Assembly: GCA_963920765.1 (NCBI GenBank)
Contig: OY987243.1
Coordinates: 28,143,419 to 28,207,418, forward strand
DNA: 64,000 bases
Direction of reading: 5' to 3'
Origin: Ulota crispa
Taxonomy: Eukaryota > Streptophyta > Bryopsida > Orthotrichales > Orthotrichaceae
Part shown: positions 1 through 64,000 of the stretch, one piece after another
Layout of the letters: each line of letters starts with the position of its first letter
How positions within the stretch are numbered: the stretch's first letter is position 1
Program-made: the position numbers and the translations under genes
The notes under the pieces: generated by a model
What the model saw: the letters and a program-made list of their open reading frames with translations, nothing else
Databases searched by the model: none
Told to the model about the DNA's origin: nothing

Positions 1-1547
1 TAAGAATAATAAAAACTATAAATTATGTTAAATAAACATCAAAATTATCAAAAATTATTTGGTTAATTTAATTTGATTGGTTGCAAATTAACACTATAAA
101 AAGTAAGATATTTCATAAGACATATAGATTAAAATGTGATAAAAATGTTTATGCAAAAAAAAATCAGTAAATATAAAAATTTCAGCTTTGCAAAATCATA
201 CTAGTTTTGATGAATACAGAAAAGATAACTTGGAGCATGCAAACTGGTAAATAAGTCATGGAGAAGGTTGTATTAGAAACTAGTAAGACATGTGATAATA
301 CTATACTTGCTCTATTAAAAACTATTTATTTTATTAGTAAAGAAGCAATATAATTTTATACTTTTTCATGTTTGTGTAAGCTACTTGTGTTTTTAAATGC
401 ATATATCATTAAAAACCTATATCATGATGAAAAATTACGTTCATATTTAACTTTTTAAATATCAAATGTAATTTTAAAAAAATTAACGCAGTTTAAAACT
501 CTAAGTATTTTGACATAATAATAGTTAAATCTACAAATATCTCTATTACATGTCATATGGTAGTTTTTGCTACTTGCATTAATAAAATGATACTTGTATA
601 TGTGTATTTAAAATTGGTTGAATGTGTGTGCCGTAAAACAAATGTCACTCTTATACATACTACTCTAATATTTATTTTAAAATATTGGAGATAGGATTTC
701 AAGAAATTCTTGGGTTTTGGTTCAAATGGAGTAGCCGTAATGGTGAGATTTAGATGTAGAGTTTTATCACAACTGAAATTAAAGGTATTTTTTAAATTTG
801 GCCTCTTTATATACAGCTACAAAGAATGATTGTTCCTTCTAATCTACTGAAATAGATACTAATAAGTTCAATAGCTATACATTTCAAGAAATTTGTGAGA
901 AGAAAGTTTTTATTTGCAAAATTTATAAAAAGAATTATTTAAGTCTAATAAAATCTACAAAAATTTCAAAACACTTTTTATTTATTAAGCTGACTACAAT
1001 TTTGGTCTTTTAGTATAGTTTAGAGAGTTTTTTAGTTTATTTTTGTGATAGACCAATATTAAAAGATGACAATATTACTATTATTATATTCAACAAATTA
1101 AGGTTTTTTAAAAACATTTATATGCTTTATTTTTTGGTGAATATCTTATATTGTTCAATTTTTTAGACGATTTTTCTACATAAATTTATTGATATTTCTT
1201 GCATTGAGTTACTAGTTAAACTTATAATTGTACAAATTTAAATGTTAATTGTAGCTGATTCAACAGATCTAAATATAGTCACTTTTAGTGAAAATACTGC
1301 TACTACATTTTTTTAAATTTTCATCCACATAAAGGTTATTTGGAAAAAATGCAATTTGAAGTTTGTGAACGTAGGTATTATAGTGTTGAAACAAATAGAG
1401 ATATGCTTGGAGCATATTTAGAATTTATCATATATTTTCAAGTGTTATATTAAAAATATTTATAGTGTTTTGGTGTTATGGACATAAACAATTTAACCAC
1501 TACTAAAGCATCAAATCTATTAAAAGATATTAGAAAATTGTAGAATG

Positions 1548-1985
1548 TGTTAGCTACATTTAGAAAGTTCTAAAATATTCCAAAGGTTAAAAGTTCATAG
1601 AAAGTTCTAAAAGATTGGAAGCATCTCAAGAAATTTTCTACCTAATAGAAGCAACTTAAGCATCTTTTAAGTTATACAAAAAACTTCTTAAGCAATTGTG
1701 AAACTTGTGAAAATTTCTTAAACAATTTTCAAAGTTTGACGGTAAATTTTTAATCCTTGACTATATATAAGAATTGAGATTGAGAAGTTTCTTAACTTAA
1801 ACAACTCATCTCTCCGTCTTAATCTTTGGTTTTTGAGCTTTAGCTTTATCTTTTTGCTTTGTTTTGTACCGTTGTCATGATTGAGATGTCTTCATCATGT
1901 AAATATATGTTTATAACTTAGATTTGTTTGGATTTCAATAAATAAAGAGTCGAGAAAAAATAGTTGGTCGTAGCGAGAACTACGA
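1548..1985 (+). mobile_element. Possible LTR-retrotransposon terminal-repeat fossil
   Basis: The stretch begins TGTTAG and has repeated AAGTTCTAAAA-like motifs. A TATA-like motif follows near 1762, then a pyrimidine-rich transcript-start-like zone near 1808-1860 and overlapping AATAAA signals near 1938. This order resembles a plant Copia-type LTR. No partner LTR, clear primer-binding site or gag-pol reading frame was found nearby, so it would be a solo or broken remnant. Family assignment and ends are inferences. Confidence 0.3.
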
Positions 1986-3280
1986 TTTGATGATAACGCA
2001 GCAGCCGTGGATACAAAGGCGATGCACTGTCTTATTGCATGTACAGTTCAATGAAGTAGGTAGCAAATTAGATGAATATTTTTTTGCCTCACTAGTTTGT
2101 CAAGTTGTGAGCCGCCATCACCGCTCGACTAGTTCAATTGATTTCAAATCTAGACCGGCAGGCGGCCAAAAACGATCATTTCTCCAGTTAGCCCAGTCCA
2201 TGACTTTGCAATTGAAAATAAGCGTCCAACACTTTTGTATGCTTGCAAGAGCATGTAGTTGTTATATGGTAATATTTATTTTACAATTTTTAATTTCATG
2301 TATTTATTTAAATATTTTAAAAGCCCACGTATTTTGATTTTTTTAAAATAAGATTATTAATGAACTGAAATAAATTTAGAAAGTGTAAAATGAAAAATAG
2401 ATATGAATCTTTGGTGCAGTTACAAATTAGATGAGTATGGGTTGATGTGGTCCACTTTTATCTTGAGTAGAGTTAAAAAGTAGAATGAGAGATTCTTTAG
2501 TGTATTGAAGGGTGAGTGCGTAAGTCAAAGTTCGGATAAAAAGAGTAACTTGCAACTTTATGGAGAAACAATATATTGCGTATGAAATATTTTGAATTGA
2601 AATTTAAAGAGTTATTATTTTGTGCAATTACTTTTTTGAAATGAGTTTGTGTGAGTGTTTTTTCCTCTATCCATAAAGAATATATAAACACAACTGGGTT
2701 GTAAAGCAAAATAAATAATAAATAAAATATAAATGAATAAAATATGTTAGTTCTAGCTACTACCTTCTAAGCAATGAACAAACTTCAATTTTAAAAAGAT
2801 TTCTCTTTAAAAGTTTAAAAGATTTTAAACATCTGACAATTTAAATTTTAAAAAAACCTTAAATTTAAAATACAAAAAGATAAAAACTTAACGTAAAGGT
2901 GAAGGATCATACCTCTATTTCTACCTCGTCTACAACTCACACCACATCTCTGAGCTTCATGGAAAAGCAAAATCAAACCATTGCTAAAAGGAAAATTCAC
3001 TCTTTTCTCTTTTTTCTTTATATTTTTATTTTATTTTATTTTATTAATTCTTGATTAAAAGTTTGCTAATTATGATTAAGCCTAGCAAATTGGCAGATTC
3101 AAGAGCTTTTGTTTGAAGATCTTGAAGTTCAAAGCTTTGGAACAAAAGAAATCGGTCTGGCCTTTGTAATTAATGGCCGTCGGCAGTTGTTGGGCCTTGC
3201 TACGCTGCCCGTCGCGCGACGTAAAGGAAGGAAATAGATGTGCAATTGTATAAATTGACTATTGGTTCTTTTCTAGTCAC

Positions 3281-3380
3281 TAGAGCGGCTGGCAAGGGTT
3301 GCCAGCCCATTGTCCTCAGTCGAGGCACTTGCTTCACAGTTCAGGGGTTTTGGGTTCGAATCCCACCACTCGCTTTTTCT
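3281..3380 (+). repeat. tRNA-like (SINE-like) relic with a perfect hairpin
   Basis: The sequence GGGTTCGAATCCC near 3352-3364 is a good RNA polymerase III B box / T-arm, and it is followed by a T-rich tail. Upstream, near 3288-3309, is a perfect 9-bp stem (GGCTGGCAA / TTGCCAGCC) with a 3-base loop. I could not fold a complete cloverleaf: the 3-prime strand after the T-arm has no matching acceptor 5-prime strand. It is therefore probably a tRNA-derived SINE remnant, not a functional tRNA gene. Confidence 0.35.
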
Positions 3381-3763
3381 TTTTTTATTCATTGAGGCCG
3401 CCATTTGTCCGCCTTTTGTCATTCGTTTGTTGCGTCCGTTGGCTCTTCGTCCGTTAGGGTTATTGGTTGGCTTGTCGTTTGTGAGGAAAGTTGATAATTG
3501 CAAATGTACGTAAACATTAAAACCATCATTTTTTAGCACAGCTAGGGCTGTTAGTGCCAACAGTCTAGCCATCGGATAAAACTTCCAGCTTGGAACTCAG
3601 AGGTTCAAGGTTTGAGCCCCTCCAGCATCCAAATTTTTATGAATTTTTGTTCTTTCAAATAGACTTTGAATGCTTTCGAAAGACTTTTAATGCTGTCGAT
3701 ATTTGAGCCTCTCAAATGCTTTTAATTATACTATTGGAAAAGAGATTTGGATACCATTACTAT

Positions 3764-3836
3764 TGAGAGAATAACTTAGATATAAATACTATTGAGAAAG
3801 TAACTTAGGTATAAATACTATTGAATCCAAATCACT
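3764..3836 (+). repeat. 29-bp tandem repeat, about 2.4 copies
   Basis: A 29-bp unit starting ACTATTGAGA is repeated twice with three or so differences, and a third copy breaks off after ACTATTGA. No coding role is visible. Confidence 0.6.
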
Positions 3837-4001
3837 ATTGAAAGCCAAAATACTTGTATACAAGTACCAACACTTGGAAAAGGATTTTAGAAGAGAGATA
3901 TAATCCCCTCCACTAAAGCAAATGTTTACACTTAAATTTTCTAATTCTAGCAAATTTTTACGAGAGGTTTCCTTTAATTTTATATTTCCCAAACTATAAA
4001 T

Positions 4002-4212
4002 GTAATTTTAGCGAGAAGTTGCTAGAGATTTTCCTCTGTTAGTAACAATCTAAAACCAAGATATACTCAAAATGGAAGGATTAATACTAAGTTATACACA
4101 AATAAATCTAATTTTAGCAAAAATTTGCTAGAGGTTCTCTTATGTTAGTAACAATTCAAAATCACACACAGTCAAAATAAAAGGGTTAGTACTAAATTGC
4201 ACACAAAGTTAG
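4002..4212 (+). repeat. About 107-bp imperfect tandem duplication
   Basis: Two diverged copies begin TAATTTTAGC at 4002 and 4109 and share the order GCTAGAG, GTTAGTAACAAT, GGTTAGTACTAA-like and CACACAAA. A shorter related piece begins near 3942. It looks like an old local duplication in spacer DNA. Confidence 0.5.
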
Positions 4213-7200
4213 TATAATAACCTCAACATTAATCATTAGATAATAAAAGCTTATGACAGAGACTCTAGAAGCTCTTGAACAACGGCATTACCAGGTCTCG
4301 GCCAAGAGCTTCCTAGTCGTTAATATATGACACTAAAAACCCTTAAATTAACACATATGGAGTTTAATTGCCCCACAAAGCACAACCACAAGAAGTAAAA
4401 AACAATTGACTTCAAAACTTAAGGTTAGTAACCTAAAAGGGATCTCCACGTTCTTCTAGGAACAAGACTCACCAAAAAAATCTCAAAAAACACCACATGG
4501 ACACCAAAATACAAAGAAAACCCAAAACTTGAAATTGCAAAACTAAAAATGAAACAAGAGGGTGAGAATGAAGGAGAAAGGATGCACTATATACTAATCC
4601 ATCCAATGATCTTTCATTCATCCATAGAGTGGTCCTTGGCTTTATAACTCTTTTATCTTCCAATTCTCGAACTTTTTAATAATAATAATTCAGAGTTACA
4701 AGATAAATTTTGAAGAAAAGCTCCAAATTACATATAAATGGTGCCATTGACTTCATAATGCCAAAATTAATTGGTTTAGATATCAAAAACTCTTAATTCC
4801 GATAGTTAAAACTTTAAAAATTTGAAATTTGTCAAAATATAGAAGGTAAAACTGCAAATTTTGAAAATAATTTTTTTCAAAATTTTAACTTCACCAATTT
4901 CTTCAAAAAGTTTGTGAAAACACAAAATCACTCTTCACTTGTCAAATTTGGACTTTGGAGTCTCCCGGAATCACAGTCAACGCAGTTTTCACACGTAGAG
5001 CTCCTGAGGTCGTCCGTCGTCGCCCGTTGAGATAATTCCCGCGCTCAAAATGCCTCCAAATTTGTTGAAGTGTCTTATTAACACAGAATAATCCATTCCA
5101 ATTTTTTGTAGGATTTTACAGCTAATTGAAAATATTTTAAAAAAATTTGATCATTAATTTCAGTAGTTGACCGTCCAATGAGGGTGATCTAACAATCAAA
5201 AAATTTCCGAAAATTTTTGTAGAACCTCCCATGGGATTCTACAACATTTACACAAACTTTTATTTTTAGTCCAATTTTCTTAAATCCTGGCCGATTAAAA
5301 ATTGGCTCTACTCCTATCATGCTATTTATAGTTTTATTTTTTAACTATTTTTAATTTATAAAAAAATAAAAAATAGATAGTAAAAAATATATAAAATATC
5401 TATGTACATCTAATTTTTTAAAATTTAGCTTTAACTATTTTTTAGGTCTTTTTTATGCTTTATATTACAAAAAATGCTAAATGCAAAATAAAAAGTAAGC
5501 TTTTTATTTAAGGTGTTAATCTTGAGGCTCACAATTTGCATGTTTGATTTGGAATTGAGATGCTAATGTTATGAGTACTTGAATTTTGGAGTTTAAAAGT
5601 CAAATTATGAAGAAAAACAAAGACTTTGACAAGTTATAACTTACAATCCGTCTATAATTTTGCAACAAAATTTACACAATTTGTTTATCTTGCTCTTAAC
5701 TTTCTAAAAAGTTTTTAATTTAGATATTTGGAACTTCAAAGAAAAAGTTATGAAGATGTAAAGGATTGCAGGTTGGCTGCCTATTTGTTAGAAAAATGCC
5801 AAAACTTTGAAACGCCATATTCTTTAGATAGTTCAAAGATTATTTCTTAAGATTTAAAGAATTATAGATTGTTGTACCAATTTTTGAAATTGTTATTACT
5901 TTTTCTATTAGAATTTTTATTTGAAGAGTTATAATGTTTAGAAATTGAGAAGTTGAGTGCTCTTTGAAATACTCAGACTCAAACTTTGTTTGATTAAAAT
6001 TTACAGATTGAATTAAATCTATAATGAAAATTTTAAAGATTGTATTCAATTGTATTAGCTTTCCAATTTGTTATCATACTTTTATGTGAGAATTTTGAAA
6101 CAAAGGTTATAGAGATTTAAAGAGGTAGTAATGAGTTTTCAAAAGAGGAGAAGAACAGCTATTTTAAATCTGCATTGTTTTAAACAATAGTTTAAGATGA
6201 GTTGAAATTTGAACAAATGTTAAACAGTTAGAAAGGCTTTCCAAAATGCTATTATACTTAGCATTTGGAGTTATAACCCATCTATGACACTAGATAGAAG
6301 GTTGCAGCTTCAGTTGGATTTGTTGTTTAGAGTTTTTTCTAAATTTTTTCTTAAAATATGAAAATCTAAAGATATGAAGATTTCAAAAAATATATTTTGG
6401 GTAAATTTTTTTGTATGTGCAGGATATGGCTTTGTTATTCTTAGCCAAATTTGAAAGCTTATTGTCATTTTATTTCCTTTTGTTTTGTAAACATTGTTGT
6501 GGACAGGCTAGGTTAAATCAGACTCAATGCAATTCATTGTCGTAGTGACAAAGGAAGATTGATTTCTCTCACAATCAAAACTTATTCCATACTCACGATT
6601 TGGAATTCAAGCCAATAGACCAAGAATTTGATTTTAAGGTCCTATCATTCAAACGGCATTTTGTATCTATCGTCACATTCTACTTGTCTTGTATCCCATA
6701 GGTTCTTATCTCTACTTGGACATTTATACCTTTAGAGCCAGCTTTAGAATAGAGCAACAAAATATCAATTGAAATTAAAGACAAAAGACTTGAAGACTGA
6801 GAATAATCCCAAATTAACAACGTAAAATTGCAAGTAAACACTTAGCATGTTTTTAAGATGCGCTATTCTCTATCCGACACTGTTACAGTCTAAAATACAT
6901 CTCTGGCCTTCAGTTTTAATAGATTTTTTTGTTTTTGCTTTATTTCATTGCTTTTTTTTTATTTTGTTCCTGTCTCCAAGGAGTCTAAATTTTTGACTCC
7001 ATTTAACACACATTCAAAACAAGTGGGTTTATTTAATTAGAGGTGTTTGAAATTGGATATATTATCTTTTTATTATAAACAAAATTTAGAACTTCAAGCA
7101 AAGAGATTTGAAGCTTTGGCTAGCTCTTTAGTAACAAAGAAAGAGTTTTATGCTTTCAGACTTCATGGAACTACTAAATAGTTAGACAAAGATTTTGTTG

Positions 7201-8839
7201 ACTATTAAAGTCATATAATTTGGAGTCTTTCACTTTATATAAATAATCCTAACTTATTTTTTCTTGCTAGAATTACTGTAATTTAATGTGTTAGTATTGT
7301 TACATGCAAAAAAAATTGTTATGTCAAAAATGCTATTAAGTCTAAAATAATGAATAGTTTAAAATCCAAATATTTGAAAGCGTCATGCTTATTGCTTTAG
7401 AAGGTCCTAGTGCTGATAGTGTTAATCTATTTTTTTACAAAACCATTGTTTTGTGGAATTTTTTTGAAAATTTAGATATTTAAGACTAAAATCATATCTT
7501 GTTGGTGTAGGTGAAAGATAAGCACATAAAAGTAATGTTAGTGTTAATGACTTTTAACTTTAGTACATGTATTAGATATGAGCCCTTCAAAAATATAACT
7601 TTTCATATGCTATACCTTTTCAAAATCTTGAGCTCTTTATTTTAGTAAGGATAAGTCTTTGGTCCTCAATTGGTAAAGAGTTTACAGGTCCAACTCCTGC
7701 CATAGACCTTTCATTGTTTCATGTTTTTTTAAGTACATATGCTTTTGTTATTTCTAATTTTTTTTGAAGGTTTTTATTAATTTAAATTAATTATAAAAGA
7801 ACACTCAGCTGATTCATATTCCTCATAAAAAAAATCAAAAAGCAAAATTAGTCACTTGAAATTTACTACCAAAAGAAATTGGCTGTCTTCTCTAAGTGTA
7901 AAATGGCAAAAATCGATCTCATTTAATGTTTAGACACGCATGCTATTGAGTCACCCGCTTTTAGCCTAAATTTCTGAAATATTTCTCAGACTCTAGAATC
8001 CCCATTTATAGATATTTTGGATTATTTGCTTGGAAATTTTATATAAATTACATGCAATTTTTAAGAGCATTTTGTATACAATTTTCCACCTCATCAGTTA
8101 CGCCTTCTACCTTCATGATCCCAAAATCTGCCTCTTTGACTTTGCATGTGAAAGTCTTGAAGATTACAATAATCTTTAATCTAATATCCAATGAAATTAG
8201 ACAGAAGTGCGGTTCATCTTCCTCTAAAGAAAAGAAGCTTCTTTTCAAATTAAAGCTTATAGTTTTACTATTTATTTAGCTCCTATCAAGGTTTCACTAT
8301 GGAAAAATGTGGGTTTACATGACAGAAATGTGTCATTTTTTAGTGGGAGTTGACAAAAGTGTTAGAAATGACTACTTTGGCTGTCAATTACCTTTTATGC
8401 AAGGCTACAGTAATTGCTATAGTATTAGATACAACTGTATAACTGCCCACATTCTTCTTTTAGCAATAAAAAATTGCTTTTTTGAGTAATGGAGAGTTGG
8501 GGACACATATGGAAACACTTTACAGTAAAGTCACCTAATACATTCATCCATGTCAACGTGGTTGTGTTTTGACTTTGTTCATACATGTTACGTCCTCTCT
8601 GTTGACTGCAAATCAATCATGCCATATTGCAAATTACGTGATGAGAACTTCAATCTCAATACAAGTATTAATAAAAGTAAAACCAAAGTAAAGTAAAACC
8701 AAAATTATATTAGTAGAAGTAAATGTAAAACCAAAATTTTATTTATTTCTAAATAAAACCTTCAGAAAGATACTCCGCAGTTCTAAACGCATTGATAAAT
8801 ACAAAAATGCTTGCTTGATATATTTAAGTCTTCATCTGC

Positions 8840-9895
8840 CTAACATGCATTCAAACTATCATTTGAAGATACAGAGGCATTGTCTGCGGTATTCTTTGAA
8901 CTCTCTGAAATTGCGTTGTCCACAAAAACACACACAGCAGGCTCAGCAGGATCTCCGATACTCATGTTTCTCAAAAAAGTCCTAGCATTTTCGCTTCCTG
9001 GTGGATCATTACGTCTAGCATCTCTAATGTTTATAGAGTCCTCCCTCACTTTGTACTCCTTGTTGTCAATGTTACTGTTTGTGTTTCTTCCGCTGTTTGG
9101 TGCAGCACATCCTCTACGTGGGCAATGAACTCTGTCATTACCGCCAGAGCGGTTCACACTCCAATGGCCCAACGCATCCCCATTTGCACTTCTTGAGCCT
9201 GCATTCCTTTGAAACTCACATCCTGTTTGCACTCTCCCCAATTAACTATGTCCTCTCACTAGAATATGATTTGTAAAGACAGTTTGCCCTGTTAGAGCTG
9301 GAACTATTGCTCCCTCATGAACGTCTAATTGTGGTTGGAATCCTTTGAAATTGACGCCTGACCCCGCGTTAAACAAGCGTTCATCACAATCATCTTTGTT
9401 GGTCGGCAATACACGCTTTTTCCAAATGTCCTTCCGCATGACAACTCTCCATCCCAACCCTTCTCTTGCATCCAAATAGTAAACCTGCTCACATTGTTCC
9501 GGAAAGCAGAAACTATCTCTACCTACATATCCCGGCCTCCTATCATAATTGGCCAGCGTGAAGCCCCATTTGTCGCGTTTAATGGTGGCATTTTCCCCAA
9601 CATAACTTGCTTTCACAAAATCACAAACAAACACAAAAATGCAATGACGCCGGTAATTCAACTCCAAGATTTCTTCAATATGACCAACATATTTGACTTG
9701 GGCTTCTACTTGATTACTGTCACGTCTGCCATTTTGGCACATCTGTTTAAAAGTAGTCGTGACCCCGTTGTTTGTGGTCTTCATAGATTGCTCAGTGCTA
9801 AGGATTTGGTAATGGTTGCCAAACGCCAATAGTGACTTATATGATGTCACGCATGGCAAAAGACCTTTACTTGTATTGACCACATCTGCTTCCAC
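8840..9895 (-). pseudogene. CACTA transposase 3-prime part (DUF4216-like) and C-terminal tail
   Basis: Reading from 9895 downward, a 217-residue frame contains the DUF4216 pattern found C-terminal to TNP2 in plant CACTA transposases: YVGHIEEILELNYRR, then an FVFVCDFVKA-type stretch, DKWGFTLANYDRR, then RDSFCFPEQCEQVYYLDA and GWRVVMRKD. A TAA at 9242-9244 ends the frame, and the same frame then continues for 132 more residues (8840-9241, asparagine- and serine-rich) without obvious domains. That stop may be the real end or a decay mutation. It forms the last coding block of the transposase that starts near 15.4 kb. Confidence 0.75.
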
Positions 9896-11158
9896 ATTGA
9901 CGTCTGTTTCTTTGTCGTGCCTTACTGCTTCAGGTACCTAGTCAATGAAGTCTAGTAACAGGTGCAAATTCCTCGAGAATGCCAAGCGGGGTCTCCTTCC
10001 TCGTCCCCTATTCTGCCTTCAAAAGTTGTCTCTTTCATTCTCTTGTCTTTCTATAACCTCGTCATACCTCCTATACATCCCATGCTAGTTTCAGTTATAA
10101 ACGGAAAGGCAATCCAAATTTAAGGAAGCTGTTAATGCACAAGTTTTGAAGTACCTTACATTTCACTTCAGTAAGCGCACCTCCGGTACTACAAAACCAC
10201 TACAACAGTATATATACAGAGTAATACAAAAAATGAAATAATTCATCAATCCTGCATAGAATAATTGAGCTCCACCAACTACTATAAATTCACTAAAACT
10301 ACATGAGTAGAAAGCATGGTTGACCTTGTTATTCCAATACGATGTACCATCAACATTGTTATTACATGTGGCTCATTTTTTTTTTCAAAAAATTGCAATA
10401 CATTATTCCTTCTTACACATTATTCTGCACTTTTCAATACCCTTCTCATGCACGGCCTGTGAACTTCATTTTGTCCTACACATATTGATTTCGGAAAAAA
10501 AAAAACCTTGACATCACAATTCATTACACGCATAATATAGACTGTAATTGATTTTTGGAAACACTAAGTCCAGACGGTCAAACACATCAACACGCTCTGC
10601 CTTCACAAACTCTTATCAGAAACCCCTCTGAACTATAATATAAATAAAAACAACAACAATAAACCTATGGAGTGTATAATGAATGAACACAGAACTGATT
10701 GACAATGCAACAAATTTAAAAGCAAACAACTTCAATTAATCAATCCTTGAAATTTATACTTGCTTACCATATAACAGGCCAAAGCACAAAATACTTCTTC
10801 TACTTTTTGTACTCCCTCTTCTTCTAATGAAGACAATTTCTAATCATTTAGTTGATGCTCACTTAGGAACATGTATTTCCCTTCATTTCATATTACTGAA
10901 AATTGTTGTATAAAACTATTTGAAGCTCCACCCTCTCCAATTTATCCAAACATAGAAAAAAAAATTCCTTCTGTATTCGTATCCTTTACTATCAAACCGG
11001 CCATGGAATTTCTACTCCCATAATGATGAACACATGCACACCCACTGAATGCATTCCTTTTATTGCATTACTACCTACATGCTATCAAAACATATAAGCA
11101 TGGAAATTCCTATGAACTAGATGTAATTCAGAGAAATCGGAGAGATAGAAGAGCACCT

Positions 11159-12076
11159 TCAATATGGCTCCATATGAATAGTGTTGTCTAGGACAAAGGT
11201 ATGAATAAGTTTTTGAAACACCAAATCCCTATGGCAAACACACTTGGACCGTTTAGGAACCTCGTCATACATGATGGCCTCCTCTTTCTCGTCCCAGGCT
11301 CGTTTCGTTGTCGGAGTGTAGTTAATAACGTACTCGTTCACAAAACCTATACTTTCTTCTCTACTATAGCCCAAGGCCATACTCCCTTTGGGTTTCATTT
11401 TGTTTTTCACATAACTTTTTAAAACTTTCATATACCTTTCCATTGGAAACATCCATCGCATGTGGATGGGACCGCAAATGAAAAGTTCTTCTACCAGATG
11501 AATTGGCAAGTGCATCATAATCACAAAAATTGACAGCAGCAGCTCTTTCTCTAAACTACAAACTGTCTTTGCCACTTCCTTAGGCATTTTGTCTTTCTGG
11601 GAAGGGTCTACTACCTTTGCACAAAGTTTCCTGAACAATCTACTGACACGCATGACTGCCCCAACAACTGCCACTTCCCCTATACTCCTAAGGCATAGTG
11701 GCATTACCTGCTCAAGTAGAACATGACAGTTGTGGGTTTTCAGCCCTGATAGTTTCCCGTCCTTAATCTTTTGACTAAAAGGCGACACATAGTTTGAAGG
11801 GAACTTTAACTCTTTCAGAGTTTTCATGAAATGGTCCTGTTGGTCTTTTGTGAGCACATATGGTGCATTCGGCATGAAGTAGGATTGTCCATCAAGATTT
11901 GGTTGGAGGTGCAAATGATGACGAATATTTCTCATGCGCATGTCTTCCCTGGAGTTTATTCCATCATTCTCTCTAAACAAAGATTTCAACAAGTTGTCAC
12001 AGATGTTCTTTTCACAATGCATACCATCTAGGGTATGCCTCATCGGAAGTTCTTGAATAATAACAAAACAATTCAA
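11159..12076 (-). pseudogene. CACTA transposase middle part (DUF4218-like)
   Basis: The 305-residue frame carries the plant CACTA hallmarks: LPMRHTLDGMHCEKNICDN, which corresponds to the IDGMHxEKNVCDSII motif, then LKTHNCHVLLEQVMPLCLRS, then HLVEELFICGPIHMRWMFPM and ERYMKVLKSYVKNK typical of DUF4218. The frame is continuous here. It follows a block at 12640-13090 that still shows the preceding transposase motifs (LFWTINDFSAY, CPVCGKGTF, CWRSACVAFNGE) but contains in-frame stops, including a TGA where an Arg codon is expected, likely CGA to TGA decay. Confidence 0.85.
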
Positions 12077-12639
12077 ATTACTATGACATCAAAAACATCC
12101 ATAATTAAGGGACATGAACTTATACACTATCGTCCACATCAATTAAACTATGCAAAATGTACACTTTCTCAAAAATCAGTTTCCACATGATCATGGCAAT
12201 TTTTCCCTACACGTGACATTTATTTTTGCAACTTATTAATATTACAACCATCCTCAATAGGGATTCTAATTTCTAGACTCATGTACATGCCTACACTTTA
12301 TTAATCTCACCTTTCATAGCCAAACAAACATCAGGAACATTAATTAAATTGCAGTATTAATTATCATCTTCATTTCTTATTGATTGATTAGACTATCTCA
12401 TTTATTCTGTACGCTGCTTGTCATTACCAAGGTAGTTCTTTGTTCACTTCAAACACACGATTTCATCGTCTTCCATCACAACTAAAAAGCCCTACTTGTT
12501 GTCTTGATGTGGAAATCCCACAAGTGACAACAAGTGCCTCAGAAATTAATGCTACACATTAGACTTCACTTTTCTCATAAAGTGACCATGAATGAGCAAG
12601 AAAAAAAAACTACTACAAATTTGACAATATTAATACTAT

Positions 12640-14156
12640 AAAAGTGAAGGAACATGAATGCAATGGAATTGGGTACTCACCGCCCAGTACGGCAGGTTGT
12701 AAAGAGTGCTTACACGCTTCACGCCAGTGGTCTTTACAAGGTCATGCTTTGCATTTGGCCGCCCACCACACCTCAGGTATGACTCACAGCAGACACTGTG
12801 CTCTGCTATTTTTCATCCTGACTGATGGGGGGGCGCCATGTTGTGGTTAGGTTCTCCGTTAAAGGCAACGCATGCACTCCTCCAACAATGGTTTTTGCTT
12901 AACCATCAGCAATTCCCAAGATACACCATCTTGTTAGCTTCACTTGAGTGCTCGGCAAATGTTCCCTTGCCACAAACTGGGCAGCCAGCAAAACCCTTGC
13001 CGACTTGCCCAGAGATCAAAGTGTAAGCCGAAAAGTCGTTTATAGTCCAAAACAACATAGTTTGCAATTTGAAGTGTTTGTTAGGTCCAAATACTCACAT
13101 ATCCACTACAGGCACACCTCCCCATAATTTCTTTAGGTCGTGCAACAACGGCTGCATGAAAATGTCAATAGTCTCCTTTGATGGCAAACTAATACCAAGG
13201 ATGATCATTGTAAGAGCAATGAAAAACTTCTTCATGAGCAGGTAAGGTGATAAGTTGTACAAAACTGTAAGTACAGGCCAAATAGAGTGTTTTGACGATT
13301 GTAAACTATAAGGATTGACCCCATCCAAAGATAGCCCCATCCTAATGTTTCTTGGATCTTGACTGAAATTAGGATATTTCTCTTGAACAAATTGCCATTG
13401 CTCACTATCTACTACTAATCTCAACTTCCCATCTATTGAGTGGTTTCTAGCATGCCATTGCAATAACTTTGCAATCTCCGGACATCTATAAAGTCTACGT
13501 AATCTTTGAATAACAGAAAAATATCTCAAGATTTAAACAGGTACTATCTTTGAACCTTCTATGTATTTGGATTTTGAGCATTTAGGACACTGTTGTAATT
13601 GCAAATTCTCTTTCCTAAATAGAGTTTTACCACAACTAAAACAGTGTATACTCTCATGTGATAACTTAGTTTGGTCATCAAGGATTTTAGTTCATATGAG
13701 TTCTTTGGGCAGTTATTGTTCTCTGGTAGAACATCTTATTTCAGGAAGGTCAATAACTCGTCTAGGCAGTGACGACTCACAAAGAACAATGTACATAATG
13801 ACATTAGCACAATCCCAAACTGTAAACAATTGGTCTTTGAACCTGGAAATAAAGGTTCTACTGCCTTTTGCTGTAGCGCCTCAACTAAAGGTGTGTTGTC
13901 CACCTCGTCTTCAGCATCAAAAATATCCTCAAAATCCAGCAGTTCATCTTCATCATTGCCAATGTTGTAGTGGATTTCATCAGCCCTAGAGAAGTAGTTC
14001 TTTGCCATTTTGTCAAAGTTGATAGTTGTGTTTGGTTCGTCAAGCTCCATTGGGTCATAGTGTTGTTCACTGCAAGGAATGTCTTCATCCGTTGGTTCAG
14101 CGTCTTCTAATGGGATGCTCTGTGTAGTGTACTAGGCTCTGTCGGAGCTCATCTGC
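12640..14156 (-). pseudogene. CACTA transposase core (Transposase_21/TNP2-like), interrupted
   Basis: From 14050 down, an acidic segment is followed by PLFPGSKTNCLQFGIVLMSL, which corresponds to the PLYPGC...SFLVKLLHLK region of TNP2. A short stretch read in another frame contains CFSCGKTL and QQCPKCSKSKY, a zinc-ribbon-like CxxC pair. The 144-residue block at 13095-13529 reads RYFSVIQRLRRLYRCPEIAK, SQDPRNIRMGLSLDGVNPY, SIWPVLTVLYNLSPYLLMKK, all strongly TNP2-like. The frame must change between blocks and stops intervene, so the gene is broken or some joins are unrecognised introns. Confidence 0.85.
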
Positions 14157-15161
14157 AATCATGAGTAGTACTAAGGACCTTATTTAATGTATACGCATGA
14201 GAGATTGGTTAAATGCATGTAGACCCTGACTCCACTTACTACAGCACATTTTCCATACATGAAACATTCATACTTTGCATAGGACTATTGCTGAATTACT
14301 GAACGCTTACAACACAATATCTGAGATAAAGTTGAATGTGCTCTACAGTATCAGATTAGTAATAAAACATCCTTGTGAATCATGGTATAGGAAAAGTTTG
14401 AGTGTTTTTGTTAGATTTCCTTCAATTCCTATAATAAACCAGTTTAAGAAGAAGCAGTTTTGGTTATTCTTTGTATTTTATACTACAATTAATATTTTTA
14501 TAGAATTCTAATTGGTTTTGAGCCAAATTTTATAAATTGCAAACGGTTTTTTTGCATTTCAGTAGGCAAGCATTGAACTAGCGGTTGGTTCTTCCCGGAC
14601 CTTGTTGTGAACATATGTATCATAAGGAATTTATAGGTTACAAGTGTCGTTCCAAATAGCAAGCGACGTATAGAACAAAAGAATGAATTCCCAACGTACA
14701 CCTTCACAATACTCCACCATGATTGAACTCCTCACATATTTAAGAGATTTCAGTGAACATAACATTATCGATGCACGTCCTGTCTTTGGTGATTAAAACC
14801 CACATAATATATTTCAGTTCTCATGAACCATTGTATATAAGTTCCACTTCTAATTAACTTTTAAGATTTCTGACGTTGTAGTTACTGACAACGCCATTTA
14901 CACGATCCATACATTCTCAAATTGGTTCTCTTCTATATCCTTCAATTGAATAATATTGACAATTTTTGTCTAGTGTTGTAAAGGTTTCCATGTCTATCAA
15001 TGGGGCAAGTTATTAGGATTAAGGTTCATTTATCCTAGCTCCCAATTTTTAGAAATACATAAAGTTCTGAGCCACTAGAGTACCGTCAGTTATCCAATCG
15101 CAGCTGCATGCAGATAAAACCAGTTGGTTAACATAGGTTATTATTCTTTGCATTACTTTAT

Positions 15162-15395
15162 TTATAAAGCAGTTAGGTAACTCACTAGCAAGGGCTCCAA
15201 CAGATGCTGGTCTTGGCCATACTTTCTGTAATGTTGGTCAACAACATCACTGGATTGTACTCTAAATCCATGGCACTTTTTGCACCCGCACGGGTAGCCC
15301 ATTATGGCTTGATAAGCAGCAACGCTTCTCTCAATGTGATATGCCTCTCCTTCCCAATACGAGTCCATGCTGCAAATAAAAAGCAATCCACTCAA
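15162..15395 (-). pseudogene. CACTA transposase N-terminal exon (transposase-associated domain-like)
   Basis: The frame contains PCGCKKCHG followed by a His and Tyr-rich stretch (DVVDQHYRKYGQ). This resembles the N-terminal transposase-associated zinc-binding domain (CPCxxC ... H...GF) of plant CACTA transposases. It ends against a good donor (GTGAGT on the minus strand near 15180-15185), so it is probably the first or second exon of the transposase gene running down to 8840. The Met choice is uncertain. Confidence 0.5.
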
Positions 15396-18300
15396 TTATA
15401 ATTGATAGTGCATGCCATTCCTATACAGTGTGTCACCCTCATGTTCCGCAGTGAAACAAAAAGTGAGAAAATTGAAAATGACATTGCATTGACCATGTAG
15501 AATGAATTGAATATTGCTTGCAAGGGATAACAAACACCTGGAGACATCATTGTTTAAAAAATATGTGTGAAACAACAAAGCCAAAGCGTGAATATAATAT
15601 GGCAATTTCATCAATATGGTACAACAGGACCAGTACTATGTACTCACAGTTCACCATGAATTTTCAAATGTTTGAAGTAATCATTTTTTTAGTGTCTAGC
15701 TTAAAAGTTATTAAATAAGACCACCTACAAAATTAAGAAGATCACTGGCATGGACAAGGGAATTGGAGAGATACCATATAGTCAAATAAATTTAGAGAAA
15801 AACATTCACAAGAATGGAGAGTTTTTGGGACACTGTAAAGCAAACAGTACATGTCTTTTGCACATTACATTGAACCTTATGTAGCATTCACATTTAGCAT
15901 TCGTATCTTCTGCTATTAACTATTGCTAGATTACTGCTCAAATAGTAATAAAGCAAACAATTTTGTATATTACTTTAAATGACAAAAGAACTCACATGCT
16001 TTCAATACGTAGTTGAACAAATGGGCTCTCCCTTGCGGAAGGATTTTTTGTAGAACAATAGAAGGCTATATGGCACAGTTTTGAACTGCATTTTCAAGAA
16101 TATTATCCGCATAAGGTTCCTTCAATACCCCATTTCTTGAGTCATAATCCCTTTGAAATAGTGAGAGCATTGCGGAAGGCGATGAAGTAAGTACTTCGAA
16201 GCAGTAAAAGTTATTACCAATTTTTATCTATTGCTTGCTGTTCACATGAGGAGCACTATTATACAAGGTACAAAGACATAATGCACTAGAATGTAGTGGC
16301 ACTCACGTAATTTCCCATTCTAGATTCATAAACTTAACATTAAATAATACTCTGTTCAACCTTTGCATTTATTTAGTGGTTGGGTGAATCCAAAAATGGG
16401 AGAATTTTATTCACAATTTATTAGTTACATCGGGAAGAGAAAAGAGGATTGGGACTTTCAGTAGTTCAAATTTTCTTAGTATAATTATCAACATATCACA
16501 CAAAAAACAACGTGTATTTTCTTAAACAACACAAAGAATTGTCATTGACATCTCCTATAACATCAATAATTAAAACTTCTTAGCAACTCCTCAACCTACA
16601 TGGCTACAATTATTCCTCCTTAACAATATGAGTGGTTCAATTTCACATGAAATCAAGAAGGTGAGGTTCTATGATCACACAAGATACTATGATGACTTCA
16701 TGCATAGGAAGTAGTTGTGCTATGAATTAGGTCAAATTGAAACTAACTTTGTCTCCACAACATTGCTCAGCCTTAGAAATTCCACATTGAGTGCAGCAAA
16801 ATTTTACCTGATTAAGACCGTCAATTCCATCTTCACATTACGGGAGGATTTCCTTGCAAACTTTGTTGTGAACCGCCTTTTGTAACCCAAATCCACAATT
16901 AGTAGCATCATTACATACTTTTAAGTGCAGAAATTGACAACACTCAGAGATGAAGGCCCTTCTGTACAACTAGCAGAAATTGAGAACAAGAGTGGAGAAT
17001 GACATTGTTTTGCAAGAGTGAACAAGACTGGGAACATTGTGACAGAGTTACATACCTAAATTTTGTAGTCTCTGAATTTCACAAAGTCTTTACTGCTACA
17101 TGGCAACTAGTACGTTTCTAGGAATGATTCTAATGTTAACTTTGTCCAAAGCAGTGTTTTTTGAAATGCTGAAGAAGATAGCCCTAAAGCGTGAATGCAG
17201 CCGTAAAGTGTGAAGGGTGTGAGTGGGAAGGAAATTGCGGCCTTACTTGGCTTACCTTTTCAATTAATTTTGTGGCACTCAGTTTTGTCACAGATTCATC
17301 TTTTCTAAAAGAGGAGACAACATTAAAAGCAAACAAAACCCTCATTTAAGCTAATGAGAACATTGTAGGCTTACACATTTAATTAGGGATTCATCTGAAT
17401 GAATGTTGACGCACATCCGTTACTATTAAGGCACACATACCAATGAATGTTGACATTCTGTTAGACTCTTTGTGCATGTAGTCAAAATTGCATGGTTGTC
17501 AAGTCTTTTGTTTTGTGCACTTATGGCTTGTTCTTTGTGTACTGTGCGACGGTGGCACTTCAACAATTCCAGATTGGTTTTCTTCATATTTCAGAAGAGG
17601 TTGCCTTCTTGTACTCTTAAGGTTGCGCATTCTTCATGCGTTTGACATCGTAATGTATTTCGTGGCCAAGCTTATTTCAAACTTAGTCATTTTTGTTTGT
17701 GGGTTTGTATTATATTTGAATGAGAATGCATGTACACATGTAAGAGCGTTGAATAACTTCTCCAAGCAAAATCTAACATTTGAATGGTTGAAATGCAAAG
17801 TTTTTCAAAGAAGTGGAGAAAGATTTCAATCAACGAGGGTTAGGAGTACACTTCATGCCATTGGGCTTAAACATGGTCTAGTAAAGGTTTTAGAACTTCA
17901 AAGAAGTATGTAGAGTGAGTTTTTAAAGCAAGAACTGAAGAGAATTCAGAGTCAGAGGAGGATAGGAATGGCAAGATCTCTGAAAAATAAGGTTCTGACT
18001 GGATAAACCCGGACAAAACAGTTATCTTGCAAATTAGATAGCTCCATCTTGAACGTCTCTACTCACGTGAAACAGCAAAAGACCTCCGACATTAACATTG
18101 ACAAATTTGAGAAGCCTGTGCCCTATTGTATTTTATAACTCTTGCCATCTAAATCAAGGTACAAGCATATTCCTTGTGAAACAAAGTAACGAGAATGCTG
18201 TACCACTGTGGGTACGAATGCAATGCCCATGTTAGCCTGATTGCTATGTTAGTATTACCGTAAAGCTTGTATTGGTAGGGAAACACTTCTAAATATCTGA

Positions 18301-20280
18301 TCGACTGTTGTAGGAAGTTGGGAATAGTCTTGTCTGTGGTGAAATTGTCATATTAGCAAAATAACAGAGAGGCACAAAGCTTAATTTGAAAAACAAAAAG
18401 ATATGGTAAGAATCACTAAAGATAACGAGCACCATGTACAGCATTATAGTATTTACAGTCATGTGCACAATGATATGTAGAAACATAAATCCAACTCATT
18501 GTTTGGATGGGATATTAAAGAGATAATGGATTATACAGTGCACAGCCTCCATTTTGTGACAGCTTTGGAATTTTATATTGTTCGAGCATGCTTGAATGTA
18601 ATTAATGCTCTGTATTTTCCATGGTCAAAACGTACTGTCTATACTTTATAACATTATTAAATATGAATATGTAAATACTTTTCAAGTAAATGTAGAGGAA
18701 GCCTAAGCTTACTGTAAATTGTAATACAAATGCATGGAACTAATTAAATTATTACAACAACACTGCCAAATGAAAAATAATGTACAAAAATTCTAATTAT
18801 TTTGAGGTAGTAGCAGATAGTTTTGGTTTCCTCAGTTTTAGTACCATCCGCTTATGACATTTCTATGTGCATGAATTGGCAATGGAGAATGAAATATTGA
18901 CATAGCACGAGTCAATTATAGCGAGAAAAAGGTAATTCCTACGTGAATTATGCATTTAGAATTAACTAATTCAAAAGTGATTATTATGCTTGTATTGGGA
19001 TTTTGCATAGTGTAGAATCATTTGACGATTGATGGTCTCTTATCGTAAACCGTATTAGTATTGCACATTCTACAAGCAAATCAAATTGGTTTTTCTTGTT
19101 TTTTTAAATAATTTTTGCATATGATGAGTGCATGAAAGACTTGAAAAGTATACTCTGTACTTACCATAGATACTAGTGTGGCCATTCTTTTTGTAGACAT
19201 TGATTTCAGTTGCAGCACTACTCATATACACTGTGAAATTATTTGAGCATTCACTAGAGTATTGTATGCAAGAAATGGCAACTCCTATGGCTGCTGGAAG
19301 AGGCGTGCAGAGGTTTGTGCAATGGAATGAATCACTCTGATCTCCTGGCCATAGAGGGAATACTGTAAAGGAGCCGTCACTCTCAGGAAGACAAAGAACA
19401 GAGGAGGTAAGTTCAAAGATTTCTATAATTATGTTGCTAGCCAATATTCTGCACTGCTGAAATATGAAACCCGTGTTAACTGCAACATTTGTAAGGGAGG
19501 TGCAAGTGGCATGAGAGTGTATAGGTATTCTTTGTTGCGGCTTCCAAAATTGCTAAATTCAAGCATTACTAATGAGACTTGATTTCACAAATGTTTTAGA
19601 ACTCGCAAGCACCAATGGGAGGTCGTGCAAAATAGCTGCACATTGATTCTGCTGTCGATTCTCAAGATAATGCAGGAGGCTACCCGAGGATGTTAAAACA
19701 TTTGTTTATAGCAGCACCAGGCAGTTGAAATCCTTAACCACGCTGTACATGTTGGAATTTGGAACACACTGTTTGTGTTATATGAAGTAATGCTCAATAA
19801 CATATGGGCATTTTTGTTTTATAATGGAATTCATTTTTTCCTTTCAAATACTAATTCCAACAATTAATTCCGCCCATATTGTTGAAAAAGACGTCATCCT
19901 TGTAAAAAATCTGCATGTGTAAGTTCAAATACATTAACAAGTAATTTGAAATGAATAAGGATTGAATCTATGTAATCTTTCCAGTAATGAAGGTGCCTCA
20001 TATGAACATTCCCATAAAGGTAGTGTAACTTTATGTTTAAAGAAGAAGAGGATGTTTCACTAAGTTCTGTGCATTTTACATGCTGAATAGAACATGATAC
20101 TTAATGGATGCAAGAGCATATAGTATAATTTTGGGCACCATTGAAAGGTGCGTTGCTGACAGTTTTTTGGATTTCTCTTTCAATATAAGTTAGAATTTTT
20201 AAAAAAATGGATAGTCAGAGTTTGGAAAGTTCTGTATTATATGAGAGACTAGGCACTAACGTCAATGTTGCACAATTTCG
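15396..20280. other. Internal non-coding part of the CACTA element
   Basis: About 4.9 kb lie between the minus-strand transposase start and the plus-strand second gene, so the two genes are divergently arranged. The frames seen here (a 141-residue one at 17488-17913 plus strand and a 124-residue one at 19070-19444 minus strand) show no recognisable domain and are not called. Promoters for both transposon genes would be expected here but I cannot point to them. Confidence 0.5.
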
Positions 20281-22016
20281 GTGACAAAAACATTGCCAAC
20301 ATGGGATTATGGATCAAGAAGTGAGCAGCGGAATGCAAGACATATACAGTACGGTACAACAAATGTCTTGCTTGGAGCACCGGTGAGGATTACTGATAGT
20401 GCAATGGGCAAGATTTATGGGGAATCTGCTACAAAGAAGAATGGAAATCCTTTTAAACGTCAATTCTCTTTGCAAAGCAGAATTGGGCAAGGTTCAAAGA
20501 ACACTGTGTTATACCCAAGACAAATGTACCAACAATCATCAACCCCTCAAAATTTCACACATGCTCAGACCCATCATAGAGTGGATGAAAGCAATAGGCC
20601 TCTTTCATCGACAAACATGTCCGAAGACGAACAAGTTTGTATTCCATTTCCACATGCCAGTCTATTGTATTACTTAGTTATTAGAGAACTGTCTTGGATC
20701 TTATGCAATTGTGTTTGTGAATGTCGCATGGAGGGTTACTATATACACTCTCTATGTTGAATGTATGCAAGTGAGTGTAATATGAAACGGCCATTAGATT
20801 GCATGTAACTCGATGTCAGTGCATTGACATTGTGATTTGTGAAACGCAAGAAGATGTATACAAACCAATAGATTGGGAATCTCATACAAGATTATACTCG
20901 AGCACAGCCAATGCTAAATATCTTAATGACGTTGGTATCAAAGGAGAACGGTCCGCAAGCTTTGAGAACAATGGAGATACGTACCAGAAAGACGCAGGGA
21001 TCTACATGTATCCGAGAAATGAAGAACCTCATCTGCCAAAAATGTCTTCCAAGAAATAGAGGCTGACCGTTGCAAGGTGAAGAGGCGTGTAAGGGCCTTA
21101 AGAGAAAGAGAAGGGGATCGACAACGGCTAGCAGGCTTACCTAGGTACAAATTGGATGTTGATGAGTATACCGAAATACCCTATGACCTGTATGATGTAG
21201 GGGTTTTAGAATGGAAAAAGGATCTCATGCTTTTGTCTACGGGTCTAGACCCAACAATAGGCAACATTAAACAGCAACCAAAGAGTGAAGTGCAAAAGGT
21301 GGCTGGCTGGATTCAACAGACATGGAAATATTCCAATCCCACTAAATATGAGATAGTGAAAGAGGTTATTGCAAGAGGTTTAACTCTTTGGCGCTCAGAT
21401 CTACGAAACAAAATAAAACGCAATGAGGATAAACCAATAGACGTATTGTTTGAAACATGGTAGAGCCTAACGGAGGATTTGCTACATCCAACAACTATCC
21501 AGAAATCATTGAATTGTAGTAAAGTCAATGCTAGCCGAATCAACTTTGGATAAACAGGTCCTTTGTATGAGATTGGCATTCGTCATTGGTTGAGATCAAA
21601 ATTTGGAAGATCTCCGGAGCCATTTGAAATCCAAGCAGAGATGCTATGTGATAAAAGATACGATGGAAGGGGATAGAGAAATACAACGGGGAAAAACAAG
21701 CATGGGGGAACTAGCTACCCGGAGTTGTCGCAAAGGTAGTACAAGGTAGTAAAGAGACTAAAAGCAAGGAGTTATTGTCCGGTGAAGATACCAATGCACT
21801 ACAAGTAACAGCAAGTCCTTCTGTTGAACCAATTGTTATTGACGTCAACATTGCTAGTACTGCATTAGGAATTGTTGTAGTTGCTAGATTGAATTCAAAC
21901 GAAGTGGAGAACAGGGCTGCTGATCCGTACATTCGTCAACTTCTGGAGAAAATAGCTTATTTGGAGTCACCTAGGAAACGTCTGTGCTAGGACAAAGATA
22001 CGACAGCAACTCCTGG
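20281..22016 (+). pseudogene. CACTA second protein (Ptta/En/Spm transposase-like), broken
   Basis: Coding blocks at 20281-20650, 20799-21059 and 21077-21463, and further fragments to about 22000, run on the plus strand. The block at 21077 has a basic start (KRRVRALREREGDR) followed by DVGVLEWKKDLMLLSTGLDP and a Trp-rich helical stretch (AGWIQQTWKYSNPTKYEIVK). After a stop at 21461-21463, in-register remnants continue with TIQKSLNCSKVNASRI, a GxxGPLYE-type motif and GRSPEPFEIQAEMLCDKRYDG. This matches the C-terminal Ptta/En/Spm domain pattern (kkS..NkkNR, tGs, GR.P...ei). It ends with a basic PRKRLC near 21985. Several in-frame stops indicate decay. It is probably the DNA-binding TNPA-like partner. 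Confidence 0.65.
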
Positions 22017-23801
22017 TCCTTCACTTAGATGAAAGTATTGGAGGTCCAAAACCACAGGTGCACCATTCAACTTCTCGTTTGTTTTTAATATTATCATTGT
22101 CAATTTTTTTGTATTAAGTCATTGGTGTGCCTGGTATTGGTTAGACTTGTCAATGATGTAAAAGTCGAAGACAAGGTGTATGTGTTGTGCATGATTACTG
22201 AAATCAATTTAATTGAAATGCTATGCCAAAATGGAAGTGGAAGTTGTTAAATTGAGCCACAATAATATAGAATTATGATTGTTTTCAATAGTAGTGTAAC
22301 ATTCATCTGTGCCCAGTTTGAATGATGCTCCATTGACCACACTTGGTTTTGACAATTCCTAAACATGTACGCCAATGTTGTCCTCACATTTCATGAAAAC
22401 TTGTGCAGAGGTAACTGATGGAGTAGTTGTATCTGGTGTAGAGTCGCAAATTATGCAGTTGTATCATCCAGAGTCAATCAATTATCTTTTCATGTACTTC
22501 AATGGCATGCAAGAACCCTTCTATGTGAAATTTGAGGTTGAATTTATTTTAGGAATGGATGTACCGATTCTGATGTAAGAGCGATTTCTAACATTTTGAA
22601 TTTTTTTTAGAGTGCAGAAGGTATTGACAAAGTTGAAGTGGTTAAACCTGTTTGAAGGGTTGGGCGGCCTAGGAAGAAAACTAAGCTTACTTGAAGGACT
22701 CTGGGCTTTCAAGCCAGTGCTATTAAAGAAGCCAAGAGAAGGCTACAGCTCTGAAGTGTGGATTCTAGTTTCACCATGCGACAATGTTTTATGCTTTTTT
22801 CATTCCCACATGAAGTATGTATTGTTATCTTAGGCAGGGCATGTATTAGTTCATTATGGACCAAGTTAGAAGAGAGCAATATTTGTACTAGGAAATTAGT
22901 AAGTAGATGTAGGACAATTGTGAGAGAGAGTGAAGGTAGAATATGTTGGTATTTGGCATATATAGCCATTTATATGATACATTGGTATTCATTACATTGA
23001 ATGGAACATTTTGTATTTAAAAAAATTTTGTGAGCATCTGGACAGTACACGTGTCTTGTATGACTTCCATTGATTTGCACTGTTTGGGACCCACAATAAT
23101 AGAAAGAATCTGTAGATTCTAAAAGAGGATATCATAAAGCAATGGTTCCACGATTTGGTCTTATATCTCCAAGCACCTGTGGAGACCTTTACAACACGAC
23201 TTTTAATTTGTGAACTTGTAAATATAGCAAGTCAAATATTTAATTGTGTTATGAATATAGTGGCTATGGGATGCGTTCTCTAAATTAATAGCAAATTTTA
23301 GAGTGACATGTTACAAACTGTTCACTGGCTGTTACATTTTGAGAATATGATGGGCCATGCTATAGTTCATAATTAGCTTATAGAAATAGTGGATGAAGAT
23401 AACGTGTACTAGTTTTCCATTGTATTGACAAAGGAAATTAAAAGGGATTTCAACGTGACCATATGTCTCGAATGACAGCGCTGGGACAAAATTCTGTCAA
23501 TTACTTGTTGAAATCAAGTGGGTCAAAATGACAGAGAAGTTGACGGACTGTGGTCAGGATTTTATCAATTCTGTTAGACTCTCCCCCGTAGTGTTTGGAA
23601 AGAACCGATTGTTAGTTCAAAGCTAGCTAGTTGAATTCAAGAAAATTTGTTTGTAATTTATGAACATCATTTAAAAACTAGTTAAAAGTCTAAATTTTTT
23701 ATTTACAAAATAATAATAAAAAGTTCCTTAATAAATTGGTTCAATTTGGAAATTAAAGGAAATCAACCAATTAAACTCAAATACTTTCTGGATATTAATT
23801 A

Positions 23802-24210
23802 GGGAATTGATATGTGTACCACACCCTTTCAATTATTGTACCACATCCTAGAGTAAATTTTAGATTTTTATCATCAAAAAGATGAATTTGAGAATTTGGA
23901 ATTCAGATTTGGACTTAGACATCATGATTTAGTTCAGAACCATAAAAAGAATTGCAATTCAACAACACCCAATGAAAAAGTTTAGCTAGGGAGAAAAGTA
24001 TTACTTTTACTTTTGTTTGTTTTACAGATAAGCTTTTTCATTGGGTGTTGTTGAATTGCAAATTTTTTGTAGTTCTAGACTAAATGACAGTCTCCAAGTC
24101 CAAATCTGAATTTCAAATTCTCAAATTCAGCTTTTTGATGGTATAAATCTAAAATTTACTTTGGAGTGTGGTACAGTAATTGAAAGGGTGTGGTACACAT
24201 ATCAATTCCC
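23802..24210. mobile_element. Mutator-like hairpin MITE, copy 1 (409 bp)
   Basis: The two halves are inverted copies of each other almost end to end: GGGAATTGATATGTGTACC at the left, GGTACACATATCAATTCCC at the right, and GCAATTCAACAACACCCAAT meeting its complement near the centre. Flanks are identical 9-bp direct repeats, TATTAATTA at 23793-23801 and 24211-24219, the size made by Mutator-family transposases. No coding capacity. A second copy is at 54613. Confidence 0.9.
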
Positions 24211-24270
24211 TATTAATTATTGCTAGATCTATAATGAACTACAATTCAAAGTTATGGGAAATACCACTTT

Positions 24271-25899
24271 TTAATCCTAAAGGGCCATTGTCACTTTGGA
24301 AGACAAATGGGATTTTGGGCAGTTACCTATGGCCTCAATTTTTGTTTAGATTTTTTGAAATTTTTTGAAGATAGAAAACACAGTAGCTTTTGGGGGATAT
24401 AATTTTTATTCCAATCTACACCTGAGAGCAAAAGACATCAATTTTTTTTTACAAAAATTTGGATTTTTTTTCTTTGATTTTTTTCTCACAAATTGTAATT
24501 TTGTCTACATATGAAATGGATTCATTCCTTATGGACTAGCTATGAGAAAGTTATGGACAATCTTGTTTTTTGGACAATTTAAGCATCTTCTTGAAAAATT
24601 AACCTATAAAGTTCATTTTTGAATGCAAGCTTAACATTTTTTCAAAAAAAATTGTTGGAAAGGGTGAAGTTTGCTTGCTAGAACAATCTTGCCATTGGAT
24701 TCTTGTGTTTTGATTCCATTGCAGGGTTATTAACAAATTAAGTTTTTGTTCAATCTCATACCTTCTTTTCCCTAATTTTTTTTTAAAATAAAAAATAAGT
24801 TTTTTTGTTTTAATCGTTTTCCAAAGATTCTCAACTCAATTTTCCACCATAAAGATTTAAACCTCCAAACTCTATGGTGCAAAAAATATAAGTTAAAAAA
24901 GTTCAAAATCAAATAATATAGTCATGCAAGTTGCAAAAAAGTTTGTTCTTTATTTTTTAAATGCAAATATATTGCAATATATGCGGTCAAAGTTTTAAAA
25001 GAAATTCTACACATTCTCATACTAGTTTAAGTTAGTACAAGATCCTACATTTAAATATGAAAAAAGACCAATTTTCAAACTTTTTTACTCTTTGCCATAG
25101 AAATGACAGTTTTGAGTGTCTTTTGACAAAATAAAGATCACAGTCCTTTAAGACTTTTCATGTCCATCTTAGATTGAAAGTGACCAAAAAATTGATTCCA
25201 CCACTTTGTATAACATAAATTTGTTACAATGGCCGTGCTAAGTAACTAGGTTTCTTTCTTTCACCCTTCATGTAAATATAAGAACTTCCACTATGAAATG
25301 CTCATAAGACAAGAGTTGTTCTTAAGCTTGTGACTATATAGCATGTGATTGGTGCAATACCAAAGAATGTGTGGACAAACATATGCATGCCAATTTCCAA
25401 GCTATCAAATAACTGAGATTTACTACGTTTCCTATGATCAAAAATTGAGGTTAATTTCTTTAGAAGAACCTCAAAGTGCCCAAATGGCCATTTTTGTACC
25501 TATAGGATTGGGAAATAATCATTTAAGGGGCTTCATGATCATAACAAATCGTATCAATAGAAAGTTGCAATTGTTCCGTAGGATTGTTATCACCATGACT
25601 AAGTTTCAAAACTCATTGCAATTACGTAGTAATCTCCAAAGTGGGCATCACGCTTATGTATTGAGCACATGGGGGTCAAAGATGGCTGAAATCAAAATAC
25701 AAACATAAACTTCCTTGACTATATCAAATGAGACCGCCTTGCAGAACAAGGTGATAGGATATTGCAGTTCCTAAATGAAGAAAATGGTTGTCCTAAAATC
25801 AGACGTACCGCTCTACTATTATTCCTCTACATAAAAGCTTGGAAAGGTGGCATTTACAATTTGGATTTGTCGCACGGTGATGTTAGTAATGGACTTACC
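24271..25899. other. AT-rich spacer with a possible degraded TTAA-type element
   Basis: TTAA at 24271-24274 is followed by TCCTAAAGGGCC, close to the CCCCTAAAGG end of the TTAA-flanked family. Weak similarity to the interior of the 62826 copy seems to follow. A matching right end could not be fixed. Frames at 25349-25708 and 25762-25989 have no recognisable domains. The rest appears to be decayed spacer. Confidence 0.3.
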
Positions 25900-25903
25900 T
25901 TAA

Positions 25904-26137
25904 CCCTTAAAGGACCGAGCTACTATAATACATATTGTGTACACTGTTGTATAATTTGCATTTGCTACCAACAAAAAGTTTTAATTTGAGATCTTGATTA
26001 CCTCACTACAACATCATTGATCTATATTCTAACTTCTTTGTTGATTTCAAACATAACAAAGGTGTGGATGCACTCCAAATATAAGAAAAATATTCCATAT
26101 TGTACTGGTCGCAAAGGGCTCCTTGATTGTTCAAGGG
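25904..26137. mobile_element. Short TTAA-flanked (piggyBac-like) element, 234 bp
   Basis: TTAA (25900-25903) is followed by CCCTTAAAGGACCGAGC, and the other end reads TTCAAGGG followed by TTAA (26138-26141). The left end closely matches that of the 46175 element (CCCTTAAAGGTCCGTGC). It is too short to code and would be a deletion derivative. Confidence 0.5.
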
Positions 26138-26141
26138 TTAA

Positions 26142-27006
26142 CAAGGATCCAGTCTTAAACCGCATTTTGTCAAAATCTTAATATCTTGCTTTCATGCCTG
26201 CAAAACCTCAAGTACAACTCCATGTAATAAAAATAATATTTCATAAAATTTCATGAGGATAAAAAAATCATACAATGAATGTACATGAAGGATGAATAGA
26301 AGTTGTACAAAGATTTTCTTTTTTGCCACAATGAGTACAAAATCCCATAACAAGCACTTCTATTTTGGTACTAATGCGTACCTGTAATTCATGAAAAATT
26401 TATGTCGTTTATACCCACTCTACTTTAATTATATGAACTCGACGTCTCCGGACGAACCGGTTTTTTCCCCATAGGGGCTTTTTCATACCCACTCTACTGA
26501 TAGCCAAGAAAATATGAGAGGAGATCTCTAATGGTATTACAATCTCCAAATAATTGGCTCACCCGTGACTTACTAGTTTCTTTTTGTTTCTCTGTTTAAT
26601 CTCACTCAAGTGACAAATACCACTAAAGCTAAAAAAAAAAAGAGCCTAAAAAAGAAAAGGCAAGGGAAGACATAAATGTACTTCAGCACTTGTGGAAGAT
26701 AGGAAACCATACAAGACATGCCTGCTTCTGAGGCGGCCTGGTAAACAATAAGGAAGCCATTTTTTTAAACAAAACCATGAAAATTTAACAAATGAACTCA
26801 TCATATTTAACTAATTCAGAACTGTGTGATGTTCATAAGTATCCAATGTATTCATTAGGATGCACATTTATATTTACATACCGTACATCTTGAACACAAA
26901 TGTCAAAACCTTTTGAAAACCTATCCTCAACTAGACAGAACTAAAAAGGATTATGAGCCCCAAATGCACCGGTTTAGAACCTCAACTTTCCCAGATACCC
27001 ACCAGG
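26142..27006. other. Spacer upstream of the XPG gene
   Basis: AT-rich, no gene seen. Stop codons are frequent in all frames. Confidence 0.5.
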
Positions 27007-27147
27007 TTTCACCATCTCGGGTATATATCCGGGTTTCACCACATCGGGTATGTATCCGCGTTTCACCACATCGGGTATGTTTCCGGGTTTCACCACATCG
27101 GGCATGTATCCGGGTTTCACCACATCGGGCATGTATCCGGGTTTCAT
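27007..27147 (+). repeat. 27-bp tandem repeat, five copies plus a partial, upstream of XPG
   Basis: The unit TTTCACCACATCGGGTATGT followed by ATCCGGG repeats at 27007, 27034, 27061, 27088 and 27115, and breaks off after 27142. Copies differ by only one to three bases. Because 27 is a multiple of three, several frames stay open through it, producing spurious open frames. It is GC-richer than its surroundings and ends about 520 bases before the XPG start codon, so it may lie in the promoter or 5-prime leader. Confidence 0.85.
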
Positions 27148-27670
27148 CCGCTATGATAAACCTCCGGTTATCAGGCCAGCTAGAACGGGACTGTACCTGC
27201 AAGGGGATTTGCAGCTTGCCTTACGCTAAGCAATGCTCGGCAGGGTTTTCGTGTGCTCGTTGCCATTGATCCACTCATCTCCACTCATCTGCAGCATCTC
27301 CGTCAGAGAAGAGAAGAGAACACACTCATGGTGTAGGTGGCCATGGGCCACTCTAACTAGCTTTCTATTCTGGTCAAGAGATTGATTCTGCAGCTGCTCG
27401 GGTTGACAATCAAGCCGTGACATGGCTCCCGCCAAGTCCATGCGCTCACGTGACCTCAGTCTGAGTCCATGGCTCGCTGAAGTTTGAGTGGTGACCTTGC
27501 GGATGTAGTAACTTAACTTAGTTCAGGGATTGGCTCGTTTTGCAATTTTGCACTGTTCAGTATATTATCGTATACGCTCAAGTGTTTTTGAAGCTTAGGT
27601 CTTTGTAACGATTTTGCAATTTAGAGAGTAGTAGAATTAGGTTATAACCTGTACAAATTTTAGAGGCAGG

Positions 27671-30600
27671 ATGGGAGTTCATGGTCTGTGGGAGCTCCTC
27701 GCTCCTGTCGGGCGACGGGTGTCGGTGGAGTCGCTGGGAAGTCGAAAGCTTGCTATAGGTATGCATTCTTCAAGTGTGAAATTTGAGAGTTGTTTTCGAT
27801 GCTTGGATGTGGTAAGGTACTACCTAATTGCGACACATCAAGCATTGTTATAGTAGATTGGCCATTTTTTGAACATTCAGGATTTCAATGCACCAAAGAA
27901 TGGATTTTTTGGAAACCATGTGCAAAATTTCGTATGCTTTCGTTTTCTCTGTAGTATATGATATTGAGGTAGTGTATACCCTCAAGTTCAATTTGTGCAA
28001 AAGTTTGGACTGTCGCATTTAGGCAGGTTCGCAATCAGGCGTGGTTGCTTCGGATATGTTGGTGATGTGGTTTTGAGTGGATGTGTGAACAGATGCGAGC
28101 ATATGGATCGTCCAATTTATGAAAGCAATGCGTGATGATCGAGGAGACATGATCCGCAATGCGCACTTGTTGGGATTCTTCCGCCGGATTTGCAAGCTTC
28201 TGTTTCTGCGTGTAAAGCCCGTGTTTGTGTTCGATGGAGGCACACCGGCTTTGAAGAGGCGCACTGTTATAGCTCGCCGGAGGCAGCGTGAGCAAGCGCA
28301 GTCTCGGATTCGTAAGACTGCTGAGAAGCTGCTCTTGAATCATGTGAGCTTGGTCCTCTTCCTCCGTGAATTCTTTGCTCTGTCATGTTCTCAGGAAACT
28401 ATGGAAGGTGTATTTTGATTGTGTAGACGTCGAGCTGGCCTTGGATACCATCAAAGTCTACGGCTTATCTGTTTGAGGAGCTGTGAAGTCGTATGTTACT
28501 TACTAGGAAGGCATAGTCTTAGTTTTTGTTTCACCTTCTGTTATTTCTTTTTGAAATTGCTTCCTTGGATGGCATGGTTTCTAAAAAACTCTGCCAGTCA
28601 AGAGCTGGGAAGATATTGCTGTCGTTGAAGCCATGGGTTTAGGGTTTGTGATTTGATGGTTTACAGCATCGTTCCTTTAAAGGATGTGGAGTCCCAAATG
28701 GGACGTTTTTTTCTTCTTTGTGCACTTTTGAGTGGTATGGGGGCTTTCTTTTGTTCAAATTTTATTTAGTTTTTGACCAATGCATGCAAGGTTCTTCGCT
28801 GATCGTGGTGAAATAAATCCTGATCCTTTCTGAATTATTTTTTTGACAGTGTGATCACTTAAATTGGTCACTTTAAAACCATGTAAATTGGAATTCTGTT
28901 TTATTTCAGGTTACTGAGAAGTCCATGTGGAAATATGGTTGCTTGTTTACGGGAGGTCTTGGTGGTATTGTCTTGTTCTCAACGTTCAACTGCTGTTGAT
29001 ATCATGCGCTTGTCTTTTACAGCTACGGACTCGGAAATTGGAAGAAATTGCTGGTAAGGCCAGTCTGCAGGCAAAATTATTGGCGAAGGATAACAACAGT
29101 GGCCAGGATGTCTCCACTCTTAATAATGGGATAAATGGCACGGACGATGTCCATCCCGTGGGTGGTGCAATATCGCATGGTGATCTGTTTACGGAGGGGT
29201 CTGGAGAGGCCTTGTAAGTTGTAGTTTCATCTTGTAGTTCTGGTTGTATTCCTTTGTTTGTTTGGCTAATTTAGGCAAATAGGTTATGCCTATGATCTTA
29301 ATTACGACTGTGTGATCCGATCAATGTTTTAGGTTTGCAACAGCAGTGAAAGGGCATGAGAAGGAAGACAACGAAACCTTTGATACACAAGAGCATGAAG
29401 TGCAAGAATTGAACAATTGGAACGAGACGGAAAGTCAGCCCTTTGATGAAGAAGATGAGGAAGAGGAACTTGTTTATCTTGTGAGTATACGTCTCGTCAT
29501 TTACACTCGATATTTGAGTGTGAAAACCAACATTTTACGGTAGTTTTAAATTGGGGTGCTTCATGTTTCAATTTTCGAAGAATTTTTTTGGTCCTTCTGT
29601 CTCTGTCTGTGATTTAGATTGTATTTGTCAGTTTGTGTTGATGTAGTAAGACTTTTAGTTGGTCATATTGAATCCTTACACTTCGCGCCTTTTTAAGTTA
29701 CTGATTTTGGCGAGGATTTTTTCGATAAGTATTCGTTGTATTTACATCATCTCTAACAGTATGGGAGATCGTTTGTCTGACATTGCATTCTACAATTGCT
29801 TTCAAATTTTTCAATGAAAATGCGTGTTGTGTTAATACCCTGTCTATTGACGCAATCGGACATTGTTTGTAGCCATCAACGGAAGGCAAAATGGACCCTG
29901 CGGTTTTGGCATCTCTCCCTGCTTCAATGCAGCTGGGTCTTCTGGTCCAGGTGAGTCTATTGGACATCGACCTTTTTAGATTTCCCTCACTAGCTTATTT
30001 ACCTACACACCGCTCATTCCCTTTGTGATGGTATCCATCCGATGCTGCAGATTGTTGGTTGTAATCATCCTGAGTTTTAGGACCATCGCTACAGCTGTAT
30101 GAAACACTTCTGGTGGATTTTCTTAGATTTTCCTTTTAATCCTTGATCTCTGATGACGTGCCAAGACCTTACGTACAAATAGTAATCTGTACCTATTGTG
30201 CAGATGAGAGAGCAACTTGTGGCTGAAAATCGACATAAGTTTCAGAAGGTTGCTAAGGTTGTATATCTGTTCCTTTTCTTTGCATATTATTTACCAATTC
30301 ACATGACATCTGACACCTTTGAACTTCATTGTTGTGAGGAACTTTCAATGATTGGTGCAAAAGCTTGTAGCACGAAATAGTCTTTTTATTTTTCCGAGAT
30401 CTTCTTCTGTACACAAGGGATTGCACTTGGTTCTGGATAGTCTCTATATCTGCTAGCATGGGCAGTCTTGTGACATTACACGTGCAACCTAATTATCCAT
30501 TTTGTGGAAATGTGTGCAGGCTCCGTCTTCCTTCTCTCAACTACAAATAGAAGCCTATTTGAAGACGGTAGCATTTCGCAGAGGGATCTCCGAAGCACAG

Positions 30601-33600
30601 AAAGCGGCTGCTGTTAAGGGTATAGGAGGGGTACCGAGCACTCGCATTGCATCTGAAACTAACCGGGAGTTTGTCTTCTCCAGTTCTTATCAAGGAGACA
30701 AATCGTAAGATTTTGGACCCGTGTTGTACGCGCCAGGGGCTTTTGCGCTAATGAGTGAATGAGTTCTCTTCTTCCCATGCTTGGCTTTACCTCTACTGAG
30801 GAGCTAGTGATAGAGCACACTTCTTTTGGACATACAGAAAAGGCTGAAATCCTTTTGTTGATCTTACAAGAGAATGGAAACATCTTATGAATCACCATCT
30901 TATTGGTTGGTTCTCCAATGTGGGTCAGCTGTCGTTTTCGGTTAACAAATCGTTGCACCAATGTAAATCCTGTGTTCTTTTACTATTTAAGACTTTCTCA
31001 AGATTTTTTAGTCTCAAGTTTCAACTCATATTGAAGTCGACAGGGCGTTGACCGGAGAAGGAGAGGGTAATTCAATACCACCTGGATTGAAGCCTACCGA
31101 ACCAAAAATGCAACCTCCAGCCGATAGAACCTCAACAAACCTAGCAACCAATATCAGGTTCGTTTTTCCCAAATTCCATTTTAAGCAAGACTCTGAATTG
31201 AGATTTGTTCTTGTTTTAGTATAATTTGGCACGGACCCTCTTTCGGATTGCGGTTAACGAAGTTCAACGAAATTTGGAGTCATCTGGATTTATGAAATTG
31301 TTTAATTACAGGTCGCTGCCGCAGAATGAGGGAATGTTGAGTACAGAATTTGATGAAGCTGGGAAACTAGGTGGCACTGTTCAAACATATGTAGACGAAA
31401 AGGGGAGGACTCGTGTGAGTAGAGTTCGAGGCATGGGTGTCCGCATGACTCGAGACTTGCAGTGGAATCTCTATCTCATGAAGGATGTGGAGAATCGACA
31501 AACTCTTGGAGAATCGAAGGATGATGACGTGCCATCTTTGACGGAGAGTTTAGTCAACAACGGAGATTCAGAGTTTCAGAGGCTCATGGCCGGAGATAAA
31601 GCTTTTGGGTCCGAGTCTCTTGCTGGAGCGTCTGCTAAGCATGTCAATAGCGACGATGAGCAATTGGATAAACCAACTGAAATTAACCTATTAAATGAGG
31701 AATCAGACAACGACTTAGCTATTGATGCAGAACAGAAAATTATCGTTAATCCAGATGTAAGAACGCAGGTATCAAGCATTCAAGTCACCTTCAGCAGTAA
31801 TGACGGTGCTGAAGACGAAGACTTAGATCTGTTCAAAAACTTAGTAGGTGATGAACCTGGGCATTCGCTTGAAGAGCCCCAAGAACTGAAGCCTCCCTCT
31901 GGAGTTACTGCAGTAGCAGAAGATGATGACTGTGAATGGGAGGACGGTAATTGTCAAGACGTAAAAGAAGCTGACCTTGATTTGAAGACGACCAATGCAG
32001 TTGAAGAGCTCGATCATCGGAATGGCCCTTATAAAGAGTCAGAGAGTCGCGTTCCGACTGGAAATGATTTGTCTTTTGGAGAAGATAGTGATGCAGAGAT
32101 GGCTCTAGCAATCCAGGAGAGCTTAGCGGAGCATGATAGAGTCCAAGCTTCTCAACCTGGGACATATCCCGATTCTGAATATACAGGACCGAGTGATGAT
32201 AGTGACACAGGGGATAGTGGTGAAAGTGAGGTAGAGTGGGAGGACGGCAGCGGTGCAGTGGCAGTACCAGCGGGTGGATATACTGTCACAGGTCCCTGTT
32301 CACTTGCTGCTACAAAGGCTTTACTTTATTTCAATTCCAGTGCTTGTGTTGGTGAAAGCTTTGCACATCCGTAGGCTTCTTTCAGTACTTCTAGGATCCT
32401 TTCTAATGTTGTTTATCTGCGTTCTTTATCGCGTGACCGGTTGCATGTGTTATATTTTTGAGTTATCAATCATTGAGTTCAGATGTAAAAAAATATCATT
32501 TATGAACCAAGGCAGCATCGTTCCAGTGATATCGTTATCTTTGCCGTTTTCTGGTTTTCTTGCGTCGTGTCAATGGCTATGTTTTTACTGCTACATATAG
32601 TTTTCGAAGAGGTACAGAATGCTTCTGACTGCTTCTGAAACACGTTGCTGAAATTTTCAGGTTTGGCACTGACTCAAGAGGAGTTCGAGTTTCAAGAAGC
32701 AACGCGCCTTAGTTTGCTTGATGCTGCTTCATGGAGAGCGCCAGTCAATGCTCTTCCCCAGTTAATCATCCGGGAACCAGTTGAGGGTGGTGGAAAAGTT
32801 TTCCCTGGGGCTGTGCCCAGAGTCGGGGAGCAGGAGTCACTTGCCCATCTTCAAATGGATTCAGAAGAAGCTCGTATTGCACGGGAGCGGGCAAGGAAAG
32901 GGAAGGGTGTAGCTGGCGAGACAGCCGACTTGCCTCCTGCTGGTGGGATTAAAACGACCGTGTCTCTAGCAGAATTTGAACCAGGCTTTACTCAACCGAA
33001 AGTGAATGGGTTGAACTTAGTAGAAAGCAACGAGAAAGTTGGAAGGGAGGAGGTACAAGTGCATCCTCAAGCACTTCCTAATTTCGTTGCAAAACTGGTC
33101 ACTTCTGTTGGTGCTGCTAAGGAGTTTTCAGGTCAGGATCTACTGATAGAGGATAGAGAGAAGAAGAACGCTCCTCACTCTAATGTTATTCCGAAGGTGA
33201 ATGATGGCGATTCCGTGCTAGCTTCTAATGGCCTTGAAGATAGGGAAACTGACTCAGATCCTGTTATACAGAATCTAAAGTCATCAACAAACGGGATAGA
33301 GGAGAATGCAAACTCGAATTTGAAATCTGAAACTGAAGTTTCTCAATCCCCGGGAGTAGAAAAACCTGTAACACTAGAAGGCAGTGCTGGGTCGAATGTA
33401 GTTGTGAATCCAAGCTTTGTCAAACCAACTTCAGATGGTAGCTTGGCAATGGAAGATATGCTAAAAGAGGCTGAAGAGATGGATTTGGTGAAGGAGCGTG
33501 CAGACATGCTGGATCACGAGGCTGCGATACTGGCCGAGCGTGAGGCACTTGCAAAAGATGAAGCCGAATTGCAAGCTGCACTCGAGAAGGAACAAGAAGA

Positions 33601-36600
33601 GCTACTCGCAGGAATTGAGAAAGAACGTGAAGTCCTCTTCCAAGAAGAAGCTGAGCTTCGTGAAATGCAGAAGAAAAATGAACGAAATGCAGATTCTGTC
33701 ACTTCTGAGATGTTTGCAGAATGCCAGGTGAATAGCAACCATTAAAATTTCCTGTTGGGTCCCTCTTTGAGATGAGTTACCAAATCCATTAGTCTGGGAT
33801 TAGTGCTTTGATTAATTTTGGGACAATCCTGTTGTGTGGGATGAGATTTCTTAGGCATTGGCTCTCTATTTTTCAGCTGTAAAAAATATGATGTGATCTG
33901 TGTGCTTTTGCAGGAGCTCTTGCAAATGTTTGGGATTCCTTACGTCATTGCTCCTATGGAAGCAGAAGCGCAGTGTGCATTCCTGGATGCAGAGAAGTTA
34001 GTGGATGGTGTTGTAACAGATGATGTTGATGTCTTCCTATTTGGAGGCCGCAATGTTTACAAGAACATCTTTGACGACAGGAAATATGTGGAAACGTACT
34101 ACATGAAGGTATAAATGAAGTCTTTCAGAGAAATTTTACGGATTTCATTGCTTCCATTGTTGAGGATTGCTATTCCCTTGCTGGATTTTCCCGAAATTGT
34201 GTGGTCCGTTGAGGTCGAATCATTTTCAAACTATGCATAATACGGTGGCAGGATGTTGAGACCGACTTGGGACTGACTCGAGAGAAGCTTATTCACATGG
34301 CTCTATTACTGGGCAGTGACTATACTGAAGGCATCAGGTGGAGTTCTTAGTAAATCGTATTGCTGATTGATATTCAAAGAGGGCTTTGTTTACATGGTTC
34401 ATGGGACTTGTATGTTTATCTTCTGCACTCGCGTGCAACAGCATGTAGTACCAGTAGGTTTGGTTTCGTGTTCAAATTTATATAGAATTACCAGATTTTT
34501 GTGCACAATTAGTATTTGGATGTACTTCTAAGTTCTTAGGCACCAGAGTTGGGATCCTGAATAATAAGAGACTTGAATTACGCCATAAATATGGGATTAA
34601 TAGAACTACGAACTGGCTTTGCGATCTTCAAACAAGTTTGGTGTTTTGAATGTTTTCCTCTAACAAACTCCCAAGCACGACCTTAATGTGCGTGTGTTGA
34701 TTTCCAACATCTTTCTGTATTGTTGGCAGTGGCATTGGCATAGTGAACGCCATAGAGGTGGTTAATGCATTTGACAAAGAAGGAGGGCTTAAAAGATTCA
34801 AAGACATGGTGGAGGCTGTGGATTTGTCACTTCTTGGACTTGAAGGGAGGGGATCCAAAAGAAAGGGTTCACAAGGCAAAGCAAAGGGCAATAAGGGAGG
34901 AACTGGTGATATAGTTGAAAAGGATGCAGACACTAATGAAGCTACAGAATTAGCTGGCAATGGAGATTTTCCGGGTGATTCTGAAAGTTCTCTTCGCCAG
35001 ATTGCCTTCATGGAGAATCATGTAAGTTGAGATACTTCAGCGGCTCTTTTGATTTAGCTAATAATCGTGGTGTTTTTGAGTAGTCTTCGGTACCTGCTTC
35101 GTTTTTCTACGTTTGTTCTGGCCATTAATGAGATAATTTTAAGTGATCTGGTGTTGATCATTTAACCTACAAGTGCATCATGGACGGTATGTGATTGATA
35201 TATTGTTGATTTTGTAGAGGGCTGTGAGCAAGAACTGGAAAATCCCAGACTCGTTTCCAAGCGAGTTAGTTGTGGCTGAATATAATGGTCCACGAGTAGA
35301 CAAGTCAAAACAATCCTTCTCATGGGGTCGACCAGACCTGGAGGCTCTCCGAATGTAACTTCCAGCTTCCTATTTTTTTCGAAATCTTTGTTGGAATCTT
35401 TTCGTATTTAGAATCATCAAAATATTTTAGTAATCATGTATTTTTTTGAAGTATTTATGTTTTGGTCACCTTGAAAAGAATCCATTTTGTGGCATAAACA
35501 ACTTGAGCCTGTTGTTGCAGATTTTGTTACGAGCGGTTTTCATGGCCCAAAGAAAAAGCAGATGAGTTGTTACTATCTGTTTTGAAGGAATATGATCGTC
35601 ATGAGGTATGTTTTGTGAAACCTTTTGCATCTGGTGCTTGTTAGCTGAATTCCTCAAGGATATGAAGTGAAGTAAACGTTCATCCTTGCAGTTATTTACC
35701 AAATTCGAGGCTACTTGTCATTGTGTATATATATTTGCGTCTGGTATTAATTTCCAATGTACCACTGCCCTCAAATTTTCCAGACACAACTTCGTATGGA
35801 TGCGTTTTACTCCTTCAATCAAAGATTTGCAAAGGTCAGGAGTGCTCGTATTCAGAAAGCCCTTCGGGGAACCACAGGTCGATTAGCGAACGAGATGGTG
35901 GACATCCTCTCGCAAGAGGGGGATCCGCCGGCGAAGAAACAGAAGCAGAAAAAGCCCATCGGCAAGAAATTGGCTGAAAAGATAGAAACACAGGTTCCGG
36001 AGGAAGAAGCAGACTTGAATATCGTGGATGTTACAGGTTCTGAAGATCTTGTTCCTAATCTAGGAAACGGAAGAGGAAAAAGGAAAAATACGAAAGGGAC
36101 GCTTCAAGGGAGGGGACAAGGACGGGGAAGAGGAAGAGGAAGAGGTAGAGCGCGAGGAGGTAGAAGTCTTGGTGTTATTAAAGAAGACGACGGCAGTAGT
36201 GCTCATTCCAGTGAGAGTGACGATGAGAACGTAGCAATGGAAACAGAGAATGAACCTGGTGTATTGAAAAGGAAATCGGATGATCAGCTTTTGCCGCCTA
36301 GGAGGGTAAATTCCACTTCATCGTGAAAGAAACTCTGTGTTGGTGCATTAAAGTAGGGGGCCATCTCTATTTTCCTGATTAAAATAACGTAGTCCTCAAA
36401 AGTCAGTCAAATTCCGTGGGGAGAGGAAGGCTTCTGTGAAATGTTAGGGTGAATCTAATAAATACTGTCGTGAATAGATGTTAGCAAGCACTGTTTCTGG
36501 GATCAATCACGAACGAGTGTTGAATTTGAGGATATCTCTAATGTCCTGTTTTGTTTTGGTGCAGTCTAGCAGAGCTCGCAAGAATGAAGCCAATTACCAA

Positions 36601-37206
36601 GATCTTGCAGGCTCTGACGACGGAGGAGATAAATCTGACAGTGACCATGATGTCGCTGTAAGGAACGAGTCATCCAATCCACCACAGATGACAAGCAGAG
36701 AAAGAGACCAACTTGAGATAAATCTTGATGATCACATGGCTGGAGGATCTCAGCTCAATGATGAGGACGTTGACCATCGAACGACGGAGGAAGGAGTCCA
36801 TGTGGCAGTTGATTCAGGGAAGTCTACAGAACTGCCGAAACCATATCTTTTCTCTGGCGGAGGGTTTTGCGTTCCTGACGAAGAAGACGAAATCTCAGGT
36901 CTTCACGTCTCTGACAGTGTTCAGTCTGACTCACATGGTGGTCTGAATGAGGGCAATCCTAACGGTGTTGGTGCTTACCAGTGCAACACTGTTGAACCAG
37001 TTACTAGTCCACCCAGTTTACAAACGGAAAACCTGGAAAAAGATTCTCAAACAGCAGAGACCCAATCAACAGCGGGTTTAAAGATTGCTGATCTGCTGGC
37101 TGCTGAAGGGGATGATGTCAAGGGTGCACAAGAGGATGCCAGTGCGGGTATGGGATTACGAGCAATGCCTTTCCTTCGCAGAAAGCGGCCTTCCAAACAG
37201 CCTTGA
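27671..37206 (+). CDS. UVH3: DNA repair endonuclease XPG/UVH3 (Rad2 family)
   Basis: Structure-specific nuclease that makes the 3-prime incision in nucleotide-excision repair in the nucleus. Exons joined by frame and splice signals: 27671-27758, 28093-28343, 29023-29213, 29333-29480, 29873-29950, 30204-30257, 30520-30704, 31044-31157, 31312-32252 (donor uncertain; 32273 and 32291 keep the same phase), 32661-33727, 33914-34108, 34252-34337, 34730-35021, 35218-35354, 35521-35605, 35784-36305, 36565-37206. The product is about 1,690 residues, somewhat longer than Arabidopsis UVH3 (about 1,480). It begins [12 protein letters not shown]. The N-nuclease domain (1-112) has the metal-binding Asp30 and Asp77 (VFVFDGG) at the same positions as human XPG. 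A long acidic spacer carries [15 protein letters not shown] and a ubiquitin-interacting-like motif ([16 protein letters not shown]). The I-nuclease domain ([30 protein letters not shown]) and helix-hairpin-helix ([20 protein letters not shown]) follow. [11 protein letters not shown] matches the PCNA-binding position of human XPG. An Arg-Gly run (near 36110-36160) and a basic tail close it. Looks intact. Confidence 0.95.
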
Positions 37207-38022
37207 ACGGTATCAGCATTCGGTAGTTCTTAATTCTTGTTCAAGTGGTAATGCAATTACCGTATGTCGGTTCTGCATGTTATAGTGAGTTGCACCACGT
37301 CCATGCTGCCCGCATCTCTACTGTTGCTTATAATTATGTAGCTGTTCAGTCATATAGAGAACTTGACCTTTGTGGATGAAATGGCGATCTTCCTAAGCAA
37401 AGGCAGGATGGACGTAGGTATAGGATTCTGTGACCTTGCTGATGGACAGCGTAAGTACTAATTTAAACCGAAAGCAACCTCGTATAATTTTGATGAGATA
37501 CTGAAATTAGAACCTGTAGTTATCATATTAGTTTAACCTCAGTTTCAATCAGGGCATGGCGTGTACTTTTTTCACATTATTTGGGTGGTTGTTTTACCTA
37601 TTAGGGTGCAGTTTAACGCAACTAGTGTCGTGGCTGAGCTTATTAGCGGATTTTTTATTTTGAGCTTTCTTGTGTTAGTACTGATTGGAAAATTTCAATG
37701 AGGTAACTCTATGGTCACCAGGATCCTGCAAGATTCACTTACGGTAAGGTAACTTGCAGATCTGCTTCGTGTGTGTTAAATGGTATGGGAATTAAATTTT
37801 CTTACGATTAGATTTGTTATGCGCTTACTAATCAGCAATGTCTGTAGGTAGAACAGGCTAAGGTCGCTTGGTGTATTCTTCAATCTTATACTCTAACACG
37901 CATGACTCTATATTAATGCGTGGATTCCATATATAAGCTGTAAGTAAATTATTCATATGTAATAAGATGAAGATATTCAAAATGATTCTATTACAAAGCA
38001 ATATAGTACGCAATGATGACTA

Positions 38023-38334
38023 AGGTAGGAACACCCATAAGCGTTAGTGTCCCCATAACCGTCACCTTTGAAATCTTGGAAATTGTGGAAATGAATAGAT
38101 GTAATTACAAAGATGTACAACATGTGAACATGAAACCTTAGTGTTGGTTATGGGTACAATGGCAATTTGCTCTTTAAAAATTCACAACTTATTCTCACAA
38201 TATCCAAATAATACATTCAAATGTGCAAACCCATTATTTTTCTGTTGCTAACAGGATCCTATTATTTGCTAGCTATTTATTAATACTCATCATGTTCAAA
38301 ACCCTTAAACTAACGCTTATGGGTGCTCCTACCT
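38023..38334 (+). mobile_element. TA-flanked MITE, family AGGTAGGAGCACCC, copy 1
   Basis: The ends are AGGTAGGAACACCCATAAGC and the inverse GCTTATGGGTGCTCCTACCT, flanked by TA on each side (38021-38022 and 38335-38336). Length is 312 bp with no coding capacity. Two further copies (44714-45017 and 52035-52355) share the interior, including TGAATAGATGTAAT and GTTGTACAT-type blocks. The TA duplication suggests a Tc1/mariner (Stowaway-like) origin. Confidence 0.85.
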
Positions 38335-41300
38335 TAACATCATTGTAATATTGGTTGTTAAGGTGCTTAATCAAAAGTCACCCTCCTTTCCAAATGTTGT
38401 ATGAATGCTCAATTTTCCATACGTAAAGTTTACATAAGTGATATGAATATAACCAAAAATTCAAAATCAATCAAGGGAGCCTCAATTTTTTTCTTCCTAA
38501 ACTAATAAAACTAGCTCGCCTCCTTAGTAGATGAATCCTTTCCTTATCTTTACAAGGATTTTAATCTATTTAGGGTTGTTAACTGCTCCTTTTTTCCAAA
38601 TAAACTTGACTTACATTGTCTCATGGTAGCCTTATTGATCTATAGTTTGGGTTGGTTTGTCCAAAACACAAGTTGTCTTACTTTTTGTTTATAGTACGTA
38701 CACCTACTATGCAGTGGTATGAGAAGTCTAATTGAATTTTATGAAAACGCTGCAATTTGAAATCACACAAGTCATAATATTACACACTACTAGAGTTAAG
38801 ATGTTGTGTGATTCCATGCAAAAAAACAAACTTTTAAGCATTTAGTATGGGCTTGCAACTTGTTTTATGTTAGTATGATTCAAGAGCCTTTTCTTGACCA
38901 ATCATTGGTTGATTCTTCTTAATTGTAATTACTTTTGAATGTTGGTTTGTTGTTTGACATGAACTTCAATTCCTAATCTGTGAAAGAATGTTACAATAAG
39001 AAACTTGTAGTTCCCATAAATAATGTTATGATGGTGGTAATATTGGATCTCCTGTAACCAAAGAAATTCTCTCTAATACCTATGATTGTAAGTCATTGAA
39101 GTTTGGTATCTTATTCACATACACAAATTTCTTTTTAACTTGGGTGAAGACCAAAAATAGCAATTAGTGGTACATGCAAAAATCAAAAGAGATCAAAGTC
39201 AATTGGTAAGTATTGAACATTGATACCCTAATTCTAAATGTTGTTGTATGGAATGTTCTAGAGAAAGCATTAATTTTGCATTTAAGTCTACTAGGACTTG
39301 CTTTTGGAGTTTTGGATACATGCTCACTAATGAAATTTCCTACATTTAGAATACTTTGGAAGGGCTTGATGGGGAACAACATAGTCAACATTGATCCCCT
39401 TATGATGAGGCTTTCAAATTTTGCATAATGAATGAATGTGTGCAAAATGCCATGCATACAACATCTTAATATATTCATCAATCCACATGATATAAGATTC
39501 TTGTGTAATTTCTCTAACATTCATACAATATAAATTCTCAAAATTCTTTCTTCGTTAAAATTTTAAATTTTAAGTGTGCCAACATGTTCCAACTCATAAA
39601 AAAAATTCCATTTCAAAAGGTGACCCTTCAAAACAACTTCAAATAGTGAGTATAACAGAAACCTCAAAAAATTGGTGTAAAATATAACTTAATATTGTAA
39701 ACATAAAAGAAAAATACATCTTGTTAAAATCAATGATTTTCAATTCAGGTTTGAATTTAGAAGGAATTCTAAGTTATATGTTTCAATATTTATTGACGAC
39801 ATTGATTGGTGCAATGGCAAATTTGGCCGTGTGAATGTGATCTATATGTCATATTTTCTAAAATTTTGTTAATTTTATCCTTCTTTATAAATTAGTACTG
39901 TTAGTACTATAATCATTATTTATTTTCTTTATTTATGTGTTTCGCTTTATTGAAAACACTATAGGCATCTTTTATGTTAATAAGCTTACAACGTCAACGT
40001 TGCGACAGTTATGGAAAATTTTAATATAAAATTCATAACAACGAAACAATTTTATTTTAGTATAATGTTTTCCAAATGTGTATGCTATAGTAAATGTCAG
40101 TGTAATTCAAGCAAATTCTTGTGCCATCCTCTGATCGAAGCTTCTACAAGGTTGTGTTACTTAACCTTCAAATTGCAATAAACTATTTGATTCAAGGAAA
40201 TATTCAAATTGGAAAAATTATGGTGTGAAAAAATCATCAATTAGCATGCCGCACACTGATTGTAGATTTGTAAAAGTTATCCTTTCAAAATCAATGTGTA
40301 CTATGATATTTATAATTTACATATATTTTGATCAATAAGGGAACTAATGAATGATGAGTCTCCTTTGAGAAATGCCTTTACTAGATTATTGATAAATACA
40401 AACCACGATACATTAACAAGTGCCAATCAATTTGAGCACTTATCAATTTATTGTTTTCCATTTGATTTATCATTCTCACATTTAAAAGTAAAGAATTATA
40501 TTACAACGCATTGTTGCTAGGGTATTATTTATTATCCTCTTTTGTTTGTTTTTAATTCCTCTTATTTTGTTCCAACAATAATGAACAACCCAAAAAAACT
40601 AAAAGAAAATAGCCTTTTAGGTTATTATTTTCTCCATAAATTTATTTTGAAGAAGGATAAATATCAAAATCTAGAATCTATTTTAGGATTGCTTACCCCC
40701 AACTCTACCATGTGATTATGGTATTAATTGGTTTGACACTACTCTAGATCTAACACGATGCATTTCACTCCACAAGTTGACCTCCTAAACAAAAATATCA
40801 TTTGATGGCTAAAATTTAAATCAAAATCAATCTCAAAGTAGCTAAACCTTATTAGAAGGTAATTCATTTTCTATTATTTTTCATGAGGGAAATCATGTAA
40901 AACTCAATATTCAATTTTCAAAGCTAGTACTCACAGGGGCGATTTATGCTCTACCCCCACATCCCAACTATACAAGTCCTAACTCTACCCCAAACTCAAT
41001 TTCAATTATCAACTTTGTTGGTAAAAATAAAATACATATGTATATATAGATATATGTACACTAGTTTTTTTATCAACAAAAATTGCAAAACATGCGGCTT
41101 CTAAGCTAGGTTTTTATTTGTGCTTAGCCCAAATTTTAAAGCAAAGTTTCACTTTCTTGGATTCATTAATTCCAAAGGATGCTATTTTGTAAGCTTTTCT
41201 AGTGAATCTAATTAGAACTTGGTGTGACGCTATAAACCCAAATTTCAAGGAATTCAAGAGTTTTAGGAGACTTGGGACATATTGTGAATCACCCTACACA

Positions 41301-41388
41301 TGTGACATGCACACCGCCCCTAATATAAATGGAATAACATCCAAAAAATCATCATACACTTTCCACATTTCACTAGAAATCATTGCTA

Positions 41389-41700
41389 CACTAAATAGTG
41401 CAATTAAGTTTCCTTAACAATTAAATTGCCTTACTTTGAAAAGTTATCTCATGACTCATTGCTTGGCAACTTGAAGGGACACGCAACTCTCTCTATATAT
41501 TAGGATTTCACAGTTCACATGATATATGGCCTAAATGCCATTAGTTTGTTTTTCCACTTCATTTTTGTTATTGTCGAGCCCTTAAAAAGTGTCTACTGCA
41601 GTAATTAATTGATGAAAGTTATTGTAGTATCAGTACGTATTTACAAAGTGTCAAATGTTGAGAAATTAGTCTGGGGCAATCTAATTGCGCTATTCAGTGT
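41389..41700 (+). mobile_element. TA-type MITE, family CACYRAATWKTGC, copy 1 (unsplit)
   Basis: The ends are CACTAAATAGTGCAATTAAG and the inverse CTAATTGCGCTATTCAGTG, an imperfect inverted repeat of about 25 bp. TA precedes the left end (41387-41388); the right side reads TG, one change from TA. The interior (312 bp in all) matches elements at 47152-47456 (inverted) and 55723-56957 (split by another transposon). It retains a single TTAA at 41414-41417 where the third copy is interrupted. Confidence 0.75.
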
Positions 41701-42015
41701 GGGTCATCCTCCAAAAGCAAAAAAAGAAGGCCCCCTAGATATGCTTTCTCGTAACCCCAGATTTTCAACAAATCCTAGACTTTATTTGTTGTACACTTGG
41801 ATTCATTTGTTGTTGGTAGCATTTTGGGGACCCAGGTTGTTTGCCAGCATTGGATCGGCTGTAAAGGGAGAAAACCGTAGGACACATGCTGGGTGGTTCA
41901 CACTGTGTGCCACGTTCCAATCATGGAACAAGTCAAAATCTACAAATAGTAGCTGTCCATGCAAAAAACATTTTGTGGGATTTTACTCTTGAGTGGGGTT
42001 TCCCACTTTAACTAA

Positions 42016-42328
42016 GAGCATCTCCACCGGTCCAGACTCGCTCAAAGTTTTTCATCTGGTATGGCGAGGCCTAAAGGCTCTCAATCTCCACCCATGTTTT
42101 TTGAAAAGGTGGCCTTACACTCCAACACACCCTATAAATAAATAGTTGACCACTTATTTAGGGAAGTAGAGAAAAAGCTCACTAAACTTATGGTGAATAG
42201 TGCATGAATAGTGACTTGGAGAGTGACTTGCTAGACTTGCCAAATAAGAGAGTTTGAGAGGGGCCTCAGAGGGGCCTGGCTACTTTTCATTCACTTTGAG
42301 CGAGCCAGAGCCACCGGTGGAAATGCTC
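42016..42328 (+). mobile_element. Tourist-like MITE (PIF/Harbinger type), 313 bp
   Basis: The ends are GAGCATCTCCACCGGT and the inverse ACCGGTGGAAATGCTC, flanked by TAA on both sides (42013-42015 and 42329-42331). The 3-bp TWA duplication and GAGCATCTCC-type end resemble plant PIF/Harbinger-derived MITEs. No coding capacity. Confidence 0.8.
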
Positions 42329-42330
42329 TA

Positions 42331-42463
42331 AGGTAGACATACCCAATTCCGACCATATTTGTAATCCCGTACAAATGTGCAAGTTGATTTCAAGTTTAAA
42401 ATCTACTGCTTGTGTACAATTGCGCAGGATTACAAACATGGTTGGAATTGGGTATGTCTACCT
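42331..42463 (+). mobile_element. Short TA-flanked MITE, 133 bp
   Basis: The arms AGGTAGACATACCCAATTCC and GGAATTGGGTATGTCTACCT are perfect inverted repeats, and further pairing (GTAATCC/GGATTAC) continues inward. TA flanks both sides (42329-42330 and 42464-42465). The first six bases AGGTAG match the family at 38023, so both may share a transposase source. It directly abuts the Tourist-like element. Confidence 0.8.
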
Positions 42464-43431
42464 TATACACAATCTCTTGAATGGAAGTTTCACATTGTTG
42501 ACACAAAAATTTCTATAAAAAAAAAAATTGTGATGCCACGTAAGTATATTTAGGTGAATTTTGTAATACATCATGTCCTCGTATTCAATCTCTCCATGAA
42601 TTAATATTTGAGAACTTTGTGGGACTAGGGTAGTAGTGTGAAAGGCTGCTTTAGAACTTCTGAGCATCTAAAAAGTGAATAAACAGATTTAAAATTGGTA
42701 ACTTTCACATGACTTGTGCTGAACCTTCATTTGGGCTAATCATTACCAGACTCTTACCTCATTGACACCAGCTAACATAAAAGGATGAAACAATGGATGG
42801 AATTGTTAAAACCTCTAAAGACTGAAGCCTGAGGTTCGGCAGTAGTTGGATGAAAGATACTAATAGGAGCTGATTGAAAAGATGAAAGTACGCACGTGGA
42901 TGACTGTATCCCCCGTTGTTTCTCCTTGTCTGCCTGCATTCTAGGGTGCGTGTCGCTCACCCATTGGAGAAAAACCTATGCCAACAAAACAAGAGTTTAA
43001 AATTCACCACAAGCCAGGAGGGAGAGGCCAGACAAATTCGATGCGGCAGATAGGCACACAATCATAGTGTCACAAAGTACTGTAGATTCGAAGATGCTTT
43101 TTGAATCTCCTCCTTTACTTTGAAATATTTTTTCCTAAAGCACTTATTGCGTTACTGTTGATGGGTACTGTGCAGAATACCTCTTTGGCTCCTTGCTCAG
43201 CACCAGCTGTGTCCCTTTCTATTTTGCACTACCTACTCCTTTGTATGAAACTGGAATTCCATCCACCTTGCGGAGGTCTTGCCGTCTTGAAGCATATCCA
43301 CCCATATTGTAAAACAACAGGTTAGGGAGATTTTTGGAGGAAAAGGGAGTCATTATAGCATGGATTTGTCAAAATATTCTTCTTGATACGGCAAAATTTG
43401 TAATTCCATCTTGCATACAGAAGTTCTTTTA

Positions 43432-44350
43432 ACCCCTAAAGGCCCAAACTAAGCTTTCGCCAAAACCGCTTCAAAGTTGTCATTTCTAGTAAAAGCACCA
43501 TATTTTAGAAAAAAACATTTTTGAACATTTATAACCATAAGATCTTGTAACACAATAGTATCAAAAGATGTGAAAAAAAATCTAATTTTTTTTACCATAT
43601 AGATTGTAAGATATTTGAGTTTGAATTGACAAAATGTCATTTTTTGTTTTGTAAAAACTCGAGCAACTGCAATTCACAAGATCATATTTGTATGAAAAAA
43701 TTTAAAAAATGTTTGTAGCTTTTTGGATTCATTCCTCAAAACAAATTGGGTACACTCTTCAAGAGTTCTAAAACTTATGGAATTGTATAACACATGGGAA
43801 AATAATAGTAAGTAAAATGAAGTAAATAACAATTCCAATTATTAAATTATTAAGATTTTAAATATGAAAATGAAAAATGCCAATCCCAATGGTTGCTGTG
43901 ATGTTGTAATAAATAATTCACATCCCTTGATATTTTTTTCAAAAACATTGAAAATTGGGAAACAAGGACTTCAAAGTTTATTTTAGATGAGTAGAGAATC
44001 CATAACTGCATGCAAACAAAAACTCTTCATAAATTGCATCTCATTGGTCAAAATGGAATGATTCAAAGCTTTCCACATATACATGAATCTCCTAAACCGG
44101 TTTCAAATTTTTGGTTTTGAAAATTTTGATTTTTTCTGATTTGCCCAGATTGTCCACCATAGGAAAAAAGCAACATATCACGCCATAACTTTTTACTCAT
44201 AATTCCAAATGTTATGAAATTTAATGCATATGAAAGATACTCCTTGTTCTCAGTTTCCATTAAAATTTTAGCCTAAAATATGAAATTTAATTGTAGGTGC
44301 TTGCCCAATGTTGCTATGTTGTCAAAAAATGTTATTCAAGCCTTTAGGGG
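43432..44350 (+). mobile_element. piggyBac-like TTAA-flanked element, copy 1 (919 bp)
   Basis: TTAA (43428-43431) precedes CCCCTAAAGGCCCAAAC, and the right end is CCTTTAGGGG followed by TGAA, one change from TTAA. The interior matches copies at 55752 (same orientation) and 62826 (opposite orientation). No open frame resembling a transposase. Length and ends fit a non-autonomous family. Confidence 0.75.
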
Positions 44351-44713
44351 TGAAAATTTACATTTTTTGAGTAATTACTAGGCTGAATAATTAATAATGG
44401 AGAACCTCGATTTGCTATTGTTTGAAGCGTTATTTTACCTAGTTGGACAGATGGGGAAACAAGCGGTCAACATTAGAAGCAACAAACAATACACTTCCTT
44501 TGAATGCCTTCACGGCTTGTGTAAATAAACAATACACTTCCCAAATGATAAATTTTTTGAGATTGCCTACAGAGGCTCTTGGTGCGTTTGGCATTAATAT
44601 ACCAAAGACTAGCACTATTTGAAAATCTTGTTTTATTAGTGCCGGACTGCCGGTTGAAATGCTTGAGGCCACTTTAGAATAGGAGTCAAGGTAATCAAAA
44701 TTTGAGCCCTTTA

Positions 44714-45017
44714 AGGTAGGAGCACCCATAAACGTCAAACTAAGGGTTTTGAACATGATAACGGTTAGAAAAACAATTAGCAAATTATAGGATTCTATTA
44801 GGAACAGGCATTTTTGAATGTATTATTTGGATATTATGATCGAGAATAAGTTGTGAATTTTTAAAGAGCAAACTATCATTGCACCCATAACCACTTTTAA
44901 GATTTCATGTTCACATGTTGTACATCCTTGTCATTACATCTATTGACTTCCACAGATTTTCCAAGATTTCAGAGGTGACCGTTATGGGGACTCTGACGCT
45001 TATGGATGTTCCTACCT
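44714..45017 (-). mobile_element. TA-flanked MITE, family AGGTAGGAGCACCC, copy 2 (inverted)
   Basis: The ends are AGGTAGGAGCACCCATAAAC and the inverse GCTTATGGATGTTCCTACCT, flanked by TA (44712-44713 and 45018-45019). The interior is in the opposite orientation to the copies at 38023 and 52035. Length is 304 bp. Confidence 0.85.
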
Positions 45018-45019
45018 TA

Positions 45020-45879
45020 GATCTTAATGACAGCCTCAAGCTGCTCATTGAAACAAGAATATGTTTGAGCCTTTTTCTCTTTTTCTTTTTTTCTTTTTTG
45101 TATCTAAACGCCTTGAGGTAAAAGCATCAAGCCATCAAAAAAAATTGGAAGAGAAGGAAGGAAGAAGAAAACCTGAGAATTAGATTCCACATTGCAATGT
45201 CGACTATGCAAAATTTATCTAATTTTATACTAAAGTGATAGTATTTTGATGAAATTTGACAAGCGCTCCAAAGTCATAATTTGATCTTTTGTTTTTATTG
45301 TAACAAATTTTGGGTCTTGGGATTGTAAAGTATCTTATCTCTTTAGCATCAAAAAGTGTTCAAAACTTTGGCCTCAACTCCTAACTTGAAGAGGTCTTTA
45401 TACATTTATACAAGATAAGATTAGAGCTTGGCGTATTTGTAACTCCTTTACAATCTAATGTCAATTTACTAAAATGGTATTGTGCAAACTTGTCACGTTT
45501 TGAGTATTTTATATCTACAAAATACAATGAGCCTTTTTATCAAAGTTGAAATTTCTTTTAATTTTGCATGGAATCTAATATTGAGTCTTTGCTAGTATTT
45601 GAGAACAATTTAGTTCATAATTTGTAATACATCAGTCTGTAAGGCAAGAGTTTTCCTTTAACAATGGCTTCCATGGGGAGAATCTTTTTGAATTCGGTAG
45701 ATGCGGAAATTTCACTAAACAAACACCATTTGCAAAAAGTCGTTATTGCTAATTGTTTTTCGATGCTGGTCAATGAATAACTAGTTTTGTATGAATCCAA
45801 AAAGACCGTAAGTTCATTCCTTAATTATGTTATACTAAAAAAAATTCACTGATCATATCTTCACCCCTAAACGTGCCGA

Positions 45880-45975
<96 letters not shown>

Positions 45976-46170
45976 CTATACAAATTTTATATTTCATATA
46001 CGGTATTGTAGAAGGCTTGAACATTTGTTGATGTTTGCATTCAAAGAAAATGTGTTAGATATCGATCCCCAAATGCAGGGCTGGTCATGGTGACTACCCC
46101 TCTACAATAGCACTATAGTGGTGTGGCTAGTGTACACACATTATAGTATTGTGTTTAAAAATTGCACAAG
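45020..46170. other. AT-rich spacer including a dinucleotide run
   Basis: No gene or transposon end recognised apart from the TA and T runs listed separately. Confidence 0.5.
45881..45975. repeat. (TA)n microsatellite joined to a T run
   Basis: About 34 consecutive TA units (45881-45949) run directly into about 26 T. The run creates spurious Ile-Tyr open frames on the minus strand. It may be misassembled in length. Confidence 0.95.
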
Positions 46171-46174
46171 TTAA

Positions 46175-47026
46175 CCCTTAAAGGTCCGTGCATCCAAAAA
46201 GTGGATGCTCCTTGGTCAACCTCAATTATAGCTTTCAAAATATCAATTTTTTGGTATGTGGTTCAAATTAAGAAAATGAAGCTTGACAAGTTTCCTTTTT
46301 ATTTCATTTAATTTTTTGAAAAATGTCAAAAATCAAAAGAGTTATTGCCATTGAAAGCTCAAGTGTTAGAATTCAAATAACACAATATGGTGTGTTTTTC
46401 ATTCATATTTTCTACACTTTAAATGCATTTTAATTTTAAATTATGCAACTATGTTTCTCATTCTACCATTCATTTATAATAGAAATTATAGATTTTTTTA
46501 ATACATATTCTAATTGATATGATTTTATTTCCATATTTAGTTTTCAAAAATCACAATAATTCAAAATTTCCATCAAATGAAAATAATAATAAAAAAAAAA
46601 GAAAATGAAAGTGTCTTCCAACAAAAAATATCAAAGTTTTATAAATTAATTAAACATAAAAATAAACTTGGTTTGATAGTCAAATTTGACTTTAAATTCT
46701 TTGTTGTGGTTGTTTTGGGTGTAAAAATGAAACAACCAATTGAAATTTTTTCACACTAATCTGTAATGTTGCTTGTACCTCTTGAAAAGAATTCAAGGAA
46801 TTTGGATTTTGTTTGCTACTTTAACTTATTTATGTTCATCTTTTGAAAAAAAAATGATAACAATTACAATTTTTTATGAATCAAACTAAAATTTCTTGCA
46901 GTGATATATCATTCATAGTTTCAAGCAATAAAAATATAAAATTGTTGTTTGAACACACTTCAAAAGGAAAAATTGAGCTTAGACACGAAGTTTGACCATT
47001 TCAAAATGGATCAAGTCCTTTAGGGG
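46175..47026 (+). mobile_element. piggyBac-like TTAA-flanked element, copy 2 (852 bp)
   Basis: TTAA (46171-46174) precedes CCCTTAAAGGTCCGTGC. The right end AGTCCTTTAGGGG is followed by TTAA (47027-47030). The interior differs from copies 1, 3 and 4 more than they differ from each other, so it may be a separate subfamily. The left end is closest to that of the 234-bp element at 25904. No transposase frame. Confidence 0.75.
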
Positions 47027-47151
47027 TTAACAATACATGGTTGCATGCTACTATCATGAAAATTACAAGAAGGGCAACATGGGACATAATATTGTGTTTG
47101 TGAATCTTATCACAATTTGGGTCACTTGAAAATATAAGGGCACTTTAGTTA

Positions 47152-47456
47152 CACCAAATTGTGCATTTAGGTTGTCCCACACTAATTCCTTGACATTTTA
47201 CACTATTTAAATTATACTTACTGCTACTACAATAAATTTTAGCAATAATTACTACAACAAGCAACTATTAAAGGCCTTGGCAATAACAACATAGCTACAT
47301 AAGAACAAATTAGCAATGTCCACATGGTAAGCAATGTGAAATCCTAGTATCTAGACAATTTCATGTGCCATCAAGTTGCCAAGTCATGAGTCACGAGGTA
47401 ACTTTCCATGGTAAGGCAACCTAATTGGTAAGGCAACCTAAATGCAATATTTGGTG
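47152..47456 (-). mobile_element. TA-type MITE, family CACYRAATWKTGC, copy 2 (inverted, unsplit)
   Basis: The ends CACCAAATTGTGCATTTAGG and the inverse CCTAAATGCAATATTTGGTG are flanked by TA (47150-47151 and 47457-47458), the clearest target duplication in this family. The interior is inverted relative to copies at 41389 and 55723. A 17-bp local duplication (GGTAAGGCAACCTAATT / GGTAAGGCAACCTAAAT) lies near the right end. Confidence 0.8.
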
Positions 47457-48075
47457 TAGTTTTTCATTTTGCCTTCCATGATAAACCATGTCTTCTATGA
47501 TCACTACTAAAAAATCAAAATTCAAATGATTTTTTTTTTTTTCCATCCCACAGGATACTTTTTGTCATCCATAAGACAAAAATTGTCCGCCTCTGCGTTT
47601 ATGGGTTAAATTGTCTAAACTGAAGCATTGGCTTGCTACGGAGTAGACGCTCATGGTGTCTTACCAGAGTACGGCGATCCACACAATTTCTACACGGAGG
47701 TGCGAAACGTCGTTCGGAACGGGGTTCCGTATGGCGATGCGCGCATGCTCGTCTCCTGCTAAGGTACGCAATTCCTCTACACAGGTCCACATCCACCAGG
47801 TGCCAGGTGGTGAGGTGTGTTTTTTGCAGTGCTCCTACAGCATATCATTTACAGCAGTCTTCCAAGCCCATATCCCAAGAACACTGCCAGCAGGATTCGG
47901 CACATGACAACAAGTCATCAGCAACAGTAATGAATGAGCTAGAAGGACGTCTGAAAAGCAACCTGATATTATGATATCAGAAAAAGCGAACGGAAGGACC
48001 ACGCAGACAGCAGATCGAGCGAGTGCACACGAGACTGCTATTCTGGAGTGGCGGTCGTTGCAGCTCGTGACGACT

Positions 48076-48112
48076 AACGGACGGACGGACCGACGGACGG
48101 ACCGACGGACGG
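48076..48112. repeat. ACGG/CCG tetranucleotide-type tandem repeat
   Basis: Units ACGG and ACCG alternate as ACGGACGGACGGACCG and repeat for about 37 bases. It is the cause of Arg-Thr-Asp repeats in an overlapping open frame, which I do not call a gene. Confidence 0.8.
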
Positions 48113-48462
48113 CTTCGAAGGCGGGGGAAGTGGCCGTCGTCGTCACGTTCTGGCGGAGGAGGGAGGGATGAGAACTGCAGCGTTGGAGGGAGAAGTTTTA
48201 GCTTCACCGGCTAAAATCCGGCCTTTGCCATTTTCAACCGGTTTTTCACGGGCATGGACTGGATTTTCCTTGGACGAGGTAATTCTAGCATCCGCACCCG
48301 CACCCGTGCACGCAACCTGGCAACCTGGGGCTCTTGAAAGGAGGTGTACATGGTGCATTCACAATCATAGTCTGGCTCAAATCTTTGATGCCCCACTCTT
48401 GCACCTGACCAAGTACAAGCAAGCACTAAATGCATATTGCAGAGGACAAGTGTCAAGTTTCA

Positions 48463-48681
48463 CTTATGAGCCTCTAGTATCTATCAATCAACAAGTTTTC
48501 ATTGTCCTAGATTTGGGCGCACTAATGATTCATCAAACCTTAAACATTTCAATGTTCAAACTACAATTGAGCAAGCTTATGAGCCTCTTGTGTCAATCAA
48601 TCAATAAGTTTTCATTGTCCTAAATTTGCACTAATGATTCATCAAACCCTGAACATTTTAGTGTTCAAATTACAATTGAAC
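48463..48681 (+). repeat. 113-bp tandem duplication
   Basis: CTTATGAGCCTCT starts one copy at 48463 and a second at 48576. Both continue through AAGTTTTCATTGTCCTA, ACTAATGATTCATCAAACC and a GTTCAAA.TACAATTGA block with few differences. No role is apparent. Confidence 0.8.
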
Positions 48682-49562
48682 GAACCTTGGCTAGAGTGTG
48701 GCAAGTTGCGAGTTTACATTGAGGCGTGCCAAGCAAAGCGACCATGCCAAGAGCTATTTAGGGCATGTTTTCTGTACAAGGGTGCAGATGCTTTTAGGTT
48801 GTTTTTTGGAGAAAGGTGGCCAGTTAATTATCCGGTGCTTTCAAATTTTAACCGGCTGACTGTACACTGGATGCCGGTTGTCTCCGTACATCGGATGGGA
48901 AGGGCCCCAAGCCCAACCGGAGGCGCCTAAAAGATCGGGGGGAGGCACGCCGCGATTAGCAATTGGCCTTTCTGGCAGCGCCACCCGGACAGATCTAGCC
49001 GTGGGGGACATAGCAGCACGCTGATCGACACATTGCAGCTGGACCTCCTGTACCGCTAGCTGTGCCGGGGTGGAATGAGCTTGGCAACGCGGTTCAGTTA
49101 GCCGGGTGGAAGCTCACATCATTTCATTCGTCCCCCACGCACTCTCTCTGTCTCTCTCTCTGGGGACGACCTGGTTACTTAGATCGTCGTCCTTGCGTCG
49201 ACCAAATCTCACTTGCGCAGTGGACTCGCTGTTCCGGTCGAATTGAAACAGCTCGAGTCAATCCTTGCCTCTGTCGCCGTGACCTGGATTTGTATTCTAG
49301 ATTTGTGTTCGTGGAGGCGCTTTTTGATTGCAGATCTGGAGGTGCGGAGACGCTGGGTTGCTTAAACCCTGAGGCGCGGGTGTGGGGATTCGAATGTGGA
49401 CAGATCAGGCGCGTGAGGGCTACGAGGCGAGGTTCGGGATTGACGTAGGGGTGGAATCCATGTAGACAGGCGGGTAGCAGGTGGGATGAGCTGAGCTCGA
49501 CTGCCGTCGTCGTGTGCTGTGGTTGTGAGCGTTGGGTTCTGGGGGGTGGGGCGTTGGATTGA

Positions 49563-51044
49563 ATGACTTCGGCTTTGAAGTATTTGTGTTGTGGGGTGAA
49601 ATGCCTCGGGAAGCCCGGAAAGGAGGGAGAGGCGTCGTCGACGAAGAAGAAGGCCGCCCCGGTCTCCAAGTCGAAGAAACGGGCAGCAGCGCAGAAGCCC
49701 GTGCAGGACGCAACGTTCTATGGCCCCAGGATCTTCACCTACAGGGAGCTCACGGCGGCGACGAAGCAATTCTCGGCGGATGAGCTGCTGGGCCGGGGCG
49801 CGTTCGGGAGCGTCTTCAAGGGGACGCTGACGGACGGATCGGTTGTGGCCGTGAAGCAGATCGCGCACGATTCGAATCAAGGCGAGCGCGAGTTCCTGGC
49901 CGAGGTGAGCATCATCAGCCGCATCCGGCACCGGAACCTGGTGCAGCTGCAAGGGTGGTGCCATGAGCGGGGAAACCTGCTCCTGGTCTACGACTACATG
50001 CCCAACGGGAGCCTGGACAAGCTGCTCGAGGGCAGCAATAGCACCGAAAAGAATCCCGGGTGGGACATGCGGCACGCTGTTTTGCGAGGCGTGGCATGCG
50101 CATTGTCGTACCTCCACGAGGAATGCCAGCAATGTGTGCTCCACCGCGACGTGAAGCCCAGCAACGTCCTCCTCGACGAGAATTTCAATCCGCATCTGGC
50201 GGATTTCGGCCTCGCGCGCTTGATTCACCACACCACTGACAACGTCCAGACCACCATCATCGCGGGCACGCGCGGCTATCTCGCACCCGAGCTTTCACAG
50301 GTGGGCAAAGCCTCAACTAAATCCGATGTGTTTTCGTTCGGGGTGCTGGCGCTGGAGGTCGCGACGGGTCGCAAAGCGCTCGACAAGTCCCAGCCGGAGA
50401 ATCAAAGCGTCAGCTTGGTGGACCAGGTGTGGCGAGCGCATGAGCAGCATGTGCTTCTGTCCATGGCGGATCCGAAGCTCGCCGGCGCGCATGACCCTGA
50501 GAGGATGACCACGCTGCTCCAAATGGGGCTCTTTTGTTGTCACCCGGATCCCGAAGCGCGCCCGCCCATGAGCTTCATCCGTCAGTGGTTTATTCAAGAG
50601 ATCCCTTTGCCTTCGCTCCCTCCATTCAAGCCTCGCGTCAATTACGTCCTCACTCCTGCATCCCCGCCCAAGCTCGCGCTGCTGGCTCCGCAGCTTAAGC
50701 TCGCCATTGAAGGCCCGCCGACGAAGAATTTCGCCATTGAAGGTCCCAAGTCCGCTACGACGAATGGCACCGCCACTTCCAATGGGTCTAGCGTTACCCT
50801 GAGCCCTGCGACTCGAAGCCCTGCGACTCGAAGCCCTAACACACGAAGCCCTAACACACGAAGCCCTAACACCCGGAGCCCTAACACACGAAGCCCGGTG
50901 TTCCGCAGCCCAGCGACCTCGCGAGAGAACACGACCACCACCACCACCACCTCGAGAACCAGCTCGCAATCCCCCATGACGACAGCGGGCCAGCCACGGC
51001 CCGCACACACGGAACCAGTACATAAGTTGACGAAAATCGATTAA
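49563..51044 (+). CDS. Receptor-like cytoplasmic kinase related to L-type lectin receptor kinases
   Basis: Intronless 493-residue Ser/Thr protein kinase. The kinase domain has every core element: glycine loop GRGAFGSV (77-84), VAVK Lys98, HRDVKPSN (194-201, Asp196), DFGLAR (214-219) and GTRGYLAPE (235-243). FTYRELTAATKQFSADELLG and LQGWCHERGNLLLVYDYMPN resemble the kinase domain of L-type lectin receptor kinases (clade VIII type). There is no signal peptide, lectin domain or membrane helix, so it is cytoplasmic. The N-terminus has cysteines (LCCGVKCLG, 8-16) suited to palmitoylation, then a Lys-rich linker, suggesting membrane attachment. The C-terminal tail holds eight pentapeptides of the SPxTR type (414-453), then Thr- and Ser-rich sequence. 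The tail looks disordered and phosphorylatable. The first Met (49563) is chosen because it precedes the cysteine cluster. GC content is much higher than in the flanks. Looks intact. Confidence 0.93.
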   Translation: MTSALKYLCCGVKCLGKPGKEGEASSTKKKAAPVSKSKKRAAAQKPVQDATFYGPRIFTYRELTAATKQFSADELLGRGAFGSVFKGTLTDGSVVAVKQIAHDSNQGEREFLAEVSIISRIRHRNLVQLQGWCHERGNLLLVYDYMPNGSLDKLLEGSNSTEKNPGWDMRHAVLRGVACALSYLHEECQQCVLHRDVKPSNVLLDENFNPHLADFGLARLIHHTTDNVQTTIIAGTRGYLAPELSQVGKASTKSDVFSFGVLALEVATGRKALDKSQPENQSVSLVDQVWRAHEQHVLLSMADPKLAGAHDPERMTTLLQMGLFCCHPDPEARPPMSFIRQWFIQEIPLPSLPPFKPRVNYVLTPASPPKLALLAPQLKLAIEGPPTKNFAIEGPKSATTNGTATSNGSSVTLSPATRSPATRSPNTRSPNTRSPNTRSPNTRSPVFRSPATSRENTTTTTTTSRTSSQSPMTTAGQPRPAHTEPVHKLTKID

Positions 51045-54000
51045 TGGCATCGCATTGGAATGAGCTGTGTTACATTGGAAAGCCAACTTTGCTAGAGTTC
51101 ACAGTAGAGATTATTTAAAATATTAGGTCATAATGGGGCATTGCATTTTTATTTTGTATCTACCAGGATTCAATTGAGTACATAGCTGAGTGGGATAAAT
51201 CGGTCGTTGAGGATGCTTGCCTTCCTGCCCACCCCTTCTCCAGGGTGTGCCCTATTTTTTGTAATTCATATGTTTCTTCCCTCCCAAGCTGGCTTCTTGC
51301 AGCAGCTTCCGAATCCACCTCTCGATGTATCTGCATTTTATGATCAGAAAGACGTCCGAATGCGCAATTCTCGTATACGCGCTGTTGCGTTTAGGGTTTG
51401 CTCATTCCCTTGCGTCTGCCTATCTGTTGACGTGAATTCCAAATCCTAACCCTTATTGATGGGAAGTAAAAGTAGAGTAGGTGTTGCAAGAGTGTGACAT
51501 TCTAATGATTGTTTCTGAATCCAGTCTTCAAACATGAGAACGTTTTGTGTGTTAAAGTATGAGTTACTGGTGCAGATATCTAATCGCTTTCCTAAATTGC
51601 TTCCATTTTTGCAGCTGAAGTCGCTAACTTTCTGACAAGTTTGTATAATCTGTGACTTCCGCTGGGGTTAGTGGAGGTGACACGTCGTAATCCGTTGCAA
51701 AGCGCAGTAGGGATGATCGTGAAGACGCTGGACAGTTGTAATTCATGGGGTGATAATGCAGGCTCTTTTTGTGCCGAAAGAGTCTGGTTAATCATTCGCT
51801 GAGAGTGTTGCCGGCGGTCTCGCTTTCGGTTTGCCTCGTTTTCGTCAAAGTCCGGTGCAGTCGTGCTGATCGTGGCGTGGGAATGGTTTCGTAGATTGTG
51901 ACGGGGCGAATCTTTGCAAATCCTAGATGGTTAATGACCAATTTAGGGCAATCTATGGTACTGCTGATCTGCCAGTGACGTCACACTGCGTGTGGGGGCA
52001 TAGTGACGTAGATACACCCGAAACAGTAGGGGTAAGGTAGGAGCACCCATAAGCGTCAGTGTCCCCATCCCATAACCGTCACTTCTAAAATTTTGGAAAA
52101 TCTGTGGAAGTGAATAGATGTAATAACAAGAATGTATAACATGTGAACATGAATTCTTAAAAGTGGTTACGGCTTTAATGGCAGTTTGCTCTTTAAAAAT
52201 TCATAGCTTATTCTCACAATATCCAAATAATACATTTGAAAATGCAAACTCATTTTTTTTTCCTGTTCTTAGTAGGATCCTATAATGTGCTAGCTGTTTA
52301 TTAATAGTCAACATGTTCAAGACCCTTAGTTTGACGTTTATGGGTGCTCCTACCTTAGTCATAGTTTGTTTTTGCCGCTCTCAATCTTCACAGAAATCTA
52401 ACATGTCGTGCTGTCCGCGACTGGCACGGCCAGTTCCGTGAAGATTGAGAATAAAATTCTCGTCCCCCAAGCTTGGAGAAATGGCTTGAGAATATTTTTT
52501 GCGTGAGAACTCTTACCAAGGTCCACCTATTTACTAGCTCGTGAATTGCTTTTCACCCTTGCTTTTTTTGCTCCTCCAATCAGTGGTCGTGTTGCCTTCC
52601 TCTAAGTAAAACATTCTCCATTCTTCATTCTTCATTCTCCATCACCCACAAAAGGAGTGTCATAGCTCCTTTCATGAAGAAATGCTTCGATTGTCTCCTA
52701 CATTCACTCAACCATTTCTCAATCTTTGCGGAAATCTCAATCTCAGACCAATTGTGACTACCACTAGTGGTGATGAGGTTTATTCAGCTTACTCTCCACT
52801 CAAAATTTGGGTATTTCTCCCATTGTATCTCAATTAATTAGGGATGGTTCACACTAAGTCCCACTTCGATGCAAGGTCCTAGCTATGTTGAGTTATAAAG
52901 TGCACAACAAATTATTAAAGAAGGGTATTGCTATTGTCACCTTGATCATCAATTTTGCTACTATCACCACACTTTGCATGCACCACCCATCACATGTCAT
53001 TCACACCATTTGCTATTGCTACCACAACTTACCACCCATTAAATGTGTTTTTCTCAATCACAAGTGCCTTTATTGTAATTTTTGCCATGGTCACAACTCA
53101 CCTAAAAGAAATTATGAGAGATGTTAGAATGTTTATCACAATTGCTTAACATGAAGGTAGGCCCCCCTTCTAAGAGATACAATTAAAGTGTCACAACTTG
53201 CAAAGGTGTTAGGAGTGTCAACTTCTATGAGAAAACAACATTGTGCAAAAAGCAGTGAAAAGAGCAATGAATGTGTAGCATGTGGTGGCATTAGCAAAAA
53301 TTGTTGGTTGAGGTGGCAATAGCAAAAACTACGGTACTATAGCAAGGGCAATGTTTTTAGAGAAAGCCAATACTTTTCTAGCAAAAATTTGATATGGCTT
53401 GGTTTCAAAGTTGGGTGTATGTTTTTGCTTGACACAACTTTTGAGATAAATCCCACCTTCTTGGTATCAAAACTTCACTAAGTAGTCTTGCCATGTAGGC
53501 ATTTCTAGGTGAGCCTAGACTCAAGTTGTATTTCTCAACTCTTTAACAATGGAAGGGCTTTTTGAGTTTGAACTTATACCTCTTTATTTTTTTCCAACTT
53601 GAACTAAATATATGAGATATTGGAAACCTATGGACAATACAAGGTGAATTTGATTTGCTCCCATGTTGTAATTGACCATACTACATCCATATCAAATTTT
53701 CCATTTAGGTTCTTGTATAAATATATAATAACATAAAAACTATCTTATACAACTTTCATTTCCCATAACCTAATTGCACAAAATCAATCTCATATTACAT
53801 ATTTTATAACATTTTATGGTTATTGACTGTATAAATTGTTGGGATTGTAAAGATTCCTTTCCACAATACTTGAGCAACTTTAAATTCACAAGGAGTCACA
53901 TACACACTTTAGATTGGATTTCAAAATCAATTATAAATACAAACAAAGTGCTAGGAGATTTTGCATTCAAAAATGACAAATGTTTTCTTATAATTCAAGC

Positions 54001-54603
54001 ATGAAAGACAATCAAGAGTTGAACTTCTCCATCTTTTTTGCAAACTCTCTTCTTTCTCAAGTGTGGATCCTTGATGAAAGAGCTTAGACTACATTTTAGG
54101 AAACAAGGCAAGAGTTTAGTAATTTATAATTTGAAGATCAACTTTGAAGTACTTGAGTTCATCTTTGGATACAAATGCACTTAATTTGTTTAAGAGAATG
54201 AGAAGAAATAAGTCAATTGATTACAAAATAGAAGCAGACTTTTACTTTTATTATTGTTCATAAATTGTTTTGGACTTCTCCACTTTGGATCCACATACTA
54301 GGAAAGAAAAGGCTCACAAAAAGATGGAGAAGCTCAACTCTAGATTGACTATATTCTGCAAGTTCCTATAACCTTGATGATATAGTGTCATGTAGTTGTT
54401 TTTTGTATGGTTCCTTGTACGGAGGTTTTTATTTTTAGCTAGTTGTGGCACTTGTTGGTCCGACTGGAAGTGAAATAATTTCAAGCCCACTTACACAAAA
54501 CTTTTCCCATGTAGTAAAACAGTTTTTGTTTTTTATCCACGTGGTTTAGAAAATGGTTGTTTTTTACCCACCTAGAAAAAACATTTTTCATTAACACCCA
54601 CAT
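51045..54603. other. Kinase 3-prime region and spacer
   Basis: The first few hundred bases are probably kinase 3-prime untranslated sequence. A palindromic TGACGTCA (bZIP-type site) occurs at 51975-51982. The MITE at 52035 is listed separately. The rest is AT-rich with no gene seen. Confidence 0.5.
52035..52355 (+). mobile_element. TA-flanked MITE, family AGGTAGGAGCACCC, copy 3
   Basis: The ends are AGGTAGGAGCACCCATAAGC and the inverse AACGTTTATGGG-like GGGTGCTCCTACCT end, flanked by TA (52033-52034 and 52356-52357). Length is 321 bp and the orientation is the same as the copy at 38023. It is inserted downstream of the kinase gene. Confidence 0.85.
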
Positions 54604-54612
54604 AATTTTTTA

Positions 54613-55066
54613 GGGGATTGATATGTCTACCACACCCTTTCAAGTATTGTACCACGCCCTTTCAAGTATTGTACCACACCCTTTCAAGTATTGTACCACA
54701 CCCTCAAGATAAGTTTTAGATTTCTACCATCAAATAATTGAATTTGAGAATTTGGAATTCAGATTTGGATTTAGAGACCGTGATTTTGTCTAAAATCATA
54801 AAAAGATTCTAATTGAACAACACCCAATCAAAAAATTATCTTTTTTATAAACAAAAATAAAAGTAATACTTTTCTCCCAAGCTAAGCGTTTTCATTGGGT
54901 GTTGTTCAATTACAGCATTTTTTTATGGTTCTAAACAAAATCACAGTCTCTAAGTCCAAATCTGACTTCCAAACTCTCAAATTCAACTTTTTGATGGTCA
55001 AAATCTAAAATTTACCCCGAGGTGTGGTACAATACTTGAAAGGGAGTGATAGACATATCAATCCCC
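54613..55066. mobile_element. Mutator-like hairpin MITE, copy 2 (454 bp)
   Basis: The ends GGGGATTGATATGTCTACC and the inverse ATAGACATATCAATCCCC are flanked by identical 9-bp repeats AATTTTTTA (54604-54612 and 55067-55075). The body is an inverted repeat like copy 1 at 23802, with the same central ACAACACCCAAT pairing. The left arm alone has a 22-bp unit (starting TTTCAAGTATTGTACCAC) repeated three times at 54638-54703. Confidence 0.9.
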
Positions 55067-55075
55067 AATTTTTTA

Positions 55076-55722
55076 CCCACGAAATTTTTTACATTTTTGT
55101 TTTTATCCATGCAATAATTTTCATTTATTACACATAATTGTTTATGTTTTTTAATTTTTGGTCCCCGCAATTGTTTACCCACACAATTTTTTACATTTTA
55201 CATTTTTTATTCAAGCAATTTTTTACCCACATAGTACTCACACAATATTTTTACCCACATAGTACTCACACAATATTTTTACCCACGCGGTCAAAGGATC
55301 GCCAGTTTATGTATTCTTTTAAGTAGAGAGATAGTCCTTATTATATTTTTATGTAATGAATGGGGAAATTCAAATCAAAAGTTGAAACATTGTGCTATAT
55401 GAAATCTTCTGAAAGGGAAAACCTATTGCTTATTGGGTGCTAAAATAGTTTGATGACACCTAATTTTGTTGTCCACTTTTCCTCGAGTATGATAGGTGAA
55501 CTTGCTAGTGTTTTGGAAGAGTCAAGATCTTTAGGGGTGAGAAACCCCAAACATGCATAATTACAACAACACAATATTGCCCCATTGTTCATGGCATTAA
55601 GTTTGATTCACAATTTTATTTTATCAGGGTAAAATTTGAGCTAGGCGGTTTCTGGTGATAAAATTTCTTAAAATCAGAACCTCCTAACACTGTAAATCAG
55701 TGCAATGTAAGTACATATGTTG
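55076..55722. other. AT-rich spacer
   Basis: Contains short repeated phrases such as CCCACATAGTACTCACACAAT (twice near 55229-55275). No gene seen. Confidence 0.5.
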
Positions 55723-56957
55723 CACTAAATATTGCAATTAGGTTGCCTTAACCCCTAAAGGTTTTTGAATTTCTTTTACCAAAATGTTTCAAAACTGTCA
55801 TTTCTAGTATAAGTACCAAATTTTAGAAAAAAATCAATTTTGGACACATGTAATCATAAGATCTTGTAGTACACTAGTATCAAAAAACATGGAAAAAATT
55901 TCAGAAATTCTTGCCATGTAGATTGTTAGATACTTGAGTTTGAATTGACAAAAAATCATTTTTTATCCCTACAAAAACCTAGGCAGTTGCACTTCACAAG
56001 GTTATGTTTGCATGACAAAGTTTCCAAAATGGTTGAAGCTCTTTGGATTCATTCTTCAAGGCAAGTTGGGTATACACTTGAAAGTTTTCAAATCATTTGG
56101 AAGTGTAGAACACATGGGAAAAAAACAGTTACAAAAAAAAAGTAGAGAACGATTTAAAACACTAAATTGTCAAGAAAATAATTATGGAAATGAAAGTTGC
56201 CAATCCCAATGGTTGTAATTTTGTAATAAATAATTTACATCCTTGGGTTTTATTTTTTCCAAAATACTGAAAATTGAGTAAGATGAAGGACTTCAAAGAT
56301 TATTTTAGATTAGAGAATCCACAACTTCCAACAAACAAATTCTACTCATAACTTTCATCTCATTGATAAAAATGGGATGATTCAAAGTTTCCCACGTATA
56401 CATAGATCTACAAAACCAATTTCACCTTTTTTATTTTATAAATGTAAATTTTTTAAAGTTTTTTGAGATACCCAAGTTGCCCAAGAAACAAAGGAAACTA
56501 CATATAATGCAATAACTATTGAACCATATAATAAAAAGTTATGAAAATTGTTTGACCTTAAAGCTACTCCTTGGGCACATCATGGGCAAAAATTTCAAAG
56601 AAAAAAAACAACAAATCCATTTGTAGTGAGCTACCCAAAATCACTATACTGCCAAAAAAAGATTGTTTGGACCTTTAGGGGTTAACAATTACATTGCCTT
56701 ATCTTAAAAAATTACCTCATGACTCATCACTTGGCCACTTAGAGGCGCATACAACTCTCTAAATATTAAAATCTCACCTACTTTACAACTTGGACACAAC
56801 TAATTTGTTTTTTTGCACCTTTATTGTTGTTGCCGTGCACGTTAATAATCGTTTATTACAGTAATCCTTGATGAAACTACTGTGGAATCAGTAAATACAT
56901 GTATAGTGTAAAATGTCAAACAATTAGTATGGGGCAACCTGAACGCAACATTCAGTA
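55723..56957 (+). mobile_element. TA-type MITE, family CACYRAATWKTGC, copy 3, split by a TTAA element
   Basis: The left piece (55723-55751) begins CACTAAATATTGCAATTAGG and the right piece (56682-56957) ends near CAACATTCAGTA. Together they make about 300 bp, colinear with copies at 41389 and 47152. The piggyBac-like element at 55752-56681 sits between them. Confidence 0.75.
55752..56681 (+). mobile_element. piggyBac-like TTAA-flanked element, copy 3 (930 bp), nested
   Basis: TTAA (55748-55751), then CCCCTAAAGG; right end GGTCCAAAC-type inverse reading GGACCTTTAGGGG, then TTAA (56682-56685). The interior matches the copy at 43432 in the same orientation over most of its length (for example CAAAACTGTCATTTCTAGT, GAGTTTGAATTGACAAAA, CCAATCCCAATGGTTG). 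It is non-coding and inserted in a MITE whose unsplit sister at 41389 keeps one TTAA. Confidence 0.85.
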
Positions 56958-57478
56958 TGGTAATCAACCTTATCTAACATTGAAGTTAAATACGTATTTC
57001 TCACGGAGAATACGTAGAGGGGATAAAAATACGATACTCCGTGGTTGGCAGGGCCATACATATTCGTATACCGCCACCGGATCCAGCGCGCGTCGTCGGT
57101 CCGCATGGCTGGCTATCTGATCCGAGGGCCTTTCCAAATGTCACACTCCCAAAATTGCAACAGCAGGCCTCGCCAGGAATTCTGAGCAAAGTAACACCGC
57201 ATCGTCGTCACCACCCCTAAGCTTACCACCACCGTCTTCACGCTCGCCCCTTGTGTCGCTTCAAGTTTCCACCTCCACAGTCCACACACACAAAGAGTTT
57301 GGTGCATTGATGAGGGGGACTTGATAACGGCAGAGTAACTTATTTGGTGGCGCATGTTGTTCCTGAAATTGTACAGTCACCGAGCTGTTCACCCTTGTGA
57401 TTATAGCTCCATAGATTGAAGTCCAGAGTTGTTGTTTTTCGTCTTGCGTTTGCGTTTGGGGGTGATTTTCATTTGACA

Positions 57479-60400
57479 ATGCCTCCGTTGTCGCAAGGCC
57501 TGGCCTTGAATTCCCAGACGTTGTCCGCTCTGTCAATGCTTCTGGCAGTGCCCAAGGTGGTAGCAGCCAGTGCTGCTGGCTCGGAGATGCTCAGCCCTGC
57601 GACGCTGCCCTCCAAATTTGTGCATGTCAAATCCCGACGCGGCTTTCTCAAGATTTGCGGGGCGTGCAGCGCCACGTGCCGAAGGAATGCGAGGAGCAAA
57701 ATGGTGGTGTGCCAGTGTGTTGGGGAAGACCCTCAATGCTCCAGGTAACGCTTCAAATCCAAAATTTCAAACTACATCCATTGTCCACTATTGCAATTGA
57801 AAGGAGTTAAGCTGATGGAGCGGCAAATTCACTAACCCTAGAATACTAAGCACCTGAACCCAGAGGATGTAACGCACTATCAATTCGATGCAAAGCTTCC
57901 GAGTAGTTAAGCTTAACCTGCATTGCGAAAACACGTCGAACTATGCATGTCCTACAAAGTTTTTGAATAGAACCAGGAGTAGTATAGATCTGTAGTGGTT
58001 GTAATTTACGAGGAGCTTGAAGTCAGGATGAGGTCTTTGTTTGCGGGATTTTCAGTGAGTCTGTTCTAAGTTGAAGCTTTGCTTGTTTTAGGGTTCAGCT
58101 CCTTGCTGCCAATTGTGTGTGTCCGGTTTGGGCTTTCTGAGAGGTGGACGTGATTTGAAACGTGCAGGTCGAGTGCATCGGAAACGAGCAAAGGTGAGGG
58201 CATCGTGGAGGGGGGTGGAATGCGGCGGCGGACGTTTGGAGCCAGTGTCGTAGGTGGTGCATTAGCCTTGCCCTCTCTTGTGGGACTCCAGGGTAAGTTG
58301 CACTTTTAGCCCTATCGAACATGTACCAACAGATAAAAACATTCAACTCGAAGTATTCTAGAAACCAATCCTTGTTACGGCTCTCAGGTTTACAGTAGAA
58401 ATGGCTTCAAAAGTGGCTAGGTTTTCTATGAGCGAGTGAAGATGCATCACCTCTGAAACCAGTTTTTGCAATAAAAATTGAAAAAAAGGAATCTAGCTTT
58501 GACAGTTCGATTGCTTGAACTCGATTTTTGTGATTTTTTGTGATCTTTGCAATGTTTTTTAAAAGGTTCGTATATATTGAAGCTCCTTGCACAATCTGAC
58601 TTGGCATTGGTTTGGATGGGGCTGTGTAGCAAGGGCTCTGGGTGACCCTACTGTGACCATTGCCGAAGTAACTCCGGCTGTCACGCCTGCTGGTATCCTC
58701 CCTCCTGCTGAGGTTAGTTCATTCTCAACCACAATACTTCTCAGTAGATATTAATAAGTATCATGTAGCTTTGCACTGTTTGATTTTTAGTTTCTGATCT
58801 TTTATCAATTTGATCCGCTTTTGGCGTTGATCAGGAACGCACCGTGGAGCTCTTTGAACGCAACACGTACTCTGTTGTTAACATCTTCGACGTCACACTG
58901 CGACCCCAAGTCAACATGACTGGCTCCGTTGAGGTTCTGATTCCAGAGCGTCTCACATTCCTCTATTCAATAAACTTTAGATTTCTACTCATATTTTAAA
59001 GAGTTCTAGAAGGTTAGCTAAAATTGCAATATACTCGGATAGTAGAAGCTTTCTTGGTGATTTCTGTCATTTAGTACGTGAGTCAACTTTTGTTATTTTT
59101 TCTTTGTTTTTGTGGACCCGAGTTAATGTATGGCATTTATGTGCAGGTTCCTGAAGGGAATGGATCAGGGTTTATTTGGGACGAGGAAGGCCACATTGTC
59201 ACAAATTACCACGGTTAGTTAGTTCCTTGTATATCTATGAGTTCATTGAATAATGTGCGTAGGAGTCTTTATAATTTAATAGGGGTTTGAGAGTGCCGTT
59301 CCTGAAGGAAAGAGGTCTTGTGTATGTCTCTGGCCTAAATATTTTTCTACAAGTATCGATATGTTTGAAGTAATTTGCATTGGTTTGCAATACGCCTGTG
59401 CAGTTATTGGGAGCTCATTGGCTCGTAACCCAGCTCTGGGACAAGTTGTAGCGCGTGTTACACTGCTTGGTGCCGACGGGTAAGAACTTGATTTTTGCTC
59501 TTTTGACCAATTAGTGTGGATGCAAAACTTAATTTTCCCAGAGATTTGGGAAGTGCGACTCTGATCAAGTGCTGCATTGATATAAAAAAAAATCTTGTGG
59601 TACTTGGCATAGTTTTTCTGCTCTTTTCACTGCGAAAGTTGCCATCGTTGATGACCTTGAGGCTTACTGGTTTCTTTTGGTGGTGGTTTTTGGGCAGGGT
59701 AGATATCAGAAGAATTTTGAGGCAAAGCTAGTCGGTGCTGACAGGACCAAAGACCTTGCAGTTCTGGACGTACGTTACCGTCCCCACTTTTGCAGGGACC
59801 ATCACAGTTTGAAACTAAACAGTTAAAGATTTTAGCAAGATTAATATGAAATTACTGCTTTCCCGTTAGAAACGCTCGTTTATCCCACTCCACACGTTCC
59901 TAGTTACAATGAATACCACCTTCAAAGCAATGCCAAGTACCATATGGCAAGAGAATAGTCAAAACCACGGGTTTGCCCTCTAAATACCAACTCTTTAAAA
60001 AGCAGTTTATGCGACAGACTAAAATTCCGAAAAGTCAAACACAGGGTCAAAGTGAAAGCACAGTCGAGGCCAAAATCATAAAAAATGGAGTAGCTCATAT
60101 CAATATCTCCCTCAAAAGAAGTCAAAACGTTAAACCCTAAACCCTCAAACCCTAGACCCACTTGTAAAAGTTCAGAAACTGGGTGTTCTTGTGCAGGTGG
60201 ATGCTCCTGTGGAGTTGCTGCGTCCGGTGAAGGTGGGGCAGTCTTCCAAGCTGAGAGTTGGGCAGAGATGTTTAGCAATAGGCAACCCCTTTGGCTTCGA
60301 CCACACTCTCACCGTGGGCGTTGTCAGTGGGTTGAACCGAGACATTTACAGCCAGACTGGCGTGGTCATAGGGGGCGGCATTCAGACCGACGCTGCCATT

Positions 60401-62363
60401 AACCCTGGCAACAGGTAATATATCCCAACTCTGGTAACAAATTTGCGCTCTCACGCAGATTTTTACTGAAATTCTTGATGGACTTGGCACTTTACTAAGT
60501 CTTCATTCTTTTGTGGGGGGTGTGCAGTGGAGGTGTACTCTTGGACTCGCGAGGTAATCTCATTGGAATCAACACTGCCATCTTCACTCGCACAGGTGCG
60601 GGGTCTCTTCCTTGAAGACCAAGTTTGTGTTTGTTTTTTTGGGGAATCTACAATCAAGAGTACAAAATCACAAAACAATTATTAGTAAGGGCATAGTTTG
60701 AACGTAATTATTAGCAGAGTCACACCTATAGTACCACCATTGCCCTTCGTTCACCCTCGGCCAACTCGCTGCTACCCACCAACCTCTCATTGCACAACCT
60801 TTTGGTACTTCCAAAAAACCCATGTTCACTTGTGCAAGCAAGCATTGTTTCTCCCATTTGTAAACTCTCCTTGTCTTTTTTTACAACATTTTTTTGGCCC
60901 TATAGAGGAAATCAAATGCTAACTCGGGACTCTCCTTTTTTTGGCTGGGATTTTGTTGCAATGGTGAAGGCACGTCAGCTGGAGTTGGATTTGCAATTCC
61001 TATCGACACAGTTGCCAAACTCGTTCCTCAGCTTATTGCTTATGGCAAGGTTGGTAAATTCAATTTCTTAGAGCTTTTGCTTAATCCCGTGTTTTGAGAA
61101 ATATCACGGACTAAAACACGATTTTGCAGGTTACGCGACCAGGACTGAATGTGCAGCTTGCTCCTGAAGCTGTAGCCCAGCAACTCAACGTTCGCAGTGG
61201 TGCATTAGTATTGTCGGTGAGATCCCGAACTTCCACCCTAAAATTCCACAACAACGCATATTTCTCTTCAAACTTTCATAATTCGGTGGATTCAAGTTAT
61301 ACAAAGTCTTTCCTTGAAGTGGACGTTGAAAAGCGTGGTAAGTCTAATGTCTGCAAAACGCATGTACGTACATTGGCCAAAGACAGCATGGTACTACAAT
61401 GTTCACTATTTTCCATTATATTCTTTAGTAGTAGTGGCATGGCAGCTTATGAGAACAAATGCCAAGTAAGAATGATTTAGAACAAAGTTGTGCTTAGTGA
61501 GAAAAAATCAAGACAAAATCAAAGATGTGAATCTCAATTCAAGTTAAGGTATTCTGAGTATTAATTGGTATCATTAGTAGTGCAAGATTTCTTAGTCAGC
61601 ATACTTCCTTGGCCAAATGAAACACCAAGCCTCCTGGGATTTGGTACAATCCAGGGTTTATTCTAAGCTCTCTATTGAAGCTGTTTGACAACTCCATTGG
61701 GTCCGTGAAACATTTTTGCAACAGACTCCACATACTTATATCTAACCGAAGCTTTGATATACTTCTACATGCAAGGACATGAGCCTTCTTACCTTGAGAA
61801 GCTCTTCAAGCTCTCAATGTTGCAAAAACTAAGTATCAGGGATTCCTTGTCTTGCCGATTTTAAGAGTGCTCGACAAAGGTTCTCCAGAGTATTACAATT
61901 GTTATAGCAAGCACACCTCCAAGGCATAATTCTTGTGTAAATATTTACAGGTACCAGACAGAAGTGCGGCAGCGAAGGCAGGGCTCATAGCAACGAGGAG
62001 AGGGTTAGCAGGGAACATCTTGATCGGTGATATAATTGTTGCCGTTGGCGAAACCACTGTGAGTATACCGTGACTCAATTTTCCAAACAGCCTTGTCATT
62101 CCAAAAAACTGGCATTTACTTCGACTGGAGAGGATTTAGTGTTAGGGTTAGGGTTTAGGGTTTAAGAGTTTCTACATCTTAGAATGTCTTGTTTGCGTTT
62201 CTTCAATTATTATTATTATTATTTTTTGTCGCAGGTCAAGAATGCACAAGAGCTTGCGAAAGCGTTGGACAGCTTCCAAGTCGGAGATGAGATTCTGCTC
62301 AAAGTGCAGCGGAACGATCAGACTCGGGAGTTGCCATTGACGCTCGAAGAGAGCTCTCGATGA
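57479..62363 (+). CDS. DEG8: Thylakoid-lumen DEG8-type serine protease
   Basis: ATP-independent chymotrypsin-type protease of the DegP/HtrA family; Arabidopsis DEG8 works with DEG5 in the thylakoid lumen on damaged photosystem II D1 protein. Exons: 57479-57744, 58168-58292, 58630-58712, 58835-58933, 59147-59213, 59404-59479, 59703-59769, 60197-60414, 60528-60595, 60970-61049, 61130-61216, 61951-62058, 62235-62363; 490 residues (an in-frame Met at 57416 would add 21). Arabidopsis DEG8 has about 448. The N-terminus is basic and hydroxylated as in a chloroplast transit peptide. RRRTF (108-112) and a hydrophobic stretch ending ALPSLVGLQ form a likely twin-arginine lumen signal. The catalytic triad is His213 (VTNYHVIG), Asp256 (TKDLAVL) and Ser334 (NPGNSGG). 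One PDZ domain follows (about 370-485), which fits DEG8 and not PDZ-less DEG5. [20 protein letters not shown] and [13 protein letters not shown] are near-identical to DEG8. After SGG the usual Pro is Val. Looks intact. Confidence 0.95.
60131..60155 (-). repeat. Telomere-like repeat in DEG8 intron 7
   Basis: TAAACCCTAAACCCT followed by CAAACCCTAG carries about three degenerate copies of the plant telomere unit (CCCTAAA) within the intron at 59770-60196. Confidence 0.7.
62141..62165 (+). repeat. Telomere-like repeat in DEG8 intron 12
   Basis: GTTAGGGTTAGGGTTTAGGG followed by TTTAAG is a short interstitial run of TTAGGG/TTTAGGG units within the intron at 62059-62234, in the opposite orientation to the run in intron 7. 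Confidence 0.75.
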
Positions 62364-62456
62364 AGCCACCGCTGCCTCTTCTTCAAAGACTTCACGTATT
62401 GCGTCTCTTGTGCTTCTTTTCACATTCTTAGGAGATTTGTATTGGAACTTTGGCGC

Positions 62457-62462
62457 AATAAA
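62457..62462 (+). terminator. Likely polyadenylation signal of DEG8
   Basis: AATAAA lies about 95 bases after the DEG8 stop codon, followed by T-rich sequence. This is a good plant near-upstream element, but position alone does not prove use. Confidence 0.55.
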
Positions 62463-62825
62463 TCACCTTTGCTTATTTTTCTCTATTTTTTTAAGGTAGA
62501 TGAGTGATTTCATAAGTCCAAATGGCTCTTTAAACTTTTCACCCTTCATGTATATTACATCAGAAATTCGCTAAATTTGCTGTTTTTTTTTGAAGTTTTA
62601 TGTTTGAACTCCAAACAAAAAGTGAACAGTTCAACGGCATTGTTTACAACAATCGTAATTGTAGTGGGTGTAGTTCTTGTCTACCTTTATAGGTTTCCAT
62701 ATTAAAAACTCAAGCAAGTTTCTCTTTCACGTGGGTCCTTGAAAAGTGGAAGTTTTAAAAAGCAGGGGTTTTAAAAGTTGGTTTTTTTTGAAAGTGGAAG
62801 TTTTAAAAGTGGGTGTTTGGTTTAA

Positions 62826-63747
62826 CCCCTAAAGGACCAGACCCCCATTTTTAGAAACATAGCAATTTTGGGCATGTATGTACCTATGATTGGAGCTTTT
62901 CATATTTTAGGCTGAAATTTTAATAGAATGTGGGGACGAGGTTTATCTTTCATATGCACTAAATTTCATGACATTTGGGATTCTGAGTAAAAAGTTATTA
63001 TTGCCTAATATGTTGTTTTATTACATCTGTCGGGCAGCTTGGGCATATTTCTAAAAATCAAAATTTTCAAAAACAAAAATTTGAAATTGGTTTAGGAGAT
63101 TTATGTGAATGTAGGAAGCTTTGAATCATTCCGTTTGGATTAATGAGATGAAAGTTATGAGGATTTTTTGTTTGCAGGCAATTATGGATTCTCTACTCCA
63201 AAATAAACTTTGAAGTCCTTTATTTTACTCAATTTTCAACATTTTGGAAAAAGAACAAAGCCAAAAGATGAATATTGTTTATGACAACATTATGACCATT
63301 GGGATTGGCGTTTTTTCATTTCCATAATTAAATTCTTAACAATTTTGTGTTTTGAATTATTCTCTACTTTTTACTTATTAATTTTTTTCCATATGTTATA
63401 CAACTCCAAATGATTTGAAATTTTTTTGACATGTACTTTACTTACATGGAATAAGGAATTTAGAGAAGCACTACCCACATGGCCTTTTTTCCTTACAAAT
63501 TTCACCTTCTGAAGGGTAGCTGCCTAGTTTTTCACGAGACGTTTTTGAATATTCAAACCATTCTAACTTTCAATCCACATGGTGGAAAACTCTGAAATTT
63601 TTTCCACATCTTCTAAAACCATTCTTCTACAAGATCCTGCACTCACGTATGCATAAAAAAACATTTATGTTTTCAAATTTGATTGATGCTCTGAAAATGG
63701 CAGTTTTGAAAAGTTTTTGGTGAAAACTTTGCTTGGTCCTTGAGGGG
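62826..63747 (-). mobile_element. piggyBac-like TTAA-flanked element, copy 4 (922 bp, inverted)
   Basis: TTAA (62822-62825), then CCCCTAAAGGACCAGACC; right end TTGGTCCTTGAGGGG, then TTAA (63748-63751). The interior is the reverse of copies at 43432 and 55752; for example, the reverse of its right end reads TTTTCAAAACTGCCATTTTC like the left part of copy 3. No coding frame. It lies about 460 bases after the DEG8 stop. Confidence 0.85.
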
Positions 63748-63751
63748 TTAA

Positions 63752-64000
63752 TAGTGTGTATCTTGAGTATTAAAGTGTCAGCTTTTAGTTACGGGATGGC
63801 TTACTGTCACTTGAAAGTCAAAACTACCTTCCAAGTCAAATCCACCTGTCAAATTCCAATTAATTTTCCAAATCAGTTTACAAAACGTTTCGAACTATCA
63901 CTTGCTCAACTAATGCGACTTACTCTATGTCCGAAGCCCCAATGAAATGTAAGAGTCTGATTGGTCAAGAGTTTGAAGTTGGGACTTGCCAATTTGCACT
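63752..64000. other. Spacer at window end
   Basis: Short stretch with one 70-residue open frame overlapping the transposon edge. No recognised domain. Confidence 0.4.

Follow-up and report, generated by a model that had tools for sequence, protein, structure and literature searches.

Non-coding piggyBac-type MITEs at TTAA sites in the nuclear genome of the bryophyte Ulota crispa

By analysing a 64,000-nucleotide stretch of the Ulota crispa genome (contig OY987243.1, positions 28,143,419–28,207,418 of the forward strand; hereafter the window), we found five elements that are very probably non-autonomous, non-coding MITEs of the piggyBac superfamily, moved and amplified in this bryophyte nuclear genome by the route proposed below. 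The superfamily itself is known, best from insects and other animals; its host and its copy number are unusual here. Many thousands of non-coding piggyBac relatives are present in the genome together with its own piggyBac enzyme genes, which on their reading frames appear to be mostly broken. The sequence-only guess of a land-plant host is supported: the plastid psaA, located with PF00223, came closest to entries of the moss Physcomitrium.

Four of the window elements are 0.85–0.93 kb long and bear CCC(C/T)TAAAGG ends: a 918-bp element at 43433..44350 (+; ends CCCCTAAAGGCCC / CCCCTAAAGGCTT, left TTAA at 43429-43432, right flank TGAA), an 852-bp element with a different interior at 46175..47026 (+; ends CCCTTAAAGGTCC / CCCCTAAAGGACT), a 930-bp element at 55752..56681 (+; ends CCCCTAAAGG) and an inverted 922-bp element at 62826..63747 (−; ends CCCCTAAAGGACC / CCCCTCAAGGACC), the last three with TTAA on both sides. 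The fifth, of 234 bp at 25904..26137 (+), also lies between TTAA on both sides and has such an end at the left only (CCCTTAAAGGACC), its right end CCCTTGAACAATC being a poor inverse of the left. The ends and TTAA flanks were as the sequence-only reading had described them, with TTAA in 9 of the 10 flanks on re-check and the TGAA as the sole exception; the first element starts at 43433, one base after the start given there (43432), and the other coordinates were correct. The terminal repeats of the piggyBac superfamily are described as 12–19 bp long with a CC[C/T]T terminal motif (cited part of PMC2872659), and this motif was found in the window elements, at the left end only in 25904-26137. 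A hairpin with a 7-bp stem begins 16 bp inside the left end of 46175-47026, and a protein kinase ORF (49563..51044, +; PF00069, E 3.6e-49), which reads as a receptor-like plant kinase, lies between the MITEs as context only. Exact TTAACCCYTAAAGG 14-mers occurred seven times in the window, and a search with 3 mismatches gave 20 against 14.0 expected, a number reached by 11 of 100 shuffles and uninformative alone.

The elements had been taken for a single MITE family, which holds for 43433, 55752 and the inverted 62826 (70–75% identity; the 43433 element is 72–75% identical to the other two and to a 935-bp consensus), not for 46175-47026 and 25904-26137, which gave no match to other window elements by sequence comparison. 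That several copies lie within 20 kb was right and yet understated, as the group spans the whole genome: exact TTAACCCCTAAAGG was counted 15,411 times in 275 Mb, far above chance (reversed-pattern control: 1).

The same 275 Mb contain at least 120 matches to PF13843 (DDE_Tnp_1_7), all above the cut-off (best listed, 254.5 bits; 116 loci scored among 528 candidates), and none of 14 control genomes had a PF13843 match. Two tested ORFs aligned with Trichoplusia ni piggyBac (PDB 6x67; 4.1e-20 and 1.8e-17) with three acidic positions aligned, six ORF pieces all matched PF13843, and amino-acid identity among five transposase ORFs was 31–56%. A match free of internal stops was seen in 10 of the 120 listed transposase rows (8 loci), so that present activity is doubtful. 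In ORFs of loci C7 and L047 a Cys/His pattern was seen by eye, without a Pfam match to the C-terminal cysteine-rich zinc domain.

Both ends were seen for five transposase-bearing elements (L048 1266-6284, L049 1198-6845, C8:446270-451847, C2:15046199-15051292 and C1:30793804-30799103), which are bounded by TTAA-CCCYT or nearly so, the deviants being one right flank TCAA and left ends CTCCT and CCCAT (one each). In L048, C8:446270 and C2:15046199 the ends were paired to the transposase by motif and distance only; in L049 and C1:30793804 the boundary was confirmed at the right end by a second copy. The right 400 bp of the C1 element recur once at 93% identity (C2:24506998), beside TTAA in a different flank and 1,778 bp past another of the listed transposases. 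With T. ni piggyBac (PDB 6x67/6x68) these elements share the TTAA target and flanking bases, CCCYT-type termini, the DDE_Tnp_1_7 domain and three acidic positions; they are unlike it in their plant host, in their split reading frames and in their length, ~5.0–5.6 kb where the insect element has 2472 bp (cited part of PMC10813416).

One MITE and one transposase-bearing element have their ends in common: both ends of the 620-bp MITE L067 align with those of L049 (88/123 and 99/124 aligned bases). The expectation of a DDE_Tnp_1_7 transposase with the same ends was thus borne out at the level of the superfamily and not for exact CCCCTAAAGG, which was found at both ends in none of the 16 transposase loci examined; several have such an end on one side, and the nearest right ends were CCCTTTAAGGACC (11/13) and CCCCTTGAGGAC (10/13). 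We therefore infer the partner of the window elements: the CCCCTAAAGG group would have been moved by one of several genomic piggyBac lineages, presumably through the standard piggyBac reaction. A DDE_Tnp_1_7 (DDD) transposase of such a lineage would bind the terminal repeats (CCCYT...) together with subterminal sequence, excise the element and insert it at TTAA with duplication of the four bases, and internally deleted copies that retained the ends would then have been amplified to many thousands.

C7:11816420-11822432, a candidate for a transposase element ending in CCCCTAAAGG, was rejected because its flanking ends are separate MITEs. Its left end is part of a complete 918-bp MITE flanked by TTAA left and right. 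Its right 832 bp recur at no fewer than 39 further sites (1,246 candidates, of which 40 were scored), and when the listed sites were checked against the list of transposases, none lay within a few kb of a listed one. An autonomous-type right-end pattern had 124 sites, and the 100 listed were all CCCTTTA and none CCCCTAAAGG. The heptamer TCTAACC, 92–101 bp from the end, is exact in L049, C8:448613, L004/L005 and 16 copies of the 935-bp type, was seen by eye in L070, and is exact in 0 of the 5 window elements. Of 880 offsets in an ungapped register test, the number that did better was 398 with L049, 43 with C5:17378513 and 0 with C8:448613, which supports the motif in one of three elements; as a short motif linking the ends it is a lead only.

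A variant compatible with the piggyBac explanation is that the CCCCTAAAGG MITEs were moved by a piggyBac lineage now lost from the genome. The lack of an exact-ended transposase element at the 16 loci and the stops in most listed transposase rows speak for it, as does a profile search with the L049-type right end, which matched neither the main MITE families nor the reversed control, its sole control. On the other hand, those 16 loci are a fraction of the 116 scored, themselves drawn from the 528 candidates, and we hold the loss to be conceivable, with the odds somewhat against it.

The target site bears on a quite different reading, that the elements are Tc1/mariner-like (Stowaway-type), duplicate TA and have ends starting ACCCC: TTAA being palindromic, duplication of its inner TA yields identical flanks and empty sites. 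The outer T, on which a TA target makes no demand, is nevertheless kept in 95.9% of ends (15,411/16,065; 15,411 TTAA-flanked versus 654 [A/C/G]TAA-flanked CCCCTAAAGG ends) and does not behave as a free neighbour. It is conserved above an internal TIR base, the single one tested (96% vs 89%; 89.3%, 15,411/17,260), and the specificity is therefore of four bases. In 30 retrieved copies of the 930-bp type, whose ends were set by BLAST, a manual count gave TTAA in 54 of 60 flanks, so that, with the end counts, four bases and not TA alone are fixed, as the sequence-only reading had argued from the window. This count was preferred to a second tally (51/54 flanks of 27 copies), which is biased because its copies were picked with ends near TTAACCCCTAAAGG and two of them are one duplicated locus. 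Beyond TTAA, no duplication of 4, 5, 8 or 9 bp was observed in the 27 copies, and one of 3 bp in 2 of 27. Since DDE_Tnp_1_7 transposases are, in addition, flanked by similar ends, we regard a Tc1/mariner-like origin as highly improbable.

Related copies free of the insert showed a single ungapped TTAA for 8 of 12 independent insertions (manual count; the 12 being those having any spanning alignment), and it was not shown at related sites for the other 4 of 12. For 55752-56681, one TTAA was present in 3 of 7 alignments, and the others read TTAC, TCAA, TTCA and TTGA. TTAA is thus probably duplicated on insertion, a 4-base and an inner-TA stagger being alike at the level of the sequence.

TTAA duplication is common to piggyBac and Kolobok, whose termini are 5'-RR...YY-3' (cited part of PMC9587614), whereas the window elements end CCCC...GGGG. 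As similar ends in this genome go with DDE_Tnp_1_7 transposases, Kolobok-superfamily MITEs are likewise a very unlikely explanation. Sola-type elements make a 4-bp duplication, and one group of them prefers TTAA. For land plants, Sola appears in one table of a review (PMC9033089, cited part) and among the repeats tabulated for a fern (PMC6890710, cited part). The piggyBac transposases present in this genome have the end type of the MITEs, and we hold a Sola origin to be highly improbable as well.

The piggyBac-type MITEs of the window are like the piggyBac-derived CMITEs of corals (PMC2872659, cited part) in being non-coding, with TTAA flanks and CC[C/T]T-type ends, in having one family linked through common ends to a piggyBac element and in lying side by side; they are unlike them in the plant host, in which there are several unrelated interiors and ~15,000 exact ends. 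The fern Ceratopteris is also a land plant, with 1,230 PiggyBac pieces in its repeat table, which total 122 kb or 0.00% of the genome, the cited passage giving no ends, flanks or transposase (PMC6890710). Plant Stowaway and Tourist MITEs are similarly short, non-coding and high in copy; their target sites are TA and TWA (cited part of PMC12595863), those of the window elements TTAA.

A plant MITE survey of 207 genomes, four bryophytes among them, used a length limit of 800 bp and, in the part cited, five superfamilies without piggyBac (PMC12550479), and one review names piggyBac among angiosperm MITEs (PMC10004981, cited part). The present elements show that piggyBac-type TTAA MITEs can abound in a land plant, where pipelines for five superfamilies could miss or misfile them. 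We lean slightly towards the view that piggyBac has long resided and diversified in this bryophyte as a major superfamily, with four or more transposase lineages, a very rough total of 15,000 MITEs and a role like that of Stowaway and Tourist in grasses; if so, plant MITE surveys that sort into five superfamilies would overlook it. A native plant piggyBac would have practical interest as a footprint-free tool, and it becomes testable whether plant piggyBac is ancestral or transferred and whether any plant copy is still mobile.

Searching the whole assembly (275 Mb, 157 contigs; the window lies on C2) gave 15,411 exact copies of TTAACCCCTAAAGG (7,719 + 7,692), compared with 1 for the control in which TTAACCCCTAAAGG was read backwards. 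Ends led by another base, [A/C/G]TAACCCCTAAAGG, numbered 654, indicating that the outer T is conserved in 95.9% of TAA-CCCCTAAAGG ends; TTAACCCCTBAAGG, with one internal base altered, numbered 1,849, so that TIR base is conserved in 89.3%. The outer T is no less constrained than the one internal TIR base compared. For the 930-bp type, to which window element 55752–56681 belongs, 30 copies were fetched (best 30 of 40 scored, window copy included, ends set by BLAST), and 54/60 of their flanks were TTAA by manual count; the other six were TTCC, TTTA, ATAA, TTAT, AAAA and CTCA, and at least for AAAA and CTCA the alignment stops short of the element end. Another set gave 51/54 TTAA flanks, a value biased upward by its being an end-filtered subset. 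The genome-wide tabulation and these flanks bear out the four-base TTAA specificity proposed in the sequence-only reading.

Element-free sites were sought with 57 joined-flank queries, partly overlapping or duplicate, which yielded spanning alignments for 12 independent insertions. At least one element-free related copy with a single ungapped TTAA was found for 8/12 insertions by manual count, including window 55752–56681, and none for 4/12, including window 46175–47026, whose one related element-free site had the junction TCAA. Ungapped TTAA was the junction in 37 of the alignments listed, the others being TTGA, TTGG, TCAA, TTAC, TTCA, TTAT and more. These junctions fit clean insertion at TTAA, with a stagger of four bases or, equally, of the inner two.

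In the window, the exact 14-mer TTAACCCYTAAAGG occurred seven times, and TTAA flanked 9/10 ends of the five elements [43433–44350 (918 bp), 46175–47026 (852 bp), 55752–56681 (930 bp), 62826–63747 (922 bp) and 25904–26137 (234 bp)], the exception being TGAA to the right of 43433–44350. The coordinates first read were all reproduced except the first start, which was one base off (43433, not 43432). When the elements were compared with one another, the 43433 element matched that at 55752 (74.8% over 809 bases) and, inverted, that at 62826 (72% over 945 bases), and the latter two matched each other (70.5% over 749 bases); the 46175 and 25904 elements had no match among the sequences compared. The single family originally suggested is thus narrowed to the first three, which by their alignments are one sequence family. 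The window also contains a protein kinase gene. ORFs at 9242–9895 (−) and 11159–12076 (−) carry DUF4216 and DUF4218, domains of CACTA transposons, and probably represent a decayed CACTA element. A 53-nt inverted repeat at 42329–42465 (87% complementary, 31-nt loop) is possibly a separate hairpin-type repeat.

Searching the genome for the piggyBac transposase domain PF13843 (DDE_Tnp_1_7), with 116 of 528 candidates scored, gave at least 120 matches, every one above cut-off (best 254.5 bits), and 0 in 14 control genomes. Ten of the 120 rows, representing 8 loci, had no stop within the match, and all six ORF pieces scanned contained PF13843 and no other domain. The ORFs of the transposase loci L047 and C7 matched T. 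ni piggyBac (6x67: 4.1e-20 and 1.8e-17, respectively) and piggyBat (9c0f: 5.8e-17 and 1.2e-11, respectively); taking both loci's alignments together, the DE, DN and DQ acidic positions, presumably the catalytic aspartates, were aligned. Pairwise identity among five transposase ORFs was 31–56%, indicating several lineages side by side, by our own count four: L047 with L049 (56%), L048, L050 and C7. Internal stops of transposase copies were apparently more often TAG and TGA than TAA (for example 9, 3 and 0, respectively, at C4:185679), which could reflect deamination at methylated CAG/TGG sites. Directly downstream of the C7 ORF lies a long (CATA)-type simple repeat, which reads as HTYI repeats (L065, L054).

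Ends were examined at 16 transposase loci, several from one side only. Left and right ends were paired by motif and distance for L048 1266–6284 (CCCCTCATCGCC and CCCTTCATTGCC), C8:446270–451847 (CCCTTTAGGGACC and CCCTTTAATGACC) and C2:15046199–15051292 (CCCTTGACCGCC and CCCTTCACCGCC), and both ends were also found for L049 1198–6845 (CCCATTAAGGATC and CCCTTTAAGGACC, right flank TCAA) and C1:30793804–30799103 (CTCCTTGAGGAC and CCCCTTGAGGAC). The right 400 bp of the C1 element had one other genome copy (93% identical) at C2:24506998, which lies 1,778 bp past another transposase and adjoins TTAA in a different flank, confirming the boundary at two sites. The right end alone was found for L047, C4:4129821, C6:21758576, C5:17378513 and possibly L050, and inspection of C2:34594948, C8:8233119, C5:21018488 and C5:10869739 gave no clear ends. 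The C7 locus was rejected as an element with both ends. Closest to the window TIR was the L049 right end (11/13 positions), followed by C1 right, L049 left and both C8 ends (10/13) and the remaining ends (7–9 of 13). The expected transposase is present at superfamily level, between similar ends; a matching autonomous/MITE pair with exact CCCCTAAAGG ends was not found among the 16 loci, and a profile search gave no match.

The right 300 bp of L049 was found at 40 places (50 candidates). The four best besides L049 itself (C5:17378513, C7:2697503, C6:14253071 and C5:140322) lay 1.1–1.7 kb past listed transposases by manual matching; of the other 35, 3 were near full query and 32 covered only 48–194 bp of the terminal part. 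Three of these were fetched (L066–L068), each with left and right ends close together: L067 (620 bp) had TTAA on both sides, whereas in L066 and L068 the right flank was TTAA and the left flank TTAG and GTAA, respectively. Since both ends of L067 (88/123 and 99/124 aligned bases) and L068 (95/125 and 103/128) align with those of L049, piggyBac MITEs resembling internal deletions are present in the genome. A perfect stem of at least 5 bp starting 15–18 bp inside was seen in the left ends of 4/5 transposase elements and the right ends of 0/8, against a background of 22.7% of random window 55-mers; its left-end position was 16 in L067 and L068 and 11 in L066. Window elements had it in 5/10 ends (both of 46175; right of 55752, 62826 and 25904), so this left-right asymmetry does not extend to them, and the left-end pattern is no more than suggestive. 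The 935-bp consensus had no long ORF (longest stop-to-stop stretch 71 residues by manual count). Adjacent MITEs with one common TTAA (L018 252–2440; L039 266–278; L031 right end) look as if one had inserted into the other's flanking TTAA, similar to tandem CMITEs of coral. One MITE recurs in inverted orientation with mirrored flanks about 5.6 kb apart (C7:12177189 and C7:12171546), which looks like an inverted duplication.

The 15,411 exact ends set a minimum of ~7,700 elements, and since 5/10 window ends are exact, extrapolation would give, very roughly, 15,000 in the genome. Four 10-kb stretches picked at round coordinates contained 4–6 TTAA-ended elements in total, depending on mismatches allowed, with 0 in one stretch. 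The query 55752–56681 gave 5,213 first-look candidates, of which 40 were scored.

Regarding the host, plastid contig C157 carries psaA and psaB, and its psaA piece was nearest to 6l35/7ksq/7kux/7xqp and 8htu (753 bits), which we take to be Physcomitrium patens, followed by 9lut (744 bits) and 4xk8 (710 bits). The land-plant host assumed at the outset is thereby supported, being a bryophyte and probably a moss. Many short psaA/psaB fragments on C1–C10 are probably plastid DNA insertions.

In the literature, piggyBac is described by TIRs of 12–19 bp, CC[C/T]T and TTAA (PMC2872659), and Kolobok is told apart by RR...YY ends (PMC9587614). A survey of plant MITEs in 207 genomes including four bryophytes, with a length limit of 800 bp, does not mention piggyBac or TTAA in the accessible main text (PMC12550479), nor does PMC12595863. 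The word piggyBac had a count of 0 in moss genome papers PMC7466625, PMC9631980 and PMC11704416 and in the accessible part of PMC9247546, and PMC10619864 gave 2 matches, the one inspected being 'piggybacking'. No account of bryophyte piggyBac with MITEs was found among the top-ranked titles of the literature search. Other papers name PiggyBac as one of seven angiosperm MITE superfamilies (PMC10004981), state that piggyBac occurs in plants (PMC10140906, PMC10813416) and list 1,230 PiggyBac pieces in a fern repeat table (PMC6890710); given these four sources and the top-ranked-title scope, we do not claim a first report. TTAA flanks genome-wide and transposases in the same genome uphold the assignment to piggyBac, and the window elements are new members of this known superfamily, unusual in host and copy number.
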